DNA from: Spirosoma spitsbergense DSM 19989
Lineage (GTDB): Bacteria; Bacteroidota; Bacteroidia; Cytophagales; Spirosomataceae
DNA length: 64,000 nucleotides
NCBI RefSeq assembly: GCF_000374085.1
Contig: NZ_KB893387.1
Location: 92,909 to 156,908 of the forward strand
Direction: 5' to 3'
Positions 1 to 64,000 of the stretch are shown piece by piece. The position numbers and the translations under genes are program-made. How positions within the stretch are numbered: position 1 is the first letter of the stretch; every line of letters starts with the position of its first letter. The notes under the pieces were generated by a model that was given only the letters and a program-made list of their open reading frames with translations, was not told where the DNA came from and searched no databases.

Positions 1-754
1 TTAGGGCCGTCTCATAGTCGCCCCGGGCCTGGTAAATTTGGGAGATGTTATTGAGGGTGGCACCTTCGCCAGATTTGTCGCCGATTTGCTGTGCAATGCC
101 CAGGCTCTTCTCAAAATAGCTTTGTGCTTTTTCGTATTCTGAAAGATCGAACGACAACGAGCCAAGCTGGGAATACAGTGATTGACGTAAAGGCTTGTTC
201 GATGGATCAAAAGCTTCGAGTTGCTGCGTCAATCGATCAATTTCTGCTTCTTTTTCACGCTTCGAATCTCCTCCCAACGACGATCCTTCAAGGCTAAGTT
301 TACTGAACTCATTGGCGGTTTCAACGGTGACCCGATGAAAATCTAGTTCCAGAGACCGTAACGACCACCAATCGGGTACTTTTTCGGGGAGTTTTCGGTA
401 GCTGGCGGGTTCGATGAAACAGACGAACGCGATGTCGAGTTGGGCAAAGGCATCCCGGCGCTGGTTAAAGGCAACACTCACCGTTTCGTTTCCCCCCTGG
501 AGCAGCCAGTCGAAATCGGGAATGAGCAGAATACCTTTTCGAAAGCTGATAATTTCGTCAGCAATTTGGCGATAGTCTTTTCCCCGAAGGCGTAGTTCCA
601 GCAAAGGACGCTCTTTGGCAAAGGTATCCGAAAGCCAGTCGGCGATATCCTTGTACAGGCTGTATCGATTGTGCCCGATCAGAATAAACCGGAAGGCTTC
701 CTGTTTTAATGCATTAGCCAGCAACCGTAGCTCATCCTCAAACTGGGCTTCCAT
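1..754 (-). CDS. TPR protein with STAND-like N-terminal domain (3' end beyond window)
   Basis: Reads leftward from the ATG at 754 and stays open to base 2, so 251 residues are visible and the C-terminus is missing. Residues 1-140 alternate hydrophobic strands and helices; the pattern around NQRRDAF (97-103) followed by PDWWSLRSLELDF (127-139) resembles the degenerate NTPase-like domain that precedes TPRs in many bacterial STAND-type proteins. A charged linker (about 160-182) follows, then TPRs from about residue 190: LYSQLGSLSFDLSEYEKA, then GATLNNISQIYQARGDYE. The start overlaps the TGA of the upstream ATPase by one base (TGATG), so the two are probably translationally coupled and work together. 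The role is not established; TPRs suggest protein-partner sensing. The family call for the N-terminus is inference from pattern. Confidence 0.75.
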   Translation of the reverse strand, partial: MEAQFEDELRLLANALKQEAFRFILIGHNRYSLYKDIADWLSDTFAKERPLLELRLRGKDYRQIADEIISFRKGILLIPDFDWLLQGGNETVSVAFNQRRDAFAQLDIAFVCFIEPASYRKLPEKVPDWWSLRSLELDFHRVTVETANEFSKLSLEGSSLGGDSKREKEAEIDRLTQQLEAFDPSNKPLRQSLYSQLGSLSFDLSEYEKAQSYFEKSLGIAQQIGDKSGEGATLNNISQIYQARGDYETAL

Positions 755-2124
755 CAGGCTTCATTAACCACGCGATATTGATACAACTTTGAGGCTTCTA
801 CCAGCGGATTTACGCGCTTATACGTGCCATCATTGTATTCAAAAATTATTTCTTTTTCAAGCAGACTCTGAATGGAACTGTCGAAGCCGATGGGTTTGCC
901 CGTATCCAGGTCCGTTTTGATGCTTTTCAGTTTCTCGAAATCTTCCGGTTCCAGGTAGCGGGCACTCATGTTGCTGAGTCTGTCAATCGCTTTTTCCATA
1001 TTCTCACGCGTAATCTGCCCCAACTGACTATCCGATTGCCAGGCCGCCTGCTCGATAATGCGTAGTAACTGACGGGGAGAACCTCCGCTGTATTGGATAG
1101 CGAGGTGAACCGTATCCATTGAATCGAATAGAGAAACATCAACCCGTTTGCAAACAAATTCCTCGAACCGCTCAATTGCCTGGTGCACCAAACCACCGTC
1201 CCGCTCCCTGATTTTTATAAACGGAAACGTGACAATCTCGCTGAACTGCCGAATACGCTGTTCTTCTTTCATCAACTCGATGGGCAGCGTAAAAATCGTA
1301 TTGGCGTTGATTTGCCGGATACGATTCGACTCTTCCATAATGATAGCCCGGCGGGTTTCGGCGCTCATAGTCTTTTCCAGCCCATCCACAATAAACAGCA
1401 CTTCCTGCCCTTTGCCCTCGTTTCGTAATTGCTCATTAATCTGCTCGATAAACGTGTTGAACTTAATCGAGAAGTCGGGGAAGCGGTTCTTGATGGTTGT
1501 CCGAATCGCTAAAGCCCGTTCATGACTACCGGAGAGGCCTAACTTCAGTTTAGTCGTAATGCCCAGAAGTTTGCCAAGCAATCCGGGTACAGACAATGGA
1601 TTACCATCACTGCCCCCCACTTCCAGTTCGGCGTTTGCTTCTGCTTTCAGGCTGTTGTTAATCTCTTTTACCCGCTCCTGAAACCACTGGTTCATACTTT
1701 CCAGAATGGAATCATCGACGGATAGATCCACTTCCTCTGCCTGTTTCAGTAGTTTCTCCAACTGAAAAACCAGAATATCCATGTATTCGACATTGTCCAT
1801 GTCTAATTCTTTGTCCACATTGCAGGTGACCACAAAGAAGCAGTTTGGCGAGTGAAGTTTTTGTGCATACTTCGCCAGTTCGGACGTTTTGCCGGAGCCG
1901 CGCATGCCGGCCAGAAATAACAGCGTTTTGTTAAACCGGTTTGGCTGGTAATTGAAACGATATTGCCCATTTGCAATCGACACATTCAGCATTCGCACGA
2001 CATCCTTTTCCTGAAAATCTCCTCTCAGGTTGGCAAAGTTTACGTAGAACGGATGGTCTGGTGTTACCGGCTCAAATTTGTTTACAGCCGCGTCGATACC
2101 ATCTAACTGAGTTGCTTTTTCCAT
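754..2124 (-). CDS. P-loop ATPase, partner of downstream TPR protein
   Basis: 456 residues, soluble, no signal peptide. The Walker A motif GMRGSGKT is at residues 73-80 and the Walker B strand EVLFIVDGLE at 241-250. YSGGSPRQLLRII at about 345-357 looks like the GG-P-R sensor region of AAA+/STAND and Orc-like ATPases. The C-terminal 80 residues (LSNMSARYL to the end) look like a winged-helix or helical tail. Between the Walker motifs lies an acidic coiled region (about 120-170). The next gene downstream overlaps its stop codon and encodes a TPR protein, so this is an ATPase plus repeat-protein pair of the kind seen in signalling or conflict systems. No nuclease, TIR or protease effector is visible in the part inside the window. 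Function otherwise unknown. Confidence 0.8.
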   Translation of the reverse strand: MEKATQLDGIDAAVNKFEPVTPDHPFYVNFANLRGDFQEKDVVRMLNVSIANGQYRFNYQPNRFNKTLLFLAGMRGSGKTSELAKYAQKLHSPNCFFVVTCNVDKELDMDNVEYMDILVFQLEKLLKQAEEVDLSVDDSILESMNQWFQERVKEINNSLKAEANAELEVGGSDGNPLSVPGLLGKLLGITTKLKLGLSGSHERALAIRTTIKNRFPDFSIKFNTFIEQINEQLRNEGKGQEVLFIVDGLEKTMSAETRRAIIMEESNRIRQINANTIFTLPIELMKEEQRIRQFSEIVTFPFIKIRERDGGLVHQAIERFEEFVCKRVDVSLFDSMDTVHLAIQYSGGSPRQLLRIIEQAAWQSDSQLGQITRENMEKAIDRLSNMSARYLEPEDFEKLKSIKTDLDTGKPIGFDSSIQSLLEKEIIFEYNDGTYKRVNPLVEASKLYQYRVVNEA

Positions 2125-2462
2125 ACTAACTCAACACGAAAATTCGAACGAAGGTACCACTAATTGTTATCGTGGTTGGTAAAAAAAATGGGGCTATCAG
2201 CTCGTCAAAGTATATCGTAAGGCGTGTGATGGTAGAATACCATTTGAACTGGTCACTAACATTTACGTAGTTTTCCGTCATTGATTCCACCCGATGTGAA
2301 CGTTACCACCGGCTGTAATGGTACCGTAAACGATGTTTTTCTGGGAGGCTGGGTGGGTAGGCATAAGGACAGTTGACTAGTACCTGCAATAAATGAAAAA
2401 TTAGTGTACATACCTATCAAAAATCAGTTCGACGACTGAGTACCAGCCTTCGATGCCCCGGC
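2125..2462. other. Gap upstream of the ATPase gene
   Basis: No convincing gene. It must contain the promoter for the leftward ATPase-TPR pair, but no clear TAnnTTTG element could be fixed. A stretch near 2420-2440 (AAAAATCAGTTCGACGACTGA) is close to AAAATCAGTTTGACGATTGA near 15310, so it may share ancestry with the leader described at 15.3 kb. Confidence 0.4.
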
Positions 2463-2667
2463 GATTACGACCTACTGGCTTATTTGCTGAATCAGGTTCC
2501 CGACTGGATGCACGTTGCGGTTGAGTTTCGGCAACCCAGCTGGCACACTGAGACTATAGTTAACCTACTGGAAGCGGATGGGGAAAGAGGTATTTGTGTA
2601 TTTTAATAATGACGGCGGAGGCAATGCCATACGTAATGCCGAAACGCTCCGGTGGATGCTCGGGTAG
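2463..2667 (+). pseudogene. DUF72 (YecE-like) gene remnant
   Basis: Two pieces of one protein in different frames. From 2463 the frame reads DYDLLAYLLNQVPDWMHVAV, continuing EFRQPSWHTETIVNLLEADG, the central part of DUF72 proteins (VAVEFRHPSW is their hallmark). From about 2596, shifted by one frame, it reads VYFNNDGGGNAIRNAETLRW and ends at TAG 2665-2667, which is the usual DUF72 C-terminus (VYFNND...NA..L). The 80 or so residues normally between these pieces are missing and the N-terminal third is absent, so this is a truncated, internally deleted and frameshifted relic. The motif match is from memory of the family, not a search. Confidence 0.6.
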
Positions 2668-2790
2668 CGCTCTTCCCCCCGACAACATCAGTTCTGCCCC
2701 TCCCTGAACAGTAAACGAAACGGGGCCTTATCTTTAACCCCCTACAGAGCACGGGGTTTTCCCGCTGCCGATAACCTGCACGTAGCATTT

Positions 2791-3732
2791 ATGAATCAAT
2801 CTCCAGACACTACCCGTCGGGCTTTTATCAAACTTGGTGCCCTGGCTGCATCAGCCACTTTTCTGCCTCAGTTGATGGCCTGTTCAAACAGTTCCTCCTC
2901 ATCCTCTACGGAATCAACCACAGCCACGGCAGTGGAGACGACCAAAAAAGTGGGGCTGCAATTGTACACTCTGCGCGATTTGATGGGAAAAGACCCCGTA
3001 GGAACGCTCAAAAACGTGGCCGATATTGGCTACAAGGAAGTAGAAGCCTTTGGGTATGGTGATGGCAAGTTTTTTGGCAAAACCCCCAAAGAATACGCGG
3101 CTCTGCTGAACGATTTGGGTCTTTCTGGCCCCAGCGGGCACTACAACAGCGGCCTCTTTAAGGGAGCCAAAGACAAACAGGCTCAGGCTGACGTGTGGAA
3201 ACGGGCCGTGGACGATGCCGCCGAAATTGGTCAGAAATACATGGTCTGGGCGTATCTGTTTCCGCAGGAGCGAACCAAACTGGACGACTACAAGCAGTTT
3301 GTCGACCTGTTCAACAAATCGGCGGAGGTTTGTAAGGCTGCCGGGATTCAATTCTGCTACCATAACCACGATTTTGAGTTTCAGGCGATAGATGGGCAGA
3401 TGCCCTATGATATACTACTGAGTGGCACGGACAAGGATATGGTGCAACTGGAACTGGATTTGTACTGGGCTACCTTCGCGGGTCAGGACCCGGTGGAGTT
3501 ATTCAAAAAGCACCCCGGCCGGTTCCCGCTCTGGCACGTGAAAGACATGGAAAAAACACCCGAACGGGCCTTTGCGCCGGTAGGTACGGGGTCCATCGAT
3601 TTCCAGCGCATTTTTGACGCCAAGGAAACGTCGGGAATGACCCACTACTTTGTGGAGCAGGACGTATGCAAACTGCCCCCGCTGGAGTCCATTGCCATTA
3701 GCTACAAAAACGTGGAGAAACTGAAGGTGTAA
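2791..3732 (+). CDS. Exported sugar phosphate isomerase/epimerase-like lipoprotein (xylose isomerase-like TIM barrel)
   Basis: 313 residues. The N-terminus carries a twin-arginine-like signal (TTRRAFIKLGALAA) ending in a lipobox LMAC at about residues 28-31, then a Ser-rich linker, so it is probably a periplasmic lipoprotein. The mature part has the AP-endonuclease-2/xylose-isomerase TIM-barrel pattern: GLQLYTLRD at strand 1, HYNSG, the metal-site motif CYHNHDFEF, ELDLYW, WHVKDM and the final FVEQD Glu. Such proteins act on keto sugars or inositol-like polyols; the substrate cannot be told from sequence. It stands alone between two decayed genes and is followed by a strong hairpin, so it is probably monocistronic. 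Confidence 0.85.
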   Translation: MNQSPDTTRRAFIKLGALAASATFLPQLMACSNSSSSSSTESTTATAVETTKKVGLQLYTLRDLMGKDPVGTLKNVADIGYKEVEAFGYGDGKFFGKTPKEYAALLNDLGLSGPSGHYNSGLFKGAKDKQAQADVWKRAVDDAAEIGQKYMVWAYLFPQERTKLDDYKQFVDLFNKSAEVCKAAGIQFCYHNHDFEFQAIDGQMPYDILLSGTDKDMVQLELDLYWATFAGQDPVELFKKHPGRFPLWHVKDMEKTPERAFAPVGTGSIDFQRIFDAKETSGMTHYFVEQDVCKLPPLESIAISYKNVEKLKV

Positions 3733-3761
3733 ATCCCACTTCACTGCCAACAGGAAACGTA

Positions 3762-3793
3762 TCTGCCACAGAGCCATACCGCTCTGTGGCAGA
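3762..3793 (+). terminator. Hairpin terminator after TIM-barrel gene
   Basis: Perfect 12-bp stem TCTGCCACAGAG (3762-3773) with CTCTGTGGCAGA (3782-3793), 8-nt loop, 30 nt past the stop codon. There is no strong T run, which is common in Bacteroidota. Confidence 0.6.
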
Positions 3794-3993
3794 AGACGGG
3801 TATATTTTCCAGTGTGTTGTCGATGGGCCGCTGAAAAAACGGGTTGATACCGTAAAATTTCAAGGCTACATGGCCAACAGATTAGTTATGAATTTAGTTA
3901 GTAAGCCGACGCCCTAAGGGCACAGAAGACATTGCCTTTTGACGGACTGATTGGTTTTTTTATCACGCAGGACTCCAGGATTGCACTGATTGA

Positions 3994-6098
3994 ATGGCTG
4001 AAAATATTACCTCCTCTACTCAGGAGCCAACTAAAGAACCTTTTTCTGAATACGCCTTCCTGGCCGGGGGCGGAGAAATGGGTGAACGTACCCGCACCTA
4101 TGACTGGCTGAACTCCCCCATGGGTGAGCCTGGAACGTGGCCAACCAGCCTGCGTACCCTACTGCATATGATGCTGACATCCCGTTTCCCGATGCTTATC
4201 TTTTGGGGAGCGGAACTAACCACGTTTTATAACGATGCTTTTCGGCCTAGTTTAGGCAACGATGGGAAGCACCCTTCTTCCTTAGGTCAGCCCGGTGAGC
4301 AAAGCTGGGCCGAATCCTGGCCAACTATCGGTCCCATGATCGACAGTATCATGAAAGGAGGGGAGGCCGTTTGGTTTGAAGACCAGAAGCTGCCTCTCTT
4401 TCGGGATGGGCAGATGGGATACGCCTACTGGACTTACAGTTTCAGCCCTGTCATCAACGATACCGGCGCGGTAAACGGTATATTAGTCACCTGCTCGGAG
4501 ACTACCAGAGCGGTGGAGAGTGTTGAGCAACTCAAGGCAACAAATCAGGGATTACAGGAACTGCTGGAACAAAACAGCGTCCTTCGGCAGGAAGAACAGG
4601 CCGTTCAGGAACAACTCGAAGATAGCCAGCGCCAGCTTCTTCGTTCCTTTGAGCAGGCCCCCGTTGGTATTGCCATTTTAAGTGCCGACCAATTGATATT
4701 CCGTAATGCCAACCCATATTATGGTCAGCTGATGGGGCGGTCGCCCGGGCAACTCGTGGGTAAACCCTTCCTGGAGGCACTGCCTGAACTGGCGGGGCAG
4801 GGCTTTGATGGGCTGCTACAGGAAGTAATTGCAACGGGTAAGCCTTTCATAGCCAAGGAGGTAGTCGTTACCATTGCCCGAGAGAATAGCCTGGAAACTA
4901 TCTACGTGGACCTGACTTATCAACCCCAGTGGGAAACCAACGAGAAGGTGAGCAGCCTATTGGTCGTGGCAACCAATGTTACCCAACAGGTGCAATCGCG
5001 CCGGGCCGTGGAGGAGAGTGAAGCCCAGCTGCGTAGTGTGGTGGAGGGTGCCCCCTTCCCGATCGGGGTTTACATTGGACCGCAGATGCGCATTCAACTG
5101 GCAAATCAGTCGATCATAGACGTTTTTGGCAAGGGTAATGATGTCATCGGTAAAAGCTGCAAAGAGATCCTGCCGGAACTGAACAATCAGCAAATCTTCG
5201 AGCAGATAACGGGCGTTCTTACAACGGGTATTCCCTACCATGCCCGTTATCAGCGGGTTGATATCGTTTTCGATGGACGATTGCAGCCTTACTATTTCAA
5301 TTATAGTTTTACCCCCCTCTTCAATGCCGGGGGGCAGGTTTATGGCGTAATGAATACGGCCGCAGAAGTGACCGACCTGGTGGTAGCCCGCCAGAAAGTA
5401 GAGGAAAGCGAAGTACGTTACCGGCATTTATCCCGGGATCTGGATCTACAGGTGCAGCAGCGAACGGAAGAACTGGCGGCCACCAATGAAGAACTAATGG
5501 CCACGAATGAAGAACTAGCCAGTGTTAACGAAGAACTGGCGGTCTCCAACGAAGAACTTATTGAGTCAAATGACTTACTGATACAGTCGAATGACAATCT
5601 GGAAAAATTTGCCTACATCGCCAGCCATGATTTACAGGAACCGCTGCGTAAAATTCAGCAGTTTGGCGATCTGTTAAAGTCCCGGTATACTGATTTGGCC
5701 GGTGATTGTTTATTCCGGCTAATGAGAGCCAGTTAGATCAGTTGTTTCAAAACCTGTTGAGCAACGCGTTGAAGTTTCGTCGGGCGGAGGTGGTTCCCCG
5801 GATTGTTATCCGTTCCAGTCAGGTGCCAGCCTCTGATTTGCCTGTTGACGTAAAGCCTATGCTATCATCTACCCAATACTATCGGATTGATGTGGTGGAT
5901 AATGGCATAGGCTTTGATGAAAAATACCTGAATCGCATCTTCCAGATTTTCCAGCGCCTGCACACAAAAGATCACTACGCTGGCACGGGTATCGGTCTGG
6001 CTATTTGTGAGAAAGTAGCGGTCAATCACGGAGGGGCCCTTACGGCCAGTAGCCAGCCGGGCCAGGGGGCCACTTTTAGTGTGTACCTTCCTCTATAA
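3994..6098 (+). pseudogene. PAS-domain sensor histidine kinase broken by an internal deletion and frameshift
   Basis: The first frame (3994-5736, 580 residues) encodes a hybrid-PAS N-terminal sensor (LDW-like start, GPxTWP, ASRFPMLIFWG), a second PAS (about 210-300), a third PAS (about 350-440), a signalling coiled coil of repeated NEEL units, and the H-box IASHDLQEP with His545. After DLAG (about residue 564) it runs into a stop at 5734. The kinase C-terminus resumes in another frame from about 5703 (LFIPANESQLDQLFQNLLSN), with N-box LLSNALKF, G1 DNGIGFD and G2 GTGIGLAI, ending at 6098. About 70 residues that normally link the H-box helices to the ATPase domain (rest of HisKA and start of HATPase) are missing. 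So H-box and ATPase domain are separated and the kinase is most likely dead, unless the junction is an assembly error. Confidence 0.8.
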
Positions 6099-6204
6099 TG
6101 GAACTCGTTGGTGAATAGCTGATTTGTGAGTAGGGACTGCTCTACATCACGAAGTAAATTCAGAAAAAAGTTCTGTCAATCGCAACGATGAGCGTTGTGG
6201 AGAC

Positions 6205-6438
6205 TCAGCTATTCGGGCGGTCTAATGTCCGGCGTAATTCTTCACCCTCAAAGGGTTTACCCGTGAAGGGCCCCAATACACACCAGTCAAATAAACCAGC
6301 CGCCAAAGGCACCATGCCCAATGTCCCCCAGTTTAATTTATCAGACTTGGCTAAACCCGTAGCTACCAGCGTGAAGCCGACAGCAATCCGAACACCCCGC
6401 CCGGCCGGGCTAGCGATAAAGCGAAAAAAATCATCCAT
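6205..6438 (-). CDS. DUF2892 (YgaP-like) small inner-membrane protein
   Basis: 77 residues from the ATG at 6438, which is preceded by AGGAA at a good distance and gives the usual family N-terminus (MDDFFRFIASPAGRGVRIAVG). An upstream ATG at 6480 would add 14 residues without family support. The signature WGTLGMVPLAAGLFDWCVLG, two hydrophobic segments (about 14-32 and 38-55) and the terminal GxPFxG are typical of the DUF2892 domain, the membrane part of rhodanese protein YgaP, often found alone. Function of stand-alone copies is unknown. Confidence 0.8.
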   Translation of the reverse strand: MDDFFRFIASPAGRGVRIAVGFTLVATGLAKSDKLNWGTLGMVPLAAGLFDWCVLGPFTGKPFEGEELRRTLDRPNS

Positions 6439-6786
6439 GACGTTGTTCCTATAAGTTGGTAAAGCTATTAGTAAAGACAAACCAGGGTTCGGTAATGTTT
6501 GGTATTACGCGAAATCAATTTAATCACTTATACACCTGGATTGTTCTGCTGCCTCGTACATAAACCCTTAACGTATACCCTCGTACCCATTGGTTACGAC
6601 TTGTGTAGCTTCTTTTAGCAAATAGAAGGAGAATACGCCAAAGGCGTTCGACAGCCACTTTTTTGACTTTCAGGTGTGTACAAAAACGAGGATTTTTCGA
6701 CCCTCGTTTTTGGTTGCTCAGTCTTCATGTAGCGTAGATACGTTAAGAGTTACCGTTTTTCAATACAATAGCCCGTGGTGCTTCGC
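6439..6786. other. Gap between DUF2892 and bicupin genes
   Basis: No gene. Holds the promoter of the leftward DUF2892 gene and the terminator of the leftward bicupin gene (6681-6712). Confidence 0.5.
6681..6712 (-). terminator. Rho-independent terminator of bicupin gene
   Basis: Perfect 11-bp stem CAAAAACGAGG (6681-6691) with CCTCGTTTTTG (6702-6712), 10-nt loop; A/T-rich on both outer flanks so it can work in either direction. It lies about 75 nt past the stop of the leftward bicupin gene. Confidence 0.65.
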
Positions 6787-7551
6787 TTACTCGAACTGAA
6801 AGGCAAAGTAGGTGCAACTACGCTGACCAACGTTTTGAATGTTATGCGGTACATTGGATTCCAGAAAAATAACATCGCCCGTTGTTGCCGTCTGCAACGC
6901 TCCATTGATGCTTTCCTGGGCGCTGTTGTCAACCATAAGCAGAATTTCGGCGGCCCGGTGTGTGTGGGGCGGATGACTCTGCATACCGGGATTGAGGGTT
7001 GTGACGTGCATCTCAAACCGTTTTGTCATCACGGTTCCGTAGTCAAACATCCGGCGGATACCTCCTTTGTCGTGCGGGGTGAACGGTACTTCTTCCCAGT
7101 CAACCCAGAATGAACCACCCGCCAGCCGGTACAGGTCTAAATCGGGCACTTCATTCGAGGTGTACCGCATAATGTAGTAGGTAAGCGGTTCGGTTGTTTT
7201 ATTATCCAGGCGGTATGAATCGCCCGGCATAATGACCACGATACTGCCGGGGCCCAGTGTTTTATTCCGGTTACCCAGCTGTAGGGTCAATGCGCCTGCT
7301 TTAACGATAATCAGGGCTTCTTCGTCTAACTGCTGCTCAGGCTGCGAAGGCTGATGAGCAAACAGGGTAATGGCGTGAACGGATAAATTGGCAAAATCAC
7401 GGGTAGTGCCTTCCAGTATAGTTTTATCCTCAAAGCCAGCCTGTTTCACAACGGATGATTGATTCCAGTTGTAAACTTTAGAGGGTATGGACTGAGACAA
7501 TGCTGGCAGCGTGGCCAAACTGATCAGCCAGGAAAGAAAGACAACTTTCAT
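6787..7551 (-). CDS. Secreted bicupin, (S)-ureidoglycine aminohydrolase-like
   Basis: 254 residues with a cleavable signal peptide (MKVVFLSWLISLATLPALSQ). Two cupin folds are visible: an N-terminal one around EEALIIVKAGALTLQLG and GSIVVIMPGDSYRL (about 77-115), and a C-terminal one with the metal-binding set HPPHTHRAAEILLMV and GDVIFLESNVPHNIQN (about 193-240). Metal ligands are expected to be the His residues of PPHTH, the Glu of AEIL and the His of VPHN. The arrangement resembles the ureidoglycine aminohydrolase bicupin family, but the signal peptide and absence of purine-catabolic neighbours mean the substrate is unknown. Single gene with its own terminator. Confidence 0.75.
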   Translation of the reverse strand: MKVVFLSWLISLATLPALSQSIPSKVYNWNQSSVVKQAGFEDKTILEGTTRDFANLSVHAITLFAHQPSQPEQQLDEEALIIVKAGALTLQLGNRNKTLGPGSIVVIMPGDSYRLDNKTTEPLTYYIMRYTSNEVPDLDLYRLAGGSFWVDWEEVPFTPHDKGGIRRMFDYGTVMTKRFEMHVTTLNPGMQSHPPHTHRAAEILLMVDNSAQESINGALQTATTGDVIFLESNVPHNIQNVGQRSCTYFAFQFE

Positions 7552-7674
7552 AGAAAGGGATTAGCGCTGCGTATAGTAAAAGTCTGTTGCCTAACTCAAA
7601 GTTAATCAAAAAGCAGGACCGGGTAATCATAGATTACACGCGACCGACCGAACAGAGTTGAGTTTTACCCAAAA

Positions 7675-7709
7675 CAATAGAAGCTCCTCAATATGGGGAG
7701 CTTCTATTG
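7675..7709 (-). terminator. Terminator between leftward genes
   Basis: Perfect 13-bp stem CAATAGAAGCTCC (7675-7687) with GGAGCTTCTATTG (7697-7709), 9-nt loop. Read leftward it is followed by GTTTTGGG, and it lies 100 nt past the stop of the 111-residue gene. Confidence 0.65.
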
Positions 7710-7811
7710 CTTAATTTATGGGTTAGCTTTACTGGATAAAGTACTATTAGGACCCATATTTTTCGGTGCGTCACAGATGAATTTAAAAAAATTATCTGGT
7801 TATTATAATGA

Positions 7812-8147
7812 CTAAGAAGGCGTGGTAACGGCGGCCGACACGTCATCAACTTTGTTGATCATATCGATCTTCTCAACCGATACAACCAGCGTTGCCAGGG
7901 CTTCTTTTGTGCGGGGATCAATCATCAGAACCCAGTCTGTTTTTATGATACGGTGGGTTTTATGCCCGATAGGATCATGTATCGGCGTCGTTGCCGCTTC
8001 TTTTCGGGTCAGTGTCATATTGATGCTCTCCCCCTCCTTAAAGGTGGGTACAAAGCTAAAATAGCCATCAGCCACTACCCGGCCAGGCTTATTATCAGAT
8101 GCCGGCTCAAAAAAAATAACTTTCAGTTTCTCGGATTGACTACTCAT
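7812..8147 (-). CDS. Conserved-looking hypothetical protein, 111 aa
   Basis: No family recognised. The ATG at 8147 follows GCAAACA with little Shine-Dalgarno character. The protein is soluble, beta-strand-rich in prediction by eye (KLKVIFFEP, GYFSFVPTF, SINMTLTRK, DWVLMIDPR, ALATLVVSVEKID), with no signal peptide, Cys or membrane segment, and a disordered Thr/Ser tail. It could be a small beta-barrel or lipocalin-like fold, but nothing in the sequence decides this. Flanked by its own terminator and the tRNA-Arg promoter region. Confidence 0.6.
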   Translation of the reverse strand: MSSQSEKLKVIFFEPASDNKPGRVVADGYFSFVPTFKEGESINMTLTRKEAATTPIHDPIGHKTHRIIKTDWVLMIDPRTKEALATLVVSVEKIDMINKVDDVSAAVTTPS

Positions 8148-8259
8148 TGTTTGCTATTGGGTTAATGGATTTACACCTGGTTAACTGCCGGAGAGCCGTT
8201 AAGGTTATGGGTGGTTTAGGTCGTCCGGCAGTTTAAAAGAACGAAATTGACCCGTCAGG

Positions 8260-8292
8260 TTTTGCATAACGGTACGAATCCGCGTACTTTTG
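8260..8292 (+). promoter_or_regulatory. Bacteroidota promoter of tRNA-Arg
   Basis: TTTTG at 8260-8264, 20-bp spacer, TACTTTTG at 8285-8292, which matches the Bacteroidota sigma-A consensus TTTG...TAnnTTTG. The expected start point is just before the mature tRNA 5' end at 8305. Confidence 0.75.
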
Positions 8293-8304
8293 CGACATTG
8301 AACG

Positions 8305-8378
8305 GGTCCCGTAGCTCAGCTGGATAGAGCATCTTCCTTCTAAGAAGGCGGTCATTGGTTCGAATCCAATCGGGATCA
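8305..8378 (+). tRNA. tRNA-Arg (anticodon TCT)
   Basis: 74 nt with complete cloverleaf: acceptor GGTCCCG pairs with CGGGATC, discriminator A; D arm GCTC..GAGC; anticodon stem TCTTC/GAAGG with loop CTTCTAA, anticodon TCT; 5-nt variable loop; T arm ATTGG TTCGAAT CCAAT. CCA is not encoded. Reads AGA/AGG codons. Confidence 0.95.
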
Positions 8379-8390
8379 CTTTTTATAAAT

Positions 8391-8448
8391 AAAGGCTAAT
8401 CAGGATTTGCGTTAAATACGCTCAAAATCAACTGGTTAGCCTTTTTTT
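8391..8448 (+). terminator. Rho-independent terminator of tRNA-Arg
   Basis: 13-bp stem AAAGGCTAATCAG (8391-8403) with CTGGTTAGCCTTT (8432-8444), one G-T pair, followed by a T run to 8448. Confidence 0.7.
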
Positions 8449-8497
8449 GTTGATTGTATTTTGTTGAAAATAAGGTGGTAAACCAACGTAAATCCGT

Positions 8498-8546
8498 CAA
8501 CCAGTCAACAGGCCCCGACTGGTAGCCAGGGCCTGTTGACTGGTTG
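8498..8546 (-). terminator. Long hairpin terminator of FG-GAP gene
   Basis: Perfect 18-bp stem (8498-8515 with 8529-8546; arm CAACCAGTCAACAGGCCC), 13-nt loop, just 14 nt past the stop of the leftward FG-GAP gene. Confidence 0.65.
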
Positions 8547-8559
8547 AGTAATAGGGGTA

Positions 8560-10581
8560 TTAATTCACTTTCAGCACCCTGACGGTTTGTGATTGGCCCT
8601 GGCTACTGGCTCGCAGCAATAGGATGCCTGGGGCCAGGTTCGATACATCGAACCGATAATGCTCACTCGCACCCGCCCGCTCCGTGCGTCTTAGATCAAC
8701 AAGGTGCCCCTTCACGTCAGTCAGCGACAGGTACAGGGGTGTGTTTTCACTACCGGTTACCTCCACCTCGACAACCTGATGTGCCGGGTTACCCAGTAGC
8801 TTCACCTGTAGTCCGGCTGTCGGTTCCTGGCTCGCACCCAGCCGGGCAACACCAATGCCCATGCAGTTGGCTAGCCAGTTGTAGTTGAAACTGGCCTCAC
8901 CCGATGTGCCACTCTGCGTGGCCCTGAGCCTGATGATGGGATTGTCGGTGTACAAATGCAGGGTGTAGGGGCCGGGGTTGGTGGTGGGCAGCATCTCATT
9001 GATCACCGAGAAGCTGATGGGCTGGCCGCTTACACCGGCGTACTGAGGGGCAAAGGTCAACCGGCGCTCGGTGGCCGTTACCGCAGTACAGTTCACTGAT
9101 GTTACGCCCGTGATAGCGAAGGGCGCTGGTGGGGTGAAACCGGCCTGGCAAACGGCCAGCCAGTTGTAGTCGACACTGGCCCCATCCGGTGTGCCGCCCT
9201 GCGTAGCCCTGAGCCTGATAATGGGGTTGTCGGTGTACAGACGCAGGGTGTAGGGGCCGGGGTTGGTGGTGGGCAGCATCTCGTTGATTACCGAGAAACT
9301 GACGGGCTGGCCGTTCAGGCCGGCGTACTCGGGGGTGAAGGTAAACTGCCGCTCCGTGGTCGTTACCGTCGCACAGCGTACCGGGGTCACGCTCGCAATG
9401 GCAAAGGCAGCAGGCGGGGCGCAGTTGATCAGTATCGAGAGGTTGTTAGAATTAAGGTTCGCAGTCGCCAGGTCGGGTCGGCCATCGCCGTTGAAGTTGC
9501 CCACCATTACCTGAAAAGGATCAGTACCGACCGCAAAGTTAGTGGGTGCCCCAAAGCCTCCACTGCCAGTACCCAACAGTACCGAAACGTTGCCAGACCC
9601 CGTTTTGGCGACAGCCAGGTCAGTCCGGCCATCGCCGTTGAAGTCACCCACCGCCACCGAATAGGAAAAACTACCGATGGGGAATTTAGTGGGTGCCCCA
9701 AAGCCTCCACTACCCGTACCCAGCAGTACCGAAACATCGTTACCATTAAAGTTCGCGGTCGCCAGGTCAGCCCGACCATCGCCGTTGAAATCACCCACCG
9801 CGACAGAAGTGGGATCACTACCGACGGGAAAGTTAGTGGGTGCTCCAAAGCTCCCACTACCCGTACCCAGCAGTACCGAGACGTTATTAGAACCCGAATT
9901 TGGCGTGACCAGGTCAGCCCGGCCATCGCCGTTGAAGTCGCCTACCACGACCGAATAGGGTTTCGTGCCGACGGGAAAGTTAGTCGGTGCGCCAAAGCTT
10001 CCACTACCCGTACCCAGCAGCACCGAAACGTAGTCAGAATTAAGGATGGCGACAGCCAGGTCAGCCCGGCCATCGCCGTTGAAGTCGCCCACTGCCACCG
10101 ATTGGGGACCGGTACCGACCGCAAAATTAGCCGCGGCTCCAAATCCGCCACTGCCATTACCCAGCAATACCGAAACGTTGTTAGAACGCACGTTTGCCAC
10201 AGCCAGGTCAACCCGGCCATCGCCGTTAAAGTCACCCGTGGCTATGGATTCAGGGTCATCGCCGACCGCAAAGCTAGTGGGTACGCCAAATCCGCCACTG
10301 CCATTACCCAGCAGTACCGAGACGTTGTTAGAACCCGCGTTCGGCGTGGCCAGGTCAGCCCGGCCATCGCCATTAAAGTCACCCACCGCCACCGAATGGG
10401 GGAAACTACCGCCCGAGGGTACGGCTGTAGCATTGAAACACTGCCCCCGGCCCACTGTGCTGAGGCCGGTTAGGAGCAAACAAACCAGCCACCAGCCGGG
10501 AGATACACCCACGCTGACCAGCTTACCGGATAAATAGGAATTTCGACCGCCAAGGGGACGGATTGATAGAAAAGTTTTCAT
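8560..10581 (-). CDS. Secreted FG-GAP beta-propeller protein with type IX secretion C-terminal domain
   Basis: 673 residues. A long signal region (hydrophobic WWLVCLLLTGLSTVGRG, about 31-47) leads into seven tandem FG-GAP/VCBS repeats of about 49 residues (GDFNGDGRADLA...VSVLLGTGSGGFG), each with the Ca-binding DxNxDGxxD core; seven blades would close one beta-propeller. Two 85-residue repeats follow (TVTTTERQFTFTPEYAGLNG and a near copy), each ending YNWLA.C. The last 80 residues (LLGNPAHQVVEVEV...LSLTDVKGHLV...LAPGILLLRA...VLKVN) fit the type A C-terminal sorting domain, so the protein is expected to cross the outer membrane through the type IX system and stay on the surface. Likely adhesive or structural; ligand unknown. 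Confidence 0.85.
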   Translation of the reverse strand: MKTFLSIRPLGGRNSYLSGKLVSVGVSPGWWLVCLLLTGLSTVGRGQCFNATAVPSGGSFPHSVAVGDFNGDGRADLATPNAGSNNVSVLLGNGSGGFGVPTSFAVGDDPESIATGDFNGDGRVDLAVANVRSNNVSVLLGNGSGGFGAAANFAVGTGPQSVAVGDFNGDGRADLAVAILNSDYVSVLLGTGSGSFGAPTNFPVGTKPYSVVVGDFNGDGRADLVTPNSGSNNVSVLLGTGSGSFGAPTNFPVGSDPTSVAVGDFNGDGRADLATANFNGNDVSVLLGTGSGGFGAPTKFPIGSFSYSVAVGDFNGDGRTDLAVAKTGSGNVSVLLGTGSGGFGAPTNFAVGTDPFQVMVGNFNGDGRPDLATANLNSNNLSILINCAPPAAFAIASVTPVRCATVTTTERQFTFTPEYAGLNGQPVSFSVINEMLPTTNPGPYTLRLYTDNPIIRLRATQGGTPDGASVDYNWLAVCQAGFTPPAPFAITGVTSVNCTAVTATERRLTFAPQYAGVSGQPISFSVINEMLPTTNPGPYTLHLYTDNPIIRLRATQSGTSGEASFNYNWLANCMGIGVARLGASQEPTAGLQVKLLGNPAHQVVEVEVTGSENTPLYLSLTDVKGHLVDLRRTERAGASEHYRFDVSNLAPGILLLRASSQGQSQTVRVLKVN
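9450..10430 (-). repeat. 147-bp tandem repeat array within FG-GAP gene
   Basis: Seven in-frame units of about 147 bp encode the propeller blades. Adjacent units share long near-identical stretches (for example the block encoding VSVLLGTGSGxFGAPTNF recurs almost unchanged at DNA level), so unit number could change by recombination or slippage. Confidence 0.75.
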
Positions 10582-10988
10582 AAAAGGGATGGATTTTTAG
10601 GGTAACTACACCTGACTTACACACGCAGTAAACACCGAAAAGTAATCTAGTCTGACGTGTTATCAGGTCAGCATGTGGATAACTGATCAGTGCCTGGCTA
10701 AATTGACCTAACGGAGAATAAGGTCAAAACAACGTACTGTACTGGCCGACAATGCTGAGACACGACTACGCCGGGAGGCTACAGTCGCGTGCGCTAAAAA
10801 AGACTATCTCTATAACAATAATGCCATAAAATAGGGCAATAGTTATTCGTTTATTTTATTAAACGGTAGTTGGCTCGAATCCCGTTGTGCTGAAAGGCAG
10901 TCTATCTACGTAGCTGTTTCAGCTGTGAGCGATAGCAGATGACATATCCCCAACGTCGGGAAAGGCATCCGGTTTGAGTTGATACTAT
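10582..10988. other. Gap upstream of FG-GAP gene
   Basis: No gene seen. It should hold the promoter of the leftward FG-GAP gene. An A/T-rich stretch around 10795-10865 is the most promoter-like part, without a clear consensus. Confidence 0.4.
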
Positions 10989-11240
10989 ACTGTGAGTACG
11001 GGGCAAAAACTAACCCCGTATTCACAGTGTAGGCAGGGCTTTCTTATAAAATCCCGTAGGAATGTAATCCTTGTAGAATTGGGCATATACGGTCCCGGAG
11101 AACTCCGTAGGAGTGACATCTCTACGTTAAGATACCACTCCTACGGAGTTCTTGGAGGGAGATGCGGGGTTATTACCTACACAGATGTCACCTCTACGAG
11201 GTTCTAACGTTTTATGAGAAAACCCTGACAGTGTAGGTAA
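10989..11240. repeat. Nested palindromic repeat region
   Basis: Several hairpins in one region. (a) 10989-11003 pairs with 11014-11028 (ACTGTGAGTACGGGG, one G-T). (b) 11099-11115 AGAACTCCGTAGGAGTG pairs perfectly with 11136-11152. (c) 11184-11205, read on the minus strand, is AGAACCTCGTAGAGGTGACATC-like, a copy of the left arm of (b) plus its flank in which CTCC/GGAG is replaced by CCTC/GAGG, keeping the mini-palindrome. (d) A weaker copy, TCCCGTAGGAATGTAATC, at 11052-11069. (e) TTACCTACAC (11173-11182) pairs with GTGTAGGTAA (11231-11240). No protein-coding potential. Confidence 0.75.
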
Positions 11241-11263
11241 TCGAGCAAAATTAATTTGCTGTC

Positions 11264-11355
11264 TTTTTTGTCATTCTGAGGAACGAAGAATCTTCGCCAA
11301 GAGCAAAAAAAACGGACTTACCCGAAGATTCTTCGTTCCTCAGAATGACAAAAAA
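11264..11355. repeat. 33-bp perfect inverted repeat (REP/MITE-like)
   Basis: Left arm 11264-11296 (TTTTTTGTCATTCTGAGG, then AACGAAGAATCTTCG) matches the reverse complement of 11323-11355 exactly, with a 26-nt spacer. It ends 8 nt from the stop codon of the leftward restriction-modification gene and could also act as its terminator (T/A tracts at both ends). The core TCATTCTGAGGAACGAAGAATC resembles intergenic repeats I recall from other Cytophagales genomes; not checked here. Confidence 0.8.
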
Positions 11356-11363
11356 CCAGTGAA

Positions 11364-14300
11364 CTACACCGCGTAGGTTCCGTCGGCGGTTTGGCGCAGG
11401 AGGGCGAGGGCGGCTAAGGTATCCAGTAGGGGCTGTACTTTGCCGGGGGGTGTTTTCGCAAAAAAGGCGGCAACCTGTTTGGTACTGAGCGGAACACCCG
11501 ACTGCTGCACCGTATCCCGAACGGCCTGCATCTGTTGGGCTAACTCTTTTGGCCATTCCTGTTTGAACGCCAGACCGTTTACCGCATCGGGGGCACTGGT
11601 TTTGGTTGCTGTGGTTGTCAGACCAAGATCCAACTGCTGTTGCGGTCCGGCGTTCCGGCCGGGTGCCGGAACGCCGGACCGCTGATATTCGGGGCGCAAA
11701 TACCGGATTTGTCCGGCGGCTTCCTCCGCGGCTCGTTTGTGGTTTAGCTGAACAAGGCGGGTTAGTATTTCGCTCGGTCCGTCGCTACGGTCGGGCAGGC
11801 CATCCGGCCATCCGTAGGCATCGGCAACGGCCGCGTCTATCTGTTGGTGCAGACTGAGCACCACCGACGCCAACCCCTGTTGGTTGATTGTTTGGTCTTT
11901 GGCGTTCAACGGTTCGCTCCCGCGCAACTTTTCAACGACGTTGTAGAGGTCCGTAAGGGTCAGGGTAGAGTGTGCGGCCTGTTGGCGTTTACGGTGTGCG
12001 TCTAATTGTTCTGCCAGTTCACGAATGCGTTCCTGCTGTTGCGGTGTGGCATCGGGGAAAGGAAACGGGTCGAAACATCGGGTTTTGTTATATCGAGGTG
12101 TATTGCCGCCCAAATCACCACCAGCCGCTAATGCCCAAACTACATGAATATTGCTCGATAAGACGCCAAGATGATAAGAGTCATCCAAGGCGATTGCCAC
12201 TAACATGTTGTCAGGAATAATATTTGAATCTAGGAATTGAAATACCCGGTGTTTAGCCGTTTCAACTGTGGCTATATAGCGTTTAGTCGGTTTGATAGCT
12301 GCTCTTAAATCGTCTCTCGTGCGACCGTGTAGCCACCACTTCTTTTTGACGTTAGGCTCTTTACTTGTGTCCCGTTCTGGCTTTACTCGTTCAAGAACGT
12401 GCTGGTAAACAATTGGATATCGTTGTAGGGCTTCGGCATCAGACAAACCAAAAAGGTCAATAATTTTTGCACCTCGACTATTTCCGGTAAAGTCCTTACC
12501 GTTTAGATAATCCTTAATTACCGCTACGCTTGCAGGGTCTTTTTGCAAGATGTCATCTGATTCTACTTCGTTTAAAATAAACCCTGATCCGTACAGTTGC
12601 ATCCCCCTGTTAGATAAACCCTCATTAGCTTTTAGCGACCTAGTAGAGTCAAGTTCAGCACCGATTGTCAAATCAGATAAGATTGTGCCTTGTTGCGTGA
12701 CAAATGATACTTCGGCGGCATCCTCTCCAATTGGTACACTTTCAGATTTTACCGTTAGTAGACTACCGTTGACCACTCCGTTACTCCGTCGTTCCCCTAC
12801 TGTCATAGCAACTCTTACAGCAGCTCCATCTAAATTATCTACCCAAGGATGATCTGGAATTGCGAATACTAGAGACGCTTTATTTCTGTTACCCTCAATG
12901 TATTCTTGAACAATACGTCGATTGTACGTCTGAGTGATAGAGTTGGTTGTTATGAATCCAAAACGCTCTGATTCGCCTTGTACTAACGTCTTTGCAGCCT
13001 TGTACCACCAATACATAACTAAATCAACAGAGTCTGGGATATGACCAAAGTATGCTACACGTAATGCTTCTACGTACCCATCTCCCAATGATTCCTTCAT
13101 TCGTTTACTTCCAACAAACGGCGGGTTGCCAACAATAAAATCAGCTTGCGGCCATTCGGCGGGTTGCGGGTTTGGGTAGTCGTAAACGGTCGTTTGGGCG
13201 GTTTCGTCAGGTACGGGTTGGCCGGTTGCCGAGTGTAATTTGGTCGTTACCCCATCCCACCGTGTAACGGGTTGCCCGCTGGTGTCCAAACGCGGAACAG
13301 GCGGGCCGTGTTGCAATACGGCATCCTGTTGGCGTATGTTCTCGTATTCGTCTAACAGCGGTTCGGGTAATTCACTTTCGCCGTGGGTGCGCAGGTGCCA
13401 TTGCAGATAACCAATTTTCAGCACCACATCGGCAATAGCAGCCGCCCGGGGGTTCAGTTCCAGCCCCAACAGTTGCCGGGGTGAAATGGTCGTACCTCCG
13501 CTGAGGTTGAGCAAACCCGTTCCGCCGTAGGAGTTGATAGCCGCCAATACTTCACCCTCCAGGCGTTTGAGGTGTTCCAGCGTTACATACAGGAAATTGC
13601 CCGAACCACAGGCCGGGTCCAGAATTTTGATGGTCGTCAGCCGACGTAAGAACCGTTCCAGTTCGGCACGGGCCGCGTTCGGTCGGGCTGGTTTCTCTTT
13701 TCCTTCCTCCAACAGTTGTGCGGCCGCAGCCTGCGCAGCCGCCCATTCCCGGCGCAGGGGTTCCAGCACCGTAGGCAGTACCAACCGCTCCACATACCGG
13801 CGCGGGGTGTAGTGGGCACCCAGGCTATGCCGTTCGCGGGGGGCCAGCGCCCGTTCCAGCAAGGTGCCAAAAATGGCCGGTTCTACGGCGGTCCAGTCCG
13901 ATTCTGCCGATTTGAGCAACAAGGCTATCTGATCAGCGGTCAACGGCAACGCCCGGGCATCGTGAAACAGTTTGCCGTTAAACTTTCGTAGCCGGGCCTT
14001 CAGTTCGGAAGAAAACCCGCCCGTATCCATCGTATGCCAGAGATTTTCTAAGGCATCGGGCAAAAATTCGCGTAGTTCCGGTTTTGAGTATTCGCGTAAC
14101 AGACCCGTAAAGGAGGTTTTGGGTATCAGGCCCACATCTTCCGAAAACATGGTAAACAGGCACCGCATCAGGAACTGGGCCACCAGATCGGGCGTATGTC
14201 CTGCCCTTTCTAATTGCGCGGATAGGTTCGCTAAATAGCCCGCCAGTTCACGCGTTACGCGGGCGGCTCGTCGGCTGGAGTCCAGTTCGCGGGGGTCGGT

Positions 14301-14903
14301 AAAAATGAGCCGCAGCATGGCCCGCGTTTCTTCCTCCGCCAGTTTCGATAGGGGGAGCCGGTAACGGGTTTGATCCGGAAATGGTACAAACTGATCACCC
14401 ACCCCCGAAAAGTTGCTGTACACGTCAATGCAGTAGCCAACGTCAGCCACCAGCACAAACAGGGGCCGGGGTTCGTCGTGGTCCGGCGTTCCGGCTGGCA
14501 ATGCCCGCACGTAGCTTAATGCCTGTTGGCGGGCGGTCTGCATCATCTGTTGCCATTTGGTTGTGCCGCGTACGGCGTGCCTTTTCCGGCGTTTTTCGGG
14601 CGGCAATCCAAGTTCAGCCCGTTCCAGTGCCTTTTGTTGGTCGGGGGTTTCAGTCCCCTGTTTGGTTTCCAGCACAAAACAGCCGCGTTTGTAGAGGTCA
14701 ATACGCCCGGTACTACGTTTGCCGTTGTCGTTAAATTCAACCGCCCGTTCCAGCACGTAGGCATCCTGAGCGGGGTTGTCGGTAGTGGGGTCAGGACTGG
14801 GTGCGCCAATGAGGGTGCAAAGGTCTTGCAGGAACAGACCATAGTTGGCGCGTTCGGCACCACCCGCCGGTTTCCAGCGGGCTTCAAATTCGGAATAGGT
14901 CAC
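11364..14903 (-). CDS. MmeI-like (type IIL) single-chain restriction endonuclease and adenine methyltransferase
   Basis: 1179 residues from the GTG at 14903. This start gives the family N-terminus (TYSEFEARW...DLCTLIG); an ATG at 14996 would add an unrelated hydrophobic leader. Visible parts in order: an N-terminal PD-(D/E)xK nuclease (D69...E79-T-K81 in GRIDLYKRGCFVLETKQG); a helical connector (about 180-410, with GTLLERAL and LGAHYTPRRYVE); a gamma-class N6-adenine methyltransferase with motif I LDPACGSGNFLY (about 427-438) and catalytic NPPF (about 591); then a target-recognition region and C-terminal helices. One polypeptide therefore cuts and methylates, and no separate specificity or modification gene is needed. 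DNA from about 12060 to 13110 (the recognition region) is near 42 percent GC against about 60 percent in the methyltransferase part, which suggests exchange of the specificity module. The recognition site cannot be read from sequence. Confidence 0.88.
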   Translation of the reverse strand: MTYSEFEARWKPAGGAERANYGLFLQDLCTLIGAPSPDPTTDNPAQDAYVLERAVEFNDNGKRSTGRIDLYKRGCFVLETKQGTETPDQQKALERAELGLPPEKRRKRHAVRGTTKWQQMMQTARQQALSYVRALPAGTPDHDEPRPLFVLVADVGYCIDVYSNFSGVGDQFVPFPDQTRYRLPLSKLAEEETRAMLRLIFTDPRELDSSRRAARVTRELAGYLANLSAQLERAGHTPDLVAQFLMRCLFTMFSEDVGLIPKTSFTGLLREYSKPELREFLPDALENLWHTMDTGGFSSELKARLRKFNGKLFHDARALPLTADQIALLLKSAESDWTAVEPAIFGTLLERALAPRERHSLGAHYTPRRYVERLVLPTVLEPLRREWAAAQAAAAQLLEEGKEKPARPNAARAELERFLRRLTTIKILDPACGSGNFLYVTLEHLKRLEGEVLAAINSYGGTGLLNLSGGTTISPRQLLGLELNPRAAAIADVVLKIGYLQWHLRTHGESELPEPLLDEYENIRQQDAVLQHGPPVPRLDTSGQPVTRWDGVTTKLHSATGQPVPDETAQTTVYDYPNPQPAEWPQADFIVGNPPFVGSKRMKESLGDGYVEALRVAYFGHIPDSVDLVMYWWYKAAKTLVQGESERFGFITTNSITQTYNRRIVQEYIEGNRNKASLVFAIPDHPWVDNLDGAAVRVAMTVGERRSNGVVNGSLLTVKSESVPIGEDAAEVSFVTQQGTILSDLTIGAELDSTRSLKANEGLSNRGMQLYGSGFILNEVESDDILQKDPASVAVIKDYLNGKDFTGNSRGAKIIDLFGLSDAEALQRYPIVYQHVLERVKPERDTSKEPNVKKKWWLHGRTRDDLRAAIKPTKRYIATVETAKHRVFQFLDSNIIPDNMLVAIALDDSYHLGVLSSNIHVVWALAAGGDLGGNTPRYNKTRCFDPFPFPDATPQQQERIRELAEQLDAHRKRQQAAHSTLTLTDLYNVVEKLRGSEPLNAKDQTINQQGLASVVLSLHQQIDAAVADAYGWPDGLPDRSDGPSEILTRLVQLNHKRAAEEAAGQIRYLRPEYQRSGVPAPGRNAGPQQQLDLGLTTTATKTSAPDAVNGLAFKQEWPKELAQQMQAVRDTVQQSGVPLSTKQVAAFFAKTPPGKVQPLLDTLAALALLRQTADGTYAV

Positions 14904-15377
14904 AAAAAGAAGAAAGTAAGAACAGGTGTGATCAAAAAAGACAAAGGTAAATACGCCCAAAAGCAAATACGCCCAAAAGATAATGATTGCGGGCAAATCT
15001 CTGGCTGATTTATTCAGGTATAGTTTGGAGAGAGGGGGAGGGGGGGATTAATTCTCTACCATTGGTTCACTGATTAACCGTCAGCCTGGCCAAAAAAACG
15101 GTGCCAAAATTCAGGGGGGATATTTTGATCTTACATGTTTTGACAGGCAATGCAAATGGGTTTCACGGACTAATTAACGGAGTGTAGAACGGCGATATCG
15201 GAAGGGCAATTACCTGACAATATTCTACCAAATCTGAAGATTAAGTATATTTCAGTCCGTAGAATTAACTAAACCTTTTTGACAGTAGCCGGTTGAGCTA
15301 TATACTTAAAAATCAGTTTGACGATTGATTTCCTATTCATTGTCCACTTAATAAAATTCATTCACTACCTGATAAAT
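14904..15377. other. Gap upstream of restriction-modification gene
   Basis: No gene. Holds a short direct repeat of CAAATACGCCCAAAAG (two copies, 14948-14980), a G-rich run at 15027-15046, and from about 15265 the first part of a leader-like region that has a diverged copy near 17.98-18.15 kb. Confidence 0.45.
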
Positions 15378-15412
15378 AAAACGAGTCCCTTTCACTGAGA
15401 GGGACTCGTTTT
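15378..15412 (+). terminator. Hairpin in leader of small membrane-protein gene
   Basis: Perfect 13-bp stem AAAACGAGTCCCT (15378-15390) with AGGGACTCGTTTT (15400-15412), 9-nt loop. No gene ends nearby, and a similar weaker hairpin (ATAAGG...CCTTATTTTTA, about 18114-18153) sits at the same distance, about 200 nt, before the paralogous gene at 18344. It could be an attenuator or the 3' end of a small RNA. Confidence 0.5.
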
Positions 15413-15615
15413 AATAACCATTGAAAATGAGAAAGTTGAAACTAGTAGAATACGTTTAGCCGTTTGACCTGCCATGAAAAAACAACGTCATAGTTCATGT
15501 ATTTACCAATACTCATCTAAACCGTTTGGCAGGATTTTTGTCAAAACCTAGTTTGTCTGTCTACTTACAGGTATGATCTATCCTTCTCAACAATTTCAAT
15601 AATAATCACTCAGCG

Positions 15616-15822
15616 ATGCGTCAGGCGTTAATCATTATTATGTTAATATTTGGTAGTCTACTCTCTATTGTTGGCTACTATATGATCTTGATGGATTGGA
15701 TACAGGATATCGGTGAGGGTGTCTACAAGGAAAACTATTCGGAGCTTGTTTTTGAAACTTTAACCTTAGTATTGTATACTTATTTAGCCGTACGTTTCAC
15801 AAGAAATAACGTGCATCTGTAG
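15616..15822 (+). CDS. Small membrane protein, paralog of the gene at 18344
   Basis: 68 residues with two hydrophobic segments (about 4-24 and 46-60) separated by an acidic stretch (DWIQDIGEGVYKENYSEL). Shared positions with the 18344 product include MRQ at the start, DW.QD..EG.Y.E, ET..LVLYT.LA.RF.RN at the end. Both genes start in the same context (GCGATGCGTCA). No known family recognised. The acidic loop probably faces one side of the inner membrane. It precedes the Wzi-like gene by 70 nt and may be cotranscribed with it. Confidence 0.65.
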   Translation: MRQALIIIMLIFGSLLSIVGYYMILMDWIQDIGEGVYKENYSELVFETLTLVLYTYLAVRFTRNNVHL

Positions 15823-15892
15823 GCTGGACTGATTTTCTGACCGCCAGTAAAAGCTCTGATAACCAACGGAAAAACCTAATAAATTGACCTCT

Positions 15893-17440
15893 ATGACAAT
15901 AATTTACCCGATCAGCAGAAACAAAATAACCAAATTGATAAATCCTTATGTATCGTTTCTGGTGCTGGGGTTAGTGCTGTTTTTTTCGGAACTCGTACAG
16001 GCTCAGTCTACCAGTCGGTCCGGTAAATTCAAACAGGTTTATGTAGAAGCCGGAGGTTTCGTTGTGAGCGGAACAATGCCCTTTTGGTTGCGGGCCAATC
16101 AGTCGGGAATTGTCCCATTAGCGGGGTCAACGGGGTCAGTACGGGTAGGTTTTTTCAGGGGATACCGACAGGTAAATTCAGCCGATAGTTTAACTAAACC
16201 CAAAAAAGTAGACTGGGGGTATGGGCTGGAGATGGTTGGAAATGCAGGGCAGCAGAGTCAGTTCTTACTACCCCAAGCCTATCTAAAAGCCAGGTTGGGG
16301 CGATTCGAACTTTATGCCGGTCGTCGGCGTGATCGAATCGGTCTGGTCGATACGGCCCTTACATCGGGTTCCTACGCCTGGTCAGGGAATGCACTGCCTA
16401 TCCCCAAAGTGCAACTTGGCACGCTCGGCTATGTCCCGATACCCTTTACAAAGGGACTTATTTCGTTCAATGCCCTGTACAACCATGGCTGGTTCGAAAA
16501 TGCCAACAAGCAAGTTATAGACACCCGTTTACACCAGGCAGCTCTGTATGTACAGCTTGGTAAGCCCAAATGGGCCGTAAAACTCTACGGCGGAATCAAC
16601 CATCAGGTCGTATGGGGAGGCTATTCGTCGGTATTAGACAATGGGGTGTCAAATAACGGGGCCTTACCTTCCTCATTAAAGGCCTATTTTTATGCGGTTA
16701 CGGCACAAACCGCTTCTTCGCTGGAAACGGATCCAAATGTTTCTTTCTTTGACGGGACGAACCGCATTGGCAATCACCTGGGCTCGGTAGACATTGGCAC
16801 TTCGATTACGTTGCCACTGGGTAGGTTCATGTTATATCGTCAGAACCCTTACGAAACGGGTGCATTGTTTCATATGACAACCCTGGCTGATGGACTCAGC
16901 GGGCTTAGTTTCCGGCGGCATCGACCTGGCAAGGGGTGGCTCACGCTGGATGGAGCCGTTCTGGAATGGCTCTACACAAAAAATCAGGGCGGGCCGGGGT
17001 TCATTGAAAATGATCCTTATGGCCGTGGTAAAGTCAATTATTTTAATAATGAGCAGTACATTGATGGATGGCAATATAACAGCCGGGTAATTGGCACACC
17101 CTTTCTGACTCCCCAGACAGAGGTGAATACGACCTTACCCCGTGGCTATCCTATTGCCAACAATAGGGTGTCCTTGTGGCATGTTGGCGTATCGGGTCGG
17201 GTTGTCAGGCAGGTACAGTGGCTAACCAAATTATCTTATAGCCAGAATTTTGGTACCTATGAAATTCCTTATCCCGCTGGGATCAACCAGTTTTCAGGCT
17301 TACTTCAACTGACGGCTCCCGTACAGATGCCCGCCCTGGGACAGGTTCATCTCCAGACGGCTCTGGCGCTGGATACGGGTCAATTATTGAACAATTCATC
17401 GGGTGGCTATTTCAGTATCCGCAAAACCCTGTCTTACTGA
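15893..17440 (+). CDS. Capsule assembly Wzi-family outer-membrane protein
   Basis: 515 residues from the ATG at 15893; a TTG nine bases upstream is less likely. A signal peptide (YVSFLVLGLVLFFSELVQAQ) is followed by the family opening: GGFVVSGTMPFWLRANQSG, then AYLKARLGRFELYAGRRRDR and SGSYAWSGNALPIPKV. These are the marks of the Wzi beta-barrel (PF14052 in Bacteroidota), which in Escherichia coli anchors capsule polysaccharide at the outer membrane. The C-terminus ends in an aromatic strand (YFSIRKTLSY) as expected for an outer-membrane barrel. No capsule genes are nearby, so the ligand is not known. Confidence 0.82.
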   Translation: MTIIYPISRNKITKLINPYVSFLVLGLVLFFSELVQAQSTSRSGKFKQVYVEAGGFVVSGTMPFWLRANQSGIVPLAGSTGSVRVGFFRGYRQVNSADSLTKPKKVDWGYGLEMVGNAGQQSQFLLPQAYLKARLGRFELYAGRRRDRIGLVDTALTSGSYAWSGNALPIPKVQLGTLGYVPIPFTKGLISFNALYNHGWFENANKQVIDTRLHQAALYVQLGKPKWAVKLYGGINHQVVWGGYSSVLDNGVSNNGALPSSLKAYFYAVTAQTASSLETDPNVSFFDGTNRIGNHLGSVDIGTSITLPLGRFMLYRQNPYETGALFHMTTLADGLSGLSFRRHRPGKGWLTLDGAVLEWLYTKNQGGPGFIENDPYGRGKVNYFNNEQYIDGWQYNSRVIGTPFLTPQTEVNTTLPRGYPIANNRVSLWHVGVSGRVVRQVQWLTKLSYSQNFGTYEIPYPAGINQFSGLLQLTAPVQMPALGQVHLQTALALDTGQLLNNSSGGYFSIRKTLSY

Positions 17441-17535
17441 CACAGTTTGAATAGCGTTGATGTAAGTTGATAGGCAGCTATTCACAGGGATTTACTGTAT
17501 AGCCTGCATCAGGTGAGCCCTATTTTTTCCATTAG

Positions 17536-17673
17536 TCTCTCGAGTTCACCTCCGAGAATCAACCAGCAAACCGGGGGCGTACAAAAAACATACCTAACCA
17601 GGCAACCCGTTTGCGGGTAATGATGGAGATTGCACGGGATGCAATGCGGAAGATGGAGCAGGAAAGGCAATAA
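17536..17673 (+). pseudogene. Possible 3' remnant of a phage-type (DUF5681-like) gene
   Basis: An open stretch directly after a TAG, without a start codon, reads SLEFTSENQPANRGRTKNIP and on to IARDAMRKMEQERQ before TAA at 17671. The FTxENQPxNRGR opening resembles the conserved N-terminus of small phage-associated proteins (DUF5681 type), but here it is cut short at both ends. Too short for a firm call; it could be chance coding-like sequence. Confidence 0.3.
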
Positions 17674-18343
17674 TCGCCCGGAACAATTTGGGAATAAGTG
17701 CACACTAAACTTGCAAATTCGGTGTGCCGATAAACCGAATCATCCCAGCAGGCTCCTAACAGAATTTATCAGGGCCAGTATAAGTCTACTGCCGCGCCCA
17801 ATCCGCAACCGGTAGTCCGGCCGAAAAAAATCGGTGTCAGCATTCGGGGAAAGGGGTATGGATTTGCCTTTAGTGAAAAATCAGAAAAGACGGCTATCTG
17901 AACAATGAAGGACGAACGAATCTGAACGTTTGGAGGGGCATTATCCGGCTTTTTACCACGGTGTTTAAGTAATTTTCAGTAGGTATAATTAGTCAAACCT
18001 TTTTGAATGTAATGAGTTATTACCGTTGATCGATTCTACAATCAACAGTAAATTTGACGTTTAAAACCACATTCACTACCTAATTAACAAAACCAATTTA
18101 ACACCTATTAATTGATAAGGTTTCTTTCTCTGAAAGGGGCCTTATTTTTATTCTGCTGACTGAGAAAAACAGACTGTTTTCTCCTGGGAAATTTTAACTG
18201 ATGGGGGATAGTATAAAAAATAGTTGCTTGATTTAGAAAAACACGACTACCCTGTTAAACTATCCGGCAGGGTTGCTGTCCAAAACTTAATTTGTTTGTT
18301 CTGCAAACCTACTCTATTCTTTCTCATCCGTAATTATTTAGCG
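17674..18343. other. Gap before second small membrane-protein gene
   Basis: No intact gene. A frame open from about 17732 to a TGA near 17900 reads like protein (IYQGQYKSTAAPNP, later KKIGVSIRGKGYGFAFSEKS) but has no start codon, so it may be another relic. From about 17980 the sequence parallels 15265-15615 (CCTTTTTGA, ATTCACTACCT, a hairpin, then about 190 nt to GCGATGCGTCA). Confidence 0.4.
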
Positions 18344-18550
18344 ATGCGTCAATTACTGTTCGTCGTCATTTCAATTATTGGTGGTCTGGCTTCTTTCACA
18401 GGATTCTGTCTGGCCCTGATTGACTGGGTGCAGGATATGGAGGAGGGAATCTATCAGGAGAGTCATTTGGAGGCTTTCCTGGAAACGGGTGCTTTAGTTC
18501 TTTATACTTCTCTGGCCATACGTTTTATGCGGAATAAATTGAATTTATAA
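18344..18550 (+). CDS. Small membrane protein, paralog of the gene at 15616
   Basis: 68 residues from the ATG at 18344, chosen because it aligns with the 15616 product over its full length (MRQ start, DWVQDMEEGIYQES, ETGALVLYTSLAIRFMRN). The frame is open 40 codons upstream, but that part has no match to the paralog. Two hydrophobic segments around an acidic loop. Unknown function; the duplicated upstream region suggests the two genes share regulation. Confidence 0.65.
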   Translation: MRQLLFVVISIIGGLASFTGFCLALIDWVQDMEEGIYQESHLEAFLETGALVLYTSLAIRFMRNKLNL

Positions 18551-18761
18551 GCTGGGTTAGTTTTCAGGTAGTCAATATAGTTCATTGGCTGAGGACTAAT
18601 CTCTTTAACTTTATTACAGAATCATTAACGATTTTTGCTATTTTTGTTTAACCGTTAATTGCCTTTTATTCTTACCTTTTGGTAAGTTTTGGGCCGATGC
18701 TCATTGAGGAATTAACTCTTTCAGGCTATGGTATACCTGGCCATAGTTTCAGCTTGATTTT

Positions 18762-19196
18762 ATGCCTAACTATCAACCACTTTCAATCTTAGTTGTAGAA
18801 CCAAATCCTGATCATCATTTACTGGTTGGGTACAGTTGTAAAGTAAATAAATTTCAGGTGAATCCTGTTTTTGCTACGGATTCTTTGTCGGCATTAAGTC
18901 ATCTGGAAAAAGATACAACCAGTAAAAATCCATTTCCGAAATTGGTTTTGCTGGATCTCTTTTTGCCTGATCCAGAGAGAGGTCTGGCGTTTCTCAAACA
19001 GGTCAAAAAAATGTACCCCCGACTACCAGTCATTATTCTGAGTAATCAACAGACTGAACATTATATTCAGCAGGTTTATGATTTAGGGGCTAACTCGTTT
19101 ATTTCTAAACCATCTACCCTGGAAGGTTGGGAAAGGCAATTTCAGGTATTACTGGCTTATTGGTTCGATGTTGTCACGTTAGCACCTGTCTGCTAA
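18762..19196 (+). CDS. Single-domain response regulator (CheY-like receiver)
   Basis: 144 residues forming one receiver domain: ILVVEPNPDH supplies the acidic pocket (Glu13, Asp17 region), LVLLDLFLPD carries the phospho-acceptor Asp65, IILSNQ the Ser94 switch residue, and FISKPS the conserved Lys116. There is no output domain, so it probably acts by protein contact, either in a phosphorelay or on another kinase. No histidine kinase is adjacent; the large NtrY-like kinase 1.2 kb downstream is the nearest candidate, but nothing links them directly. Confidence 0.85.
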   Translation: MPNYQPLSILVVEPNPDHHLLVGYSCKVNKFQVNPVFATDSLSALSHLEKDTTSKNPFPKLVLLDLFLPDPERGLAFLKQVKKMYPRLPVIILSNQQTEHYIQQVYDLGANSFISKPSTLEGWERQFQVLLAYWFDVVTLAPVC

Positions 19197-19385
19197 AATA
19201 AAAACGTAGCAGGCAGATAGAACCTGAAAAAACGGCCGGGGAATCGCACGGGCCACCCAGCACCCTATCGACTCTGACCAAACCAGGCAGCCATTCCTGG
19301 CCACTCGTATCAACTGTGCTATCAACCCGGCCCATCAGTCACTGACCTACTCACCAAATCAGGCGTAGCTGTTCATTGGCTGATT

Positions 19386-19910
19386 TCACATAAACATCGC
19401 CTGAATCTCTTCCTTGAGTGTTTTAAGCGCCATAGAGGTGGGTTGTTTATCCAGCTGAATAATCCGTTCGAAGATTCGCTTCGAGAGGTCGAGGGCGGGG
19501 GCATCAGGACGGGTATCGCCCGATGCCTGATTGATGAGCATCATGACATCGTTCATGGCGGCCTGAATCTGATCCCAAACGGCCTGACTCATGTATACCT
19601 GCTGCGATAGGTTATGGTTATATTCATCCCGGATTTCCTGCAATAACCGTTGTTGAAACTCCAGCACTGTAGTGGAACTGCCCCCGAGCCGCAGTAATAA
19701 ATTGTTGGGGCTAATGCGCTCCAGAAACAGAACCATTCGTTCGTATGCCTGTAGCCGGATGGGTACAACCGTTTCAGTATAGCGAGCCTGCACATCGAAG
19801 CGATGGCGGCCGGCTTCCCGTTCCAGTAGTAACTTAACGGTCAGGTACATGCCGTACAGGACTAATCCGGCGGGCACAATCAGTTTCAGAAAATCACTCA
19901 GTAAGTCCAT
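19386..19910 (-). CDS. Conserved Bacteroidota membrane-anchored protein (DUF7935-like)
   Basis: 174 residues from the ATG at 19910; a longer frame to 20021 would overlap the divergent HesB-like gene and adds no family-like sequence. One N-terminal transmembrane helix (LIVPAGLVLYGMYLTVKLLL, about 9-28) is followed by a helical cytoplasmic part with the phrase PIRLQAYERMVLFLERISPNNLLLR, which I recall as the hallmark of a widespread uncharacterised Bacteroidota family. Function unknown. It shares a 60-bp divergent promoter region with the HesB-like gene. Confidence 0.7.
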   Translation of the reverse strand: MDLLSDFLKLIVPAGLVLYGMYLTVKLLLEREAGRHRFDVQARYTETVVPIRLQAYERMVLFLERISPNNLLLRLGGSSTTVLEFQQRLLQEIRDEYNHNLSQQVYMSQAVWDQIQAAMNDVMMLINQASGDTRPDAPALDLSKRIFERIIQLDKQPTSMALKTLKEEIQAMFM

Positions 19911-19970
19911 AGAAAGAAGGAACGTTATCCGTAAAATGGGTAATTTTGAAAAAAGGGTTACTACTGCTTT

Positions 19971-20267
19971 ATGTTGACAATTGATAATCCGGTTTACGTT
20001 CGGCCCGAAGCACGTCAGCAAATTCTGGACACGTTACTGGCTAATAAAATTCCGGCAGCCTATGGCTTACGGGTGGGAGTGCGGGGGGGCGGCTGTGGAG
20101 CCTCCTGGTTACTGGGACTTGATCTAGCCGGCCCCTCCGACGAAGTGTATAACGTAGAAGGAGTGCAGGTCATTATTGACCGTAAGCATTTACTGTATGT
20201 ATTGGGTGCCGAAATTGGGTACGAATCGGGTGGCTATACCGTTGATAAACCGCCGTCTGTTAGGTAA
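19971..20267 (+). CDS. HesB/IscA-fold protein lacking the C-terminal Cys pair
   Basis: 98 residues. YGLRVGVRGGGCGASW followed by VQVIIDRKHLLYVLGAEIGY is the HesB/IscA beta-fold (Fe-S biogenesis domain). The first conserved Cys (GGGCG, about residue 42) is present, but the usual C-terminal CGCG-type pair is absent: the protein ends GYTVDKPPSVR. Canonical A-type Fe-S carriers need three Cys, so this is a divergent branch, perhaps a regulator or single-Cys metal binder. Divergent from the membrane protein at 19910. Confidence 0.75.
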   Translation: MLTIDNPVYVRPEARQQILDTLLANKIPAAYGLRVGVRGGGCGASWLLGLDLAGPSDEVYNVEGVQVIIDRKHLLYVLGAEIGYESGGYTVDKPPSVR

Positions 20268-20361
20268 ATTAAAGTCGGATAGCCGGCCAGAATGAAGAAG
20301 TGCCAAAAACTTGGCATGATTTTAGGACGATATCCGATAATAAGACACTACTGCCCGTTAA

Positions 20362-23300
20362 GTGAAACGTATCGAGAACCATATTTTCCTGTTGTTGGCA
20401 GCACTGGCCGTCGGTTTATCGGTCCTGTATTTCCTGCTGCTGGAGCAGAATGCGCCGGGTGCTACGGATGAGCAGTACGTGAGTGCCGTTCAGCAACGGG
20501 TGAAGGCCGAGATGCGGATCAGTACGGCCGAACTGGATACGCTGTCGGGTTTATTGATGCAGAAGCCGAATCCAACGTTTACCGATTTAGTCAAAATTCC
20601 CTCGAAGTACCCTTACTTCATATTCCACAATAAAGAGTTAGTATACTGGTCCGATTACCGCTTTGTTCCCGACATAGCCCAGCTTTCTACGGTTGCCAGC
20701 GTACCAAAGCTTATCAATTTCGACCAGGGACGCTACATCGTCAGCCACCGGCGGGTGGCAGCCGATAAAAAAATACTGGATGTTTTCTCACTGGTCAATA
20801 TTTATCGCTTATACCACAGTAACAACTCCTATCTGCAGTCGGGCTATAATCCTGAACTGTTTGCTGTTGATCCGCAGGCTGTTACCGACAAGAGACAAAA
20901 CACTTACCAGGCTATTTACGACAATGCATCGGCCTTTCTGTTTTCTGTTGTACCGCCCAAGGTAGATGCTTACCGAAATCATTCCACGCCGGTCAATACC
21001 GTTATTCTGGCCACATTGGGGGTTATTTTCCTGGGTCTCTACGTGTTTCAACTGATGATTCGTCTGAGAGACAGGCGTCAATACGAGAAGGGGCTGGTGG
21101 CGCTGGCTGTCTATTTAGTGTTGTTGCGGGTCGTGATGCTCTATTTTGGGGTGCCGTTTTTATTCATAGAGTCCGATCTGTTCAATGCCAAATATTATGC
21201 GGCTTCGGTTCTGAATCCCTCCCTGGGCGATCTGCTGCTCAACGCTCTGGTGGTGGCTGTATTGGTATTTTACTGGGTGAAGTACTACTATTGTTCGCAG
21301 ACGTACCTGTTTCTGGTAAATCTACCCTACTGGCTGAAATTGCTCCTGTCAGTAGGGTGTGTTGTACTCAGTTACGTTGCTTTCATGCTTTACTACAGGG
21401 AGCTTAACAACATCTACGATAAGTCGCAGTTTACGCTCGACATCACGCTTAACATTCATTTCTCTTTTCTGAAAGTAGTTTGCCTGGGGATATTCATCGT
21501 TATTTCCTGCATCTACTTTCTGGTCATTCATTTGCTGACCAGTCTTTTTATTCGGTACAACCGGTTTCATCACGTTGGTATCGGTTTTCTGCTTATTCTG
21601 ACCGGTACGTTCCTGAGTGGCGGAATTTGGTTGCTCAGGGGCGAATCGCTGAATAGTATTTTCCTGTTGAACAGTTTCTATTTTCTGATCGTATACGCCA
21701 GTAAACTCCCCAGAACACTGTACGCGTTTCGCTATACGACCTCGATATACCTGTTTTTGGCGGCTTTTATCTGTGCCTTCATTACGGCTTACGTAGTGTA
21801 TAACCAGGAAATTCGGAAGCAACTGAGCCGCGAGCAGGCATTTGCCGTGCAACTGCTGGCCGAGAATGATGACCTCGGTGAGTTTTTGATGAGCAAAGCA
21901 CTGGAATCGATTAAATCGGATGCCGAAATAGGCCATGCGCTGCAAACGGATACCCTGCTGGTACGTGAACGCATTCAGCAACGGGTAAAAAGTATACACC
22001 TCGATAAGTATTTTGACAAATACGATATTGAGGTGTTCTCGTTCCGGGCCAATGGCCGTCCGCTCGATATCAGCCCAAGACCGATATCGCTGGCTGCGTT
22101 TAAAGCCCGCTATAACCAGCCTGGTTATAAAACAGATTACACGAATGTGTTCTTTGTCAATGAGGTAAGAAATCAGTTTGTCAAGCAGTACGTATGCTTT
22201 GTCCCGATTCAAAAGCAACCTGCATCGCCCGCAGCGACGCGCAGAAAAAATAGTCCTGCCCTGTCGGATACGCTGGGCTATGTGGTACTGGATTTGAGAT
22301 TGCGTAATGAACGCATGAAAAGTGTATATCCCGAATTGCTGGTCGACACGAAGTTTACCCAGGATCCCGATACGCCTGAATACAGTCACGCTTTTTTCTC
22401 CGGTCCGCGACAGGGTAGTACATCACTGGGGCCAGCGCAACACCAGCTTTTATACAGTGGGGCCGGCACGTATAATTACGACCGGAAACTTGATGTCTCC
22501 TTACTGAACAACCCTGCCTTGTTCACCACGGGTATATCGAACAATAACTACCAGCACGTGGCCCAGAAGGGGAAAGATGGGCGTATTGTCGTGGTGTCCT
22601 CGCCGGAATATCCATTGAGGAATATATTCTCCAACTTCTCCTTCCTGTACCTACTACTGGTTTTTACGGTTATTCTGGTTATTCTGGGGTATGCAATCAA
22701 TTACCGCTTCTCCAGACTGAATATCAACTATTCGACCCGGATTCAGATTCTGCTGAACCTGGCTTTTTTCATGCCGCTGATCTTCGTGATTCTCATCATT
22801 CTGGGCGTTATCAGTTCTACCTACATTGACGATCAGCGGGATACATACATCAGCAATACCCGTAACATCGCGTCTAACTTCCTGCCCTATCTGGAGGAGT
22901 TCTATACCCAGAAGCGCAGTAAAGGGTCGATGGAAGAGGAGCTAAGTAAGATTGCCCGCGATGCCAGTATCGACGTTAATTTATTCGATACACAGGGGCA
23001 GCTATATACCTCAACGCAACCGCTTATCTATGAAAGCGGATACCTCTCCAAACGCATCAACCCGGACGCCTATATTCATATCATTGAGGATAAAGAAAAT
23101 CAGGTACTGCTGGATGAATCGCTGGGAAACAAAAAATACCGGACGGCTTATGCCGCAATCAAAGCCTACGATGGTCGGCTGTTAGGCGTATTGAGTATCC
23201 CTTATTTTTATGCTCAACCCGAACTCGACCGGAAAATCATTGAAGTGATTGCTACGTCGCTCAGTATCTTCACGGCCCTGTTCATCTTCTTTCTCGTGCT

Positions 23301-24219
23301 GTCTTATTTCGCATCGCACATGCTGACCAGACCGCTCCGGATGCTGACGCAGAAGGTCAAAAAAACAAATCTTGAATTACCCAATGATCCGCTGCTCTGG
23401 CAATCGGATGACGAGATTGGTTTGCTCATTCGCGAATATAACCGGATGCTGCTCAAACTGGAAGAAAGCAAACAGGCACTGGCCCAGACGGAAAAACAAT
23501 CGGCCTGGCGTGAAATGGCCAAGCAGGTTGCCCACGAAATCAAGAATCCACTGACACCCATGAAACTGACGCTACAGCATTTGCAGCGAACGTTTCCCAG
23601 CGCCAGAAATAGTACGGCAGGCGCCAGTGACCCGGCCCGTGGGGTTATTCTGCGAACGTTTGATTCCCTGCTAGATCAGATTGATAACCTAAGCGATATA
23701 GCCACCTCGTTTTCGGAATTCGCGAAAATGCCATTGCCTAAAAGAGAGGAATTTGAAGTGACGGGCGTGTTTAACAAAACCATCGACCTGTACGCCGACG
23801 ATGTGCGGATTTCGCTGCAGCGTGAAGTAGAAACCGGCCCCGTTATAGCCGTTGGTGACCGTCAGCTCATTGGGCGTATTCTGACCAACCTGCTCATCAA
23901 CGCCATCCAGTCGGTGCCTTCTGATCGTAAACCGGTTATCAAGGTTAAGCTCTATACGAACAGCGATGCGGTACAGATCGAAATTCACGATAATGGCGCG
24001 GGTATTCCAGAGGCCATTCGCAGTAAAGTATTCCTGGCTAACTTCAGTACAAAGCGGGGCGGGTCGGGACTAGGCCTGGCTATTGCCAAACGGGGAGTTG
24101 AACACGCAGGGGGCACAATCTGGTTCGAAACCACCGAGAATGTCGGTACCTCCTTCTTTGTGTCATTACCCTTAGCGGGTGTCACCGGCCCCCTGGTGGG
24201 CGAATCCGTCAATTACTGA
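20362..24219 (+). CDS. Very large NtrY-like membrane sensor histidine kinase
   Basis: 1285 residues. Translation must start at the GTG at 20362, because an in-frame TAA lies immediately before it and the first membrane helix (IFLLLAALAVGLSVLYFLLL) follows at once. The N-terminal 480 residues hold many transmembrane helices (around 210-230, 245-265, 320-350, 370-450), then a large extracytoplasmic region (about 480-755), a further helix pair (about 755-810), a second sensor segment, a helix and HAMP (LTRPLRMLTQKV), the H-box REMAKQVAHEIKNPLTPMK with His near 1058, N-box LLINAIQS near 1177, and G boxes DNGAGIPEA and GSGLGLAIAKR. The H-box is of NtrY type. No response regulator is adjacent, so the partner is unknown. 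Confidence 0.88.
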   Translation: MKRIENHIFLLLAALAVGLSVLYFLLLEQNAPGATDEQYVSAVQQRVKAEMRISTAELDTLSGLLMQKPNPTFTDLVKIPSKYPYFIFHNKELVYWSDYRFVPDIAQLSTVASVPKLINFDQGRYIVSHRRVAADKKILDVFSLVNIYRLYHSNNSYLQSGYNPELFAVDPQAVTDKRQNTYQAIYDNASAFLFSVVPPKVDAYRNHSTPVNTVILATLGVIFLGLYVFQLMIRLRDRRQYEKGLVALAVYLVLLRVVMLYFGVPFLFIESDLFNAKYYAASVLNPSLGDLLLNALVVAVLVFYWVKYYYCSQTYLFLVNLPYWLKLLLSVGCVVLSYVAFMLYYRELNNIYDKSQFTLDITLNIHFSFLKVVCLGIFIVISCIYFLVIHLLTSLFIRYNRFHHVGIGFLLILTGTFLSGGIWLLRGESLNSIFLLNSFYFLIVYASKLPRTLYAFRYTTSIYLFLAAFICAFITAYVVYNQEIRKQLSREQAFAVQLLAENDDLGEFLMSKALESIKSDAEIGHALQTDTLLVRERIQQRVKSIHLDKYFDKYDIEVFSFRANGRPLDISPRPISLAAFKARYNQPGYKTDYTNVFFVNEVRNQFVKQYVCFVPIQKQPASPAATRRKNSPALSDTLGYVVLDLRLRNERMKSVYPELLVDTKFTQDPDTPEYSHAFFSGPRQGSTSLGPAQHQLLYSGAGTYNYDRKLDVSLLNNPALFTTGISNNNYQHVAQKGKDGRIVVVSSPEYPLRNIFSNFSFLYLLLVFTVILVILGYAINYRFSRLNINYSTRIQILLNLAFFMPLIFVILIILGVISSTYIDDQRDTYISNTRNIASNFLPYLEEFYTQKRSKGSMEEELSKIARDASIDVNLFDTQGQLYTSTQPLIYESGYLSKRINPDAYIHIIEDKENQVLLDESLGNKKYRTAYAAIKAYDGRLLGVLSIPYFYAQPELDRKIIEVIATSLSIFTALFIFFLVLSYFASHMLTRPLRMLTQKVKKTNLELPNDPLLWQSDDEIGLLIREYNRMLLKLEESKQALAQTEKQSAWREMAKQVAHEIKNPLTPMKLTLQHLQRTFPSARNSTAGASDPARGVILRTFDSLLDQIDNLSDIATSFSEFAKMPLPKREEFEVTGVFNKTIDLYADDVRISLQREVETGPVIAVGDRQLIGRILTNLLINAIQSVPSDRKPVIKVKLYTNSDAVQIEIHDNGAGIPEAIRSKVFLANFSTKRGGSGLGLAIAKRGVEHAGGTIWFETTENVGTSFFVSLPLAGVTGPLVGESVNY

Positions 24220-24240
24220 CCGGGATAGAACAGGCATTTA

Positions 24241-24270
24241 AGAAGCGCCTGTGATGCCAGGGGCGTTTCT
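24241..24270. terminator. Bidirectional hairpin between convergent genes
   Basis: AGAAGCGCC (24241-24249) pairs with GGCGTTTCT (24262-24270), one G-T pair, 12-nt loop, between the kinase stop at 24219 and the leftward NUMOD4 gene ending at 24278. Confidence 0.5.
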
Positions 24271-24277
24271 GGACGAA

Positions 24278-24871
24278 TCATTCCAGGGTAACGTGCTTCC
24301 AGTTTTCGCCCGACCGAATCCGGTTGAGTTGGGTATGCGTAATGCCAAATTGCTTGGCAATCATTTTCAGGCGATTCTTATCATTCAGCAGTAACTTCTT
24401 GATAATCCTGACCTTACTTTCTGTCAGTTTATAATTACGGGTCTGGCGGGGTAGTTGACGGTTTTTGAGACTGGGATTGTTTCTATTGTGTTCAATCATC
24501 TCCGCTTTCGTTACCCAGCGCAGGTTTAAATGGTAGTTGTTCTGCTTATCGTGATCGAGGTGGATAACAAAAATCTGGTCGGGGTCAGAGTGGCTGACAA
24601 AGTGCTCGGCTACCAGTTTATGAATGTATCGATTCAGGGTTTTTCCTTCCGAACGGATATTGAGTGACCGATACCCCTGAATGACTGATCCTTTAATTAA
24701 GCGGCTGGTTTTACCCGCATCGTTCGCATCGGATTGGGCGGACGATGATAGTTGAAAACTGCGTAATCGCCCATAGTTGGATACTTCATAGTGGGGAGGA
24801 TTCTCAATACCGTCAAACACAATCGGTGTCCATTTTTCATTCCAGAAACTTTGGCTCCCTCTGTTATCCAT
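24278..24871 (-). CDS. Free-standing NUMOD4/HNH endonuclease-like protein
   Basis: 197 residues from the ATG at 24871; a GTG at 24913 is possible. Residues 11-38 form a NUMOD4 motif (EKWTPIVFDG...YEVSNYGRLRS). Residues 60-122 form an HNH_3-like domain with HKLVAEHFV and VIHLDHDKQNNYHLNLRW, keeping the first His of the fold (H104) and an N residue, but reading HLDHDK where active enzymes often read HIDGNK. The C-terminus (148-194) looks like a helix-turn-helix DNA-recognition tail (KMIAKQFGITHTQLNRIRSG). Such genes act as homing endonucleases in phages or introns; here no intron, intein or phage is visible, so it may be a domesticated DNA-binding protein or solitary mobile gene. Confidence 0.8.
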   Translation of the reverse strand: MDNRGSQSFWNEKWTPIVFDGIENPPHYEVSNYGRLRSFQLSSSAQSDANDAGKTSRLIKGSVIQGYRSLNIRSEGKTLNRYIHKLVAEHFVSHSDPDQIFVIHLDHDKQNNYHLNLRWVTKAEMIEHNRNNPSLKNRQLPRQTRNYKLTESKVRIIKKLLLNDKNRLKMIAKQFGITHTQLNRIRSGENWKHVTLE

Positions 24872-25180
24872 GACCGACGCTGGTTGTTTTAGGTTGGACT
24901 TATGTGGCAACACACGAGCTGTTTGTCAGGTATGCGTACACAATTAATGTTTAACAACTACCGGATGAAATAGTTGTCAGTTTAGTAATATATTGATCGT
25001 ACTCCATGCACGATAGCATTATACAGTCAGCTATCTGGACAAGCGGTTGATCATGGGCATATTAGTAAAAAAGTAGATAAGATTAATGATTTTGTCTGGT
25101 ATATCAGGTACGTGACAGATGAAACTACCCGGTTCCGGGATGAGTTTAAATCAGGAGTAAACCTATCTTTTGCTGGAACG
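24872..25180. other. Divergent gap
   Basis: No gene accepted. A GTG at 25112 is in frame with the CoA-binding protein but adds 23 residues outside the family fold. The region should hold promoters for both divergent genes; A/T-rich stretches occur at 24940-25010 and 25065-25100. Confidence 0.4.
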
Positions 25181-25552
25181 ATGAATATGGATGAAAGGAA
25201 GACGGTGGTTATGGGCGCAACGGAAAAGCCGGGCCGCTATGCCAACTTAGCGGCTCATAGCCTGCTGAGGCATGGTCATGCTATCGAGCTGGTAGGCTTG
25301 AAAGCAGGACAGATTGAGGGGAACCCGATCCGGACAGGGCAACCGGCTATCAGCAACGTTGATACGGTAACGATGTACGTCGGGCCACAAAACCAGCCCC
25401 CCCTATACGAGTACATTAAAAGCCTGAAACCCCGCCGGGTAATATTCAATCCCGGTGCCGAAAATCCGGCGTTCCAGGAGCAATTACAGGCCGAAGGCAT
25501 CGAGCCAATTGAAGCCTGTACCCTGGTTATGCTATCAGTAGGGACGTATTGA
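25181..25552 (+). CDS. CoA-binding domain protein (YccU-like)
   Basis: 123 residues from the ATG at 25181, chosen because the Rossmann fold begins just after it (KTVVMGATEKPGRYANLAA). The pattern GHAIELVGLK, ISNVDTVTMYVGP, LKPRRVIFNPGAEN and ACTLVMLSVGTY matches the stand-alone CoA-binding family (PF13380), related to the N-terminal domain of succinyl-CoA ligase alpha. Its role is unknown; CoA or another nucleotide is the likely ligand. Single gene ending at a palindrome shared with the convergent fabH. Confidence 0.82.
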   Translation: MNMDERKTVVMGATEKPGRYANLAAHSLLRHGHAIELVGLKAGQIEGNPIRTGQPAISNVDTVTMYVGPQNQPPLYEYIKSLKPRRVIFNPGAENPAFQEQLQAEGIEPIEACTLVMLSVGTY

Positions 25553-25562
25553 TTGTGGAATT

Positions 25563-25590
25563 GTAGAGACGCAATACCTTGCGTCTCTAC
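25563..25590. repeat. Palindromic repeat / bidirectional terminator
   Basis: GTAGAGACGCAA (25563-25574) and TTGCGTCTCTAC (25579-25590) form a perfect 12-bp stem with a 4-nt loop, exactly between convergent stop codons at 25552 and 25597. The GTAGAGACGC core resembles dispersed palindromes I recall in cyanobacteria and Cytophagales. Confidence 0.7.
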
Positions 25591-25596
25591 GGAAAA

Positions 25597-26604
25597 TTAC
25601 CATTTTATCAGCGCCGATGCCCAGGTAAAACCGCTGCCAAAAGCGGCAAGGCAAATTAAATCGCCGGGCTGAACGTGGCCTTTCTCAAAGGCTTCAGTCA
25701 GCGCGATGGGGATGGATGCTGCCGTGGTGTTGCCGTATTGCTGAATGTTGTTGAACACTTTCTCTTCCGGTAGGCCCATTTGCTGGCGCACGTACTCCGA
25801 AATGCGAATATTGGCCTGATGAGGAACAAGGAGTGCAATATCCTCTGCTTTGTAGTTATTAGCTTCCAGACTCTCGTTAATAACCTCCATAAACCGAACA
25901 ACGGCGTGTTTGAAAACGGTATTACCGTTCATCGTCACATTGTACTGTTTATCGGCTAAGGTTGTTTCATTGATCCACTGCCCCTCGCGGCTGCTACCCG
26001 GATCACGCACGTACAACTCTTCTGCATAGCGACCGTCGGCGTGCAAATGGGTCGATAAAATACGGTGCTCAGGATCGGTGGTAGCCTGAACAACAGCGGC
26101 CCCGGCTCCATCGCCAAAAATGACGGCTACGCCCCGACCCTCGTTGCTTTTATTCAGATACGACGATTGAATCTCGGAACCAACCACCAAAACGGTTTTG
26201 TACATACCCGTTTTTATGAACTGGTCGGCAATGGAGAGCGCGTAAATGAAGCCGGAACATTGATTGCGAATGTCGATAACTCCGATGCCCTCCAGACCCA
26301 GCTCACGCTGCATCAGAAACGCCGAACCGGGGAAATAATAATCCGGGGTTATGGTCGCATAAACAATCAGATCGACGGCTGATGCATCGAGGCCCGCCCG
26401 GTCGAGGGCCATACGGGAGGCTGCCGTAGCCATACTGGCATTGGTGTCTTTGCCGTACGTAAAATAACGTCGTTGTTTAATGCCCGTCCGTTCCTGAATC
26501 CAGGCATCAGACGTGTCCATGTACTGCGTCAGGTCATCGTTCGTAACGATATTGTCTGGAACGTAAAACCCTAATCCTTTAATACTTGTGTAAACCGTAT
26601 TCAT
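25597..26604 (-). CDS. fabH: Beta-ketoacyl-ACP synthase III
   Basis: 335 residues with a complete thiolase-fold catalytic triad: Cys116 in RNQCSGFIYAL, His262 in LLVPHQANIR and Asn292 in QYGNTTAASIP. It condenses acetyl-CoA (or a branched primer) with malonyl-ACP to begin fatty-acid synthesis. The N-terminus IKGLGFYVPDNIVTN and the glycine-rich end AFGSGFTWASALIKW are typical. It lies 109 nt downstream of purS on the same strand, with a hairpin between, and is not with plsX/rpmF as in many bacteria, so it could be one of several FabH paralogs. Confidence 0.92.
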   Translation of the reverse strand: MNTVYTSIKGLGFYVPDNIVTNDDLTQYMDTSDAWIQERTGIKQRRYFTYGKDTNASMATAASRMALDRAGLDASAVDLIVYATITPDYYFPGSAFLMQRELGLEGIGVIDIRNQCSGFIYALSIADQFIKTGMYKTVLVVGSEIQSSYLNKSNEGRGVAVIFGDGAGAAVVQATTDPEHRILSTHLHADGRYAEELYVRDPGSSREGQWINETTLADKQYNVTMNGNTVFKHAVVRFMEVINESLEANNYKAEDIALLVPHQANIRISEYVRQQMGLPEEKVFNNIQQYGNTTAASIPIALTEAFEKGHVQPGDLICLAAFGSGFTWASALIKW

Positions 26605-26617
26605 TTAATGCGAATAA

Positions 26618-26651
26618 ATCCCCCGCAAAAATAGCATTTTTTGTGGGGGAT
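26618..26651 (-). terminator. Hairpin between purS and fabH
   Basis: ATCCCCCGCAAAAA (26618-26631) pairs with TTTTTGTGGGGGAT (26638-26651), one G-T pair, 6-nt loop. Read leftward it follows purS and is succeeded by TTTATT, so it can terminate purS; it ends only 14 nt from the fabH start and so also lies in the fabH leader. Confidence 0.6.
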
Positions 26652-26712
26652 GTTCTCCTGATTGATTCATTTGTACAACTGATGTCGGAAAAAGACAATC
26701 GCGGCACCGCTA

Positions 26713-26964
26713 TCAGGCGGGGTGTAGTTCAAAGGAATATTCTTCCATGATAAGATTGGCCAGGAGCTGTTTGCAGGCTTCGTCAACGGTTTGACGGGCT
26801 TTCTCTTCGGTATCTGCTTCCACGTTGAGCCGGATGTGCTTGCCGATACGAACATTATCGATAGTGTCCATATGGAGATTATGAAGCCCTAATTTGACCG
26901 CCTTTCCCTGAGGATCCAGAATTTCAGAACGGGTCATGATGTTAATTTCAGCGATGTATGTCAT
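26713..26964 (-). CDS. purS: Phosphoribosylformylglycinamidine synthase subunit PurS
   Basis: 83 residues, the normal PurS length. Opening YIAEINIMTRSEILDPQGKA, then LGLHNLHMDTIDNVRIGKHI and CKQLLANLIMEEYSFEL are the conserved segments. PurS is the small dimeric subunit that bridges PurQ and PurL in the three-subunit FGAM synthase (purine biosynthesis, step four). purQ and purL are not in the window, so the genes are scattered as in many Bacteroidota. Confidence 0.92.
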   Translation of the reverse strand: MTYIAEINIMTRSEILDPQGKAVKLGLHNLHMDTIDNVRIGKHIRLNVEADTEEKARQTVDEACKQLLANLIMEEYSFELHPA

Positions 26965-26972
26965 TTTTTAAT

Positions 26973-27059
26973 GAGTGAAAGTGTGAAAGAGCGAAAGAGC
27001 GGCTGACGCGAGCAATCTGTATGCTTCAGCCGCTCTTTCGCTCTTTCACACTTTCACTC
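26973..27059. repeat. Word-type inverted repeat A with GGCTGACGCG apex
   Basis: Perfect 34-bp inverted repeat (26973-27006 and 27026-27059) with a 19-nt loop. The arm is an 8-nt periodic word, AGTGAAAG TGTGAAAG AGCGAAAG AGCG, then GGCTGA. The apex from GGCTGACGCG to TCAGCC spans 27001-27031 (31 nt), the same length as apices at 37078 and 38179. The right arm is the last 34 bases of pssA: it encodes its C-terminal residues and its TGA stop. Confidence 0.85.
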
Positions 27060-27718
27060 TTTGAAATTAGTGAAACGAGGATGTACAATAAAATAATGAG
27101 CGGGATGGCCGCAAACTGCAAAAATAACAGGAGTAAGACGGAAGCAATCAGAAAACTGTATGTAACGCGGTTTGCGGCCCAGCCGAAGGATTTAAATTTA
27201 AGGGCAAATAGCGGTAAATCCATCACCATCATAAACGAAAACGCAATCAGCATACCCCAGGCAATGTCGTTTTGCCAGATCGCGTTGTACTGCGGCTGAT
27301 ACCGCTCCATAAGGGGAAGGGCTGCAATCAGCATGGTGTTGGCAGGCGTGGGTAAGCCAATGAACTGGTCGCTCTGGCGGGTGTCGATGTTGAATCGGGC
27401 GAGTCGCAGGGCGGATAAAACCGCGATCAAAAAAGCCCCGTACGAGATTGGTCCCAACCCCTGAAACCAGCCGTATTGAAAAACAATGGTAGCGGGCAAT
27501 ACGCCGAACGTGACGACATCGGCCAGCGAATCGAGTTCTTTTCCGAATGGACCGGCAACGTTGACCAGGCGGGCCACGAAGCCATCACCAAAGTCCAGTA
27601 TCAGGGCCAGCCCGACTAGCCAGGCAGCCGTGTCAAGATGCCCGCGCAGCGTCATTACGATGCCAATGCACCCGCACAACAGGTTGCCGCAGGTCATGGC
27701 GTTAGGGATATGCTTCAA
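27026..27718 (-). CDS. pssA: CDP-diacylglycerol-serine O-phosphatidyltransferase
   Basis: 230 residues, polytopic membrane protein. The CDP-alcohol phosphotransferase signature is clear: DFGDGFVARLVNVAGPFGKE followed by LDSLAD (DG..AR, then G, then D...D). It makes phosphatidylserine from CDP-diacylglycerol and serine, the first step to phosphatidylethanolamine. About six hydrophobic segments. Its last ten or so residues (SKSESVKERKSG) and the TGA stop are encoded by the arm of inverted repeat A, so the tail is repeat-derived rather than family sequence. Confidence 0.92.
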   Translation of the reverse strand: MKHIPNAMTCGNLLCGCIGIVMTLRGHLDTAAWLVGLALILDFGDGFVARLVNVAGPFGKELDSLADVVTFGVLPATIVFQYGWFQGLGPISYGAFLIAVLSALRLARFNIDTRQSDQFIGLPTPANTMLIAALPLMERYQPQYNAIWQNDIAWGMLIAFSFMMVMDLPLFALKFKSFGWAANRVTYSFLIASVLLLLFLQFAAIPLIILLYILVSLISKSESVKERKSG

Positions 27719-27753
27719 ATCTTAGTTATAAATGTTGACCGAGTCGCCGGTGC

Positions 27754-27819
27754 GATGATGAAGTATGAATGAGACCGGCACCAGACAAAAGAAAGCTAAC
27801 ATCATTCATAATTCATCAT
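27754..27819. repeat. Word-type inverted repeat H
   Basis: ATGATGAAGTATGAATGA (27755-27772) pairs with TCATTCATAATTCATCAT (27802-27819), 17 of 18 positions. It is built from the word ATGAT/ATGAA, abuts the stop of the MBL-fold gene (27820) and lies upstream of pssA. Confidence 0.65.
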
Positions 27820-28461
27820 TTATAATTCCTGAAGGTACGGGTTTGTTTTTTTCTCCTTCCCAATGGTTGTGGGTTCCATGTGTCCAGGATAAACAACGTA
27901 ATCATCAGGCAGGGTAAAAAACTGGGTCTTTATACTATTTAGCAGGGCCTCGTGGCTACAAAAAGGAAAATCGGTTCGCCCAACGCTCCCGTTGAACAGC
28001 ACATCACCCCCAATTACGTAGCGATCGGCATGATTGACAAACGCTACATGACCTGGTGCGTGGCCCGGTACAAAGATGACATCTAAAACGGTATTGCCGA
28101 AGCGAATTGGCTCGCCTGCTACCAGGGGTTCGTCAATGTCAGATGGTTCGTATCCGCGTAAACCATATAGGGCGCAGCGCGCAGGTACATCGTCGTATAT
28201 GACGTTATCCAACGGGTGGAGATAGGCTTTAACCCCGAATTTTCGCTTTACGTAGGCTACACCAAAGACATGATCGAGGTGAGCGTGGGTGAGCAGCAGG
28301 TACTTAACGCTGAGTTTATGATCAGTAATGAATTCGCTCAAAGCCTCTTTTTCGGCCTGATCATAACAGCCGGGATCGATAATGACCGCTTCGCCCGTAG
28401 TGTCATCGGCAACGACGTACGTGTTTTCCTGAAAGGGCGAGAACGTGAACGATTTAATCAT
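27820..28461 (-). CDS. MBL-fold hydrolase, glyoxalase II-like
   Basis: 213 residues. The metal-binding set is complete: THAHLDH (about 58-64), GHAPGH, GGDVLFNGSVGRTD and the final YPGHMEPTT. IIDPG near the start and SVGRTDFPFCS match the GloB-like subgroup (YcbL type), which hydrolyses S-lactoylglutathione or related thioesters with two metal ions. It starts with FSPFQENTYVV, usual for the family. The substrate is not certain, since many members are not true glyoxalase II. It is codirectional with, and 23 nt from, the RsmI-like gene. Confidence 0.88.
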   Translation of the reverse strand: MIKSFTFSPFQENTYVVADDTTGEAVIIDPGCYDQAEKEALSEFITDHKLSVKYLLLTHAHLDHVFGVAYVKRKFGVKAYLHPLDNVIYDDVPARCALYGLRGYEPSDIDEPLVAGEPIRFGNTVLDVIFVPGHAPGHVAFVNHADRYVIGGDVLFNGSVGRTDFPFCSHEALLNSIKTQFFTLPDDYVVYPGHMEPTTIGKEKKTNPYLQEL

Positions 28462-28484
28462 AGATGGATTCTACTACTTTTTCA

Positions 28485-29186
28485 CTACAAAAGTAGAAAT
28501 ACCGTTGGTTTTTTGCGCAAATCGGGGATGGCCGATTTCCATTCCTTGATGGTTAGGGTGCGGACAAACGCATCGGGCGCGGTTACGTTGCACGCTACAC
28601 ACAAGCGGGTATTCGCCTGGCAATTGGCTAGTACATCCGCAAAGAGCGCATCATTCCGGTAGGGGGTTTCCATGAAAATCTGCGTCTGAATACGTTGCTG
28701 TGCCTCCTTCTCCAGGTTACGTATGGCGCGGGCGCGGTCCTGCCGTTCGATGGGCAGGTAGCCGTGAAAAACAAACGATTGCCCACTCATACCCGATGCC
28801 ATCAGGGCCAGTAAAATGGACGATGGCCCCACCAGTGGTTCTACCCGCCAACCCAGCGAATGCGCCATGCCCACCACCACGGCACCCGGATCAGCCACGC
28901 CGGGGCAACCTGCTTCAGACAGCACGCCCGCGTTTTTTTTTCGCTCCATCGTGGCCTGAATCTGTCGGCGTGTGTCGGCGGGGGGGGTATCCTTGTCGAG
29001 GTTGAAAAACGTGGTTTCATCGATGACCCGGCTCGTTTTCAGGCCCGTGATAAACCGCCGGGCCGACCGTACATTTTCAACGAAATAGGTATCCGTTTTT
29101 TCGATAACGTCCCGAATGGCCGGGGGTAACACCAGCGAAGCGGTATCGTCGGCAAGCAGGGTTGGTATGAGGTAGAGTGTAGGCAT
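28485..29186 (-). CDS. SAM-dependent methyltransferase, RsmI-like (tetrapyrrole methylase fold)
   Basis: 233 residues from the ATG at 29186 (MPTLYLIPTLLADD); a frame 13 codons longer is repeat-derived. FVENVRSARRFI, GVLSEAGCPGVADPGAVVV, VGPSSILLALMASGM and FHGYLP are the conserved blocks of RsmI and its relatives, which methylate 16S rRNA C1402. This shorter version, with IERQDR and ETPYRN, is the form common in Bacteroidota beside a standard RsmI, so it may be a paralog with a different target. Confidence 0.82.
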   Translation of the reverse strand: MPTLYLIPTLLADDTASLVLPPAIRDVIEKTDTYFVENVRSARRFITGLKTSRVIDETTFFNLDKDTPPADTRRQIQATMERKKNAGVLSEAGCPGVADPGAVVVGMAHSLGWRVEPLVGPSSILLALMASGMSGQSFVFHGYLPIERQDRARAIRNLEKEAQQRIQTQIFMETPYRNDALFADVLANCQANTRLCVACNVTAPDAFVRTLTIKEWKSAIPDLRKKPTVFLLL

Positions 29187-29234
29187 ATTTTTTTGTAGGC
29201 AGAGATGCAAAGAAAACCTCAGCATTCTTTTCTG

Positions 29235-30017
29235 TTATTCTTGCGTCTGTGCGGTTAAAAAGGACACCAGTATCGTCACAAACTCGGCTGGTTTCTCGGC
29301 CTGTATCCAGTGCCCGGCCCCCTGAATAGTTTCGATTTGAACGGTGGAGAAAATTTGCCTGATACCCGGTATGTCTTCATCCAGGATGTAGGGCGATTCG
29401 CTGCCCCGGATGAACAATGTTGGCTCGGGCACGATTTGGGGGTTTGTCAGTTCTCCGCCTACGCCGTGTAGCTCGCGCTCGATAACGGGCAGGTTCAGGC
29501 GCCAGGCAAAATGGCCATCTTCACTTCGGTACAGGTTCTTGAGTAAAAACTGCCGTACCGTCAGGGAGGGTTCGTAGGCCGAGAGAGCCGCATCGGCATC
29601 GCCCCGACTTTTGATGGTTGCCAGGTCAATCGACTTCAGTCCCCGGACAAGTTCGGCATGATGAACCGGGTAAAACTTGGGGGCAATATCGACCACAACC
29701 AGTTTGGCAAACGTGCCCGGATAGGTCATCGCGTACTGCATCACCGTTTTTCCACCCATCGAGTGACCAACCAGCACCGGTTTTTCCAGGTTGTGTTCAA
29801 CCAGGAACTCGCGCAGGTCGGCAGCCATACTCGGGTAATCCTGATCATCGCCCCGTGGTGACTGTCCGTGATTTCGCTGATCAACCGCGAAGATGCGGTA
29901 TCCCTGAGCCGCGATGGTTTTGCTGATGGTTAGCCAGTTGTCCGAAGAACCAAAAATGCCATGAAGAATGACAAGGACCGGACCGGTCTCCCCAATTTCT
30001 CTAAAATAAAGTTTCAT
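29235..30017 (-). CDS. Alpha/beta hydrolase, YbfF-like esterase
   Basis: 260 residues from the ATG at 30017, since the 16 residues before it come from inverted repeat G. The fold is complete: LHGIFGSSDNW oxyanion loop, VDQRNHGQSP, nucleophile elbow VGHSMGGKT (Ser near 96), acid residue in the TLFIRG-SPYI region, and catalytic His in GAGHWIQAEKP. Cytoplasmic, no signal. The family includes acyl-CoA and short-chain esterases; the substrate is unknown. It sits 108 nt downstream of selD on the same strand. Confidence 0.85.
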   Translation of the reverse strand: MKLYFREIGETGPVLVILHGIFGSSDNWLTISKTIAAQGYRIFAVDQRNHGQSPRGDDQDYPSMAADLREFLVEHNLEKPVLVGHSMGGKTVMQYAMTYPGTFAKLVVVDIAPKFYPVHHAELVRGLKSIDLATIKSRGDADAALSAYEPSLTVRQFLLKNLYRSEDGHFAWRLNLPVIERELHGVGGELTNPQIVPEPTLFIRGSESPYILDEDIPGIRQIFSTVQIETIQGAGHWIQAEKPAEFVTILVSFLTAQTQE

Positions 30018-30030
30018 CGTAAAGGTTTCA

Positions 30031-30117
30031 TCGCAAAGACGCGATGGTGAGCGCAAAGAACGCAACAGCTACACGAAAAAACACGGTGTTCTTTGCGAAT
30101 CCTTCGCGTCTTTGTGG
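30031..30117. repeat. Word-type inverted repeat G
   Basis: TCGCAAAGACGCGATGGTGA and onward (30031-30063) pairs imperfectly with 30085-30117 (CTTTGCGAATCCTTCGCGTC in its centre). The word is CGCAAAGA(A/C). A similar but weaker pairing lies at 29196-29250 (GCAGAGATGCAAAGAAAA with CTTGCGTCTGTGC), so the same word appears on both sides of the alpha/beta hydrolase gene. Confidence 0.65.
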
Positions 30118-30125
30118 TGAATGAC

Positions 30126-31178
30126 TTATTGTACATACACGGCTTTTTCCCGTTTCTCGACCAACTCGCCAAACGAGTGTAGGGTCATGCCGTTTTCGGT
30201 AGCTACCCGTTCAAATTCTTCGGTGTCTCTGGGTTCAACGGCAATGAGCAGGCCACCCGACGTTTGCGGGTCGGCGAGTATGTATTTTTGCTGTTCGTTA
30301 AGTTCACTGATTTTATGGCCGTAACTGTCCCAGTTGCGGACGGTGCCGCCCGGAAAACTTTTCTGAGCCAGATACTCATCAATCATAGGTAGTTTGGGTA
30401 CAGCCTCAAAATCAACGATGGCACTGAGCCCTGACCCTTCGGCCATTTCGACCAGATGGCCAAGCAAACCAAAGCCCGTTACATCGGTCAGGGCTCTCAC
30501 GTAGGGCAACTTGCCCAGGGTAGCGCCAAACCTATTGAGTTGGGCCATCTGAGCGGGTGCTACATCGGCGTGTTCGGGTTTGAGAATCCCTTTTTTCTGA
30601 GCAGTTGTCAGAATGCCCACACCCAGGGGTTTGGTCAGGTATAGTTTACAGCCCTCTGTAGCGGTGTTGTTCTGTTTGAGGTGGTCGATGCGTACTTTGC
30701 CCGTTACGGCCAGACCAAAAATGGGTTCTACCGTATCGATGCTGTGACCACCCGCCAACGGAATGCCTGCTTCCCGACAGATGGAACGCGCACCTTCCAT
30801 CACCTGACCAGCCACTTCGGGCGGCAACTTATCCACGGGCCAGCCCAGAATTGCGATAGCCATAATGGGTTCTCCCCCCATAGCATACACGTCGCTGATG
30901 GCGTTGGCGGAGGCAATACGGCCAAAATCGAAGGCATCATCCACGATGGGCATAAAAAAATCGGTGGTACTGATAATGGCTTCACCATTGCCCAGGTCGA
31001 GCACCGCTGCATCATCGCGGGAGTCGTTACCAACCAGTAAGCTATTATAATGGGGTTGAGCAGCGGTGTCGTTGCTGTGCAGAATCTGGTCCAGTATTTT
31101 CGGCGAAATCTTACAGCCGCAGCCTGCGCCGTGGCTGTACTGAGTGAGTTTAAAGGAAACGGTTTCAGTTGATGTCAT
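30126..31178 (-). CDS. selD: Selenide, water dikinase
   Basis: 350 residues with the SelD N-terminus [19 protein letters not shown]: Cys20 and Lys23 correspond to the catalytic Cys17 and Lys20 of Escherichia coli SelD, so this is the Cys form, not a selenoprotein. DDAAVLDLG and [11 protein letters not shown] (phosphate and metal-binding Asp) and [13 protein letters not shown] are conserved. It makes selenophosphate from selenide and ATP for selenocysteine or 2-selenouridine tRNA. No SelA, SelB or SelU gene is in the window, so which route it feeds cannot be said. Confidence 0.93.
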
Positions 31179-31504
31179 AACAGGATAAAACTAAGAGTGA
31201 AAAAGAAAAATGGATGGTCTTTTTCCTTAATAAGTACACTTGCAAAAGATTAATGGTTCTTTAATGGATAGCGGTTATCTACGTGATACTGTGTTGTTAA
31301 TAATTTGGTAATACGCACTAGCAGGCAGTAATACAGTCGAAATAAAACTATTCTAAGGTAAATTTTTAATAATCAGTGTAAAGTGGTACTTTTTTGGGAT
31401 ATTTGCTTTTACACCATCAAAAAAAAAGAGCATCTTTGCATCTAAATGGGCAACCTGGCGGATAAGCCCTGCCCCATCGAACTACTAACAAAACAAACAC
31501 TTCT
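31179..31504. other. Divergent promoter region of selD and TonB-dependent receptor
   Basis: No gene. CATCTTTG at 31431-31438 is one base off the TAnnTTTG -7 element and is placed 67 nt before the receptor start, but the nearest TTTG upstream is 25 nt away, longer than usual, so the promoter call is weak. A-rich at 31420-31428. Confidence 0.35.
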
Positions 31505-34500
31505 ATGTCTAAAAAACTACTGCAATTTCGGGTGGCTTTGGTGCTGGTCGGCAGTATGCTATTGGCTTTGCTCAGTGGGAGCGGGGCACTAGCTCAGGTA
31601 ACTTCATCTGCGATTAACGGGTTCGTGACCGACACGAAGGGGGAAGCGTTGCCTGGTGCCACCGTGGTAGCTATTCACACGCCATCTGGTACTCGATACG
31701 GTGCTGTGACCAACACGGCGGGTGTCTATAACATGCCCAACGTTCGGGTTGGTGGACCATATACCATCACGGTATCGTACGTTGGTTTCAAAGAAAAGAT
31801 TCAGGAGAACGTCTTTGCTGCTTTGGGCACTACGGCCAATAATAACTTCAAACTCGATGAAGAAGGTACGAACCTGAACGAAGTAGTTATATCAGGAAAC
31901 CGGAGCGATATTTTTAGTTCTGACCGCACAGGCGCGGCTTCTTCGTTCAACCGGGAAGCCATCAACACCATTCCGACCATTGGTCGTACACTAACCGATA
32001 TCACCAAATACAACCCCTACGGTAATGGACAGTCATTCGCTGGTCAGGACCCGCGTTTCAATAACTTCACCATCGATGGTGCGGTATTTAACAATGGCTT
32101 TGGTTTGGGCGGCTCGGCATTAGCTGGTGGCCGTACGGGTACAACGGCGGTTTCTATTGATGCGCTGGATCAAATTCAGGTGAACGTGGCTCCGTTCGAT
32201 ATTCGGCAGTCGGGTTTCACCGGTGCTGGAATTAACGCTGTAACCCGGTCAGGGACCAACGATTTCTCGGGATCGGTTTATCACCTTTTCCGGAACACGG
32301 GTCTGGTGGGTAAAACAGCGAATGGCAATTCGATAGGTACGGTTAACGTGGATGAAAAAACCTACGGTTTCCGGTTAGGTGGCCCAATCATCAAAAATAA
32401 ACTGTTCTTCTTCATCAACGGCGAACAGTTTACCAGTAGCAACCCGGCTTTGAGTTTCGTAGCCAAACAGGATGGTGCTGCGGGTAACGTTTCGAACGTG
32501 TTATACTCCGACCTGGTTGATCTGAAAAGCTTCATGCAAACAAACTTCGGTTTAGACCTGGGGGCCATTGATAATTATAATAACGAAGTGAAGAGCACCA
32601 AAGGGCTGATTCGTATTGATTATAACATCAATGACAACAACAAACTGTCGGTTCGGTATTCGCACCACAATTCATCGTCGGGTCAGGTAATCAGCAACAG
32701 TAACAGTAGCAATACGGCTGGTAACGGTAACCGGAACGTTTTCCCGAACTCGCTGTCACCACAGAATACGGGTTATATTATTGCTGACAACACTCGTTCT
32801 CTATCAGTCGAACTGACTTCGAGCTTCAACAGCAAGTTTTCCAACAACCTGATTGGTACCTATAATAAGCAAATTGAAGACCGGACGTACCGGACGCAGT
32901 TGTTCCCAACTATCGATATTGCACCGGGTGGAACTACGTACACATCTGTTGGATTCGACCCCTTTACGCCTAATAACAAACTGAACTATTCGACGTTCAA
33001 CATCACGGATAACCTCAGCTATTTTGCCGGCAAGCATACCCTGACGGCGGGCGTTGTTTTTGAGAAGTACACGTCGAATAACGTGTTTTTCCCCTCCTCA
33101 AACGGTGCATATGTATACAACTCCATTGCGGATTTCAAAACGGCTGCTTTAGCGTCGATTAGTAATCCTACGGCTATTTCGTCGCCCGTTACGGTGGCTA
33201 GATATAACCTGCGCTACTCGCTTTTGCCTGGTGGTGCTGAGCCCCTCCAGCAATTGAAGCGTAACCTTTACAGTGCTTATGTGCAGGACGAGTACTTAGC
33301 CAGCCCAAACCTGAAACTGACGCTTGGTTTGCGCGGTGATCTGTTTGATTACGACAATAGTACTGCTTCGTCTTTCAACAACCCGGTTGTAGCAGGTCTG
33401 ACGTTCAACGATGAAAACGGCAACCCCTACAAAATTACGACGGGTGCCTTCCCGAAGCCAAAACTGCTCCTGTCGCCCCGTTTTGGATTTAACTTCGACG
33501 TGAAAGGTGATAAGACAACCCAGATTCGCGGTGGTACGGGTATTTTTGTATCGCGTATTCCTGAAGTGTTAATTTCTAACCAGTTGGGTAACAATGGTGT
33601 AAACACTATATTGACTACTGTAACCAGCACAACAGCTATCCCATTCAGAACTGATCCGAGCCTGTTACCGGCTTCTGTTCGGCTGGATCCGACGACGGTT
33701 AATGTCAATACCCTGCCTCCATACACGATCAATGCATCAGACCCTGACCTGAAGTATCCGCAAATCTGGAAGACAAACATTGCGGTTGATCAACGCTTGC
33801 CCTTTGGTTTGATTGCAACGGTAGAGTTTATCTACAACAAGAACATTCAGGCCCTGCGTTATATCGACGCGAACCTGAAAGCGCCTACCAAAACACTGAG
33901 CGGTCCTGATACACGATCCCTGTTCCCTGCGTTTGGTGTTGTAAGTAGTGGTTCTGGTGCTGCTAATACAGTCAATCAGGCTCGTTATATTAACCCTGGA
34001 ATAGCTAACGCATTCGTGCTGAAAAATACCAACAAGGGTGATTCGTACATTGTTACGTTCAAACTGGAGAAGCCCGTTACCCGGGGTTTTGGTGGTACAG
34101 TTGCCTATACCTACGGACAAGCCCGCGACCTGGCTTTTGTGGGTAGTACGGTTCAGGCCAACGTACCGACTACGGTTGGTCAGAATTACCTGAATACGTC
34201 GTTTGCGGATAATGACCTGCGTCACCGTATTAACGGCTATGTTAACTATCGTCTGAACTACGGTGGTGAGTTTGGTGGCTCTACAGCCTTTACGCTGGGT
34301 GGTACTTATGCCAGTGGAGGCAAAATTTCGTACACCTATAACCAGGATATCAACTCTGACGGACAAACCCAGAACGACCTAATGTATGTACCCAGAAGCG
34401 CGTCTGAACTAACGTTTAGTCCGCTTGTTGTAGGGACAGGGGCAACGGCCGTAACGTACTCCCCAGAGCAACAGCAGGCCGCTTTCGATGCGTACATTAA

Positions 34501-34891
34501 TGGTAACGAATACCTGAGCACCCGCCGGGGGCAGTACGCTGAGCGCAATGGCGGTGCCTACCCATGGCTGGCCCGTTTCGACTTTACAGCCATTCAGGAG
34601 TTTTATATAAAGGTTGGTGGCAAACGCAACACGCTTCAGTTCCGGGTTGATATTTTGAACGTGGGTAACCTGCTTAACGATAAGTGGGGTGTAGGTAATC
34701 TGCAAACGACGTTTAATCCGCTGGCCGTAGCGAGTGTAAACACGACGACGGGCATACCAAGCTACCGGTTGGCTACGCAGAACATCGGCGGTCAGACGGT
34801 TCTGCTCAAAGACTCGTTCGTGAAAAGTGCCTCGCTTAACAATGGTGACGTATATCAGGCCCAGATCGGTCTGCGTTACATCTTCAACTAA
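31505..34891 (+). CDS. TonB-dependent receptor, Oar-like, with carboxypeptidase-regulatory N-domain
   Basis: 1128 residues. A signal peptide ([22 protein letters not shown]) is followed by a CarboxypepD_reg-like beta-sandwich ([20 protein letters not shown] to FKLDEEG, about 33-120), a plug ([12 protein letters not shown]...[13 protein letters not shown]...[20 protein letters not shown]) and a large outer-membrane barrel ending in LRYIFN with a terminal aromatic. The [14 protein letters not shown] segment and the [18 protein letters not shown] phrase are those of the Oar/OmpA-related group rather than SusC. Substrate unknown; no SusD or siderophore genes adjoin. Single gene with a strong terminator. 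Confidence 0.88.
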
Positions 34892-34912
34892 GAACGGTTA
34901 CTTTAATTGACC

Positions 34913-34950
34913 AAAAATCCCCCGCACGAACAACGTGACGGGGGATTTTT
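34913..34950 (+). terminator. Rho-independent terminator of TonB-receptor gene
   Basis: AAAAATCCCCCG (34913-34924) pairs with CGGGGGATTTTT (34939-34950), loop extended by CACG/CGTG pairing, T run at the end. It lies 22 nt past the stop. Confidence 0.8.
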
Positions 34951-34969
34951 ATTGATACCGCTGGATACA

Positions 34970-35836
34970 ATGAAAACTGGTATTTCTATTTTGTTTAGTG
35001 TTCTCTTATCGGGTCCGGTATTGGCGCAGTCGGTCAATCGGTTTCAGGATAGTCAGGCGATTGACGTTTTGCTGCAATACCAGCCGGGCCGTCAGAAACC
35101 GCTTATTCTGGCTCATCGGGGAGGGCCTGGTTTGGTGGATACGGAGAATTCAATCGTCACGTTTACCCAGACTGCGAGCGCCCTTCCAGATGTTATTATC
35201 GAAATGGATGTGCGGATGACTCTCGATAGTGGCTTTGTTTTACTTCATGATGCTACGCTGGATCGGGAGTCGAATGCTACAGGGGCGGTGGCGGAACAAA
35301 CCCTGGTTGACTTGAAGAACGTTAAACTCAAAACGCTCTCCGGCGAACGGACAAATCAAACGATAACGACCTTTACCGAGGTGCTGAACTGGAATAAAAA
35401 CAGCTATCTGTTAGCACTGGATGTCAAGCCGGGAACAGACCCCCTACGGGTGATGCAGGAAGTGGAAATGCATCAGGCCGTGCATTCCGTATTTATTATC
35501 TGTTACTCATTCGCCGAAGCGCAGCGTGTACGTGACCAGTATCCGACGGTATGGTTAGCGGTTGGAGTGAACAGCATGGCTGATCTGGACCGATTAGAAA
35601 CGAATTCACTGGCATCGGGCCATTTGATCGCTCTGACCCCGCAGCAGCTTCAACCAGCATCGTACTATGAACGTTTACACAAACTTGGAGTTCTGTGCGC
35701 TGTGGGCACGTACGGCACTGGCCAGTTAGATGAAAAGCCAATAAAAGAGGCTGCTATTGGCTATCGGGACGTATTTAGCCGAGGGGGAGACGTACTAACC
35801 ACCGACCGGCCACTTGAGGTATCGGTGTTGTTCTGA
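34970..35836 (+). CDS. Exported glycerophosphodiester phosphodiesterase
   Basis: 288 residues from the ATG at 34970, which opens a clean signal peptide (MKTGISILFSVLLSGPVLAQ); a start at 34907 would put the terminator hairpin inside the gene. The GDPD TIM-barrel signature is complete: LAHRGGPGLVDTENSIVTF (catalytic His), EMDVRMTLDSGFVLLHD (metal Glu/Asp and second His) and LALDVKPG. It hydrolyses glycerophosphodiesters from lipid turnover to glycerol 3-phosphate and an alcohol, probably in the periplasm. The C-terminus keeps DVLTTDRPLE. Convergent with the patatin gene. Confidence 0.88.
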   Translation: MKTGISILFSVLLSGPVLAQSVNRFQDSQAIDVLLQYQPGRQKPLILAHRGGPGLVDTENSIVTFTQTASALPDVIIEMDVRMTLDSGFVLLHDATLDRESNATGAVAEQTLVDLKNVKLKTLSGERTNQTITTFTEVLNWNKNSYLLALDVKPGTDPLRVMQEVEMHQAVHSVFIICYSFAEAQRVRDQYPTVWLAVGVNSMADLDRLETNSLASGHLIALTPQQLQPASYYERLHKLGVLCAVGTYGTGQLDEKPIKEAAIGYRDVFSRGGDVLTTDRPLEVSVLF

Positions 35837-35871
35837 TGGTTAGGCCACTCTTAAGGTTACGGGTGGCGTCA

Positions 35872-36867
35872 TTACGGCAAAATAGATACCTTTCCGTCTG
35901 ATTGCTTCATTTTCAGCGTGAAAATACCCGCCTGATACCCCTGCACGATCATCCGGCCGATGTCGTCGGAGTTGAACTTCATCAGGTTGAGCGACAAGGG
36001 CTCTGTAGGCCGGATAAGGGTCAGTTTGAGGTCGCGTCCATGCAACCTTTCCCGTTCTGCGAATCGCTCAGCCCAGGCAATGTCATTATTGACCAGCTGA
36101 TTGACGGTAATGTCTTTAACCCGATCCATCAGGTTCAGCAGGTTGCGGTAGTTGAACTTCTCGTTGTATATTTTTTTTGCGTGGCAGGCTATGCAGGCAA
36201 TATCCGTTGCGCCATCTTCAATCGCTACGCGCAGAGGAGCCACTTCGCGGAGGCCCCCGTCCAGAAACGCCCGCCGGTGATCCCCGCCAATTTGCATGGC
36301 AGGCATTAGAAAGGGCAGCGAACTACTTGCATACACAAAATCCAGAAAGTTAGGGTCGTGTGCATCGGCATAATACATGTCTCCCTCAATAATATCCACC
36401 GCGCCCACCTTGAGGGTTACAGGACCGTTTCTCAGGGCTTCTATATCAACATTTTTTTTTATCAGGTTCTGGATGGGGGAGTTGTCCAGCAATCCATCAA
36501 ACCGCTTCATCAGGGTATTGTAACCCATCCGGAACCGGGACCGGATTATGGCTACATCATCCGGTTTGGTAATATTCCGAATCCAGAACTCAATTAGGTA
36601 CTTCCCCACTTTTATCCAGTCAACCTGACCTGACTGGGCTTGTTGGCGGGCGGCCTCATTGGCCAGAAATGTCGCATTGAGACTCCCTACCGAAATGCCG
36701 TACAGGTGATCCGGGACAAATCCCGACTCAAAAAGGGCCATAGCTGCTCCTGCCTGAAAGGCTCCTTTGAGCGAACCGCCACCCAATACGAGCGCACAGC
36801 CAGATGATTGAGGTTCAGGTATAATGCTGGCTGTTTTCGGAACGGGAGGTATTGGATTGTCGATCAT
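35872..36867 (-). CDS. Patatin-like phospholipase
   Basis: 331 residues from the ATG at 36867; the frame is open to 36966 but that extension has no family content. Oxyanion loop LVLGGGSLKGAFQAG (28-40), nucleophile GISVGSLNA with Ser59, and Asp of FLDGGLREVAP, the catalytic dyad partner (DGG), are all present. A basic C-terminal part (ERERLHGRDLKLTLIRP) follows. The protein is a Ser-Asp acyl hydrolase on phospholipids or lipids; no signal peptide, so probably cytoplasmic or membrane-associated. Next to the convergent glycerophosphodiesterase gene, which also acts on lipid breakdown. Confidence 0.88.
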   Translation of the reverse strand: MIDNPIPPVPKTASIIPEPQSSGCALVLGGGSLKGAFQAGAAMALFESGFVPDHLYGISVGSLNATFLANEAARQQAQSGQVDWIKVGKYLIEFWIRNITKPDDVAIIRSRFRMGYNTLMKRFDGLLDNSPIQNLIKKNVDIEALRNGPVTLKVGAVDIIEGDMYYADAHDPNFLDFVYASSSLPFLMPAMQIGGDHRRAFLDGGLREVAPLRVAIEDGATDIACIACHAKKIYNEKFNYRNLLNLMDRVKDITVNQLVNNDIAWAERFAERERLHGRDLKLTLIRPTEPLSLNLMKFNSDDIGRMIVQGYQAGIFTLKMKQSDGKVSILP

Positions 36868-37043
36868 ACAAGGTAATAGCAAAAGGTGTACGCTGGCTGC
36901 GTAGCTGGTAAATTGAGGTTTTTCGTGGAATAAACAAAACGAATTGAAAGCAGGGACAGTTATCAAAAAGAGTAAGTACCACGATCAACACCTTTTCGGT
37001 GTCTGCGCTTTCCTTGCTAATATTGCCAAAAAATAGCCAGTAG

Positions 37044-37170
37044 GTTGTAATAGTCGTAAGTGGTATTAGTCATAAGTGGCTGGCGCATCCGTATTGCCTG
37101 TGCCGGCCACTTATGCCGACCACGACTTACGACTACTAAAACTCACTTACGCTTCCCACTTACTTACAAC
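37044..37170. repeat. Word-type inverted repeat D with GGCTGGCGCA apex
   Basis: Imperfect long inverted repeat bounded by GTTGTAA (37044-37050) and TTACAAC (about 37164-37170). The arms contain TAGTCGTAAG and CATAAGTGGC on the left, and matching reverse complements GCCACTTATG and CTTACGACTA on the right, with insertions in the right arm. The apex GGCTGGCGCA...GCCGGCC spans 37078-37108, exactly 31 nt as in repeat A. It lies in a divergent gap between the patatin and polyprenyl synthase genes, so it is not a terminator by position. Confidence 0.75.
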
Positions 37171-37177
37171 TCGTCCA

Positions 37178-38152
37178 ATGCCCCTTACCGTCGCTGATAT
37201 ACAGGCCCCCATTGCTGCCGAAATGGAATTGTTCGAGCAGAAGTTTCGGGGACAGATGAAAAGCGATGTGATGCTGCTCGATCAGATTATGAAATACATC
37301 GTGAAGCGGAAGGGGAAGCAGCTTCGGCCCATGTTCGTTTTTTTGATGGCGGGTGTATGCGGGACAATCACGGAGGCAACCTACCGGGGGGCATCACTAA
37401 TTGAATTACTTCATACCGCTACCCTTGTTCACGACGATGTGGTCGATGAGTCAAATTACCGGCGCGGATTTTTCTCCATCAATGCGCTCTGGAAAAATAA
37501 AGTTGCCGTACTGGTGGGCGATTATCTACTATCCAGAGGGTTATTGCTTTCGGTCGACAATGGCGATTACGACCTGCTTAAAATCGTTTCCAGGGCGGTA
37601 CGGGAGATAAGCGAAGGCGAATTACTCCAGCTCTACAAAGCCCGGCGATTAGACATTACCGAGGCTATCTATTATGAAATAATCCGTCAGAAAACGGCAT
37701 CCCTCATTGCCGCCTGTTGTGCCGTAGGAGCGCGTTCTGTCGATGTTGGAGAAGATATTGTGGAGCAGGCGCGGGTGTTTGGGGAGAAAGTTGGCATTGC
37801 TTTTCAGATTAAAGACGACCTGTTCGACTACGGTACGGCCGAAATCGGGAAGCCGCTGGGTATCGACATCAAAGAAAAAAAGATGACGCTACCGCTCATT
37901 TATGCCCTCAACAACGCTGGTTTTCTGGAAAAAAGACGGATTATCAATATCATCAAAAACGAAAGTGAAAAACCTAAAAAGGTAGATGAGGTCATCACCT
38001 TTGTCAAGCAATCGGGCGGTATCGAATACGCTACGGCAGCCATGAATAGTTACGTTGCCGAAGCGCAGACGTTGCTCAATTCTTTTCCCGAATCCCCTTA
38101 TCGTCAGTCGCTCCACCAGTTGGTGCAGTATACGATTGACAGGAGCAAGTAA
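37178..38152 (+). CDS. Polyprenyl diphosphate synthase (trans-isoprenyl diphosphate synthase)
   Basis: 324 residues from the ATG at 37178; the frame runs open to 37076, but those 34 codons are inverted repeat D. Both aspartate-rich motifs are present: LVHDDVVDE (DDxxD at 86-90) and IKDDLFDYG (213-217), plus GKQLRPMFVFL and the KTASLIAACC helix. It condenses IPP with allylic diphosphates to long-chain prenyl diphosphate, probably for the menaquinone side chain. Chain length is not fixed by sequence here, although small residues before the first DDxxD (ELLHTATLV) suggest a long product. Confidence 0.9.
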   Translation: MPLTVADIQAPIAAEMELFEQKFRGQMKSDVMLLDQIMKYIVKRKGKQLRPMFVFLMAGVCGTITEATYRGASLIELLHTATLVHDDVVDESNYRRGFFSINALWKNKVAVLVGDYLLSRGLLLSVDNGDYDLLKIVSRAVREISEGELLQLYKARRLDITEAIYYEIIRQKTASLIAACCAVGARSVDVGEDIVEQARVFGEKVGIAFQIKDDLFDYGTAEIGKPLGIDIKEKKMTLPLIYALNNAGFLEKRRIINIIKNESEKPKKVDEVITFVKQSGGIEYATAAMNSYVAEAQTLLNSFPESPYRQSLHQLVQYTIDRSK

Positions 38153-38160
38153 TTTTTAAG

Positions 38161-38243
38161 TAGTAGGAGTGAGGAGTTGCTGATGTGTCGATAATAATAC
38201 GCGTCAGCCACTCCTCACTCCTCACTCCTCACTCCTCACTCCC
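38161..38243. repeat. Word-type inverted repeat C with GGCTGACGCG apex (minus strand)
   Basis: Arms of a 7-nt word GGAGTGA: left 38166-38178, right 38210-38243 with about five copies of CTCACTC. The arms are unequal (right longer), and the apex 38179-38209 (31 nt) reads on the minus strand GGCTGACGCG...CATCAGC. It lies between convergent genes, and the right arm encodes the end of the desaturase gene, including its TGA stop. Confidence 0.8.
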
Positions 38244-39022
38244 AATCCAGACTTCGCCGTTTTCTCCTTAAACAGCCGATGGAAGTCGGGGCTTTCCGTA
38301 TTCATCCACTTATCCCAGAATGTGAAGTAAAGTCCATAGTTGAACCGGAACTGCGTATGATGCAGGCTATGGTGCGTAGCACCGATAAGCCATCGCCCCA
38401 GCCAGTGGGTATTGAAATTGTGGGGATATATTTCGGTATTAAGGTGGTTAATAGCACTCGATATGGTCATAATGACCAGAATGATGCCAATAGCCGACGT
38501 GTGCAAGGGTATCACAAAGGTTAGCAGTGGGATAATAATTGCCTGTAAGGTACTTTCTGTGGGGTGGAATGAGAAGGCAGTCCAGGGGGAAGTGGTCAGG
38601 CTGTCGTGGTGCGTTTTGTGTACCAGTTTATACACGCCGGGTCGGTGCATCCAGCGGTGAAGCCAGTAGTAGTAGGTTTCATGGATAAACAGAACCAGTA
38701 AAATGCTGAACGGATACCACACCAGTGGATAAGCATTGAAATCGGTATAAATCAGGCCATAGCCAGAATTATAGGCCAGAATGACGGCCACTGCCATGAG
38801 GGTGAAAATGAGGGAAGTTATAACCGACCAGCCAATCTCCCGCCAGTCCTGACCCGGTTTACGGGGTCGGTTCTGCACCGCACGATGGGTGAATTGCTGT
38901 TTCATCGACACGTTGAATAACCACCAGAACCCCAGCGAAAACAGGACATACCGGCCAAAGATGGCGGTGAAAAATAGCAAGCCTGTCAGCCATAAGGAAC
39001 CCGGACCAAAAATCTGAATCAT
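38222..39022 (-). CDS. Sterol desaturase/fatty acid hydroxylase family protein
   Basis: 266 residues, integral membrane, with the diiron histidine clusters of the family: HETYYYWLHRWMH (HxxxH type), HKTHHD (HxxHH), and HHSLHHTQFRFNYGLYF near the C-terminus. Four or more hydrophobic segments flank them (about 10-30, 60-80, 95-112, 165-190). Such enzymes hydroxylate or desaturate lipids using O2; the substrate is unknown, perhaps a carotenoid, hopanoid-like lipid or fatty acid. The final residues (LGVRSEE) and the stop come from repeat C. Confidence 0.87.
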   Translation of the reverse strand: MIQIFGPGSLWLTGLLFFTAIFGRYVLFSLGFWWLFNVSMKQQFTHRAVQNRPRKPGQDWREIGWSVITSLIFTLMAVAVILAYNSGYGLIYTDFNAYPLVWYPFSILLVLFIHETYYYWLHRWMHRPGVYKLVHKTHHDSLTTSPWTAFSFHPTESTLQAIIIPLLTFVIPLHTSAIGIILVIMTISSAINHLNTEIYPHNFNTHWLGRWLIGATHHSLHHTQFRFNYGLYFTFWDKWMNTESPDFHRLFKEKTAKSGLGVRSEE

Positions 39023-39271
39023 GCTGTTTACATTGATTGATTACCCTAAAACCAGTGTGTAAGCAAAAAAACTGACAAAGTTGACAGGCCGCTACGTTGA
39101 TTATCAGCGTTATCAAAGTTTAGTTCAAATTACTTGTGTGCTAAAACCTCTCTCTCTCTGTTAAACGCAGGCGAGCATACTTCACATACACACCACCCAA
39201 TGAAGTCAATTGTCCAGAAATTTGTTTTGTACATTTGTCAAAGCATTACTAAATCATTCACAAACGGCTAT

Positions 39272-40966
39272 ATGCGCCTGATCTCTTCAGCTCTTTTTCT
39301 GGTTTCACTGACCATAACCACCTTTGCCCAATCCAGGAAATTAGTAAATACCGCGGTAAAGAATACAACTGCAACGCAGGTGAGCCCGCAAATGGGTAAG
39401 CCAAAACTCGTTGTTGGCATCGTCATCGACCAAATGCGCTATGACTACCTCTATCGGTACTATGCTAAGTTTGGAACGACAGCTACTACAGGAAGTGGAT
39501 TCCGGCGGTTGATGGATGAGGGATTTAATGCCCGAAACAATCACTACCATTACGCAGCTACCTACACTGGTCCTGGTCATGCGGCCATCTATACGGGGTC
39601 GGCACCCGCAATCAATGGTATTGTTGGTAATGACTTTTACGAACGAAATCTGGGACGGTTGATGTACTGTGCCGAAGATACGACAGTAAGCACAGTTGGA
39701 AATACCGGTACAGCCGGTAAAATGTCGCCCCGAAATTTACAGGTCACTACCATTGGCGATCAACTTAAACTCGCCACCGACGGGCGGGCCAAAGTCATTG
39801 GCATTGCCCTGAAAGACCGGGGAGCTATCCTGCCTGCCGGCCATGCTGCCAATGCCGCTTACTGGTTCGACTCGAAAGACGGCAGCTTTATCAGCAGCAC
39901 CTTTTACCAGAACGATCTGCCAAAATGGGTACAGGAGTTTAACGCCCGGAAGCTGGGCGATCAGTTTTTAGGTCAGAAATGGGAACCTGTACTGCCCCTG
40001 AATCAATATACCGAAAGTACGACCGACGATCAGGCGTATGAAAACGCTATGCCCGGCGAAGCCAAACCTGTTTTCCCGCATGAGTTTGCGGTTCAGGCGG
40101 GTAGTAGTAAATATGAAGTATTGCGTACCAGTCCCTATGGTGATCAAATCACGAAAGAGTTTGCGCTGGCTGCCTTGAAAGGGGAGCAATTAGGGCAGGA
40201 TGACATCACGGATATGCTGTGCGTCAGCTTCTCGTCGCCCGATTACGTTGGTCACGCCTTTGGTACGCACGCCATTGAAACAGAAGATCAGTACATCCGG
40301 CTCGACCGGCAACTGGCCGATTTGTTTACGCAACTGGATGCCAGTGTGGGCAAGGGTCAATGGCTGGCGTTTCTGTCTGCCGACCATGGCGTAGTGGATG
40401 CGCCGGGTTTTTTGCAGCAGTATCGTATTCCAGCGGGCGTTAAGGGGTACGGCGACATTGGCGAAACGGTGAAAGCGTCGCTCGAAAAAGCCTATGGACC
40501 CGGCAAATGGATGCTTTCATACATCAATCAGCAGGTATACCTCAATCACGCCCTGCTGGCCGAAAAGAAGATTGCGCTTCAGGACGTGTACGCGTTGCTG
40601 CGAACTGATTTGCTTCGGCAGAAAGCCGTTGTCAATGTCATCAACCTCCATAATCTGGGGGCCGAGGCTCTGCCACAGTTGCAGGAAAACTTACTGCGTA
40701 ATGTGTATTACCCAAACCGCAGCGGAGATTTTTACATCCTTCAATCGCCGGGCTGGATTGAGGGCCGCACGAAGGGGACAACCCACGGGAGCAGCTATGC
40801 CTATGATACACACGTTCCTTTTTTGCTCTACGGGTGGGGTATAAAACCGGGGCAAACGCTACGTAGAACCCATATTCATGACATCGCCCCTACGATAACC
40901 GCTTTACTCGGAATACTGGAACCCAGCGGTTGTATCGGTAACCCGGTAGAGGAAGCGATTAAATAA
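39272..40966 (+). CDS. PafA-type alkaline phosphatase
   Basis: 564 residues from the ATG at 39272, which starts a signal peptide (MRLISSALFLVSLTITTFAQ); the frame is open to 39134 with no family match. Motifs of the alkaline phosphatase superfamily: metal Asp in GIVIDQMRYDYLYRY, the nucleophile Thr in AATYTGPGHAAIYTG, SSPDYVGHAFG (Asp and His), LSADHGV (Asp-His) and THIHDIAPTITALLGI (His). The Thr nucleophile and the NDFYER pattern fit PafA of Elizabethkingia, a broad periplasmic phosphomonoesterase. Convergent with birA through repeat B. Confidence 0.88.
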   Translation: MRLISSALFLVSLTITTFAQSRKLVNTAVKNTTATQVSPQMGKPKLVVGIVIDQMRYDYLYRYYAKFGTTATTGSGFRRLMDEGFNARNNHYHYAATYTGPGHAAIYTGSAPAINGIVGNDFYERNLGRLMYCAEDTTVSTVGNTGTAGKMSPRNLQVTTIGDQLKLATDGRAKVIGIALKDRGAILPAGHAANAAYWFDSKDGSFISSTFYQNDLPKWVQEFNARKLGDQFLGQKWEPVLPLNQYTESTTDDQAYENAMPGEAKPVFPHEFAVQAGSSKYEVLRTSPYGDQITKEFALAALKGEQLGQDDITDMLCVSFSSPDYVGHAFGTHAIETEDQYIRLDRQLADLFTQLDASVGKGQWLAFLSADHGVVDAPGFLQQYRIPAGVKGYGDIGETVKASLEKAYGPGKWMLSYINQQVYLNHALLAEKKIALQDVYALLRTDLLRQKAVVNVINLHNLGAEALPQLQENLLRNVYYPNRSGDFYILQSPGWIEGRTKGTTHGSSYAYDTHVPFLLYGWGIKPGQTLRRTHIHDIAPTITALLGILEPSGCIGNPVEEAIK

Positions 40967-41012
40967 AAGCGCGAAAGAGTGATTGTGCGATGATTTCACT
41001 CTTTCGCACTTT
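40966..41012. repeat. Word-type inverted repeat B
   Basis: AAAGCGCGAAAGAGTGA (40966-40982) pairs with TCACTCTTTCGCACTTT (40996-41012), one G-T, 13-nt loop; a further CGCACTTT follows on the right. The word AGTGCGAA has an 8-nt period like repeat A, but the GGCTGA apex is absent. The right arm encodes the last residues and the stop of birA, and the left arm begins at the pafA stop. Confidence 0.75.
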
Positions 41013-41778
41013 CGCACTTTAAAAAACTCACTTCCTTAAACCCAAAGTGCCGCACTTGTCCCTGACTGGCAATAGCTAATTGTCCGGTCTCATCTACGTC
41101 CACAATGGTTCCCGCGAATGACTGTCCGTCGGCCTCGAATGTGTGCTCCTGCTGGTATCGGTACAGCACGCCTAAATAATCCTTTTTCAATGCATCCCGT
41201 TGCCCCGCCCGTAGTTGCAGGTACCGCTGTTCCAATGTTTCGCACAGTCGGCTGATGAGGCCCGGCAGGTTGTATCCGTTGGGTAGGGGAGCCTGTAATT
41301 GCAGCGATGTAGCGGTCGAAAATGTAAAATCGGTCTGATTCACGTTCAGTCCAATTCCTGCCACCGACCAGGTAATACCGTACCCGTGCAGCGTATTTTC
41401 AATCAGAATGCCGCCAAGCTTTTGATTTCCCACGTACACATCATTTGGCCACTTGATTCGTAGCGTCTCCCCCAGTAGTGGCTGGAAGGCATCGTAAACG
41501 CCCATAGAAATAGCCATGTTGAGCCAGAACTGCTCGCTGGCGATCAGAAAATTGGGTTTCAGGATGAGCGAAAAAGTTAAGTTCTGCCCCGATCTGGCTT
41601 CCCACTGATTACCCCGTTGCCCACGACCGACAGTTTGGTTATCCGTTATGACAAGCAGTCCTTCGGCGGGGTCTTTTTGGGCAATCAAAGCAGACGCTTC
41701 GTCGTTAGTAGACTGACAGCTTGGCAGGTATTGTATTATTTGACCAAGAAAAAGGGTTTTGGGATAGATTTTGTACAA
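40996..41778 (-). CDS. birA: Biotin-[acetyl-CoA-carboxylase] ligase
   Basis: 260 residues, catalytic domain only without the N-terminal DNA-binding domain. Motifs: CQSTNDEA, GRGQRGNQWEARSGQNLTFSLIL (biotinyl-AMP loop), IKWPNDVYVGNQKLGGILIE and AGIGLNVNQ. The C-terminal SH3-like part has YRYQQEHTFEADGQSFAGTIVDVDETGQL. It attaches biotin to carboxyl carrier proteins and cannot act as the biotin repressor. The C-terminal LKCESAKE is repeat-encoded (repeat B). Divergent from rsfS with a 101-bp shared promoter region. Confidence 0.9.
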   Translation of the reverse strand: MYKIYPKTLFLGQIIQYLPSCQSTNDEASALIAQKDPAEGLLVITDNQTVGRGQRGNQWEARSGQNLTFSLILKPNFLIASEQFWLNMAISMGVYDAFQPLLGETLRIKWPNDVYVGNQKLGGILIENTLHGYGITWSVAGIGLNVNQTDFTFSTATSLQLQAPLPNGYNLPGLISRLCETLEQRYLQLRAGQRDALKKDYLGVLYRYQQEHTFEADGQSFAGTIVDVDETGQLAIASQGQVRHFGFKEVSFLKCESAKE

Positions 41779-41879
41779 AATATTGTATAGTTTAGTATAG
41801 AGCTAGTAAATGGTGCTCAGGGCTTTTAGCCCCCAGGCAAAGTACCCGCTGATTAGCGTGGCAATGTTAAATCGAAAAT

Positions 41880-42275
41880 ATGAGAATTAAGAACAATAAA
41901 GAGTTTACCGCCGAGCAAATTCGTGATTTCGTTGTCCGGGGAATGCAGGAAAAAAAAGCACAGGACATCGTAATAATGAACCTGCGCAACGTCAAAAACG
42001 CCATCTGTGATTACTTCGTCCTGTGTTCAGGCACATCCGATACGCAGATTGACGCCATTTCAACATCCATTGAAGAAGAGGTTTATAAAGCCAGTCAACA
42101 GGACCCCTGGCACAAAGAAGGTAAGCTGAATCGGGAATGGATTCTGCTTGATTATGTTGATGTAGTCGTTCACGTATTTAAAAAGGACCGTCGGGAGTTT
42201 TATGATCTCGAACAACTTTGGGGCGATGCTGAAATTCATTCCGTTGCTGACAGCGACCTTATTGAAGCATCCTGA
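41880..42275 (+). CDS. rsfS: Ribosomal silencing factor RsfS
   Basis: 131 residues. KAQDIVIMNLRNVKNAICDYFVLCSG, DTQIDAISTSIEEEV, and the end block EWILLDYVDVVVHVFKKDRREFYDLEQLWGD are the RsfS (Iojap/YbeB) family. The protein binds uL14 on the 50S subunit and blocks subunit joining when nutrients are short. It precedes ftsH by 157 nt, an order common in Cytophagales. Confidence 0.93.
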   Translation: MRIKNNKEFTAEQIRDFVVRGMQEKKAQDIVIMNLRNVKNAICDYFVLCSGTSDTQIDAISTSIEEEVYKASQQDPWHKEGKLNREWILLDYVDVVVHVFKKDRREFYDLEQLWGDAEIHSVADSDLIEAS

Positions 42276-42432
42276 AAATTGATTTTGCGCGTTTCGGCGA
42301 GTCACCGATAAAAAGTGCTCGTTACGGGCCGTTTATTGGATAAGATGACCGTTTATCCCAACCGTTTGCAGGAAGAAACATTCATCTGCAAAACGGTGTT
42401 ACTTCTTGAAATCCGTTTGTATAACCTAGAAA

Positions 42433-44463
42433 ATGGCAGAAAATAATAATAGAAATCCATTAGTACCCCGTGGTGGGCCACGTAAGCCCAACTTTCAGGG
42501 TTGGATTGTTGCCTTACTCATTGCCGCTATACTTGGCATCACGTTCTTTAACAAAAGCTCAGCCGTTCGCGAAACATCGCAGAAAAGGTTTGAAGCTATG
42601 GTGAAAGATCATGAAGTAGCCGAAGTAGTAGTGGTGAACGATAAAATTGCTGAAGTGACGCTCACGCAGCAAGCCGCGCAAAGCCAGAAATACAAGTCCA
42701 TGTTTACCGATAAGCCTTACTTCGGCTCAAATCATGGTCCACATTTTCAGTTTCAGATTGCCTCCAGCGAAACGTTCAAGAAAGACCTGGAAGCGATGCA
42801 GGAGGGCGTGCCGGCTAGCGAAAAAGTTGACTACCGGTTTGAACAGCGCAGCGACTTTGGCAGTATCATCAGCACCTGGGGATTTTTGATCGTCATGATT
42901 CTGGCCATGTATTTTTTACTGGGTCGAATGTCGGGTGCAGGTGGTCCGGGTGGTCAGATATTTAATATCGGCAAATCCAAGGCGGCTCTTTTTGATGCGG
43001 ATAGTAAGGTGAAGATTACGTTTAATGACGTAGCCGGGCTTGATGAAGCGAAAGAAGAAATCAAGGAAATTGTCGATTACCTGAAGAACCCCACCAAGTT
43101 TACGAAACTGGGTGCCAAAATCCCTAAAGGGGCACTGTTGATTGGCCCTCCGGGTACCGGTAAAACCTTACTGGCAAAAGCCGTTGCGGGCGAAGCAGGT
43201 GTTCCATTCTTTTCGCTGTCGGGTTCCGATTTTGTCGAAATGTTTGTGGGTGTCGGTGCTGCTCGGGTGCGTGACCTCTTCAAACAGGCTAAGGAGAAAG
43301 CGCCCTGCATTATTTTCATTGATGAGATTGACGCGGTAGGTCGTTCGCGGGGGCGGGGTTCCATGCCCGGTGCCAACGATGAGCGTGAGAATACGCTGAA
43401 CTCTCTGCTGGTAGAAATGGATGGTTTTGCGACCGATTCGGGCATCATTATCCTGGCCGCTACCAACCGCCCCGACGTGCTTGACTCGGCTTTATCGCGT
43501 CCGGGTCGTTTTGACCGTCAGATTAGCATTGACAAACCAGATATAATTGGCCGGGAAGCAATTTTCCGGGTTCACCTGAAGCCAATCAAATTGTCGGCCG
43601 ATGTTGATCCGAGAGAACTGGCTGCTCAAACGCCGGGGTTTGCTGGTGCTGAGATTGCCAATGTCTGCAACGAAGCTGCGTTGATTGCTGCCCGTAGCGA
43701 TAAGGAAGCCGTTGATATGGTAGACTTTCAGGATGCTATGGACCGGGTAATTGGTGGACTGGAGAAGAAGAATAAAATCATTTCGCCGGAAGAGAAGGAG
43801 ATTGTAGCTTATCATGAAGCAGGTCATGCCGTAGCGGGGTGGTTCCTTGAGTTTGCTGATCCGCTGGTGAAAGTATCGATCGTACCGCGTGGTGTAGCCG
43901 CTCTTGGCTATGCGCAGTACCTGCCTCGTGAGCAGTATCTGTATCGTGCGGAGCAACTTACGGATGAGATGTGTATGGCACTGGGCGGTCGGGCATCCGA
44001 GGATATTATTTTCGGTAAGGTTTCGACAGGTGCTTTGAGTGATCTGGAGCGTATCACTAAGCTGGCCTACAGCATGGTGACCATGTATGGCATGAACGAT
44101 AAGATAGGTAATATATCGTTCTATGATTCAAAACAATCGGAGTACGCTTTTAACAAACCCTATTCGGAAGAGACTGCCAAACATATCGACGATGAAGTGC
44201 GTAAGATTGTTAGTCTGGCCTATGAACGGACGAAGGAACTCCTGACCGAACACCGGGATGCGCTGGAAATTCTGGCGAAAGAGCTCTTGTCCAAAGAAAT
44301 TCTGTATCAGAATGATCTGGTTCGACTGATTGGTAAGCGTCCGTTTGAGCGCGAAACTGTTTATCAGGCGTATAAGAATAAGGGCATTGCCGAAGAAGTT
44401 AAAGAACAAATTAGTGAGGAATCAAAACCGGAAGCTATTGAGCCGCAAACGCTGCCTATCTGA
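42433..44463 (+). CDS. ftsH: ATP-dependent zinc metalloprotease FtsH
   Basis: 676 residues: N-terminal membrane helix ([15 protein letters not shown], about 26-40), periplasmic domain, second helix ([16 protein letters not shown], about 150-168), AAA module with Walker A GPPGTGKT (238-245), Walker [13 protein letters not shown], second region of homology [20 protein letters not shown], and the zinc site HEAGH (461-465). It extracts and degrades membrane and short-lived cytosolic proteins as a hexamer. The acidic C-terminal tail ([18 protein letters not shown]) is typical in length. Ends at a strong terminator. Confidence 0.97.
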
Positions 44464-44477
44464 CGGATAATATAAGC

Positions 44478-44521
44478 AACTAAAAAAGGGGATTCCTGTA
44501 TAGGAATCCCCTTTTTTAGTT
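44478..44521. terminator. Strong bidirectional terminator after ftsH
   Basis: Perfect 20-bp stem (44478-44497 with 44502-44521; AAAAAAGGGGATTCCT core), 4-nt loop, with T run CTTTTTT on the rightward strand. Confidence 0.85.
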
Positions 44522-44564
44522 GAAGGTGTCGCAGACTTTACAATTAGTCATACTATACGTTTAC

Positions 44565-45056
44565 CTATTTTTTCCCTAGTTCAATCACCTGCATATCCAG
44601 CACTTTCCCACTGTCCAGGGAGAACCGGACGGCGGTTCGCATGAGGTGAAACCCTGTTTTGCCAGCCGCACCGGGGTTCATAAAAATCAGGTTATTCATG
44701 GTCGGATCACGCGTGATTTTCAGTATGTGCGAATGCCCGCAAATGAACAGATCAGGCGGCTTTGTTCGTAATACTGGCCTGACTACCGGATTGTATTTTG
44801 GTGGTGAGCCACCAATGTGGGTCATCCAGATAGTTAGCCCTTCGAGCACGAAACGTTGATCGAGTGGTAATTCGGCCGATACCTGATCAATGTTTCCAGA
44901 TACAATCCGTAACGGACGAAAAGCCCGTAACTGCTCCGCAACCGCAAGCGCACCTACATCGCCCGCATGCCAGATTTCGTCGCAGGTGTCGAAGTGGGAG
45001 AAAACAGTATGGTCCAGATAACTGTGTGTATCCGACAAAAGGCCGATTCTTGTCAT
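44565..45056 (-). CDS. YfcE/MJ0936-family metallophosphoesterase
   Basis: 163 residues. Metal-binding motifs of the calcineurin-like fold are complete: GLLSDTHSYLD (DxH), HAGDVGA (GDxx), SGNID (GNxD), THIGG and CGHSHILK (GHTH type), then MNPGAAG. Small cytosolic phosphodiesterases of this family act on non-specific phosphodiesters or nucleotides; the physiological substrate is unknown. It lies 25 nt downstream of the acyl-CoA ligase gene on the same strand and may be cotranscribed. Confidence 0.9.
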   Translation of the reverse strand: MTRIGLLSDTHSYLDHTVFSHFDTCDEIWHAGDVGALAVAEQLRAFRPLRIVSGNIDQVSAELPLDQRFVLEGLTIWMTHIGGSPPKYNPVVRPVLRTKPPDLFICGHSHILKITRDPTMNNLIFMNPGAAGKTGFHLMRTAVRFSLDSGKVLDMQVIELGKK

Positions 45057-45081
45057 GCACTCAAGGTAGTAAATGATCGGG

Positions 45082-46770
45082 TTAGGCGGATAATATGGCC
45101 TCTTTCATCTCGCTCCGGATGCGTTTCTTGTCAATTTTACCGACACTGGTTTTCGGAATCTCCGGTACGATCAGGATGCGGTCAGGAACGTACCATTTGT
45201 GAAGTTCACCCCGCTTTACTTTAGCTTGTAATCCCTCTTTTATGGCCTCTGCCGTTAATTGAAATCCCGGTTTCTGCACGATGAGTGCGTGGGGGCGTTC
45301 GCCCCATCGGTCGTCGGGAAGGCCAATAACGGCAGATTCTGCCACGCCATCTACCTGCGAAAGGGCGTCTTCCATATCCAGCGAAGAAACCCACTCGCCC
45401 CCGGTTTTGATGACATCTTTAGTCCGGTCGGCCACAACAATCCAGTGGTCGGGGGTAATGCTGGCCACGTCGCCGGTATGTAGCCAGCCGCCTTTCCAAA
45501 GTTCGGCTCCGCGCTCTGGATCATTAAAGTACCCCTGGGTTGTCCAGGGCGTTCGAACCACTATTTCGCCCAGTGCGTGTCCATCGTGGGGTAGAAAATT
45601 GCCGCTATCGTCCATCAGCCGCGCATCCACAAAGGGAGCAATCCGGCCTGCCCGCACCCGGAGGTCTATCTGCTGTTCGGGGGGGAGTTTACGTTCGGTA
45701 TCGTTCAGGTACACGACCGACAGGATAGGAGCCGTTTCGGACATACCGTAGCCCGACGATACGTTTATACCAAGGTCCATCGCCATTTTGGCCAGCCCTT
45801 TCGTCAGCGCCGAGCCGCCAATCAGCACACTCCATTTGCTCAGGGTATCCTGGAATTTCTGTGCGGCCGGATTACTGACCAGCATATTCAGAATGGTGGG
45901 TACGCAGTGGGATAGCGTTACCTTCTCCGTAACCAGTAGTTTCAGCAACATTTCCGGCTCGTATTTTCCTGGATACACCTGTTTGGCTGCTAACAGCGTA
46001 GCCAGGAAAGGGAATCCCCAGGCATGTACGTGGAACATAGGAGTGATGGGCATGTACACATCCGTTCGTGAGCGGAAGGGCAGTGCCTCGTAGCCGATCA
46101 GGTACGTTAACAGGCACATAGTGTGCATGAATAACTGACGATGGGAGAAATAAACACCCTTCGGATTTCCCGTTGTGCCCGTTGTGTAGAACGTAGTCGC
46201 CCAGGTGTTTTCGTCAAAGTCCGGGAATTCGTACTCCGGCTTTTCTGCTTTCAGCAAGGCTTCGTACTCGCCCCCAACGTAGTCTGGTACGTCAGAAAGT
46301 GTTGTAGCCGCATTTTCTCCGTACACCTTATCGCTCAGAATAACGTAGGTATCGACGGTAGTAATCTGGTCTTTTATAGCGGTCAGAATGGGCAGGAAAT
46401 CTTCGTGTATCAGGATAACCTTGTCCTGAGCGTGGTTGATGGTATACAGAATCTGAGCCGGAGACAGGCGTACGTTGATGGTGTGCAGAATAGCCCCAAT
46501 GCTGGTGACGCCGAAGAAACATTCGAGGTACCGGTGGCTGTCCCAATCCATTACCGCTACCATATCGCCCGGTTTCACGCCCAGGCTGGTGAGTGCATTG
46601 GCCAACTGCCGAACCCGCTGATTGAACTGGCTATAGTTCATACGAAACAGATCGCGATAAACGATTTCCCGAGTGGGTTCGTATTTAAGCGACTCGGCCA
46701 GAATATTCTTTATGAGGAGGGGCGGCTCACTGGCTTCCGCCGTGCGTGGTATTAGTTTTGTCTGAATCAT
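45082..46770 (-). CDS. Fatty acid-CoA ligase (AMP-dependent synthetase)
   Basis: 562 residues of the ANL superfamily: P-loop TFYTTGTTGNPKGVYFSHR, A5 VSSGYGMSETAPILS, A7 GWLHTGD, A8 region VADRTKDVIKTGGEWVSSLD and the catalytic Lys in PKTSVGKIDKKRIR near the end. VAVMDWDSHRYLECFFGV near the N-terminus is typical of the medium/long-chain acyl-CoA synthetases. It activates a carboxylic acid to acyl-CoA through an acyl-AMP intermediate. Chain length preference cannot be read. Confidence 0.9.
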   Translation of the reverse strand: MIQTKLIPRTAEASEPPLLIKNILAESLKYEPTREIVYRDLFRMNYSQFNQRVRQLANALTSLGVKPGDMVAVMDWDSHRYLECFFGVTSIGAILHTINVRLSPAQILYTINHAQDKVILIHEDFLPILTAIKDQITTVDTYVILSDKVYGENAATTLSDVPDYVGGEYEALLKAEKPEYEFPDFDENTWATTFYTTGTTGNPKGVYFSHRQLFMHTMCLLTYLIGYEALPFRSRTDVYMPITPMFHVHAWGFPFLATLLAAKQVYPGKYEPEMLLKLLVTEKVTLSHCVPTILNMLVSNPAAQKFQDTLSKWSVLIGGSALTKGLAKMAMDLGINVSSGYGMSETAPILSVVYLNDTERKLPPEQQIDLRVRAGRIAPFVDARLMDDSGNFLPHDGHALGEIVVRTPWTTQGYFNDPERGAELWKGGWLHTGDVASITPDHWIVVADRTKDVIKTGGEWVSSLDMEDALSQVDGVAESAVIGLPDDRWGERPHALIVQKPGFQLTAEAIKEGLQAKVKRGELHKWYVPDRILIVPEIPKTSVGKIDKKRIRSEMKEAILSA

Positions 46771-46943
46771 TCGGATCGAAGAGTTTGATATATAAACGTG
46801 CTGACCGAAGATATGATTGAATTATGGAAAGAAAAAGTAGTACTACTAGCAATTAGGTCTTTAGCCAGATAAGCGGGAGTGAGGTAGCCCCCAAGTTTGG
46901 GTAGTTTCACCGTCACGTAAATTATAGTTGAGAGAATTGGTGA

Positions 46944-47313
46944 CGTTTAGGCTACGGAGGCACACTCATAAACCACCAGTTTACGATCGTTGCCGGGGGG
47001 TATGGGCTTACCACGAACATGTTTATTCCCAATGAGGAGTTCAAGGGGAAACGTGTCCGCTGGGAAATGAATTATGTTGGACTTCACCAACAACCCGCTC
47101 CGGTTAATTCACCTGACCGGAAATGTGCTGGCCAGTGGTGGGTATGTTGGTAAGTACTTATACAGAAACAATTTTTCTGAGCGTGGTCAGTCGACGGGAT
47201 TCGACTATGAGCGAAGCTTCTTGTATGCCCTAGAGGGGGATCGACACTCAAATTACCCGTGTCCGGGAGCCCTCGAATATCATGAAAAAGAGAGACTCGT
47301 GAAATCACCCTAA
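46944..47313 (+). pseudogene. Frameshifted remnant of an outer-membrane protein gene
   Basis: Two frames continue one another. From 46944 to a TAA at 47151: GYGGTLINHQFTIVAGGYGL, TTNMFIPNEEFKGKRVRWEM, NY. From about 47074, shifted: LDFTNNPLRLIHLTGNVLAS, GGYVGKYL. Joined at about 47066-47076 they read like a Bacteroidota outer-membrane protein of the type with L.NH.F...GGYGL.TN and NPLRLIHLT. No start codon is visible (a TGA precedes it) and the usual C-terminal strands are missing after about 47170, so it is truncated at both ends as well as frameshifted. Confidence 0.55.
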
Positions 47314-47587
47314 TGTAGAAGACTTCAACTGGGTTGTTCCAGACAAGCGAATTTAAAACTGACACGGAAGGTTGAATGGAATGAGGGGAGAAATGACTTG
47401 TCCGGAAACGGATCAAATGTTGAAATGGTTTAACAAAAGCATTCGTTAATCTGTGTTTCAGAAGAATAAGTGAAGGGCGCCATCACTACCCAGACTGGTA
47501 CTGCGTTCACGAATAAACTCATATTCGTATATAAACGTAGGAATTGTAGTTTTTTTTAGCGTACTTCGCCTTTCTTTATAAATTAGT

Positions 47588-47779
47588 ATGCAAACAGGAA
47601 CTGTAAAATTTTTTAATGAAACCAAAGGATTTGGCTTCATTAACCCCGATGATGGTGGAGAGGACATATTTGTCCATGCTTCAGGCTTAGTGGATCAAAT
47701 CCGGGAGAACGACAAAGTGAAGTTCAATGTAGAGACCGGAAAGAAGGGCTTAAACGCCGTAAACGTCGAAATGGCTTAA
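47588..47779 (+). CDS. Cold-shock protein (CspA family)
   Basis: 63 residues, one OB-fold cold-shock domain with both RNA-binding motifs: KGFGFINPDDGG (RNP1) and DIFVHASGL (RNP2), opening TGTVKFFNETKG. Cytosolic RNA chaperone. It is transcribed alone and ends at a good terminator. The 270-nt upstream region may hold a long 5' leader as in other csp genes, though no defined structure could be assigned. Confidence 0.93.
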   Translation: MQTGTVKFFNETKGFGFINPDDGGEDIFVHASGLVDQIRENDKVKFNVETGKKGLNAVNVEMA

Positions 47780-47808
47780 TCGAAAGATATTCCAAGATAA
47801 TCATGGTC

Positions 47809-47837
47809 AAAAACATGCCTATTCGGCATGTTTTTTT
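47809..47837 (+). terminator. Rho-independent terminator of csp gene
   Basis: AAAAACATGCC (47809-47819) pairs with GGCATGTTTTT (47825-47835), 5-nt loop, T run to 47837, 30 nt past the stop. Confidence 0.85.
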
Positions 47838-48327
47838 GTTGTAATAGAGCTATAAAGCGATGTTAACAGGATTTGTAACTCGGATAATAACCTGCTTTTC
47901 ACGCCTGGAAGCAGTTCGGATTATTAATTTGAGACCAAAATCAGGCACTCAAATAGCTTCCAGATCATAAGCAAGTAAATAATATTAGTCAACTAACTGG
48001 CTCAGATTTTAAATTGATTTGCTGGTTGGTTCATATACTACACGATTGATTCGCGATAACTCAAAAGACAAAAGAATAAAGGCCCATTAAGGTAACTCCT
48101 TATCGCTGTATTCCCCCCTGATACTGCCAACTGTCTTCATGCTACGATCTATTCATGATCAGTTACGGCTAATGGACATGCCTGATCCTGGCATTGAAGC
48201 TGTTTAAATGAGAAAACCTTTTTGGGTTAACATCACACCTGTTCTATTAATCTACCCAAATACCAGGTTCATTCGATTCTACCTTAAAAAACTGTACCTG
48301 CTACTCAGGTTCAAGCGTTACTGACTT
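47838..48327. other. Gap before mreB-like gene
   Basis: No gene or clear repeat seen. A/T-rich throughout (for example 47950-48070), so it probably contains the mreB promoter and a long leader. Confidence 0.4.
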
Positions 48328-49353
48328 ATGAATTTATTTAATTTCCTGACAAGTGATATTGCGATTGATTTAGGTACGGCCAATACGCTCATTATGTATA
48401 AAGATCGGATTGTGGTGGATGAGCCTTCGATTATTGCGATTGATAAAGTCAGCGGTAAGGTGCTAGCTATCGGGCATAAAGCCAGCCTGATGCATGAGAA
48501 AACCAACGAAAATATCAAGACCATCCGCCCGCTCCGGGATGGTGTCATTGCCGATTTTACGGCTGCAGAACTACTGATTCGTGGATTAATCAAAATGCTT
48601 GAAACGAGTAGACCATTGTTTGCAGCCTCGCACCGGATGGTAGTTTCCATTCCGTCGGGCATTACAGAGGTCGAAAAGCGAGCCGTTAGAGACTCATGCG
48701 AACATGCGGGAGCAAAAGAGGTCAATATGGTCTATGAGCCGATTGCTGCTGCCATCGGCATTGGCATTGATATCACGCAACCCAATGGTACAATGATCGT
48801 TGACATTGGGGGGGGCACTACTGAAATTGCTATCATTGCCTTATCCGGTATTGTTTGTGAACAATCAATCCGAACGGCGGGAGACGTTTTCACCCGCGAT
48901 ATCGTCGATTACATTCGTCGTGAACATAACCTGTTCATTGGCGAACGGTCTGCTGAACAGATAAAGATGATGGTTGGCTCAGCTCTTATTGAGTTAGCGA
49001 ATCCGCCATCAGACTATGAAGTGCGGGGGCGCGACTTAATGACGGGTATCCCCAAAGAAATTAGGGTTACCTATAGTGAAATTGCGTATGCCCTGGAAAA
49101 ATCAGTTTCGAAAATCGAAGAGGCCACGATGAAAGTACTTGAAATGGCACCTCCCGAATTATCGGCTGATATTTATACCAATGGAATTCACCTGACGGGG
49201 GGCGGAGCGCTGTTGCATGGGCTAGACAAGCGCCTGGCGTTAAGAACCAAATTGCCGGTTCATGTTGCTGAGGATCCTCTCAAGGCCGTTGTAAAAGGCA
49301 CGGGTGAAGTCATCAGGCATATGGACCTGTACAGAGCGGTTCTGATTCGATAG
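48328..49353 (+). CDS. mreB: MreB/Mbl-family actin-like protein
   Basis: 341 residues of normal MreB length. The actin-fold ATP site is complete: phosphate 1 IAIDLGTANTLI, connect 1 PIAAAIGIGID, phosphate 2 MIVDIGGGTTEIAIIAL, adenosine LTGGGALLHGLD. It polymerises under the inner membrane and guides peptidoglycan synthesis. mreC, mreD, pbp2 and rodA do not follow it; instead the next genes are small and convergent, so this is probably a second MreB paralog rather than the main mre-operon copy. A short ATGACC/GGTCAT hairpin at 49369-49385 may end the transcript. Confidence 0.92.
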   Translation: MNLFNFLTSDIAIDLGTANTLIMYKDRIVVDEPSIIAIDKVSGKVLAIGHKASLMHEKTNENIKTIRPLRDGVIADFTAAELLIRGLIKMLETSRPLFAASHRMVVSIPSGITEVEKRAVRDSCEHAGAKEVNMVYEPIAAAIGIGIDITQPNGTMIVDIGGGTTEIAIIALSGIVCEQSIRTAGDVFTRDIVDYIRREHNLFIGERSAEQIKMMVGSALIELANPPSDYEVRGRDLMTGIPKEIRVTYSEIAYALEKSVSKIEEATMKVLEMAPPELSADIYTNGIHLTGGGALLHGLDKRLALRTKLPVHVAEDPLKAVVKGTGEVIRHMDLYRAVLIR

Positions 49354-49425
49354 AATGGTTCATAATGCATGACCATAACGGTCATAATGCTGTTCGTTCA
49401 GGTGCTTTCAGAGCGTCTGTACATG

Positions 49426-49650
49426 TCAATTCCCAGCGTAGTATTGTAAAACTTTGGAAAGAGATATCTGACTAAGGGATTTACCTTGCTCAACATTAAG
49501 CCGATTCTTGAAATTATCTACGGCGTTCTGAGCCTCATGAGCCTGTTGGCCCGATAAACGCTCCTGGGGAATGAAACCGGTAATGGCCTGTAGAGTAGGT
49601 ATACATACCAGGGATTGCTGGACCTCCGGAACAAAACAAAACCCCGGCAT
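49426..49650 (-). CDS. Hypothetical protein, 74 aa
   Basis: No family recognised. Residues 25-74 (FIPQERLSGQQAHEAQNAVD onward) read as a helical, polar protein with regular codon use; the N-terminus (MPGFCFVPEV) is less convincing and the start may be elsewhere. Codirectional with, and 70 nt downstream of, the 122-residue gene. May be a small expressed protein or a fragment. Confidence 0.35.
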   Translation of the reverse strand: MPGFCFVPEVQQSLVCIPTLQAITGFIPQERLSGQQAHEAQNAVDNFKNRLNVEQGKSLSQISLSKVLQYYAGN

Positions 49651-49720
49651 GCTGCCAGGGCCAGTTGAAATACGATTCTAAATCGATGGATACAATACGT
49701 TGTCCACCAAAAGTTACCGC

Positions 49721-50089
49721 TTAGAGCAGCGTGCCAACCTTAACCGGGAGGGGTAACCGGGCTATGCCGCTGATGCGCAGGCAAATCTGACCCAATTCGA
49801 TCGACGAGTTGGCCTCACCAATCTCGTTTTTCCAAGCCAGTAGATGGGTTTTTATAGGCGGAGACCCAGCGAGTCGGTCAAGTTGAGACAGGGCCAGATT
49901 TAAAACACCTTTGGCCGCTGTTAGCATCTTAAGCATCTTGGATATCGGGTTAATACCCTGACTTTGGTTCCGTTCGGCAATCACCAATGTCTCGAAACTA
50001 CGGGCTTTTAAAAAGGAGCCTTCTCCCAGGCCGCTCATGACCAGATTTTTATAAGCGTTGTCATATGTTTGAAAATCGTTGTCACTCAT
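49721..50089 (-). CDS. Hypothetical protein, 122 aa
   Basis: No family recognised. A soluble, mostly helical protein with an acidic N-terminus (MSDNDFQTYDNAYKNLVMSG) and a hydrophobic middle (MLKMLTAAKGVLNLALSQLD). No signal peptide, Cys or metal motif. Probably expressed with the 74-residue gene downstream. The A/T-rich segment beyond its start (50100-50140) is a plausible promoter. Confidence 0.5.
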   Translation of the reverse strand: MSDNDFQTYDNAYKNLVMSGLGEGSFLKARSFETLVIAERNQSQGINPISKMLKMLTAAKGVLNLALSQLDRLAGSPPIKTHLLAWKNEIGEANSSIELGQICLRISGIARLPLPVKVGTLL

Positions 50090-50256
50090 TCACAGTTTGG
50101 TTTACCTGACTTTATTTTGAATGTATAAATATATGAATAAAATATCAGCTTATTGGCACGCCTGGAAGTCAGCTGCTGAAACGAATCGCGCCAAGTCGTT
50201 TTTCGGGAGAAGAACCAGGTAATCCGCACCGCTCTGGTGTAGCGGAAGGGTTAACC

Positions 50257-50391
50257 ATGATTATATCGCTGTTGCTGTTACAGGCGACAACAAACACTAC
50301 TGAAACAACCATACCCACAGTTAAACAGTACCAGCTTCATTTTTCTGATTGGTTGACCCAGAGTCAGTCAGACCCAACGCAGACAATCTGA
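50257..50391 (+). CDS. Possible small protein, 44 aa
   Basis: ATG at 50257 is preceded by AGCGGAAGG at good ribosome-binding distance. The frame encodes a short hydrophobic start (IISLLLLQ) then a Thr/Gln-rich polar tail. Weak case: no family, and the gap 50090-50445 holds nothing else convincing. Confidence 0.25.
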   Translation: MIISLLLLQATTNTTETTIPTVKQYQLHFSDWLTQSQSDPTQTI

Positions 50392-50445
50392 CCTGGTATG
50401 TGTTTATCCGAGATGGCTGTTAAAATCCTTTGGGAGTGGGGAAAT

Positions 50446-51090
50446 TTATTCCTTCGTCAACTGCCTGATGTCGTTGATCAGTTGCTCGGCCTCAAGTTGA
50501 AGGGTTCCGTTGAAAATGCCCCTGATACGCCGGTCTTTGTCGATGAGCAGAACGTGTTCGGTGTGCAGAAACTCGGTGCTGTCTTTAGTAAAGCCCAGGT
50601 CTTCTTCGGCGAAATACGACTGACGGGCCAGGGTATAAATAGCGGCTTTGTTACCCGTTAGCAGGTGCCAGTTGGGCGAGTCGATGCCTTTGGCAACAGC
50701 GAATTTTTTCAGCCGGGCCACATCGTCAATCCAGGGCGTAACGCTGTAGGAGAGAATTATTATACTGGTATCATTTCGGAAGGCATCCTGCACTAATTTC
50801 AGATGCTTCGTCATGACGGGGCAAATGCTGCCACAACTGGTAAAAATGAAGTTGGCCACGTGAATTTTACCGGTAATGTCCCGCTCGGTAATGCGCTGCC
50901 CGTTCTGATCGGTGAACGCGAATGGGCTGATGGTATGACTGATTTTTCGAGCGACATCCTGCTGATTAGCCATAAACAGCGGGGTGAAATCGGGGGTATT
51001 GTAGTAGGGCAGTGGGTGGGTCGTTTCGGCAGGTTTTCCTGTACAGGCAAGCAAGAGCAGGAGCCATACCAGACTACTGCCTGAACACAC
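50446..51090 (-). CDS. SCO1/SenC family lipoprotein
   Basis: About 214 residues if read from the GTG at 51090, which directly opens a lipoprotein signal (SSLVWLLLLLACTGK); the frame is open to 51210, but that part overlaps the MORN gene and lacks a signal. The thioredoxin-like SCO fold has the copper motif FTSCGSICPVM (CxxxC) and the distant His in FLHTEHVLLID. SCO proteins deliver copper to the CuA site of cytochrome oxidase or act as thiol reductants in the periplasm. Last gene of the sigma-factor operon, overlapping the upstream MORN gene by 17 nt. Confidence 0.88.
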   Translation of the reverse strand: MCSGSSLVWLLLLLACTGKPAETTHPLPYYNTPDFTPLFMANQQDVARKISHTISPFAFTDQNGQRITERDITGKIHVANFIFTSCGSICPVMTKHLKLVQDAFRNDTSIIILSYSVTPWIDDVARLKKFAVAKGIDSPNWHLLTGNKAAIYTLARQSYFAEEDLGFTKDSTEFLHTEHVLLIDKDRRIRGIFNGTLQLEAEQLINDIRQLTKE

Positions 51091-51673
51091 TATCCGACAC
51101 GTTAACGCAGTTTTTAGTACCCAGCAACCCGTAGCGTCTACCGTCGATAATGGTGTAGTTGGCCCGCACTTTTCCGTCGTTGTAGAATAACTTCTGCGTC
51201 CCTTCTTCATGGCCTTTGTGATAGTTCATTTCCTGTATTAAAACCCCCTTTTCATTCCATTCCCGGCAGGTTCCTTCGTACTCATCCTGGCTGAACTGGT
51301 ACTGGAGTTGTTGCTGTCCATTCGGCCACCAGGCCACGTAATCGCCCATTTTCTGGCCCCTGTCGTAGACGCGTTGCTCCCGCAGGTTGCCACCGGGGTA
51401 ATACTGTTTCCAGATGCCGTGTTGGCGGCCTTCGCGATAGCCTGCCCGTTCGGCGGTGTCGGTAGTAGCGGGAAAGAGGGAAAAAACGGTGCCTGTAAAC
51501 GGTTTATCGGCCAGGTAAACAATATCGTTTACCAGCCGCAAACGGGAATATTCCCGGTTGATCGATACCGTGCCTGTCTGGCGAGTAGGTGACGAACACG
51601 CGGCCAGGAACAGCAGCAAGAGCCAGCAACTACCGGGAAACCGTACCGGCGGTGCCGTAAAAGCCGTTGCCAT
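51074..51673 (-). CDS. MORN-repeat (YwqK-like) lipoprotein
   Basis: 199 residues from the ATG at 51673, giving a signal with lipobox FLAAC (about 22-26). MORN/YwqK-type repeats follow: GYREGRQHGIWKQYYPGGNL, GDYVAWWPNGQQQLQYQF, GTCREWNEKGVLIQEMNY, GTQKLFYNDGKVRANYTI. These beta-hairpin repeats are often labelled antitoxin-like in databases, but here they are exported and most likely structural or binding units. It overlaps the upstream YHYH gene by 44 nt and the downstream SCO gene by 17 nt, so it is tightly coupled in the operon. Confidence 0.75.
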   Translation of the reverse strand: MATAFTAPPVRFPGSCWLLLLFLAACSSPTRQTGTVSINREYSRLRLVNDIVYLADKPFTGTVFSLFPATTDTAERAGYREGRQHGIWKQYYPGGNLREQRVYDRGQKMGDYVAWWPNGQQQLQYQFSQDEYEGTCREWNEKGVLIQEMNYHKGHEEGTQKLFYNDGKVRANYTIIDGRRYGLLGTKNCVNVSDSVFRQ

Positions 51674-52394
51674 TGATGTAGGGGTCCGCATCCGTAATGT
51701 GGTAGTGATAAATGCCGTTGGGGTAGTCGGGGGTGGCGCTGGTGTGACCATGGTACGCATCCAGCATGGCATTGGTGACGGTGGCGTTGTTTTCCTGCGG
51801 ACCGTAAACCGGGAAACCATCGAGCAAAAAGCCCAGCAGTGCTGACTTTGACGCTTTTACGGTGGTGAGGTACAGTGGCTCTACATGGTAATGATATTGG
51901 CCCGTTTGCTGCGGGTGGCCCCAGTACTGGTCAAAACTGGTGACTTCGTTGGTCAGCGGCTGATTCGGCCCGGCGTATTGGTTGAAGATAGCCACACCAT
52001 TCAGCGCAACGCCAATTGGCCCTAACGGCGTAGCGGTATGATTGGCCGCTACGGTTGGGTTGAGGGGTATTTTGACTGTCAGTGACTGCGTAGCAATAGC
52101 ATTCGGGTTTTTGGCGAATGTGTACCCGCCGAAGGTCTTGCCGTTGAAATTCTCGTACAGGCTGTTCGAAGTGGCGTAGTAAACGCTTTTGTGATCAGGC
52201 ATACCCGTCGATTTAATGGTGATGTAGGTACCATCGGAGGTAATGCTGGTAGCACCGTACAGTTTTTTGTAAACGTCTGGCACCATTGTATCCGTGGTAG
52301 CGGGCGTGATGGTGGCGTCTTCACTACTTTTCGAGCAGCAAAAAAGCACCGAAACAATGATAATACTGGTGAGTAACAGGGGTGGTCTGCTCAT
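51630..52394 (-). CDS. YHYH-domain lipoprotein
   Basis: 254 residues. A lipoprotein signal (LLLTSIIIVSVLFCCSK) is followed by a domain with two copies of the YHYH motif: QYHYHVEPLYL (about 166) and GIYHYHITDADPYI (about 228), together with LLGFLLDGFPVYGP between them. The clustered His residues suggest a metal site, probably copper given the SCO gene in the same operon; this is inference. YHYH proteins are widespread in marine bacteria and Bacteroidota and have no settled function. Confidence 0.82.
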   Translation of the reverse strand: MSRPPLLLTSIIIVSVLFCCSKSSEDATITPATTDTMVPDVYKKLYGATSITSDGTYITIKSTGMPDHKSVYYATSNSLYENFNGKTFGGYTFAKNPNAIATQSLTVKIPLNPTVAANHTATPLGPIGVALNGVAIFNQYAGPNQPLTNEVTSFDQYWGHPQQTGQYHYHVEPLYLTTVKASKSALLGFLLDGFPVYGPQENNATVTNAMLDAYHGHTSATPDYPNGIYHYHITDADPYINGNGFYGTAGTVSR

Positions 52395-52423
52395 ATGGGT
52401 AAACGTAGTTTAAAATGGATGAA

Positions 52424-52888
52424 TTATCGGCCCATCGGCGGCCTTTTACCAATAGCGAAATAGTCCGCCAGTGAAGTGGTCAGGTCGTTGAATTTATCTT
52501 TCTGGTCGGGTGTGCAGAGATTCTTCAAGGCCATAAAATGAGTATAATGCGCTGTTTCAACCTGCCGCTGCAACGCCCCTAAACGGCTTATGAAGAAATC
52601 TTCACGGGATTCGCTGTCACTGGCCAGCGTTGCATACAGGTTGTTTTTTGTTTTCCGTATTTCATCATTCAGTCGCCTGATTTCTGCCTGATGCTCCGTA
52701 ATCAACTGGTCATAGCGTGCGGTTTGGGCCTCGGTTAACCCCAGCTTCTCGATAATCACGTTTCTGGGGCCATCCTGCCTCTCGTGGGGCGGGGGGGCTG
52801 GCTTTCTCAACACCAGAAAAGCGATGAGGCCCAGGTTTACTGCTAACAGACCTACCACTGCCAAAGTCAGCATCGTTACCTTACTCAT
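52424..52888 (-). CDS. Periplasmic heavy-metal sensor (CnrX/Spy-like)
   Basis: 154 residues from the ATG at 52888. One N-terminal membrane helix (MLTLAVVGLLAVNLGLIAFLVL) anchors a periplasmic helical domain with the LTXXQ-type phrase KLGLTEAQTARYDQLI, the long helix HQAEIRRLNDEIRKTKNNLY, and AHYTHFMALKNLCTPDQKDKF near the end. This is the CnrX/Spy fold (heavy-metal resistance family). With the sigma and anti-sigma genes directly upstream it fits the sensor of a CnrYXH-type system. Its start overlaps the anti-sigma stop by 8 nt. Confidence 0.8.
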   Translation of the reverse strand: MSKVTMLTLAVVGLLAVNLGLIAFLVLRKPAPPPHERQDGPRNVIIEKLGLTEAQTARYDQLITEHQAEIRRLNDEIRKTKNNLYATLASDSESREDFFISRLGALQRQVETAHYTHFMALKNLCTPDQKDKFNDLTTSLADYFAIGKRPPMGR

Positions 52889-53156
52889 GGTAGAAATCGT
52901 TATTGGTGGATAACTGCATAGCACTCACCACATCGGAAACACTGCTTTCCCGCTTCGTATTGGTTGCCGTGAGTAGTACGCCCATATTTAGTGCCAGCAC
53001 CAGCACAGCACCTAAGGAAAATCCCCAGGCCCATTGCCGGGGTGCCGGGGCTTCGGTCAGCGCGTCGATCCGGCTTTGAATACGGGTGTACAGGAAGGGT
53101 GGAGTATCCACCTGCCTGATTTTTTTTAGTTCGTTTAGCTGGTCATCTGCGTTCAT
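52881..53156 (-). CDS. Small anti-sigma-factor-like membrane protein
   Basis: 91 residues from the ATG at 53156. A 40-residue cytoplasmic N-terminus (NADDQLNELKKIRQVDTPPF) leads into one membrane helix (WGFSLGAVLVLALNMGVLL, about 44-62) and a short periplasmic tail. This size and topology match CnrY-type anti-sigma factors, which hold the ECF sigma factor through the cytoplasmic helix and contact the sensor outside. It lies 35 nt downstream of the sigma gene and overlaps the sensor gene. The call rests on context and topology rather than motif. Confidence 0.7.
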   Translation of the reverse strand: MNADDQLNELKKIRQVDTPPFLYTRIQSRIDALTEAPAPRQWAWGFSLGAVLVLALNMGVLLTATNTKRESSVSDVVSAMQLSTNNDFYHE

Positions 53157-53191
53157 GGTCTGGTGCTGTGTTTTGTTATACGAGATGAAAA

Positions 53192-53731
53192 TCAAAATCC
53201 TTCGGTACGTCCTGCTTTTTTTGAGAAATTCTCTTTGGCCCGCTGTAGTAACGACTCTATAGCCTTGGGGGTCAGCTGCATAATGTCAGCTACTTCCTTT
53301 ATGGAGCGGTCTTCTATTTTGGTCAGAATCAGCGCTGTCCGCTGATTGTCGGGCAGGGTGTCGATAAGGGCAAACAGGCGTTGTATGGCCTCTTTGTTTT
53401 CGAGGGCCACGCCGGGGTGGTCAAAATGGGCGGCTTCGGGGATGGGTTCGCTGGTATCGGGAGAGAACAAACCGGTTACGAACCCAAACCGTTTTTTTGA
53501 TCTTCTGGCCTTGATAACGTCGAGACAGTGGTTGATGGTAATCTGGTAAATCCAGGTTTTCAGCGAGGAGAGATGGGGTTTGTAATCTGCATATCGCTGA
53601 TATACTTTTACGAATACCTCCTGCGTAACATCCTGAGCATCTTCCTCATTAAGCACGTAACTCAGGGCCAGATTATAAACCAGCCGCCCGAACTCGTTGT
53701 AAATGGTCTCAAACTGCGTGTTGCTCAGCAT
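53192..53731 (-). CDS. ECF RNA polymerase sigma factor
   Basis: 179 residues with region 2 (LVYNLALSYVLNEEDAQDVTQEVFVKVY; -10 binding) and region 4 (IDTLPDNQRTALILTKIEDRSIKEVADIMQLTPKAIESLLQRAKEN; -35 binding helix-turn-helix), joined by a 40-residue linker. First gene of a six-gene overlapping operon with a CnrY-like anti-sigma and a CnrX-like sensor, so it is probably released when the sensor binds metal. An 18-bp direct repeat lies 60-95 nt upstream. Confidence 0.9.
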   Translation of the reverse strand: MLSNTQFETIYNEFGRLVYNLALSYVLNEEDAQDVTQEVFVKVYQRYADYKPHLSSLKTWIYQITINHCLDVIKARRSKKRFGFVTGLFSPDTSEPIPEAAHFDHPGVALENKEAIQRLFALIDTLPDNQRTALILTKIEDRSIKEVADIMQLTPKAIESLLQRAKENFSKKAGRTEGF

Positions 53732-53790
53732 GACGGATCAAAAAGGAGTAACGGGGCCACGATCAGAATGATAGTTGATCAGTTACTTCA

Positions 53791-53826
53791 CAATCTAATC
53801 GACGCTAACAATCTAATCAACGCTAA
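53791..53826. repeat. 18-bp tandem direct repeat upstream of sigma gene
   Basis: ACAATCTAATCGACGCTA at 53791-53808 is repeated at 53809-53826 with one change (G to A). It lies 60-95 nt before the start of the leftward ECF sigma gene and could be an operator. Confidence 0.55.
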
Positions 53827-53929
53827 CATCGCAACAATCAATTGAAATCCTGCCAGGAGCACAAAGGGGCTCCGGTGAAATTCCGACTAAATCATCGTTC
53901 TGACAGAAGTTGTTATATGAGCCTATTGC

Positions 53930-54286
53930 TCAGGATTCTATCCACTCTTTTGCCGCTTCCTTCTCATCCAGCGAAAACTGTTTTGCCTTGATATTGGGCA
54001 CTAAACCAGCGGCAAAGGTCGAGAGCTTTGTCCATGTCTCATCCGATACAAAAGCCGCTTTCTCGAAATCGCCGAGGTGCGTCAGGTCAAATTTTAGATC
54101 GGCCATTAGTGCATCCAGTGAAATATCGTCAATGTCTTCAGCTTCGACATAAACGCGCAGTTTCTGGGGTGCTTCGCTTTTCTGATCGAGCAGGGTAGCC
54201 CACGATTTTATTTCGTCTTCGGTGATGGTACCGGCCATGCGAAAGCCGATAATGTTTGCGGATTGAAACTTAACGGGTGTAATCAT
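53930..54286 (-). CDS. STAS/SpoIIAA-like (SEC14-type) protein
   Basis: 118 residues from the ATG at 54286. SANIIGFRMAGTITEDEIKSW and LRVYVEAEDIDDISLDALMADLKFDLTHLGDFEKAAFVSD match the SpoIIAA-like family (PF11964), a small alpha/beta fold related to STAS domains and CRAL-TRIO. Unlike true anti-sigma antagonists no conserved phospho-Ser is obvious. Function unknown, although these proteins often accompany membrane or oxidative-stress genes. It is separate from the sigma operon (198 nt gap, same strand, a small GGAGC/GCTCC hairpin between). Confidence 0.78.
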   Translation of the reverse strand: MITPVKFQSANIIGFRMAGTITEDEIKSWATLLDQKSEAPQKLRVYVEAEDIDDISLDALMADLKFDLTHLGDFEKAAFVSDETWTKLSTFAAGLVPNIKAKQFSLDEKEAAKEWIES

Positions 54287-54577
54287 AATATGTTGGGGTT
54301 TCTTAAGACTATCCAACTAGATAACTGATTTGCCCGGATAATGTCAGCGGAGCCGGATCGGGATTACTAAAAAAGATGAATTTGACGCGGCAAACCTATC
54401 GGTTATACGGGTCAAAGAAGGCTATTTTCTCATGCTTTGGGTTGATGAAAAGCGGGTCAAAACCTCGATCCGGCTGTGGCTCGGACTATTTGTTAAAATT
54501 CCGTTAAATAAAAAACCTCCTCCACTCTATCAGGTTGGTATTCTGTAGGTATCCTTTTCACTTAACTCTTTTCTATC
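54287..54577. other. Gap before oxidative gene cluster
   Basis: No gene accepted. Two overlapping frames are open across 54330-54550, one reading VIRVKEGYFLMLWVDEKRVK, without a good start codon. The promoter of the rightward TPP-enzyme gene should be here; none fits consensus well. Confidence 0.35.
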
Positions 54578-56362
54578 ATGGCAAAACAAGTAAGTGATTA
54601 CATACTCGAACGGCTAAACGAATGGGGTATTACCCGCATCTTTGGCTTTCCCGGTGATGGCATCAACGGCGTAATGGGCGCGCTGGACCGGGCGGGTGAC
54701 AAAATGGATTTTGTGCAGGTACGGCACGAGGAAATGGCTGCGTTTATGGCCTGTGCCCATTCCAAATTTACCGGCGAAGTTGGTGTTTGTATGGCCACTT
54801 CCGGCCCCGGTGCGGTGCATCTGCTCAATGGACTATACGATGCCAAAATGGACCATCAGTCCGTAGTTGCCATTGTGGGGCAGCAGGCCCGGCGGGCGCT
54901 GGGCGGCAGCTACCAGCAGGAAATTGACCTGATTTCGCTGTTTAAAGACGTGGCCGGTGAATACGTACACATGGTTACCGAACCCGCGCAGGCCCGACAG
55001 GTAATTGACCGGGCCGTGCGCATTGCCAAAGCGGAACGCACCGTTACCTGCGTTATCCTACCCAATGATTTGCAGGAAATGGACGCTGTTGAAGCTCCCC
55101 CCCGCGAGCACGGCAGCGTATTTACGGGCGTTGGTCACGCAGTAAGCGCTCCTGTGCCGCCCAAAAGTGAACTGGAACGGGCTGCGCAAATCCTGAACGA
55201 AGGCAAAAAAGTAGCCATTCTGATTGGCGCCGGGGCTATTGGCGCGGGTGAACAGGTTAAACGAATTGCCGAGAAACTCGGCGCGGGCGTAGCCAAAGCC
55301 CTGCTCGGTAAAGCCGCCCTGCCCGATGATATTCCCTACGTAACCGGCTCCATCGGGTTGCTCGGTACGGAGCCCAGTTCAGACATGATGAACGATTGCG
55401 ATACCCTGCTGATGATTGGCAGTAGTTTCCCGTACTCGGAATTTCTGCCCAAAGAGGGGCAGGCGCGGGGCGTTCAGATCGACATCGACGGGAAAATGCT
55501 CAGCCTGCGCTATCCAATGGAATTAAACCTGATTGGCGATAGTAAAGCCACGCTGGAAGCACTAATTCCACTCATCGAGTACAAAAAAGACCGTTCGTGG
55601 CGCGAAACCATCGAGGAAAATAGTAAAGATTACTGGAAAGTGCTGGAGGCCCGTGCCATGAACGCGGCCAATCCCATCAACCCACAACGCGTGTTCTGGG
55701 AATTGTCGCCCAAACTCCCCGACAACTGCATTCTGGCCGCTGATTCGGGATCGTCGGCCAACTGGTTTGCCCGCGATCTGAAAATTCGGGAGGGTATGAT
55801 GGCTTCGCTGTCGGGTAATCTGGCCACTATGTGCCCCGGTGTTCCGTATGTTATTGCGGCCAAATTTGCTTACCCCGACCGTATTCCCATTGCCCTCGTG
55901 GGCGACGGGGCCATGCAGATGCTGGGCATCAATGGTCTGATTACCATCGCTAAATACTGGAAACGCTGGAAAGATCCGCGCCTGGTAATTATGGTGCTCA
56001 AAAACTGCGATCTAAATCAGGTAACGTGGGAGCAGCGCATCATGTCGGGCAATCCGGAGTATACGGGTTCACAGGAGGTGCCCGATTTTCCGTACGCGCA
56101 GTACGCCGAAATGCTTGGCCTGAAAGGTGTGAAAGTCGATGACCCCGATAAAGTAGCCGATGCCTGGGATCAGGTCCTGAATGCCGACCGCCCCGCCATT
56201 CTGGAAGCTGTCACCGACCCCAATGTACCGACGCTGCCGCCCCACATCAGCTTCGATCAGGCATTCCAGTTTGCCAAAACGCTGGTCAAAGGTGACCCAA
56301 AAGAAGGGGGCATCATCAAACAGAGCTTGAAAGAAGTAGCAGACACGTTTTTGCCACATTAG
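54578..56362 (+). CDS. Thiamine diphosphate-dependent enzyme, pyruvate oxidase-like
   Basis: 594 residues, three-domain TPP enzyme. N-terminal Pyr domain with IFGFPGDGINGVMGAL and the activating Glu51 in VQVRHEEMAAFMA; central domain (about 195-345) with VAILIGAGAIGAGEQVKRIA; PP domain with VGDGAMQMLGINGLITIAKY and KNCDLNQ completing the GDG-(x)n-N TPP/Mg motif (about 440-470). The sequence type is that of PoxB/acetolactate-synthase-like oxidases; PoxB oxidises pyruvate to acetate and CO2 with electrons to quinone, but the substrate is not certain. It begins a rightward cluster ending in a cytochrome oxidase, fitting an oxidative role. Confidence 0.85.
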   Translation: MAKQVSDYILERLNEWGITRIFGFPGDGINGVMGALDRAGDKMDFVQVRHEEMAAFMACAHSKFTGEVGVCMATSGPGAVHLLNGLYDAKMDHQSVVAIVGQQARRALGGSYQQEIDLISLFKDVAGEYVHMVTEPAQARQVIDRAVRIAKAERTVTCVILPNDLQEMDAVEAPPREHGSVFTGVGHAVSAPVPPKSELERAAQILNEGKKVAILIGAGAIGAGEQVKRIAEKLGAGVAKALLGKAALPDDIPYVTGSIGLLGTEPSSDMMNDCDTLLMIGSSFPYSEFLPKEGQARGVQIDIDGKMLSLRYPMELNLIGDSKATLEALIPLIEYKKDRSWRETIEENSKDYWKVLEARAMNAANPINPQRVFWELSPKLPDNCILAADSGSSANWFARDLKIREGMMASLSGNLATMCPGVPYVIAAKFAYPDRIPIALVGDGAMQMLGINGLITIAKYWKRWKDPRLVIMVLKNCDLNQVTWEQRIMSGNPEYTGSQEVPDFPYAQYAEMLGLKGVKVDDPDKVADAWDQVLNADRPAILEAVTDPNVPTLPPHISFDQAFQFAKTLVKGDPKEGGIIKQSLKEVADTFLPH

Positions 56363-56388
56363 TTTTTTGTCACTCCCCCGGCGTTATC

Positions 56389-56462
56389 GCCTGTCATTTA
56401 CTTCGTGTCATCCAACTTGACGCTACGAATGACCAGCTAATGACGCAAAGCGAATGACAGGC
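56389..56462. repeat. Word-type inverted repeat E (AATGAC word)
   Basis: GCCTGTCATT plus 13 nt (56389-56411) pairs imperfectly with 56439-56462 (ends GAATGACAGGC), about 19 of 23 positions. The word AATGAC recurs four more times up to 56493, and the ATG of the next gene (56489) lies inside one copy (CCAATGACTA). Confidence 0.65.
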
Positions 56463-56488
56463 AATGACCATTAATGACAGCCTAGCCA

Positions 56489-57571
56489 ATGACTATTTCC
56501 GCGCTCACCGTTTCCGTATACACTGTCCCCACTGATGCGCCCGAAGCCGACGGTACGCTGGACTGGAACAGCACAACGATAGTGCTGGTCGAAATAGAAG
56601 CGGGTAACAAGCGAGGGATGGGGTATACATACGCCCACGAAGCGGCAGGGCAGTTTATCCGGCAGAAACTGGCTCCTGTCGTTACCGGCAAAGACGCGTT
56701 CGATATCCCGGCGCGGTGGCTTGATATGGCCATGACTATTCGGAATGAAGGCAGTTGCGGCATGGCGTACATGGCTCTTTCAGCGGTGGATAATGCGCTC
56801 TGGGATTTGAAAGCCAAACTTCTCGACCTACCGCTCTGCGTGTTGCTGGGCAAGGTGCGGGATAAGGCATTGGTCTATGGCAGTGGTGGATTCACGTCCT
56901 ATTCGCACGAGCAGTTGCAACGGCAACTCGGGGACTGGGCGGAGGATGGACTGAAAAAAGTAAAAATGAAAATCGGGCGAGACCCAAAGGCCGACGTAGA
57001 ACGGGTAAAAACCGCCCGCGAAGCCATTGGCCCCGATGTGGATCTGATGGTAGATGCCAACGGGGCCTACGACGTAAAAACCGCCCTTGCCCAAGCTGAA
57101 ACATTTGTGCAACAGGGTGTTACCTGGCTTGAGGAACCTGTCTCGTCCGACAATTTGAACGGGCTAGCCTTTATTCGCAATCATGCCCCGGCTTCCATAC
57201 AGATAGCGGCTGGCGAATACGGGTACAGCATCGAGTATTTTGCCGCTATGCTGCATTATGGTGCGGTAGATGTGCTTCAGGCCGATGCGACCCGATGCGG
57301 GGGAATCACGGGCTTTCTGAAAACGGGTTATCTGACGGAAGCGGAGCAGTTGCCTTATTCATTTCACTGCGCCCCGGCACTGCATCTGCACCCGTCACTA
57401 GCGCTGAACCGGTATGTTGTGGGGGAATATTTCCACGACCACGCCCGGATTGAGAACCTTTTTTTCGATGGCGTTCAAAAGCCTGTGGATGGGTACTTAT
57501 CGCCTGATTTGAGCCGTCCCGGTTTAGGATTGGAGCTAAAAAAGGCAGATGCTGAGAAGTTTAAAGTTTAG
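56489..57571 (+). CDS. Enolase-superfamily enzyme (mandelate racemase/muconate lactonizing type)
   Basis: 360 residues with the complete catalytic pattern: K159-M-K161 (KVKMKIG), metal ligands Asp189 (VDANGAYD), a Glu of WLEEP (215-216) and Glu243 (AGEYGYS), then Asp265-A-T-RCGG, and FHCAPALHLHPSLAL at the end of the barrel. The N-terminal capping domain spans about 1-125. These enzymes abstract a proton next to a carboxylate, as racemases or sugar-acid dehydratases. The substrate is unknown; the neighbours suggest a hydroxy or sugar acid. The start codon falls in an AATGAC repeat word of element E. Confidence 0.88.
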   Translation: MTISALTVSVYTVPTDAPEADGTLDWNSTTIVLVEIEAGNKRGMGYTYAHEAAGQFIRQKLAPVVTGKDAFDIPARWLDMAMTIRNEGSCGMAYMALSAVDNALWDLKAKLLDLPLCVLLGKVRDKALVYGSGGFTSYSHEQLQRQLGDWAEDGLKKVKMKIGRDPKADVERVKTAREAIGPDVDLMVDANGAYDVKTALAQAETFVQQGVTWLEEPVSSDNLNGLAFIRNHAPASIQIAAGEYGYSIEYFAAMLHYGAVDVLQADATRCGGITGFLKTGYLTEAEQLPYSFHCAPALHLHPSLALNRYVVGEYFHDHARIENLFFDGVQKPVDGYLSPDLSRPGLGLELKKADAEKFKV

Positions 57572-57613
57572 CCATTAAGTGGTCATCTACTGCACATCGT
57601 TAGCTGCGCGTCC

Positions 57614-57680
57614 GTCAATGGTCATTCATTGAAAAAGATGACTGATTACTAATGACATGCAGTGAATGACCACAAATGAC
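57614..57680. repeat. Word-type inverted repeat F (AATGAC word)
   Basis: GTCAATGGTCATTCATTG (57614-57631) pairs with CAGTGAATGACCACAAATGAC-like sequence at 57660-57680 (GGTCATTCA core perfect; a 3-nt insertion on the right). The word AATGAC is the same as in element E, 1.2 kb away, on the other side of the enolase-superfamily gene. Confidence 0.65.
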
Positions 57681-57701
57681 AAACAATGACTACTACTTAT
57701 T

Positions 57702-60700
57702 ATGGTAACAGAAACACCTGAAGAAGCCAGAGCAACCCGTACTCAAAAGAACCACCTGCGCGAAGAAACGGGTATTGATGTAAACGCTTTAGAAGCCGAG
57801 CTGCGGCTGATGGTTAAAGGCGAAGTCCGGTTTGACCGGGGTAGCCGCGCTACTTACTCTACCGACGGCTCCAACTATCGGCAGGTGCCCATTGGCGTGG
57901 TGCTGCCTCATGACGATGACGACATCGTACAGACTGTCGCTCTCTGCCGAAAATACAACGCCCCGATTCTTTCGCGGGGGGGCGGAACAAGTTTGGCTGG
58001 GCAGGGCTGTAACGTGGCAGTAGTCATGGATATGTCGAAGTATTACAATAAGATTTTGAATATCGACCCCGACCAGAAAACCGTTACCGTGCAGCCCGGA
58101 ATTGTGCTGGACTCCATGCGGGGCGAAACGAACAAAAAATACGGACTCACCTTCGGTCCCGACCCTGCCACGCACAGCCACTGTACGCTGGGCGGAATGC
58201 TGGGTAATAACTCCTGTGGTATCCACTCCGTTATGTCGCAGTGGGCGGGTATTGGGGCACGTTCGTCAGATAATACGCATTCGCTTAAAGTATTGATTTA
58301 CGATGGTTCCATTATGGACGTTGGCCCTACGAGCGAAGATGAACTGGAACAGATTATTGAAGCGGGCGGACGGAAGGGCGAAATCTACGCCAAGTTAAAG
58401 GCCCTGCGCGACAAATACGCCGACGTTATCCGGCAGAAAATGCCGCAGATTCCGCGTCGTTCGTCGGGGTTTAATTTAGATGAGTTGCTGCCCGAAAAGG
58501 GCTTCAACGTAGCGCGGGCGTTGGTGGGCACGGAGGGCACCTGCGTGGTGATGCTGGAAGCCACGCTGATGCTGATGCCCAATCCTAAAGCGCGGTCTTT
58601 GGTCGTTTTGGGCTATCCCGATGTATATGATGCGGGAAAAAACGCGCCAAAATCCATGAAGCATCAGCCTATCGGTCTGGAAGGTATTGACGACCAGTTG
58701 ATTGGCTATATGGAAAAGCGGGGACTGAACGTGGATGACCTCACCCTGCTGCCTGATGGCAAAGGCTGGCTGATGGTGGAGTTTGGCGGTGATTCCAAAG
58801 AGGACTCCGACAACAAAGCCAGGGTGCTTATGGACGACCTCAAAAAACAGGATAATCCGCCCAATATGAGTTTATTCGATGACCCGGCGCAGGAGAAAAA
58901 ACTCTGGGAAATTCGCGAATCGGGCCTGGGTGCAACGGCTTTTGTGCCGGGTATGGATGATACATGGCCGGGCTGGGAAGATTCCTCCATTGCGCCCGAT
59001 AAAGTGGGCGATTACCTCAGAGACCTACGCGACCTGTTCAACAAATACGACTATGAGGCCGCGCTTTACGGCCATTTTGGGCAGGGCTGTATTCACTGCC
59101 GGATAAACTTTGATTTGGTTACGGCTGAAGGCATCGAAAAATACCAGCGTTTTACCGAAGAAGCGGCAAAACTAGTGGTCAGCTACGGGGGCTCCCTGTC
59201 GGGCGAACACGGTGATGGGCAGGCCCGCGCCGATCTGCTCGAAATCATGTACGGCCCCGAACTGGTGCAGGCGTTCCGGGAGTTTAAGGCCATCTGGGAC
59301 CCGACCAACAAAATGAACCCGGGCAAGGCTATTGATGCCTACGGCGAAACTGAACACCTGCGGCTCGGCACCGATTATAGCCCACCTCAGGTAATGACCC
59401 ACTTCAAATTTCCTGACGACAAGGGCTCGTTTGCGCGGGCTACACTCCGTTGCGTGGGCGTGGGTAACTGCCGCAAGCACGAAGGCGGCACCATGTGCCC
59501 CAGCTACATGGTTACGCGGGAGGAGGAACACGCTACGCGCGGCCGCGCCCGGCTGCTGTTCGAGATGCTCCAGGGCGATGAACTGTCCGATGGTTTTCAC
59601 AGCGATAACGTAAAAGACGCGCTCGATTTGTGTCTGGCCTGTAAAGGCTGCCTCGGCGAATGCCCCGTTCATGTAGACATGGCTACCTATAAATCGGAGT
59701 TTTTGTCGCACTATTACGACAACAGGCTGCGGCCCCGGTCGGCCTATGCGTTTGGCTGGATTTACTGGTGGTCGCGTTTGGCTTCGGTGGTGCCGGAGGT
59801 CGTAAACTTCTTTATGCATAATCCACTAACGGCTCCACTGGCTAAAAAAGCGGCTGGCGTAACGCAGAAACGAAGCATCCCGAAATTCGCCGTTCAAACC
59901 TTCCGCGACTGGTATCGGCGGGAGCACAAGCTGGATAGTACCGGCAGACCCCGCGTTATTTTGTGGGCCGATACGTTCAATAATTTTTTTCTGCCCCAGA
60001 CCCTGGTAGCGGGCCATGAAGTGCTGGAAGCGGCTGGTTTTGAAGTGGTTGTGCCGAATCAAATCCTGTGCTGCGGCCGCCCGTTATATGACTTTGGAAT
60101 GCTGGACACGGCCAAGCGGATGCTACGCGATATTATGACAACGTTACAGGCCGACATCCGGGCCGGTACGCCCATTGTGGGGCTGGAGCCGAGTTGCGTG
60201 TCAGTATTCAAAAACGAACTCTGCAACCTGTACCCCGAATACGACGATGCCAAACGCCTGCGTCAAAACACATTTACGCTGGCTGAGTTTCTAGAAAAGA
60301 AAGCGCCTGATTTCAGGGTGCCCAAATTAAAACGTAAAGCGGTTGTACACGGGCACTGCCACCACAAGGCGGTGATGAAAACGGAGGCCGAAGAAAAACT
60401 AATGGGCGATATGAAACTCGACTACCAGATGCTGGATTCGGGTTGCTGCGGCATGGCGGGTTATTTCGGCTATCTGGAAGGCCAGCAATACGACGTTGGT
60501 TTAGCGGCCGGGGAGCGCGTACTACTGCCCGCCGTGCGCGCTGCCGCTGCCGATACGCTGGTGATAGCCGATGGGTTTAGCTGCCGCGAGCAGATCGAGC
60601 AGGGAACCAACCGGCAGGGTATGCACCTTGCCCAGGTCTTACAAATGGCCCTGCGCGAACAAAAAGGGCCAAAAACCACTGTCTTTCCTGAAAAGAAATA

Positions 60701-60815
60701 TGTGGAGGACATGAAACTGAAAGGAAAGGCTATCAAAAAAGAGCGGCTGGCGGTAGCACTAGGCGTGGCGGCAATGGGCGTGGTACTGATAAGTATTTTT
60801 TTGAAGAAACGTTAA
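57702..60815 (+). CDS. FAD-binding and 4Fe-4S dehydrogenase (GlcD-GlpC type fusion) with C-terminal membrane anchor
   Basis: 1037 residues. FAD domain of the VAO/GlcD type: PILSRGGGTSLAGQGCN (89-104) and LGGMLGNNSCGIHSV (163-177), then the GlcD cap with the metal-type phrase YGHFGQGCIHCRI and SLSGEHGDGQAR. The ferredoxin module has two Cys groups (CVGVGNCRK..GTMCPSY near 584, CLACKGCLGECP near 643). Two CCG domains follow (NQILCCGRPL near 787, DSGCCGMAGYFGY near 913). This is a one-chain D-2-hydroxy-acid dehydrogenase (D-lactate or glycolate type). Unusually, the last 25 residues form a membrane helix (LAVALGVAAMGVVLISIFL) with a basic end, which would tie it to the membrane near the quinone pool. 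Confidence 0.9.
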   Translation: MVTETPEEARATRTQKNHLREETGIDVNALEAELRLMVKGEVRFDRGSRATYSTDGSNYRQVPIGVVLPHDDDDIVQTVALCRKYNAPILSRGGGTSLAGQGCNVAVVMDMSKYYNKILNIDPDQKTVTVQPGIVLDSMRGETNKKYGLTFGPDPATHSHCTLGGMLGNNSCGIHSVMSQWAGIGARSSDNTHSLKVLIYDGSIMDVGPTSEDELEQIIEAGGRKGEIYAKLKALRDKYADVIRQKMPQIPRRSSGFNLDELLPEKGFNVARALVGTEGTCVVMLEATLMLMPNPKARSLVVLGYPDVYDAGKNAPKSMKHQPIGLEGIDDQLIGYMEKRGLNVDDLTLLPDGKGWLMVEFGGDSKEDSDNKARVLMDDLKKQDNPPNMSLFDDPAQEKKLWEIRESGLGATAFVPGMDDTWPGWEDSSIAPDKVGDYLRDLRDLFNKYDYEAALYGHFGQGCIHCRINFDLVTAEGIEKYQRFTEEAAKLVVSYGGSLSGEHGDGQARADLLEIMYGPELVQAFREFKAIWDPTNKMNPGKAIDAYGETEHLRLGTDYSPPQVMTHFKFPDDKGSFARATLRCVGVGNCRKHEGGTMCPSYMVTREEEHATRGRARLLFEMLQGDELSDGFHSDNVKDALDLCLACKGCLGECPVHVDMATYKSEFLSHYYDNRLRPRSAYAFGWIYWWSRLASVVPEVVNFFMHNPLTAPLAKKAAGVTQKRSIPKFAVQTFRDWYRREHKLDSTGRPRVILWADTFNNFFLPQTLVAGHEVLEAAGFEVVVPNQILCCGRPLYDFGMLDTAKRMLRDIMTTLQADIRAGTPIVGLEPSCVSVFKNELCNLYPEYDDAKRLRQNTFTLAEFLEKKAPDFRVPKLKRKAVVHGHCHHKAVMKTEAEEKLMGDMKLDYQMLDSGCCGMAGYFGYLEGQQYDVGLAAGERVLLPAVRAAAADTLVIADGFSCREQIEQGTNRQGMHLAQVLQMALREQKGPKTTVFPEKKYVEDMKLKGKAIKKERLAVALGVAAMGVVLISIFLKKR

Positions 60816-60866
60816 AACGAGCCCTATCGGTTTTTAGATCCTGATGGGTTATGAGCTATAATCACT

Positions 60867-61235
60867 ATGGAAATTGGTAAAAAAATATGGGCTATTGCCG
60901 AAGGATATATTCCCGGTAGGAGCAATGGGCCCGAACCACAGATGCTCAGCCACGAAGCAGCCTGTTTTCTGAACACCTCAGACCAGGAGGCTCACATCGA
61001 AATTACAGTGTACTTTGAAGACCGGGAACCGGCGGGGCCTTATATCTTCACCGTAGAACCCCGGCGAACAAAGCATGTCCGCTTTAATAACCTAACCGAC
61101 CCGGAACCGATACCCCTGGATACCGACTACGCCAGCCTCATCCGGTCCGACGTGCCCATTGTGGTGCAGCACACCCGGCTGGATTCCCGGCAGGATGCCA
61201 ACGCCCTGATGACAACTATCGCCTATACTGAATAA
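60867..61235 (+). CDS. ASRT-family (sensory rhodopsin transducer-like) protein
   Basis: 122 residues. GKKIWAIAEGYIPG, SHEAACFLNTSDQEAHIEIT, VYFEDREPAGPYIFTVEPRR, TKHVRFNNL, LIRSDVPIVVQHTRLDSRQ and the final TTIAYTE are the conserved blocks of the Anabaena sensory rhodopsin transducer family (PF07100), a beta-sandwich that forms tetramers. Most members have no rhodopsin partner and are predicted to bind small molecules such as sugars. None is in this window either; the neighbours are an FAD/Fe-S dehydrogenase (51 nt upstream) and a DUF296 protein (13 nt downstream), so it may sense a metabolite of that pathway. Confidence 0.88.
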   Translation: MEIGKKIWAIAEGYIPGRSNGPEPQMLSHEAACFLNTSDQEAHIEITVYFEDREPAGPYIFTVEPRRTKHVRFNNLTDPEPIPLDTDYASLIRSDVPIVVQHTRLDSRQDANALMTTIAYTE

Positions 61236-61248
61236 CCCCGATACCAGG

Positions 61249-61683
61249 ATGAAAAGTAAACTACTCAACGATGACCAGCAGAAAACCTACGCGCTCATTT
61301 TCGACAAAGGCGATGAGGTAATTGAGAAACTGAAAGAATTTGCCAGCTCCAATAGCTTGTCGGCCAGTCACTTTACGGCTATTGGTGCCTTTAGCGATGT
61401 GCTGCTGGGGTATTTCGACGTAACAAAAAAGAACTATAAAAAGATAGATGTACGGGAGCAGGTTGAAGTGCTTACCCTGATGGGCGATATTTCGCTCAAA
61501 CCCGATGGTGAGGTGCAGATTCATGCCCACGTTGTGGTAGGCAAATCGGACGGAACGGCGCACGGTGGCCATGTGCTTTCGGCAACCGTATTTCCAACCC
61601 TGGAAGTAGTCCTGACGGAATCACCAGCCTATCTTCATCGGCAGTATGACGAAGAAACAGGCCTGGCGCTGATTCATTTATAG
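61249..61683 (+). CDS. DUF296 (PPC-domain) protein
   Basis: 144 residues. YALIFDKGDEVIEKLKEFAS, ASHFTAIGAFSDVLLGYFD, LTLMGDISLKPDGEVQIHAH, VVVGKSDGTAHGGHVL and VVLTESPAYLHRQYD match DUF296/PPC, a trimeric fold also seen in plant AT-hook proteins. The His cluster (HAH and HGGH) probably binds a metal. Bacterial single-domain members have no settled function. It lies 13 nt after the ASRT gene, so they are cotranscribed. Confidence 0.87.
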   Translation: MKSKLLNDDQQKTYALIFDKGDEVIEKLKEFASSNSLSASHFTAIGAFSDVLLGYFDVTKKNYKKIDVREQVEVLTLMGDISLKPDGEVQIHAHVVVGKSDGTAHGGHVLSATVFPTLEVVLTESPAYLHRQYDEETGLALIHL

Positions 61684-61737
61684 TCTATTGTCATTTATGC
61701 CGCGTTGGAATGACAAAAACAGCTTCTCAAAAACTGA

Positions 61738-62682
61738 ATGCTATTATCTCTGCTCATACCGTCCATTTTCTCATCGGCCTCCTCAGAAGCCAGCGAAATT
61801 ACGACGCTGACACTCTACTTTATTATTGCGTCGGTGGGCATATTGCTTACGGTTATCGGCCTGCTGATTTATGTATCTGTTAAATTCAGGGGTAAACCCG
61901 GCGACCCCGAACCCCGGCAGTTCACGGGCAACAAAGTGGTGGAAGGGGTTATGATTACTATCCCCACACTGCTGGTCGGGGGTTTTTTTTACCTGACCCT
62001 TTCCACCATGCAAACCGTGTTGCCCCCTGCCGATGGCCTTAAGCCGGAAGTCGTCATTCGGGGGCATCAGTTCTGGTGGGAAGCGCAATACGCCGGTAAA
62101 AACGCTGTTGTAGCTAACGAAATTCATTTGCCGGTGGGGCGCAGAATACTGATGCACATAGAAGCGGCTGACGTTATTCATGACTGGTGGGTGCCGGAAC
62201 TGGGTGCGAAAATGGATGCTATTCCGGGCCGGACGAATCACCTGTGGGTAACCATCCGCAAGCCGGGTGTGTACGAAGGAGCGTGCAGTGAGTTCTGCGG
62301 AGCACAACACGCATGGATGCGCATTCGGGTAGTGGCTCAGCCCGAAGCTGAATACCAGCAATGGGTACGGGAGCGACAACAGAACGCCGTTACGCCCACG
62401 ACCGCATCGGCGGTGGCGGGTGCTGCTTTCTTCAACCGGGAAACCTGCGGCACCTGTCACCGCATTCGCGGAACGGTAGCCAATGGCAATGTGGGGCCTG
62501 ACCTGACGCATTTCGCCAGTCGGCAAACGATGCTGTCGGGAATGATGCCCAACACCCGCGAGAACCTGCGCCGGTGGCTACAGGACCCACAAGCTGTGAA
62601 ACCCGGAGCCAAAATGCCCCGGTTTATTTATTCGAAAGACAGCATCAACGTGCTGGTAGATTATTTAACGACGCTCAAATGA
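61738..62682 (+). CDS. ctaC: Cytochrome c oxidase subunit II with fused cytochrome c (caa3 type)
   Basis: 314 residues. Two N-terminal membrane helices (about 23-48 and 68-92) precede the cupredoxin CuA domain: HQFWWEAQYA, IHDWWVPELGAKMDAIPGRTN, and CSEFCGAQHAWM, in which Cys183, Cys187, His191 and Met194 are CuA ligands. A C-terminal cytochrome c domain has CGTCH (237-241) and an axial Met probably in AKMPRF, so electrons can enter without free cytochrome c. Its stop overlaps the subunit I start (ATGA). A strong terminal-oxidase link for the dehydrogenases upstream. Confidence 0.93.
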   Translation: MLLSLLIPSIFSSASSEASEITTLTLYFIIASVGILLTVIGLLIYVSVKFRGKPGDPEPRQFTGNKVVEGVMITIPTLLVGGFFYLTLSTMQTVLPPADGLKPEVVIRGHQFWWEAQYAGKNAVVANEIHLPVGRRILMHIEAADVIHDWWVPELGAKMDAIPGRTNHLWVTIRKPGVYEGACSEFCGAQHAWMRIRVVAQPEAEYQQWVRERQQNAVTPTTASAVAGAAFFNRETCGTCHRIRGTVANGNVGPDLTHFASRQTMLSGMMPNTRENLRRWLQDPQAVKPGAKMPRFIYSKDSINVLVDYLTTLK

Positions 62683-64000
62683 TAACGGACGTAACCATAC
62701 CGGAACCACAGGCACCGCTACCCGGTGCGGGTGTTAACAGCAGTCAGGGGCTGTTGCAGTGGATTTCGTCGGTGGATCATAAGCAGATTGGTATCCTGTA
62801 CCTGCTCATGTCGCTGTTCTACCTGTTGGTAGGCGGGGCGCTGGCGTTGCTGATGCGGGTACAGTTGATGGCACCGGAAAACCAGTTTCTGGGACCGGAA
62901 GCGTATAATCAGCTGTTTACCATGCACGGCACGACCATGATATTTTTCGTGCTGACACCGGCCATTCTGGGTTTCTCGGTCTACCTGACCCCGCTGATGA
63001 TTGGCGCGAACGAAATGGCCTTTCCCCGACTCAATGCCTTCAGTTTCTGGATTGCCTTTTTTGGTGGGTTGCTGTTGTATTTCAGCTTCCTGGCTGGTGG
63101 CGCACCGAACGCGGGCTGGTTCAACTACGCCCCGCTCAATCAGATGCAGTACTCGTCGCAACCAGGCATTGATTACTATTGCATTGGCCTGTTGCTGGCG
63201 GGTATCGGTACGGTGGGTACGGGAGCTAACCTGATCGTAACTATTATTTCGCTGCGTTCTCATGGCTTTAAATATCGCTATCTGCCCATTTTTGTCTGGA
63301 TGGTTTTTATCAACGGCTTTCTGATTCTGGCCGCGTTTCCGTCGCTCAATGCTGCGCTGGTGATGCTCCTGATTGACCGGCAGCTGGATGGGCATTTTTT
63401 CAATACCGCCAGTGGCGGCTCGGCGTTGCTCTGGCAACATCTGTTCTGGCTGTTTGGTCACCCGGAGGTGTACATCGTGGTGCTGCCTCCGTTTGGCATC
63501 ATCTCCGAAGTGATTCAGGTGTATTCGCGCAAGCCGATTTTTGGGTATCCCTTCGTGGTGGGGTCGGGTTTTGCCATTGCGCTACTGGCTTTTGGGGTGT
63601 GGGTACACCATATGTTTGCTACGGGAATGGGCAATACGATGAACAGCTTTTTTGCGGCCAGTAGCATGCTGATCGGCATTCCGACGGGCGTGAAAATTTT
63701 CAACTGGCTGGGTACCATGTGGGGCGGTTCTATCCGGTTCACGACGGCTATGCTCTTCGCCACGTCCTTTCTGGTCGAGTTTACCATTGGTGGGCTGAGT
63801 GGTATTTCATTCGCCATTGTCCCCATCGACTGGCAATTGACCGATACGTATTACGTGGTGGCGCATTTGCACTACGTTTTTCTGGGCGGTAGTCTGTTCG
63901 GGTTACTTTCCGGGCTGTTTTACTGGTTTCCCAAGATGACGGGGAGGATGCTCAATGAAAAACTGGGTCGCTGGTTTTTCTGGCTGTTCGTCATTGGCTT
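62679..64000 (+). CDS. ctaD: Cytochrome c oxidase subunit I (3' end beyond window)
   Basis: Starts at the ATG at 62679, overlapping the ctaC stop by 4 nt, and stays open to the window end (about 440 residues seen). SVDHKQIGILYLLMS opens helix I; TMHGTTMIFFVLTPAI holds the low-spin heme a His; WQHLFWLFGHPEVYIVVLPP holds the CuB His and the Tyr crosslink plus the D-channel Glu; VWVHHMFATGM gives the CuB His pair; VVAHLHYVFLGG gives the heme a3 and heme a His. An A-type heme-copper oxidase, which reduces O2 to water while pumping protons. Subunits III and IV would follow outside the window. Confidence 0.95.
   Translation, partial: MITDVTIPEPQAPLPGAGVNSSQGLLQWISSVDHKQIGILYLLMSLFYLLVGGALALLMRVQLMAPENQFLGPEAYNQLFTMHGTTMIFFVLTPAILGFSVYLTPLMIGANEMAFPRLNAFSFWIAFFGGLLLYFSFLAGGAPNAGWFNYAPLNQMQYSSQPGIDYYCIGLLLAGIGTVGTGANLIVTIISLRSHGFKYRYLPIFVWMVFINGFLILAAFPSLNAALVMLLIDRQLDGHFFNTASGGSALLWQHLFWLFGHPEVYIVVLPPFGIISEVIQVYSRKPIFGYPFVVGSGFAIALLAFGVWVHHMFATGMGNTMNSFFAASSMLIGIPTGVKIFNWLGTMWGGSIRFTTAMLFATSFLVEFTIGGLSGISFAIVPIDWQLTDTYYVVAHLHYVFLGGSLFGLLSGLFYWFPKMTGRMLNEKLGRWFFWLFVIG

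What the first reader, a model, noticed from the sequence alone, without database searches (positions are those of the whole stretch)
26973..38243. Family of palindromic elements with unrelated word-repeat arms but a shared 31-nt apex
Three long inverted repeats (26973-27059, 37044-37170, 38161-38243) have different arms built from short tandem words (AGTGAAAG; TAGTCGTAAG/CATAAGTGGC; GGAGTGA). Yet each has at its tip a stem-loop of exactly 31 nt that starts GGCTGRCGCR and ends in a pairing CAGC(C)/CGGCC (27001-27031, 37078-37108, 38179-38209 on the minus strand). They occupy a codirectional, a divergent and a convergent gap, so transcription termination alone does not explain them. A conserved head with variable, word-built arms could mean a mobile or self-templated element whose arms are copied or expanded at the insertion site. 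I know of no described family with this architecture.
Basis: partly seen in the sequence, partly recalled or inferred. Interest (0 to 1): 0.75.

Follow-up and report, generated by a model that had tools for sequence, protein, structure and literature searches.

The report
Self-copying hairpins with shared tip
In Spirosoma and a few related bacteria, some of the long DNA hairpins between genes carry a shared short repeat at their tips, and the two sides of such stems change together between species, probably because one side is copied from the other.

Summary
The three hairpins and their 31-nt tips are at the stated places. The tip is a real repeat family: GCTGACGC-N(7-22)-GCGTCAGC occurs 715 times in 46 of 222 same-family genomes, against 3 for the backwards control (sums), mainly in genera that I match to Spirosoma, Fibrella and Larkinella. 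Its loops share lineage-specific motifs. Arms are word-built and differ by locus.

At 27001 words predate the tip: 25 of 30 orthologous gaps are rich in GA words and only this genome has the tip. The two arms of intergenic hairpins in these genomes, mostly without the tip, evolve in concert: 62 paired double changes against 5.6 expected. Three hairpins differ by whole words in both arms. Best explanation: replication template switching (quasipalindrome correction) on hairpins that mostly lie behind genes (64 of 68 placed tip loci), plus a REP-like tip repeat of unknown spreading mechanism. A RAYT transposase is not supported: genomes with 44 and 23 tips have no Y1 match. Selection for RNA pairing remains a live rival for the arms.

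The parts
26966..27066 (.). hairpin 1, codirectional gap between a CDP-alcohol phosphatidyltransferase (pssA-like) and a purS gene; AGTGAAAG/AGCGAAAG words
   Evidence: genes; orthologous gaps
27001..27031 (+). tip 1, GGCTGACGC family; present in this genome only among 30 orthologous gaps examined
37039..37147 (.). hairpin 2, divergent gap between a patatin-like and a polyprenyl synthetase gene; GTCGTAAGT words
   Evidence: genes
37078..37108 (+). tip 2, GGCTGGCGC variant; a decayed orthologous tip is seen by eye in the closest relative G011, and a tip lies in the same gap of G023
38161..38243 (.). hairpin 3, convergent gap between the polyprenyl synthetase and a fatty acid hydroxylase gene; GGAGTGA words
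   Evidence: genes
38179..38209 (-). tip 3; the orthologous gap has a tip in 7 of 30 genomes examined
40966..41012 (.). word-built hairpin of the same class (GCGAAAGAGTGA) without the tip
27755..27819 (.). word-built inverted repeat (ATGATGAATTATGAATGA-like) with a 29-nt spacer, without the tip

Best explanation
Two layers. (a) Intergenic hairpins, mostly just behind stop codons, whose two arms are kept alike at DNA level: when the replication fork meets the hairpin, the nascent strand switches template and copies one arm into the other (quasipalindrome correction). Substitutions and word gains or losses in one arm are thereby written into the other. Slippage between words then changes arm length, so the same gap carries different words in different species. 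(b) A short dyad repeat, GCTGACGC-N(12-15)-GCGTCAGC, sits at the tips of a subset of these hairpins and has multiplied separately in several genera of the family, as REP-like repeats do. Shown: the repeat family, its lineage-specific loops, the concerted arm changes, the positions behind genes, and one tip gain onto existing word arms. Inferred: template switching as the cause, slippage as the source of words, a 3'-end role. Unknown: how the tip moves.
For: Repeat family: 715 against 3 control matches in 222 genomes. Loop motif: 3.84 against 1.44 for shuffled letters, largest of ten 1.66. Loops are more alike within than between three genera (0 of 500 permutations as high) and than letter-shuffled loops of equal length (hand-picked loops: 33 of the 50 listed, and 26 and 30 from the other two genera).

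Arms: conditioning on the query hairpin only, 56 orthologous hairpins gave 62 double changes that keep pairing (5.6 expected) and 125 one-sided (248 expected). 39 of 62 doubles are transitions (0.63), close to 0.68 in the aligned stretches, so they do not look routed through G-U. Words of 7 to 14 nt present or absent in both arms: G028 against G010 at 114817, 127515, 202784 (by eye). Doubles are concentrated in some hairpins (variance 2.60, largest of 2000 shuffles 2.35). Position: 107 of 238 convergent, 126 of 773 codirectional and 13 of 263 divergent gaps hold at least one palindrome.
Against: Doubles are not significantly adjacent within hairpins (11 against 7.4 expected, 145 of 2000 shuffles as high), while one-sided changes are (31 against 16.6, 0 of 2000), the opposite of what single multi-base copying events would predict; misalignment may contribute. 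Spacer inversion, the other mark of template switching, is rare: of 45 loop comparisons 23 forward, 4 flagged inverted, 18 undecided. Only two loci are credible, and one of them can equally be a copy of a neighbouring tip. 125 one-sided changes and 16 double changes that break pairing show that copying is incomplete. Compensatory selection on an RNA hairpin also gives double changes. Most hairpins in the arm test lack the tip, so concert at tip hairpins rests on few loci. Word origin by slippage was not tested.
Confidence: 0.6

Rival explanations
1. The hairpins are RNA structures at mRNA 3' ends (terminators, stabilisers), kept paired by ordinary compensatory selection, with no arm copying.
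For: Positions behind genes; strong predicted RNA stems, -35 to -74 kcal/mol for the three hairpins; 46 of 226 other palindromes have T-tracts; double changes not adjacent.
Against: 23 of 62 double changes are transversions, about the share in the aligned stretches; one-sided changes show no excess of transitions (76 to 49); words appear in both arms at three loci; no T-tract in 29 palindromes with a tip-like core and 27 word hairpins.
Confidence: 0.25
2. The tip is a REP mobilised by a Y1 (RAYT/TnpA-REP) transposase.
For: REP-like size, dyad, lineage-specific amplification. Tip and Y1 match counts correlate in the genus (Spearman 0.50 in all 36, 0.55 in 32 more complete genomes), without correction for kinship and with gene fragments counted. 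Bacteroidetes Y1 subclass 2.6 is reported with atypical flanking structures copied elsewhere in the genome (PMC6006769, section 25).
Against: G145 has 44 tips and G033 has 23, both without a Y1 match; 2 of 40 fetched Y1 loci hold a tip-like match; of 13 Y1 loci in this genome only L033 has GGCTGACG, in a different repeat; no GTAG tag at the tip border.
Confidence: 0.12
3. A mobile element inserts as a tip and builds its arms from the target at each insertion.
For: Different arms at different loci with one tip; arms alike within a locus; T next to the tip in 95 of 121 flanks, a possible site preference.
Against: Word arms exist without the tip in the orthologous pssA-purS gaps, and arm concert occurs in palindromes without the tip.
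Confidence: 0.1
4. The tip is a protein-binding dyad (operator or nucleoid site) kept by selection, and its spread is by recombination among word arms.
For: Near-complete dyad in G147, with T and A at the two central places in 51 of 58 readings each; two tips about 2.8 kb apart in G010 have identical 13-nt loops although their orthologs differ.
Against: The strict pattern is absent in 8 of 36 genomes of the genus (three of the 8 are incomplete); few in divergent gaps, unlike an operator; only one such ectopic case seen.
Confidence: 0.1

Closest known systems
Quasipalindrome correction / inverted-repeat template switching (E. coli reporters, PMC7202029, passages seen; yeast arm homogenisation and spacer inversion, PMC8604942, abstract seen; RNA stems, PMC8794818, abstract seen)
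   Same: Arms made alike, paired changes, perfect stems; two credible spacer inversions here.
   Different: As far as I saw, those papers treat reporter sites, coding genes or RNA genes; here it concerns a dense intergenic class (282 palindromes in 2.05 Mb), part of it built from words and part sharing a tip repeat.
REP / REPIN repeats with RAYT transposases (PMC3733652, abstract, passages and section 6 seen; PMC3116915, listing only)
   Same: Short extragenic palindrome, many copies, lineage-specific sequence, mostly downstream of genes.
   Different: No GTAG tag, no linked Y1 gene found, long loop, embedded in variable word arms.
CGTC-tagged REPs (PMC3733652, section 6)
   Same: The letters CGTC occur, CCA follows many tips, stem of 8-9 bp.
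   Different: CGTC is inside the paired stem here, and loops are mostly 12-15 nt, not 4-5.
Coding palindromes of Nematomorpha mitochondria (PMC6649704, passages seen)
   Same: Concerted evolution of perfect inverted-repeat arms, template switching proposed.
   Different: Coding, mitochondrial; no shared tip mentioned in the passages seen.
Cyanobacterial short tandem word repeats and small dispersed repeats (recalled, not tested)
   Same: Heptamer-like intergenic words.
   Different: As I recall them they are tandem, not mirrored into hairpins around a tip.

Membership tests
GTAG REP / RAYT system | unpaired GTAG at one end | tested here: not met
   Flanks of GGCTGACGC end most often in GTT (41), AGT (27), GGT (12) among two flanks each of 61 tips.
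GTAG REP / RAYT system | cognate Y1 transposase gene flanked by the repeat | tested here: not met
   2 of 40 fetched Y1 loci have a tip-like match; tip-rich G145 and G033 have no Y1 match; own genome 13 loci, none with the tip. Y1 loci that the tool did not hand out were not examined.
CGTC REP | terminal unpaired CGTC, 8-9 bp stem, loop of 4-5 | tested here: not met
   CGTC lies in the stem; loops 12-15 nt in 50 of 65 loci (which searched 9-19 only); definition from PMC3733652 section 6.
Quasipalindrome template switching | arm homogenisation between relatives | tested here: met
   62 paired double changes against 5.6 expected in 56 hairpins; 80 concerted against 8 ortholog-type and 55 single columns in 52 hairpin pairs chosen as palindromic on both sides.
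Quasipalindrome template switching | spacer inversion | tested here: inconclusive
   Two credible loci; 4 flagged inverted, 23 forward, 18 undecided of 45 comparisons.
Quasipalindrome template switching | multi-base paired changes in one event | tested here: inconclusive
   Double changes concentrated by hairpin but not adjacent beyond chance; event timing needs mutation accumulation or strain pairs.
Intrinsic terminator | stem followed by T-tract | tested here: not met
   0 of 29 palindromes with a tip-like core (9 palindromes of the set have the paired tip) and 0 of 27 word hairpins, 46 of 226 others. The consensus scan gave 5 terminator-like sites against 12.6 in shuffles, none at the three hairpins, but it allows loops of 3-8 only.
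Rfam RNA families | score above gathering cut-off | tested here: not met
   14 matches with E up to 1 in 26900-38400, none at gathering; 13 are miRNA-hairpin models, one a leader model outside the hairpins.
Integron attC, DNA uptake sequences | integrase sites / very high single-site copy number | not tested
   Considered from memory only.

The most novel reading that the evidence does not exclude
A hairpin-tip-specific mobile module without fixed ends: it lodges at the tips of existing stems, and hairpin-templated synthesis rewrites the stems around it, so each copy has its own arms and the element spreads without a linked transposase, perhaps by strand switching between hairpins that share words.
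Probability: 0.22. Interest if true: 0.82.

Novelty: new variant of a known kind. Interest (0 to 1): 0.56.

Why it matters
If right, these genomes give a natural, dense record of template switching in bacteria: many orthologous hairpins per genome pair in which copying, slippage and tip replacement can be counted. That would make testable whether long perfect stems are kept by selection or by mutation itself, and would add a repeat family with no enzyme found so far to the open question of how REP-like repeats spread.

Tried and rejected
RAYT mobilisation: looked for Y1 genes in own genome, genus and a tip-rich genus; correlation found but no linkage. L033 at first seemed to link a Y1 gene with the tip (5 copies of GGCTGACG or its complement); on reading, they belong to another repeat, CCCCGATAGGGGCTGACGGTCAATA.

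Known RNA family: Rfam, nothing at gathering. Plain intrinsic terminators: no T-tract. Tip gain and loss on a tree for the convergent gap: a strict search found 5 of 30 and gave no more clustering than shuffles (141 of 500 as low); a looser search found 7 of 30; the tree was not rerun. A covariance model of the tip was not built; patterns with a backwards control were used instead.

Adjacency of double changes as a mark of copying: not significant, while one-sided changes are clustered. One search is biased because both hairpins had to be palindromic and ungapped, and some G028 hairpins enter it twice (against G010 and G007); one search was run without these. In one search, 13 of 69 anchored hairpins were dropped for low identity. 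My first palindrome script missed odd spacers and was corrected. One search counts 95 outside matches, including 40 loci whose organism was not listed; the comparison uses the 80 listed loci only. Word richness is a crude motif count without a control. Genes are ORFs called by length. The tip-like core needs one half-site only.

Literature: searches listed no paper that I recognised as describing this tip or word-built palindromes in Spirosoma, Fibrella or Larkinella; the library lacks most subscription journals. PMC10434271 (term search and passages) does not name Spirosoma in its main text.
Full report
WHAT IS THERE. The window is G000:C1:92909-156908, from a 7.5 Mb genome in 237 contigs. 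The genus is very probably Spirosoma: locus L047 of genome G006 in the same genus is identical over the printed stretch around the tip to a Spirosoma endophyticum record (L172). By matches of the tip alone, g10 is probably Fibrella and g22 Larkinella (tips against L157, L196, L205, L194, L227). Pfam gives the neighbours as a CDP-alcohol phosphatidyltransferase, PurS, patatin, polyprenyl synthetase and fatty acid hydroxylase.

MORE THAN CHANCE. Fifteen palindromes in the window score 13 or more; ten shuffles gave one in all. In 2.05 Mb of stretches from eight genomes of the genus I count 282 palindromes of score 15 or more. Of 191 with arms of 20 or more, 34 are word-built by a periodicity measure that 4 of 191 letter-shuffled arms pass. 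29 of the 282 have a tip-like core with at least one half-site, 7 of them also word-built by this strict measure; 9 of the 282 have the paired tip. So tips are a minority of the hairpins.

THE TIP FAMILY. The strict pattern is present in 28 of 36 genomes of the own genus, 5 of 5 in g10 (2 to 106 copies), 6 of 9 in g22, 4 of 4 in g29, 1 of 2 in g11, 1 of 2 in g36 and 1 of 48 in g8: 46 of 222 in all, 715 forward matches against 3 for the control (my sums). Loops have a weak common motif and are more alike within than between three genera in hand-picked sets of 33, 26 and 30 loops. In the 106-copy genome the loop is itself nearly a dyad, T and A at the two centre places in 51 of 58 readings each (29 loops read both ways). 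This is what a repeat that multiplied separately in several lineages would show.

ARMS CAME FIRST, AT LEAST ONCE. In the gap of hairpin 1, 30 of the 35 genomes with the upstream gene were compared: 25 are rich in GA words, 20 have a palindrome of score 9 or more (2.0 expected from shuffles), one (this genome) has the tip. The closest relative, G011 (96% identity in the upstream protein), has the words without the tip. In the convergent gap 7 of 30 genomes have a tip and 14 a palindrome (0.85 expected); words differ between species. In the divergent gap 10 of 30 have a palindrome (0.4 expected); the tip search flags only G023, since this genome's own tip 2 is too divergent for it. G011 has a decayed form of tip 2, by eye.

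ARMS CHANGE TOGETHER. Orthologous hairpins were compared between genomes with 81-93% DNA identity. In 52 pairs with a palindrome in both, 80 columns are concerted, 8 ortholog-type, 55 single, and all 6 internal indels are mirrored, a choice biased towards concert. Without that condition, 56 of 69 anchored hairpins could be aligned: 62 double changes keep pairing (5.6 expected), 125 are one-sided (248 expected), 16 double changes break pairing. 23 of the 62 are transversions, 37% against 32% in two sets of aligned stretches. Words of 7 to 14 nt are present or absent in both arms at once in G028 against G010 at 114817, 127515 and 202784 (by eye). This is homogenisation; template switching is the known process that gives it (PMC8604942 and PMC8794818, abstracts; PMC7202029, passages). 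RNA selection alone would favour changes that can pass through G-U; the sample does not show that. But it is small, and double changes are not significantly adjacent while one-sided ones are, which does not favour copying.

WHERE THEY LIE. 107 of 238 convergent, 126 of 773 codirectional and 13 of 263 divergent gaps hold at least one palindrome, genes being called by ORF length only. Tip loci: 32, 32 and 4, with 8 inside naive ORFs; the median distance of the tip from a gene border is 28 to 39 nt in convergent and codirectional gaps. So they sit at gene ends, but without T-tracts (0 of 29 with a tip-like core, 0 of 27 other word hairpins, 46 of 226 other palindromes). A role as 3'-end structure is likely and untested.

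HOW THE TIP MOVES. Not known. Y1 transposases are not linked, although counts correlate. In G028 against G010 (91% identity), tips look shared at five of six loci and missing at one (190872), by eye. In G010 two tips about 2.8 kb apart have identical loops while their orthologs differ, which hints at copying between hairpins.

VERDICT. A real, lineage-restricted architecture, not a chance pattern. Its two halves are each of a known kind (quasipalindrome correction; REP-like repeats). Their combination, with word-built arms, I did not find described in the searches listed under Tried and rejected.

Noticed in passing
11264-11355 (window); also many in G001 stretches L135, L138-L140: Perfect 33-bp inverted repeat TTTTTTGTCATTCTGAGGAACGAAGAATCTTCG; a second palindrome family (19 of 282 palindromes match a TGTCATYCCG-like motif).
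   Followed up: partly
11642-11682 (window); L074, L085, L139 9957-10064, L190, L402: GC-rich module like GCTCCGGCGGCCCGG / CCGGCGTTCCGG found inside one arm, or mirrored in both arms (L139), of other palindromes; looks like another small insert that can be copied from arm to arm.
   Followed up: no
L033 1371-2190 (G000:C230): Y1 transposase gene flanked by several copies of its own REP-like repeat CCCCGATAGGGGCTGACGGTCAATA.
   Followed up: partly
L136 16066-16145, L148, G000:C113 stretch 74171: GTAGAGACGC...GCGTCTCTAC palindromes whose spacers contain GCTGACGC and CCGGATGG-like pieces; the spacer is inverted between G000 and G011.
   Followed up: partly
G004/G005 pssA-purS gap (L092, L095): Two close genomes have entirely different word palindromes in the same gap (GAGCGAAAG against ATGATTGAA words), so the vocabulary of a gap can be replaced as a whole.
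   Followed up: partly
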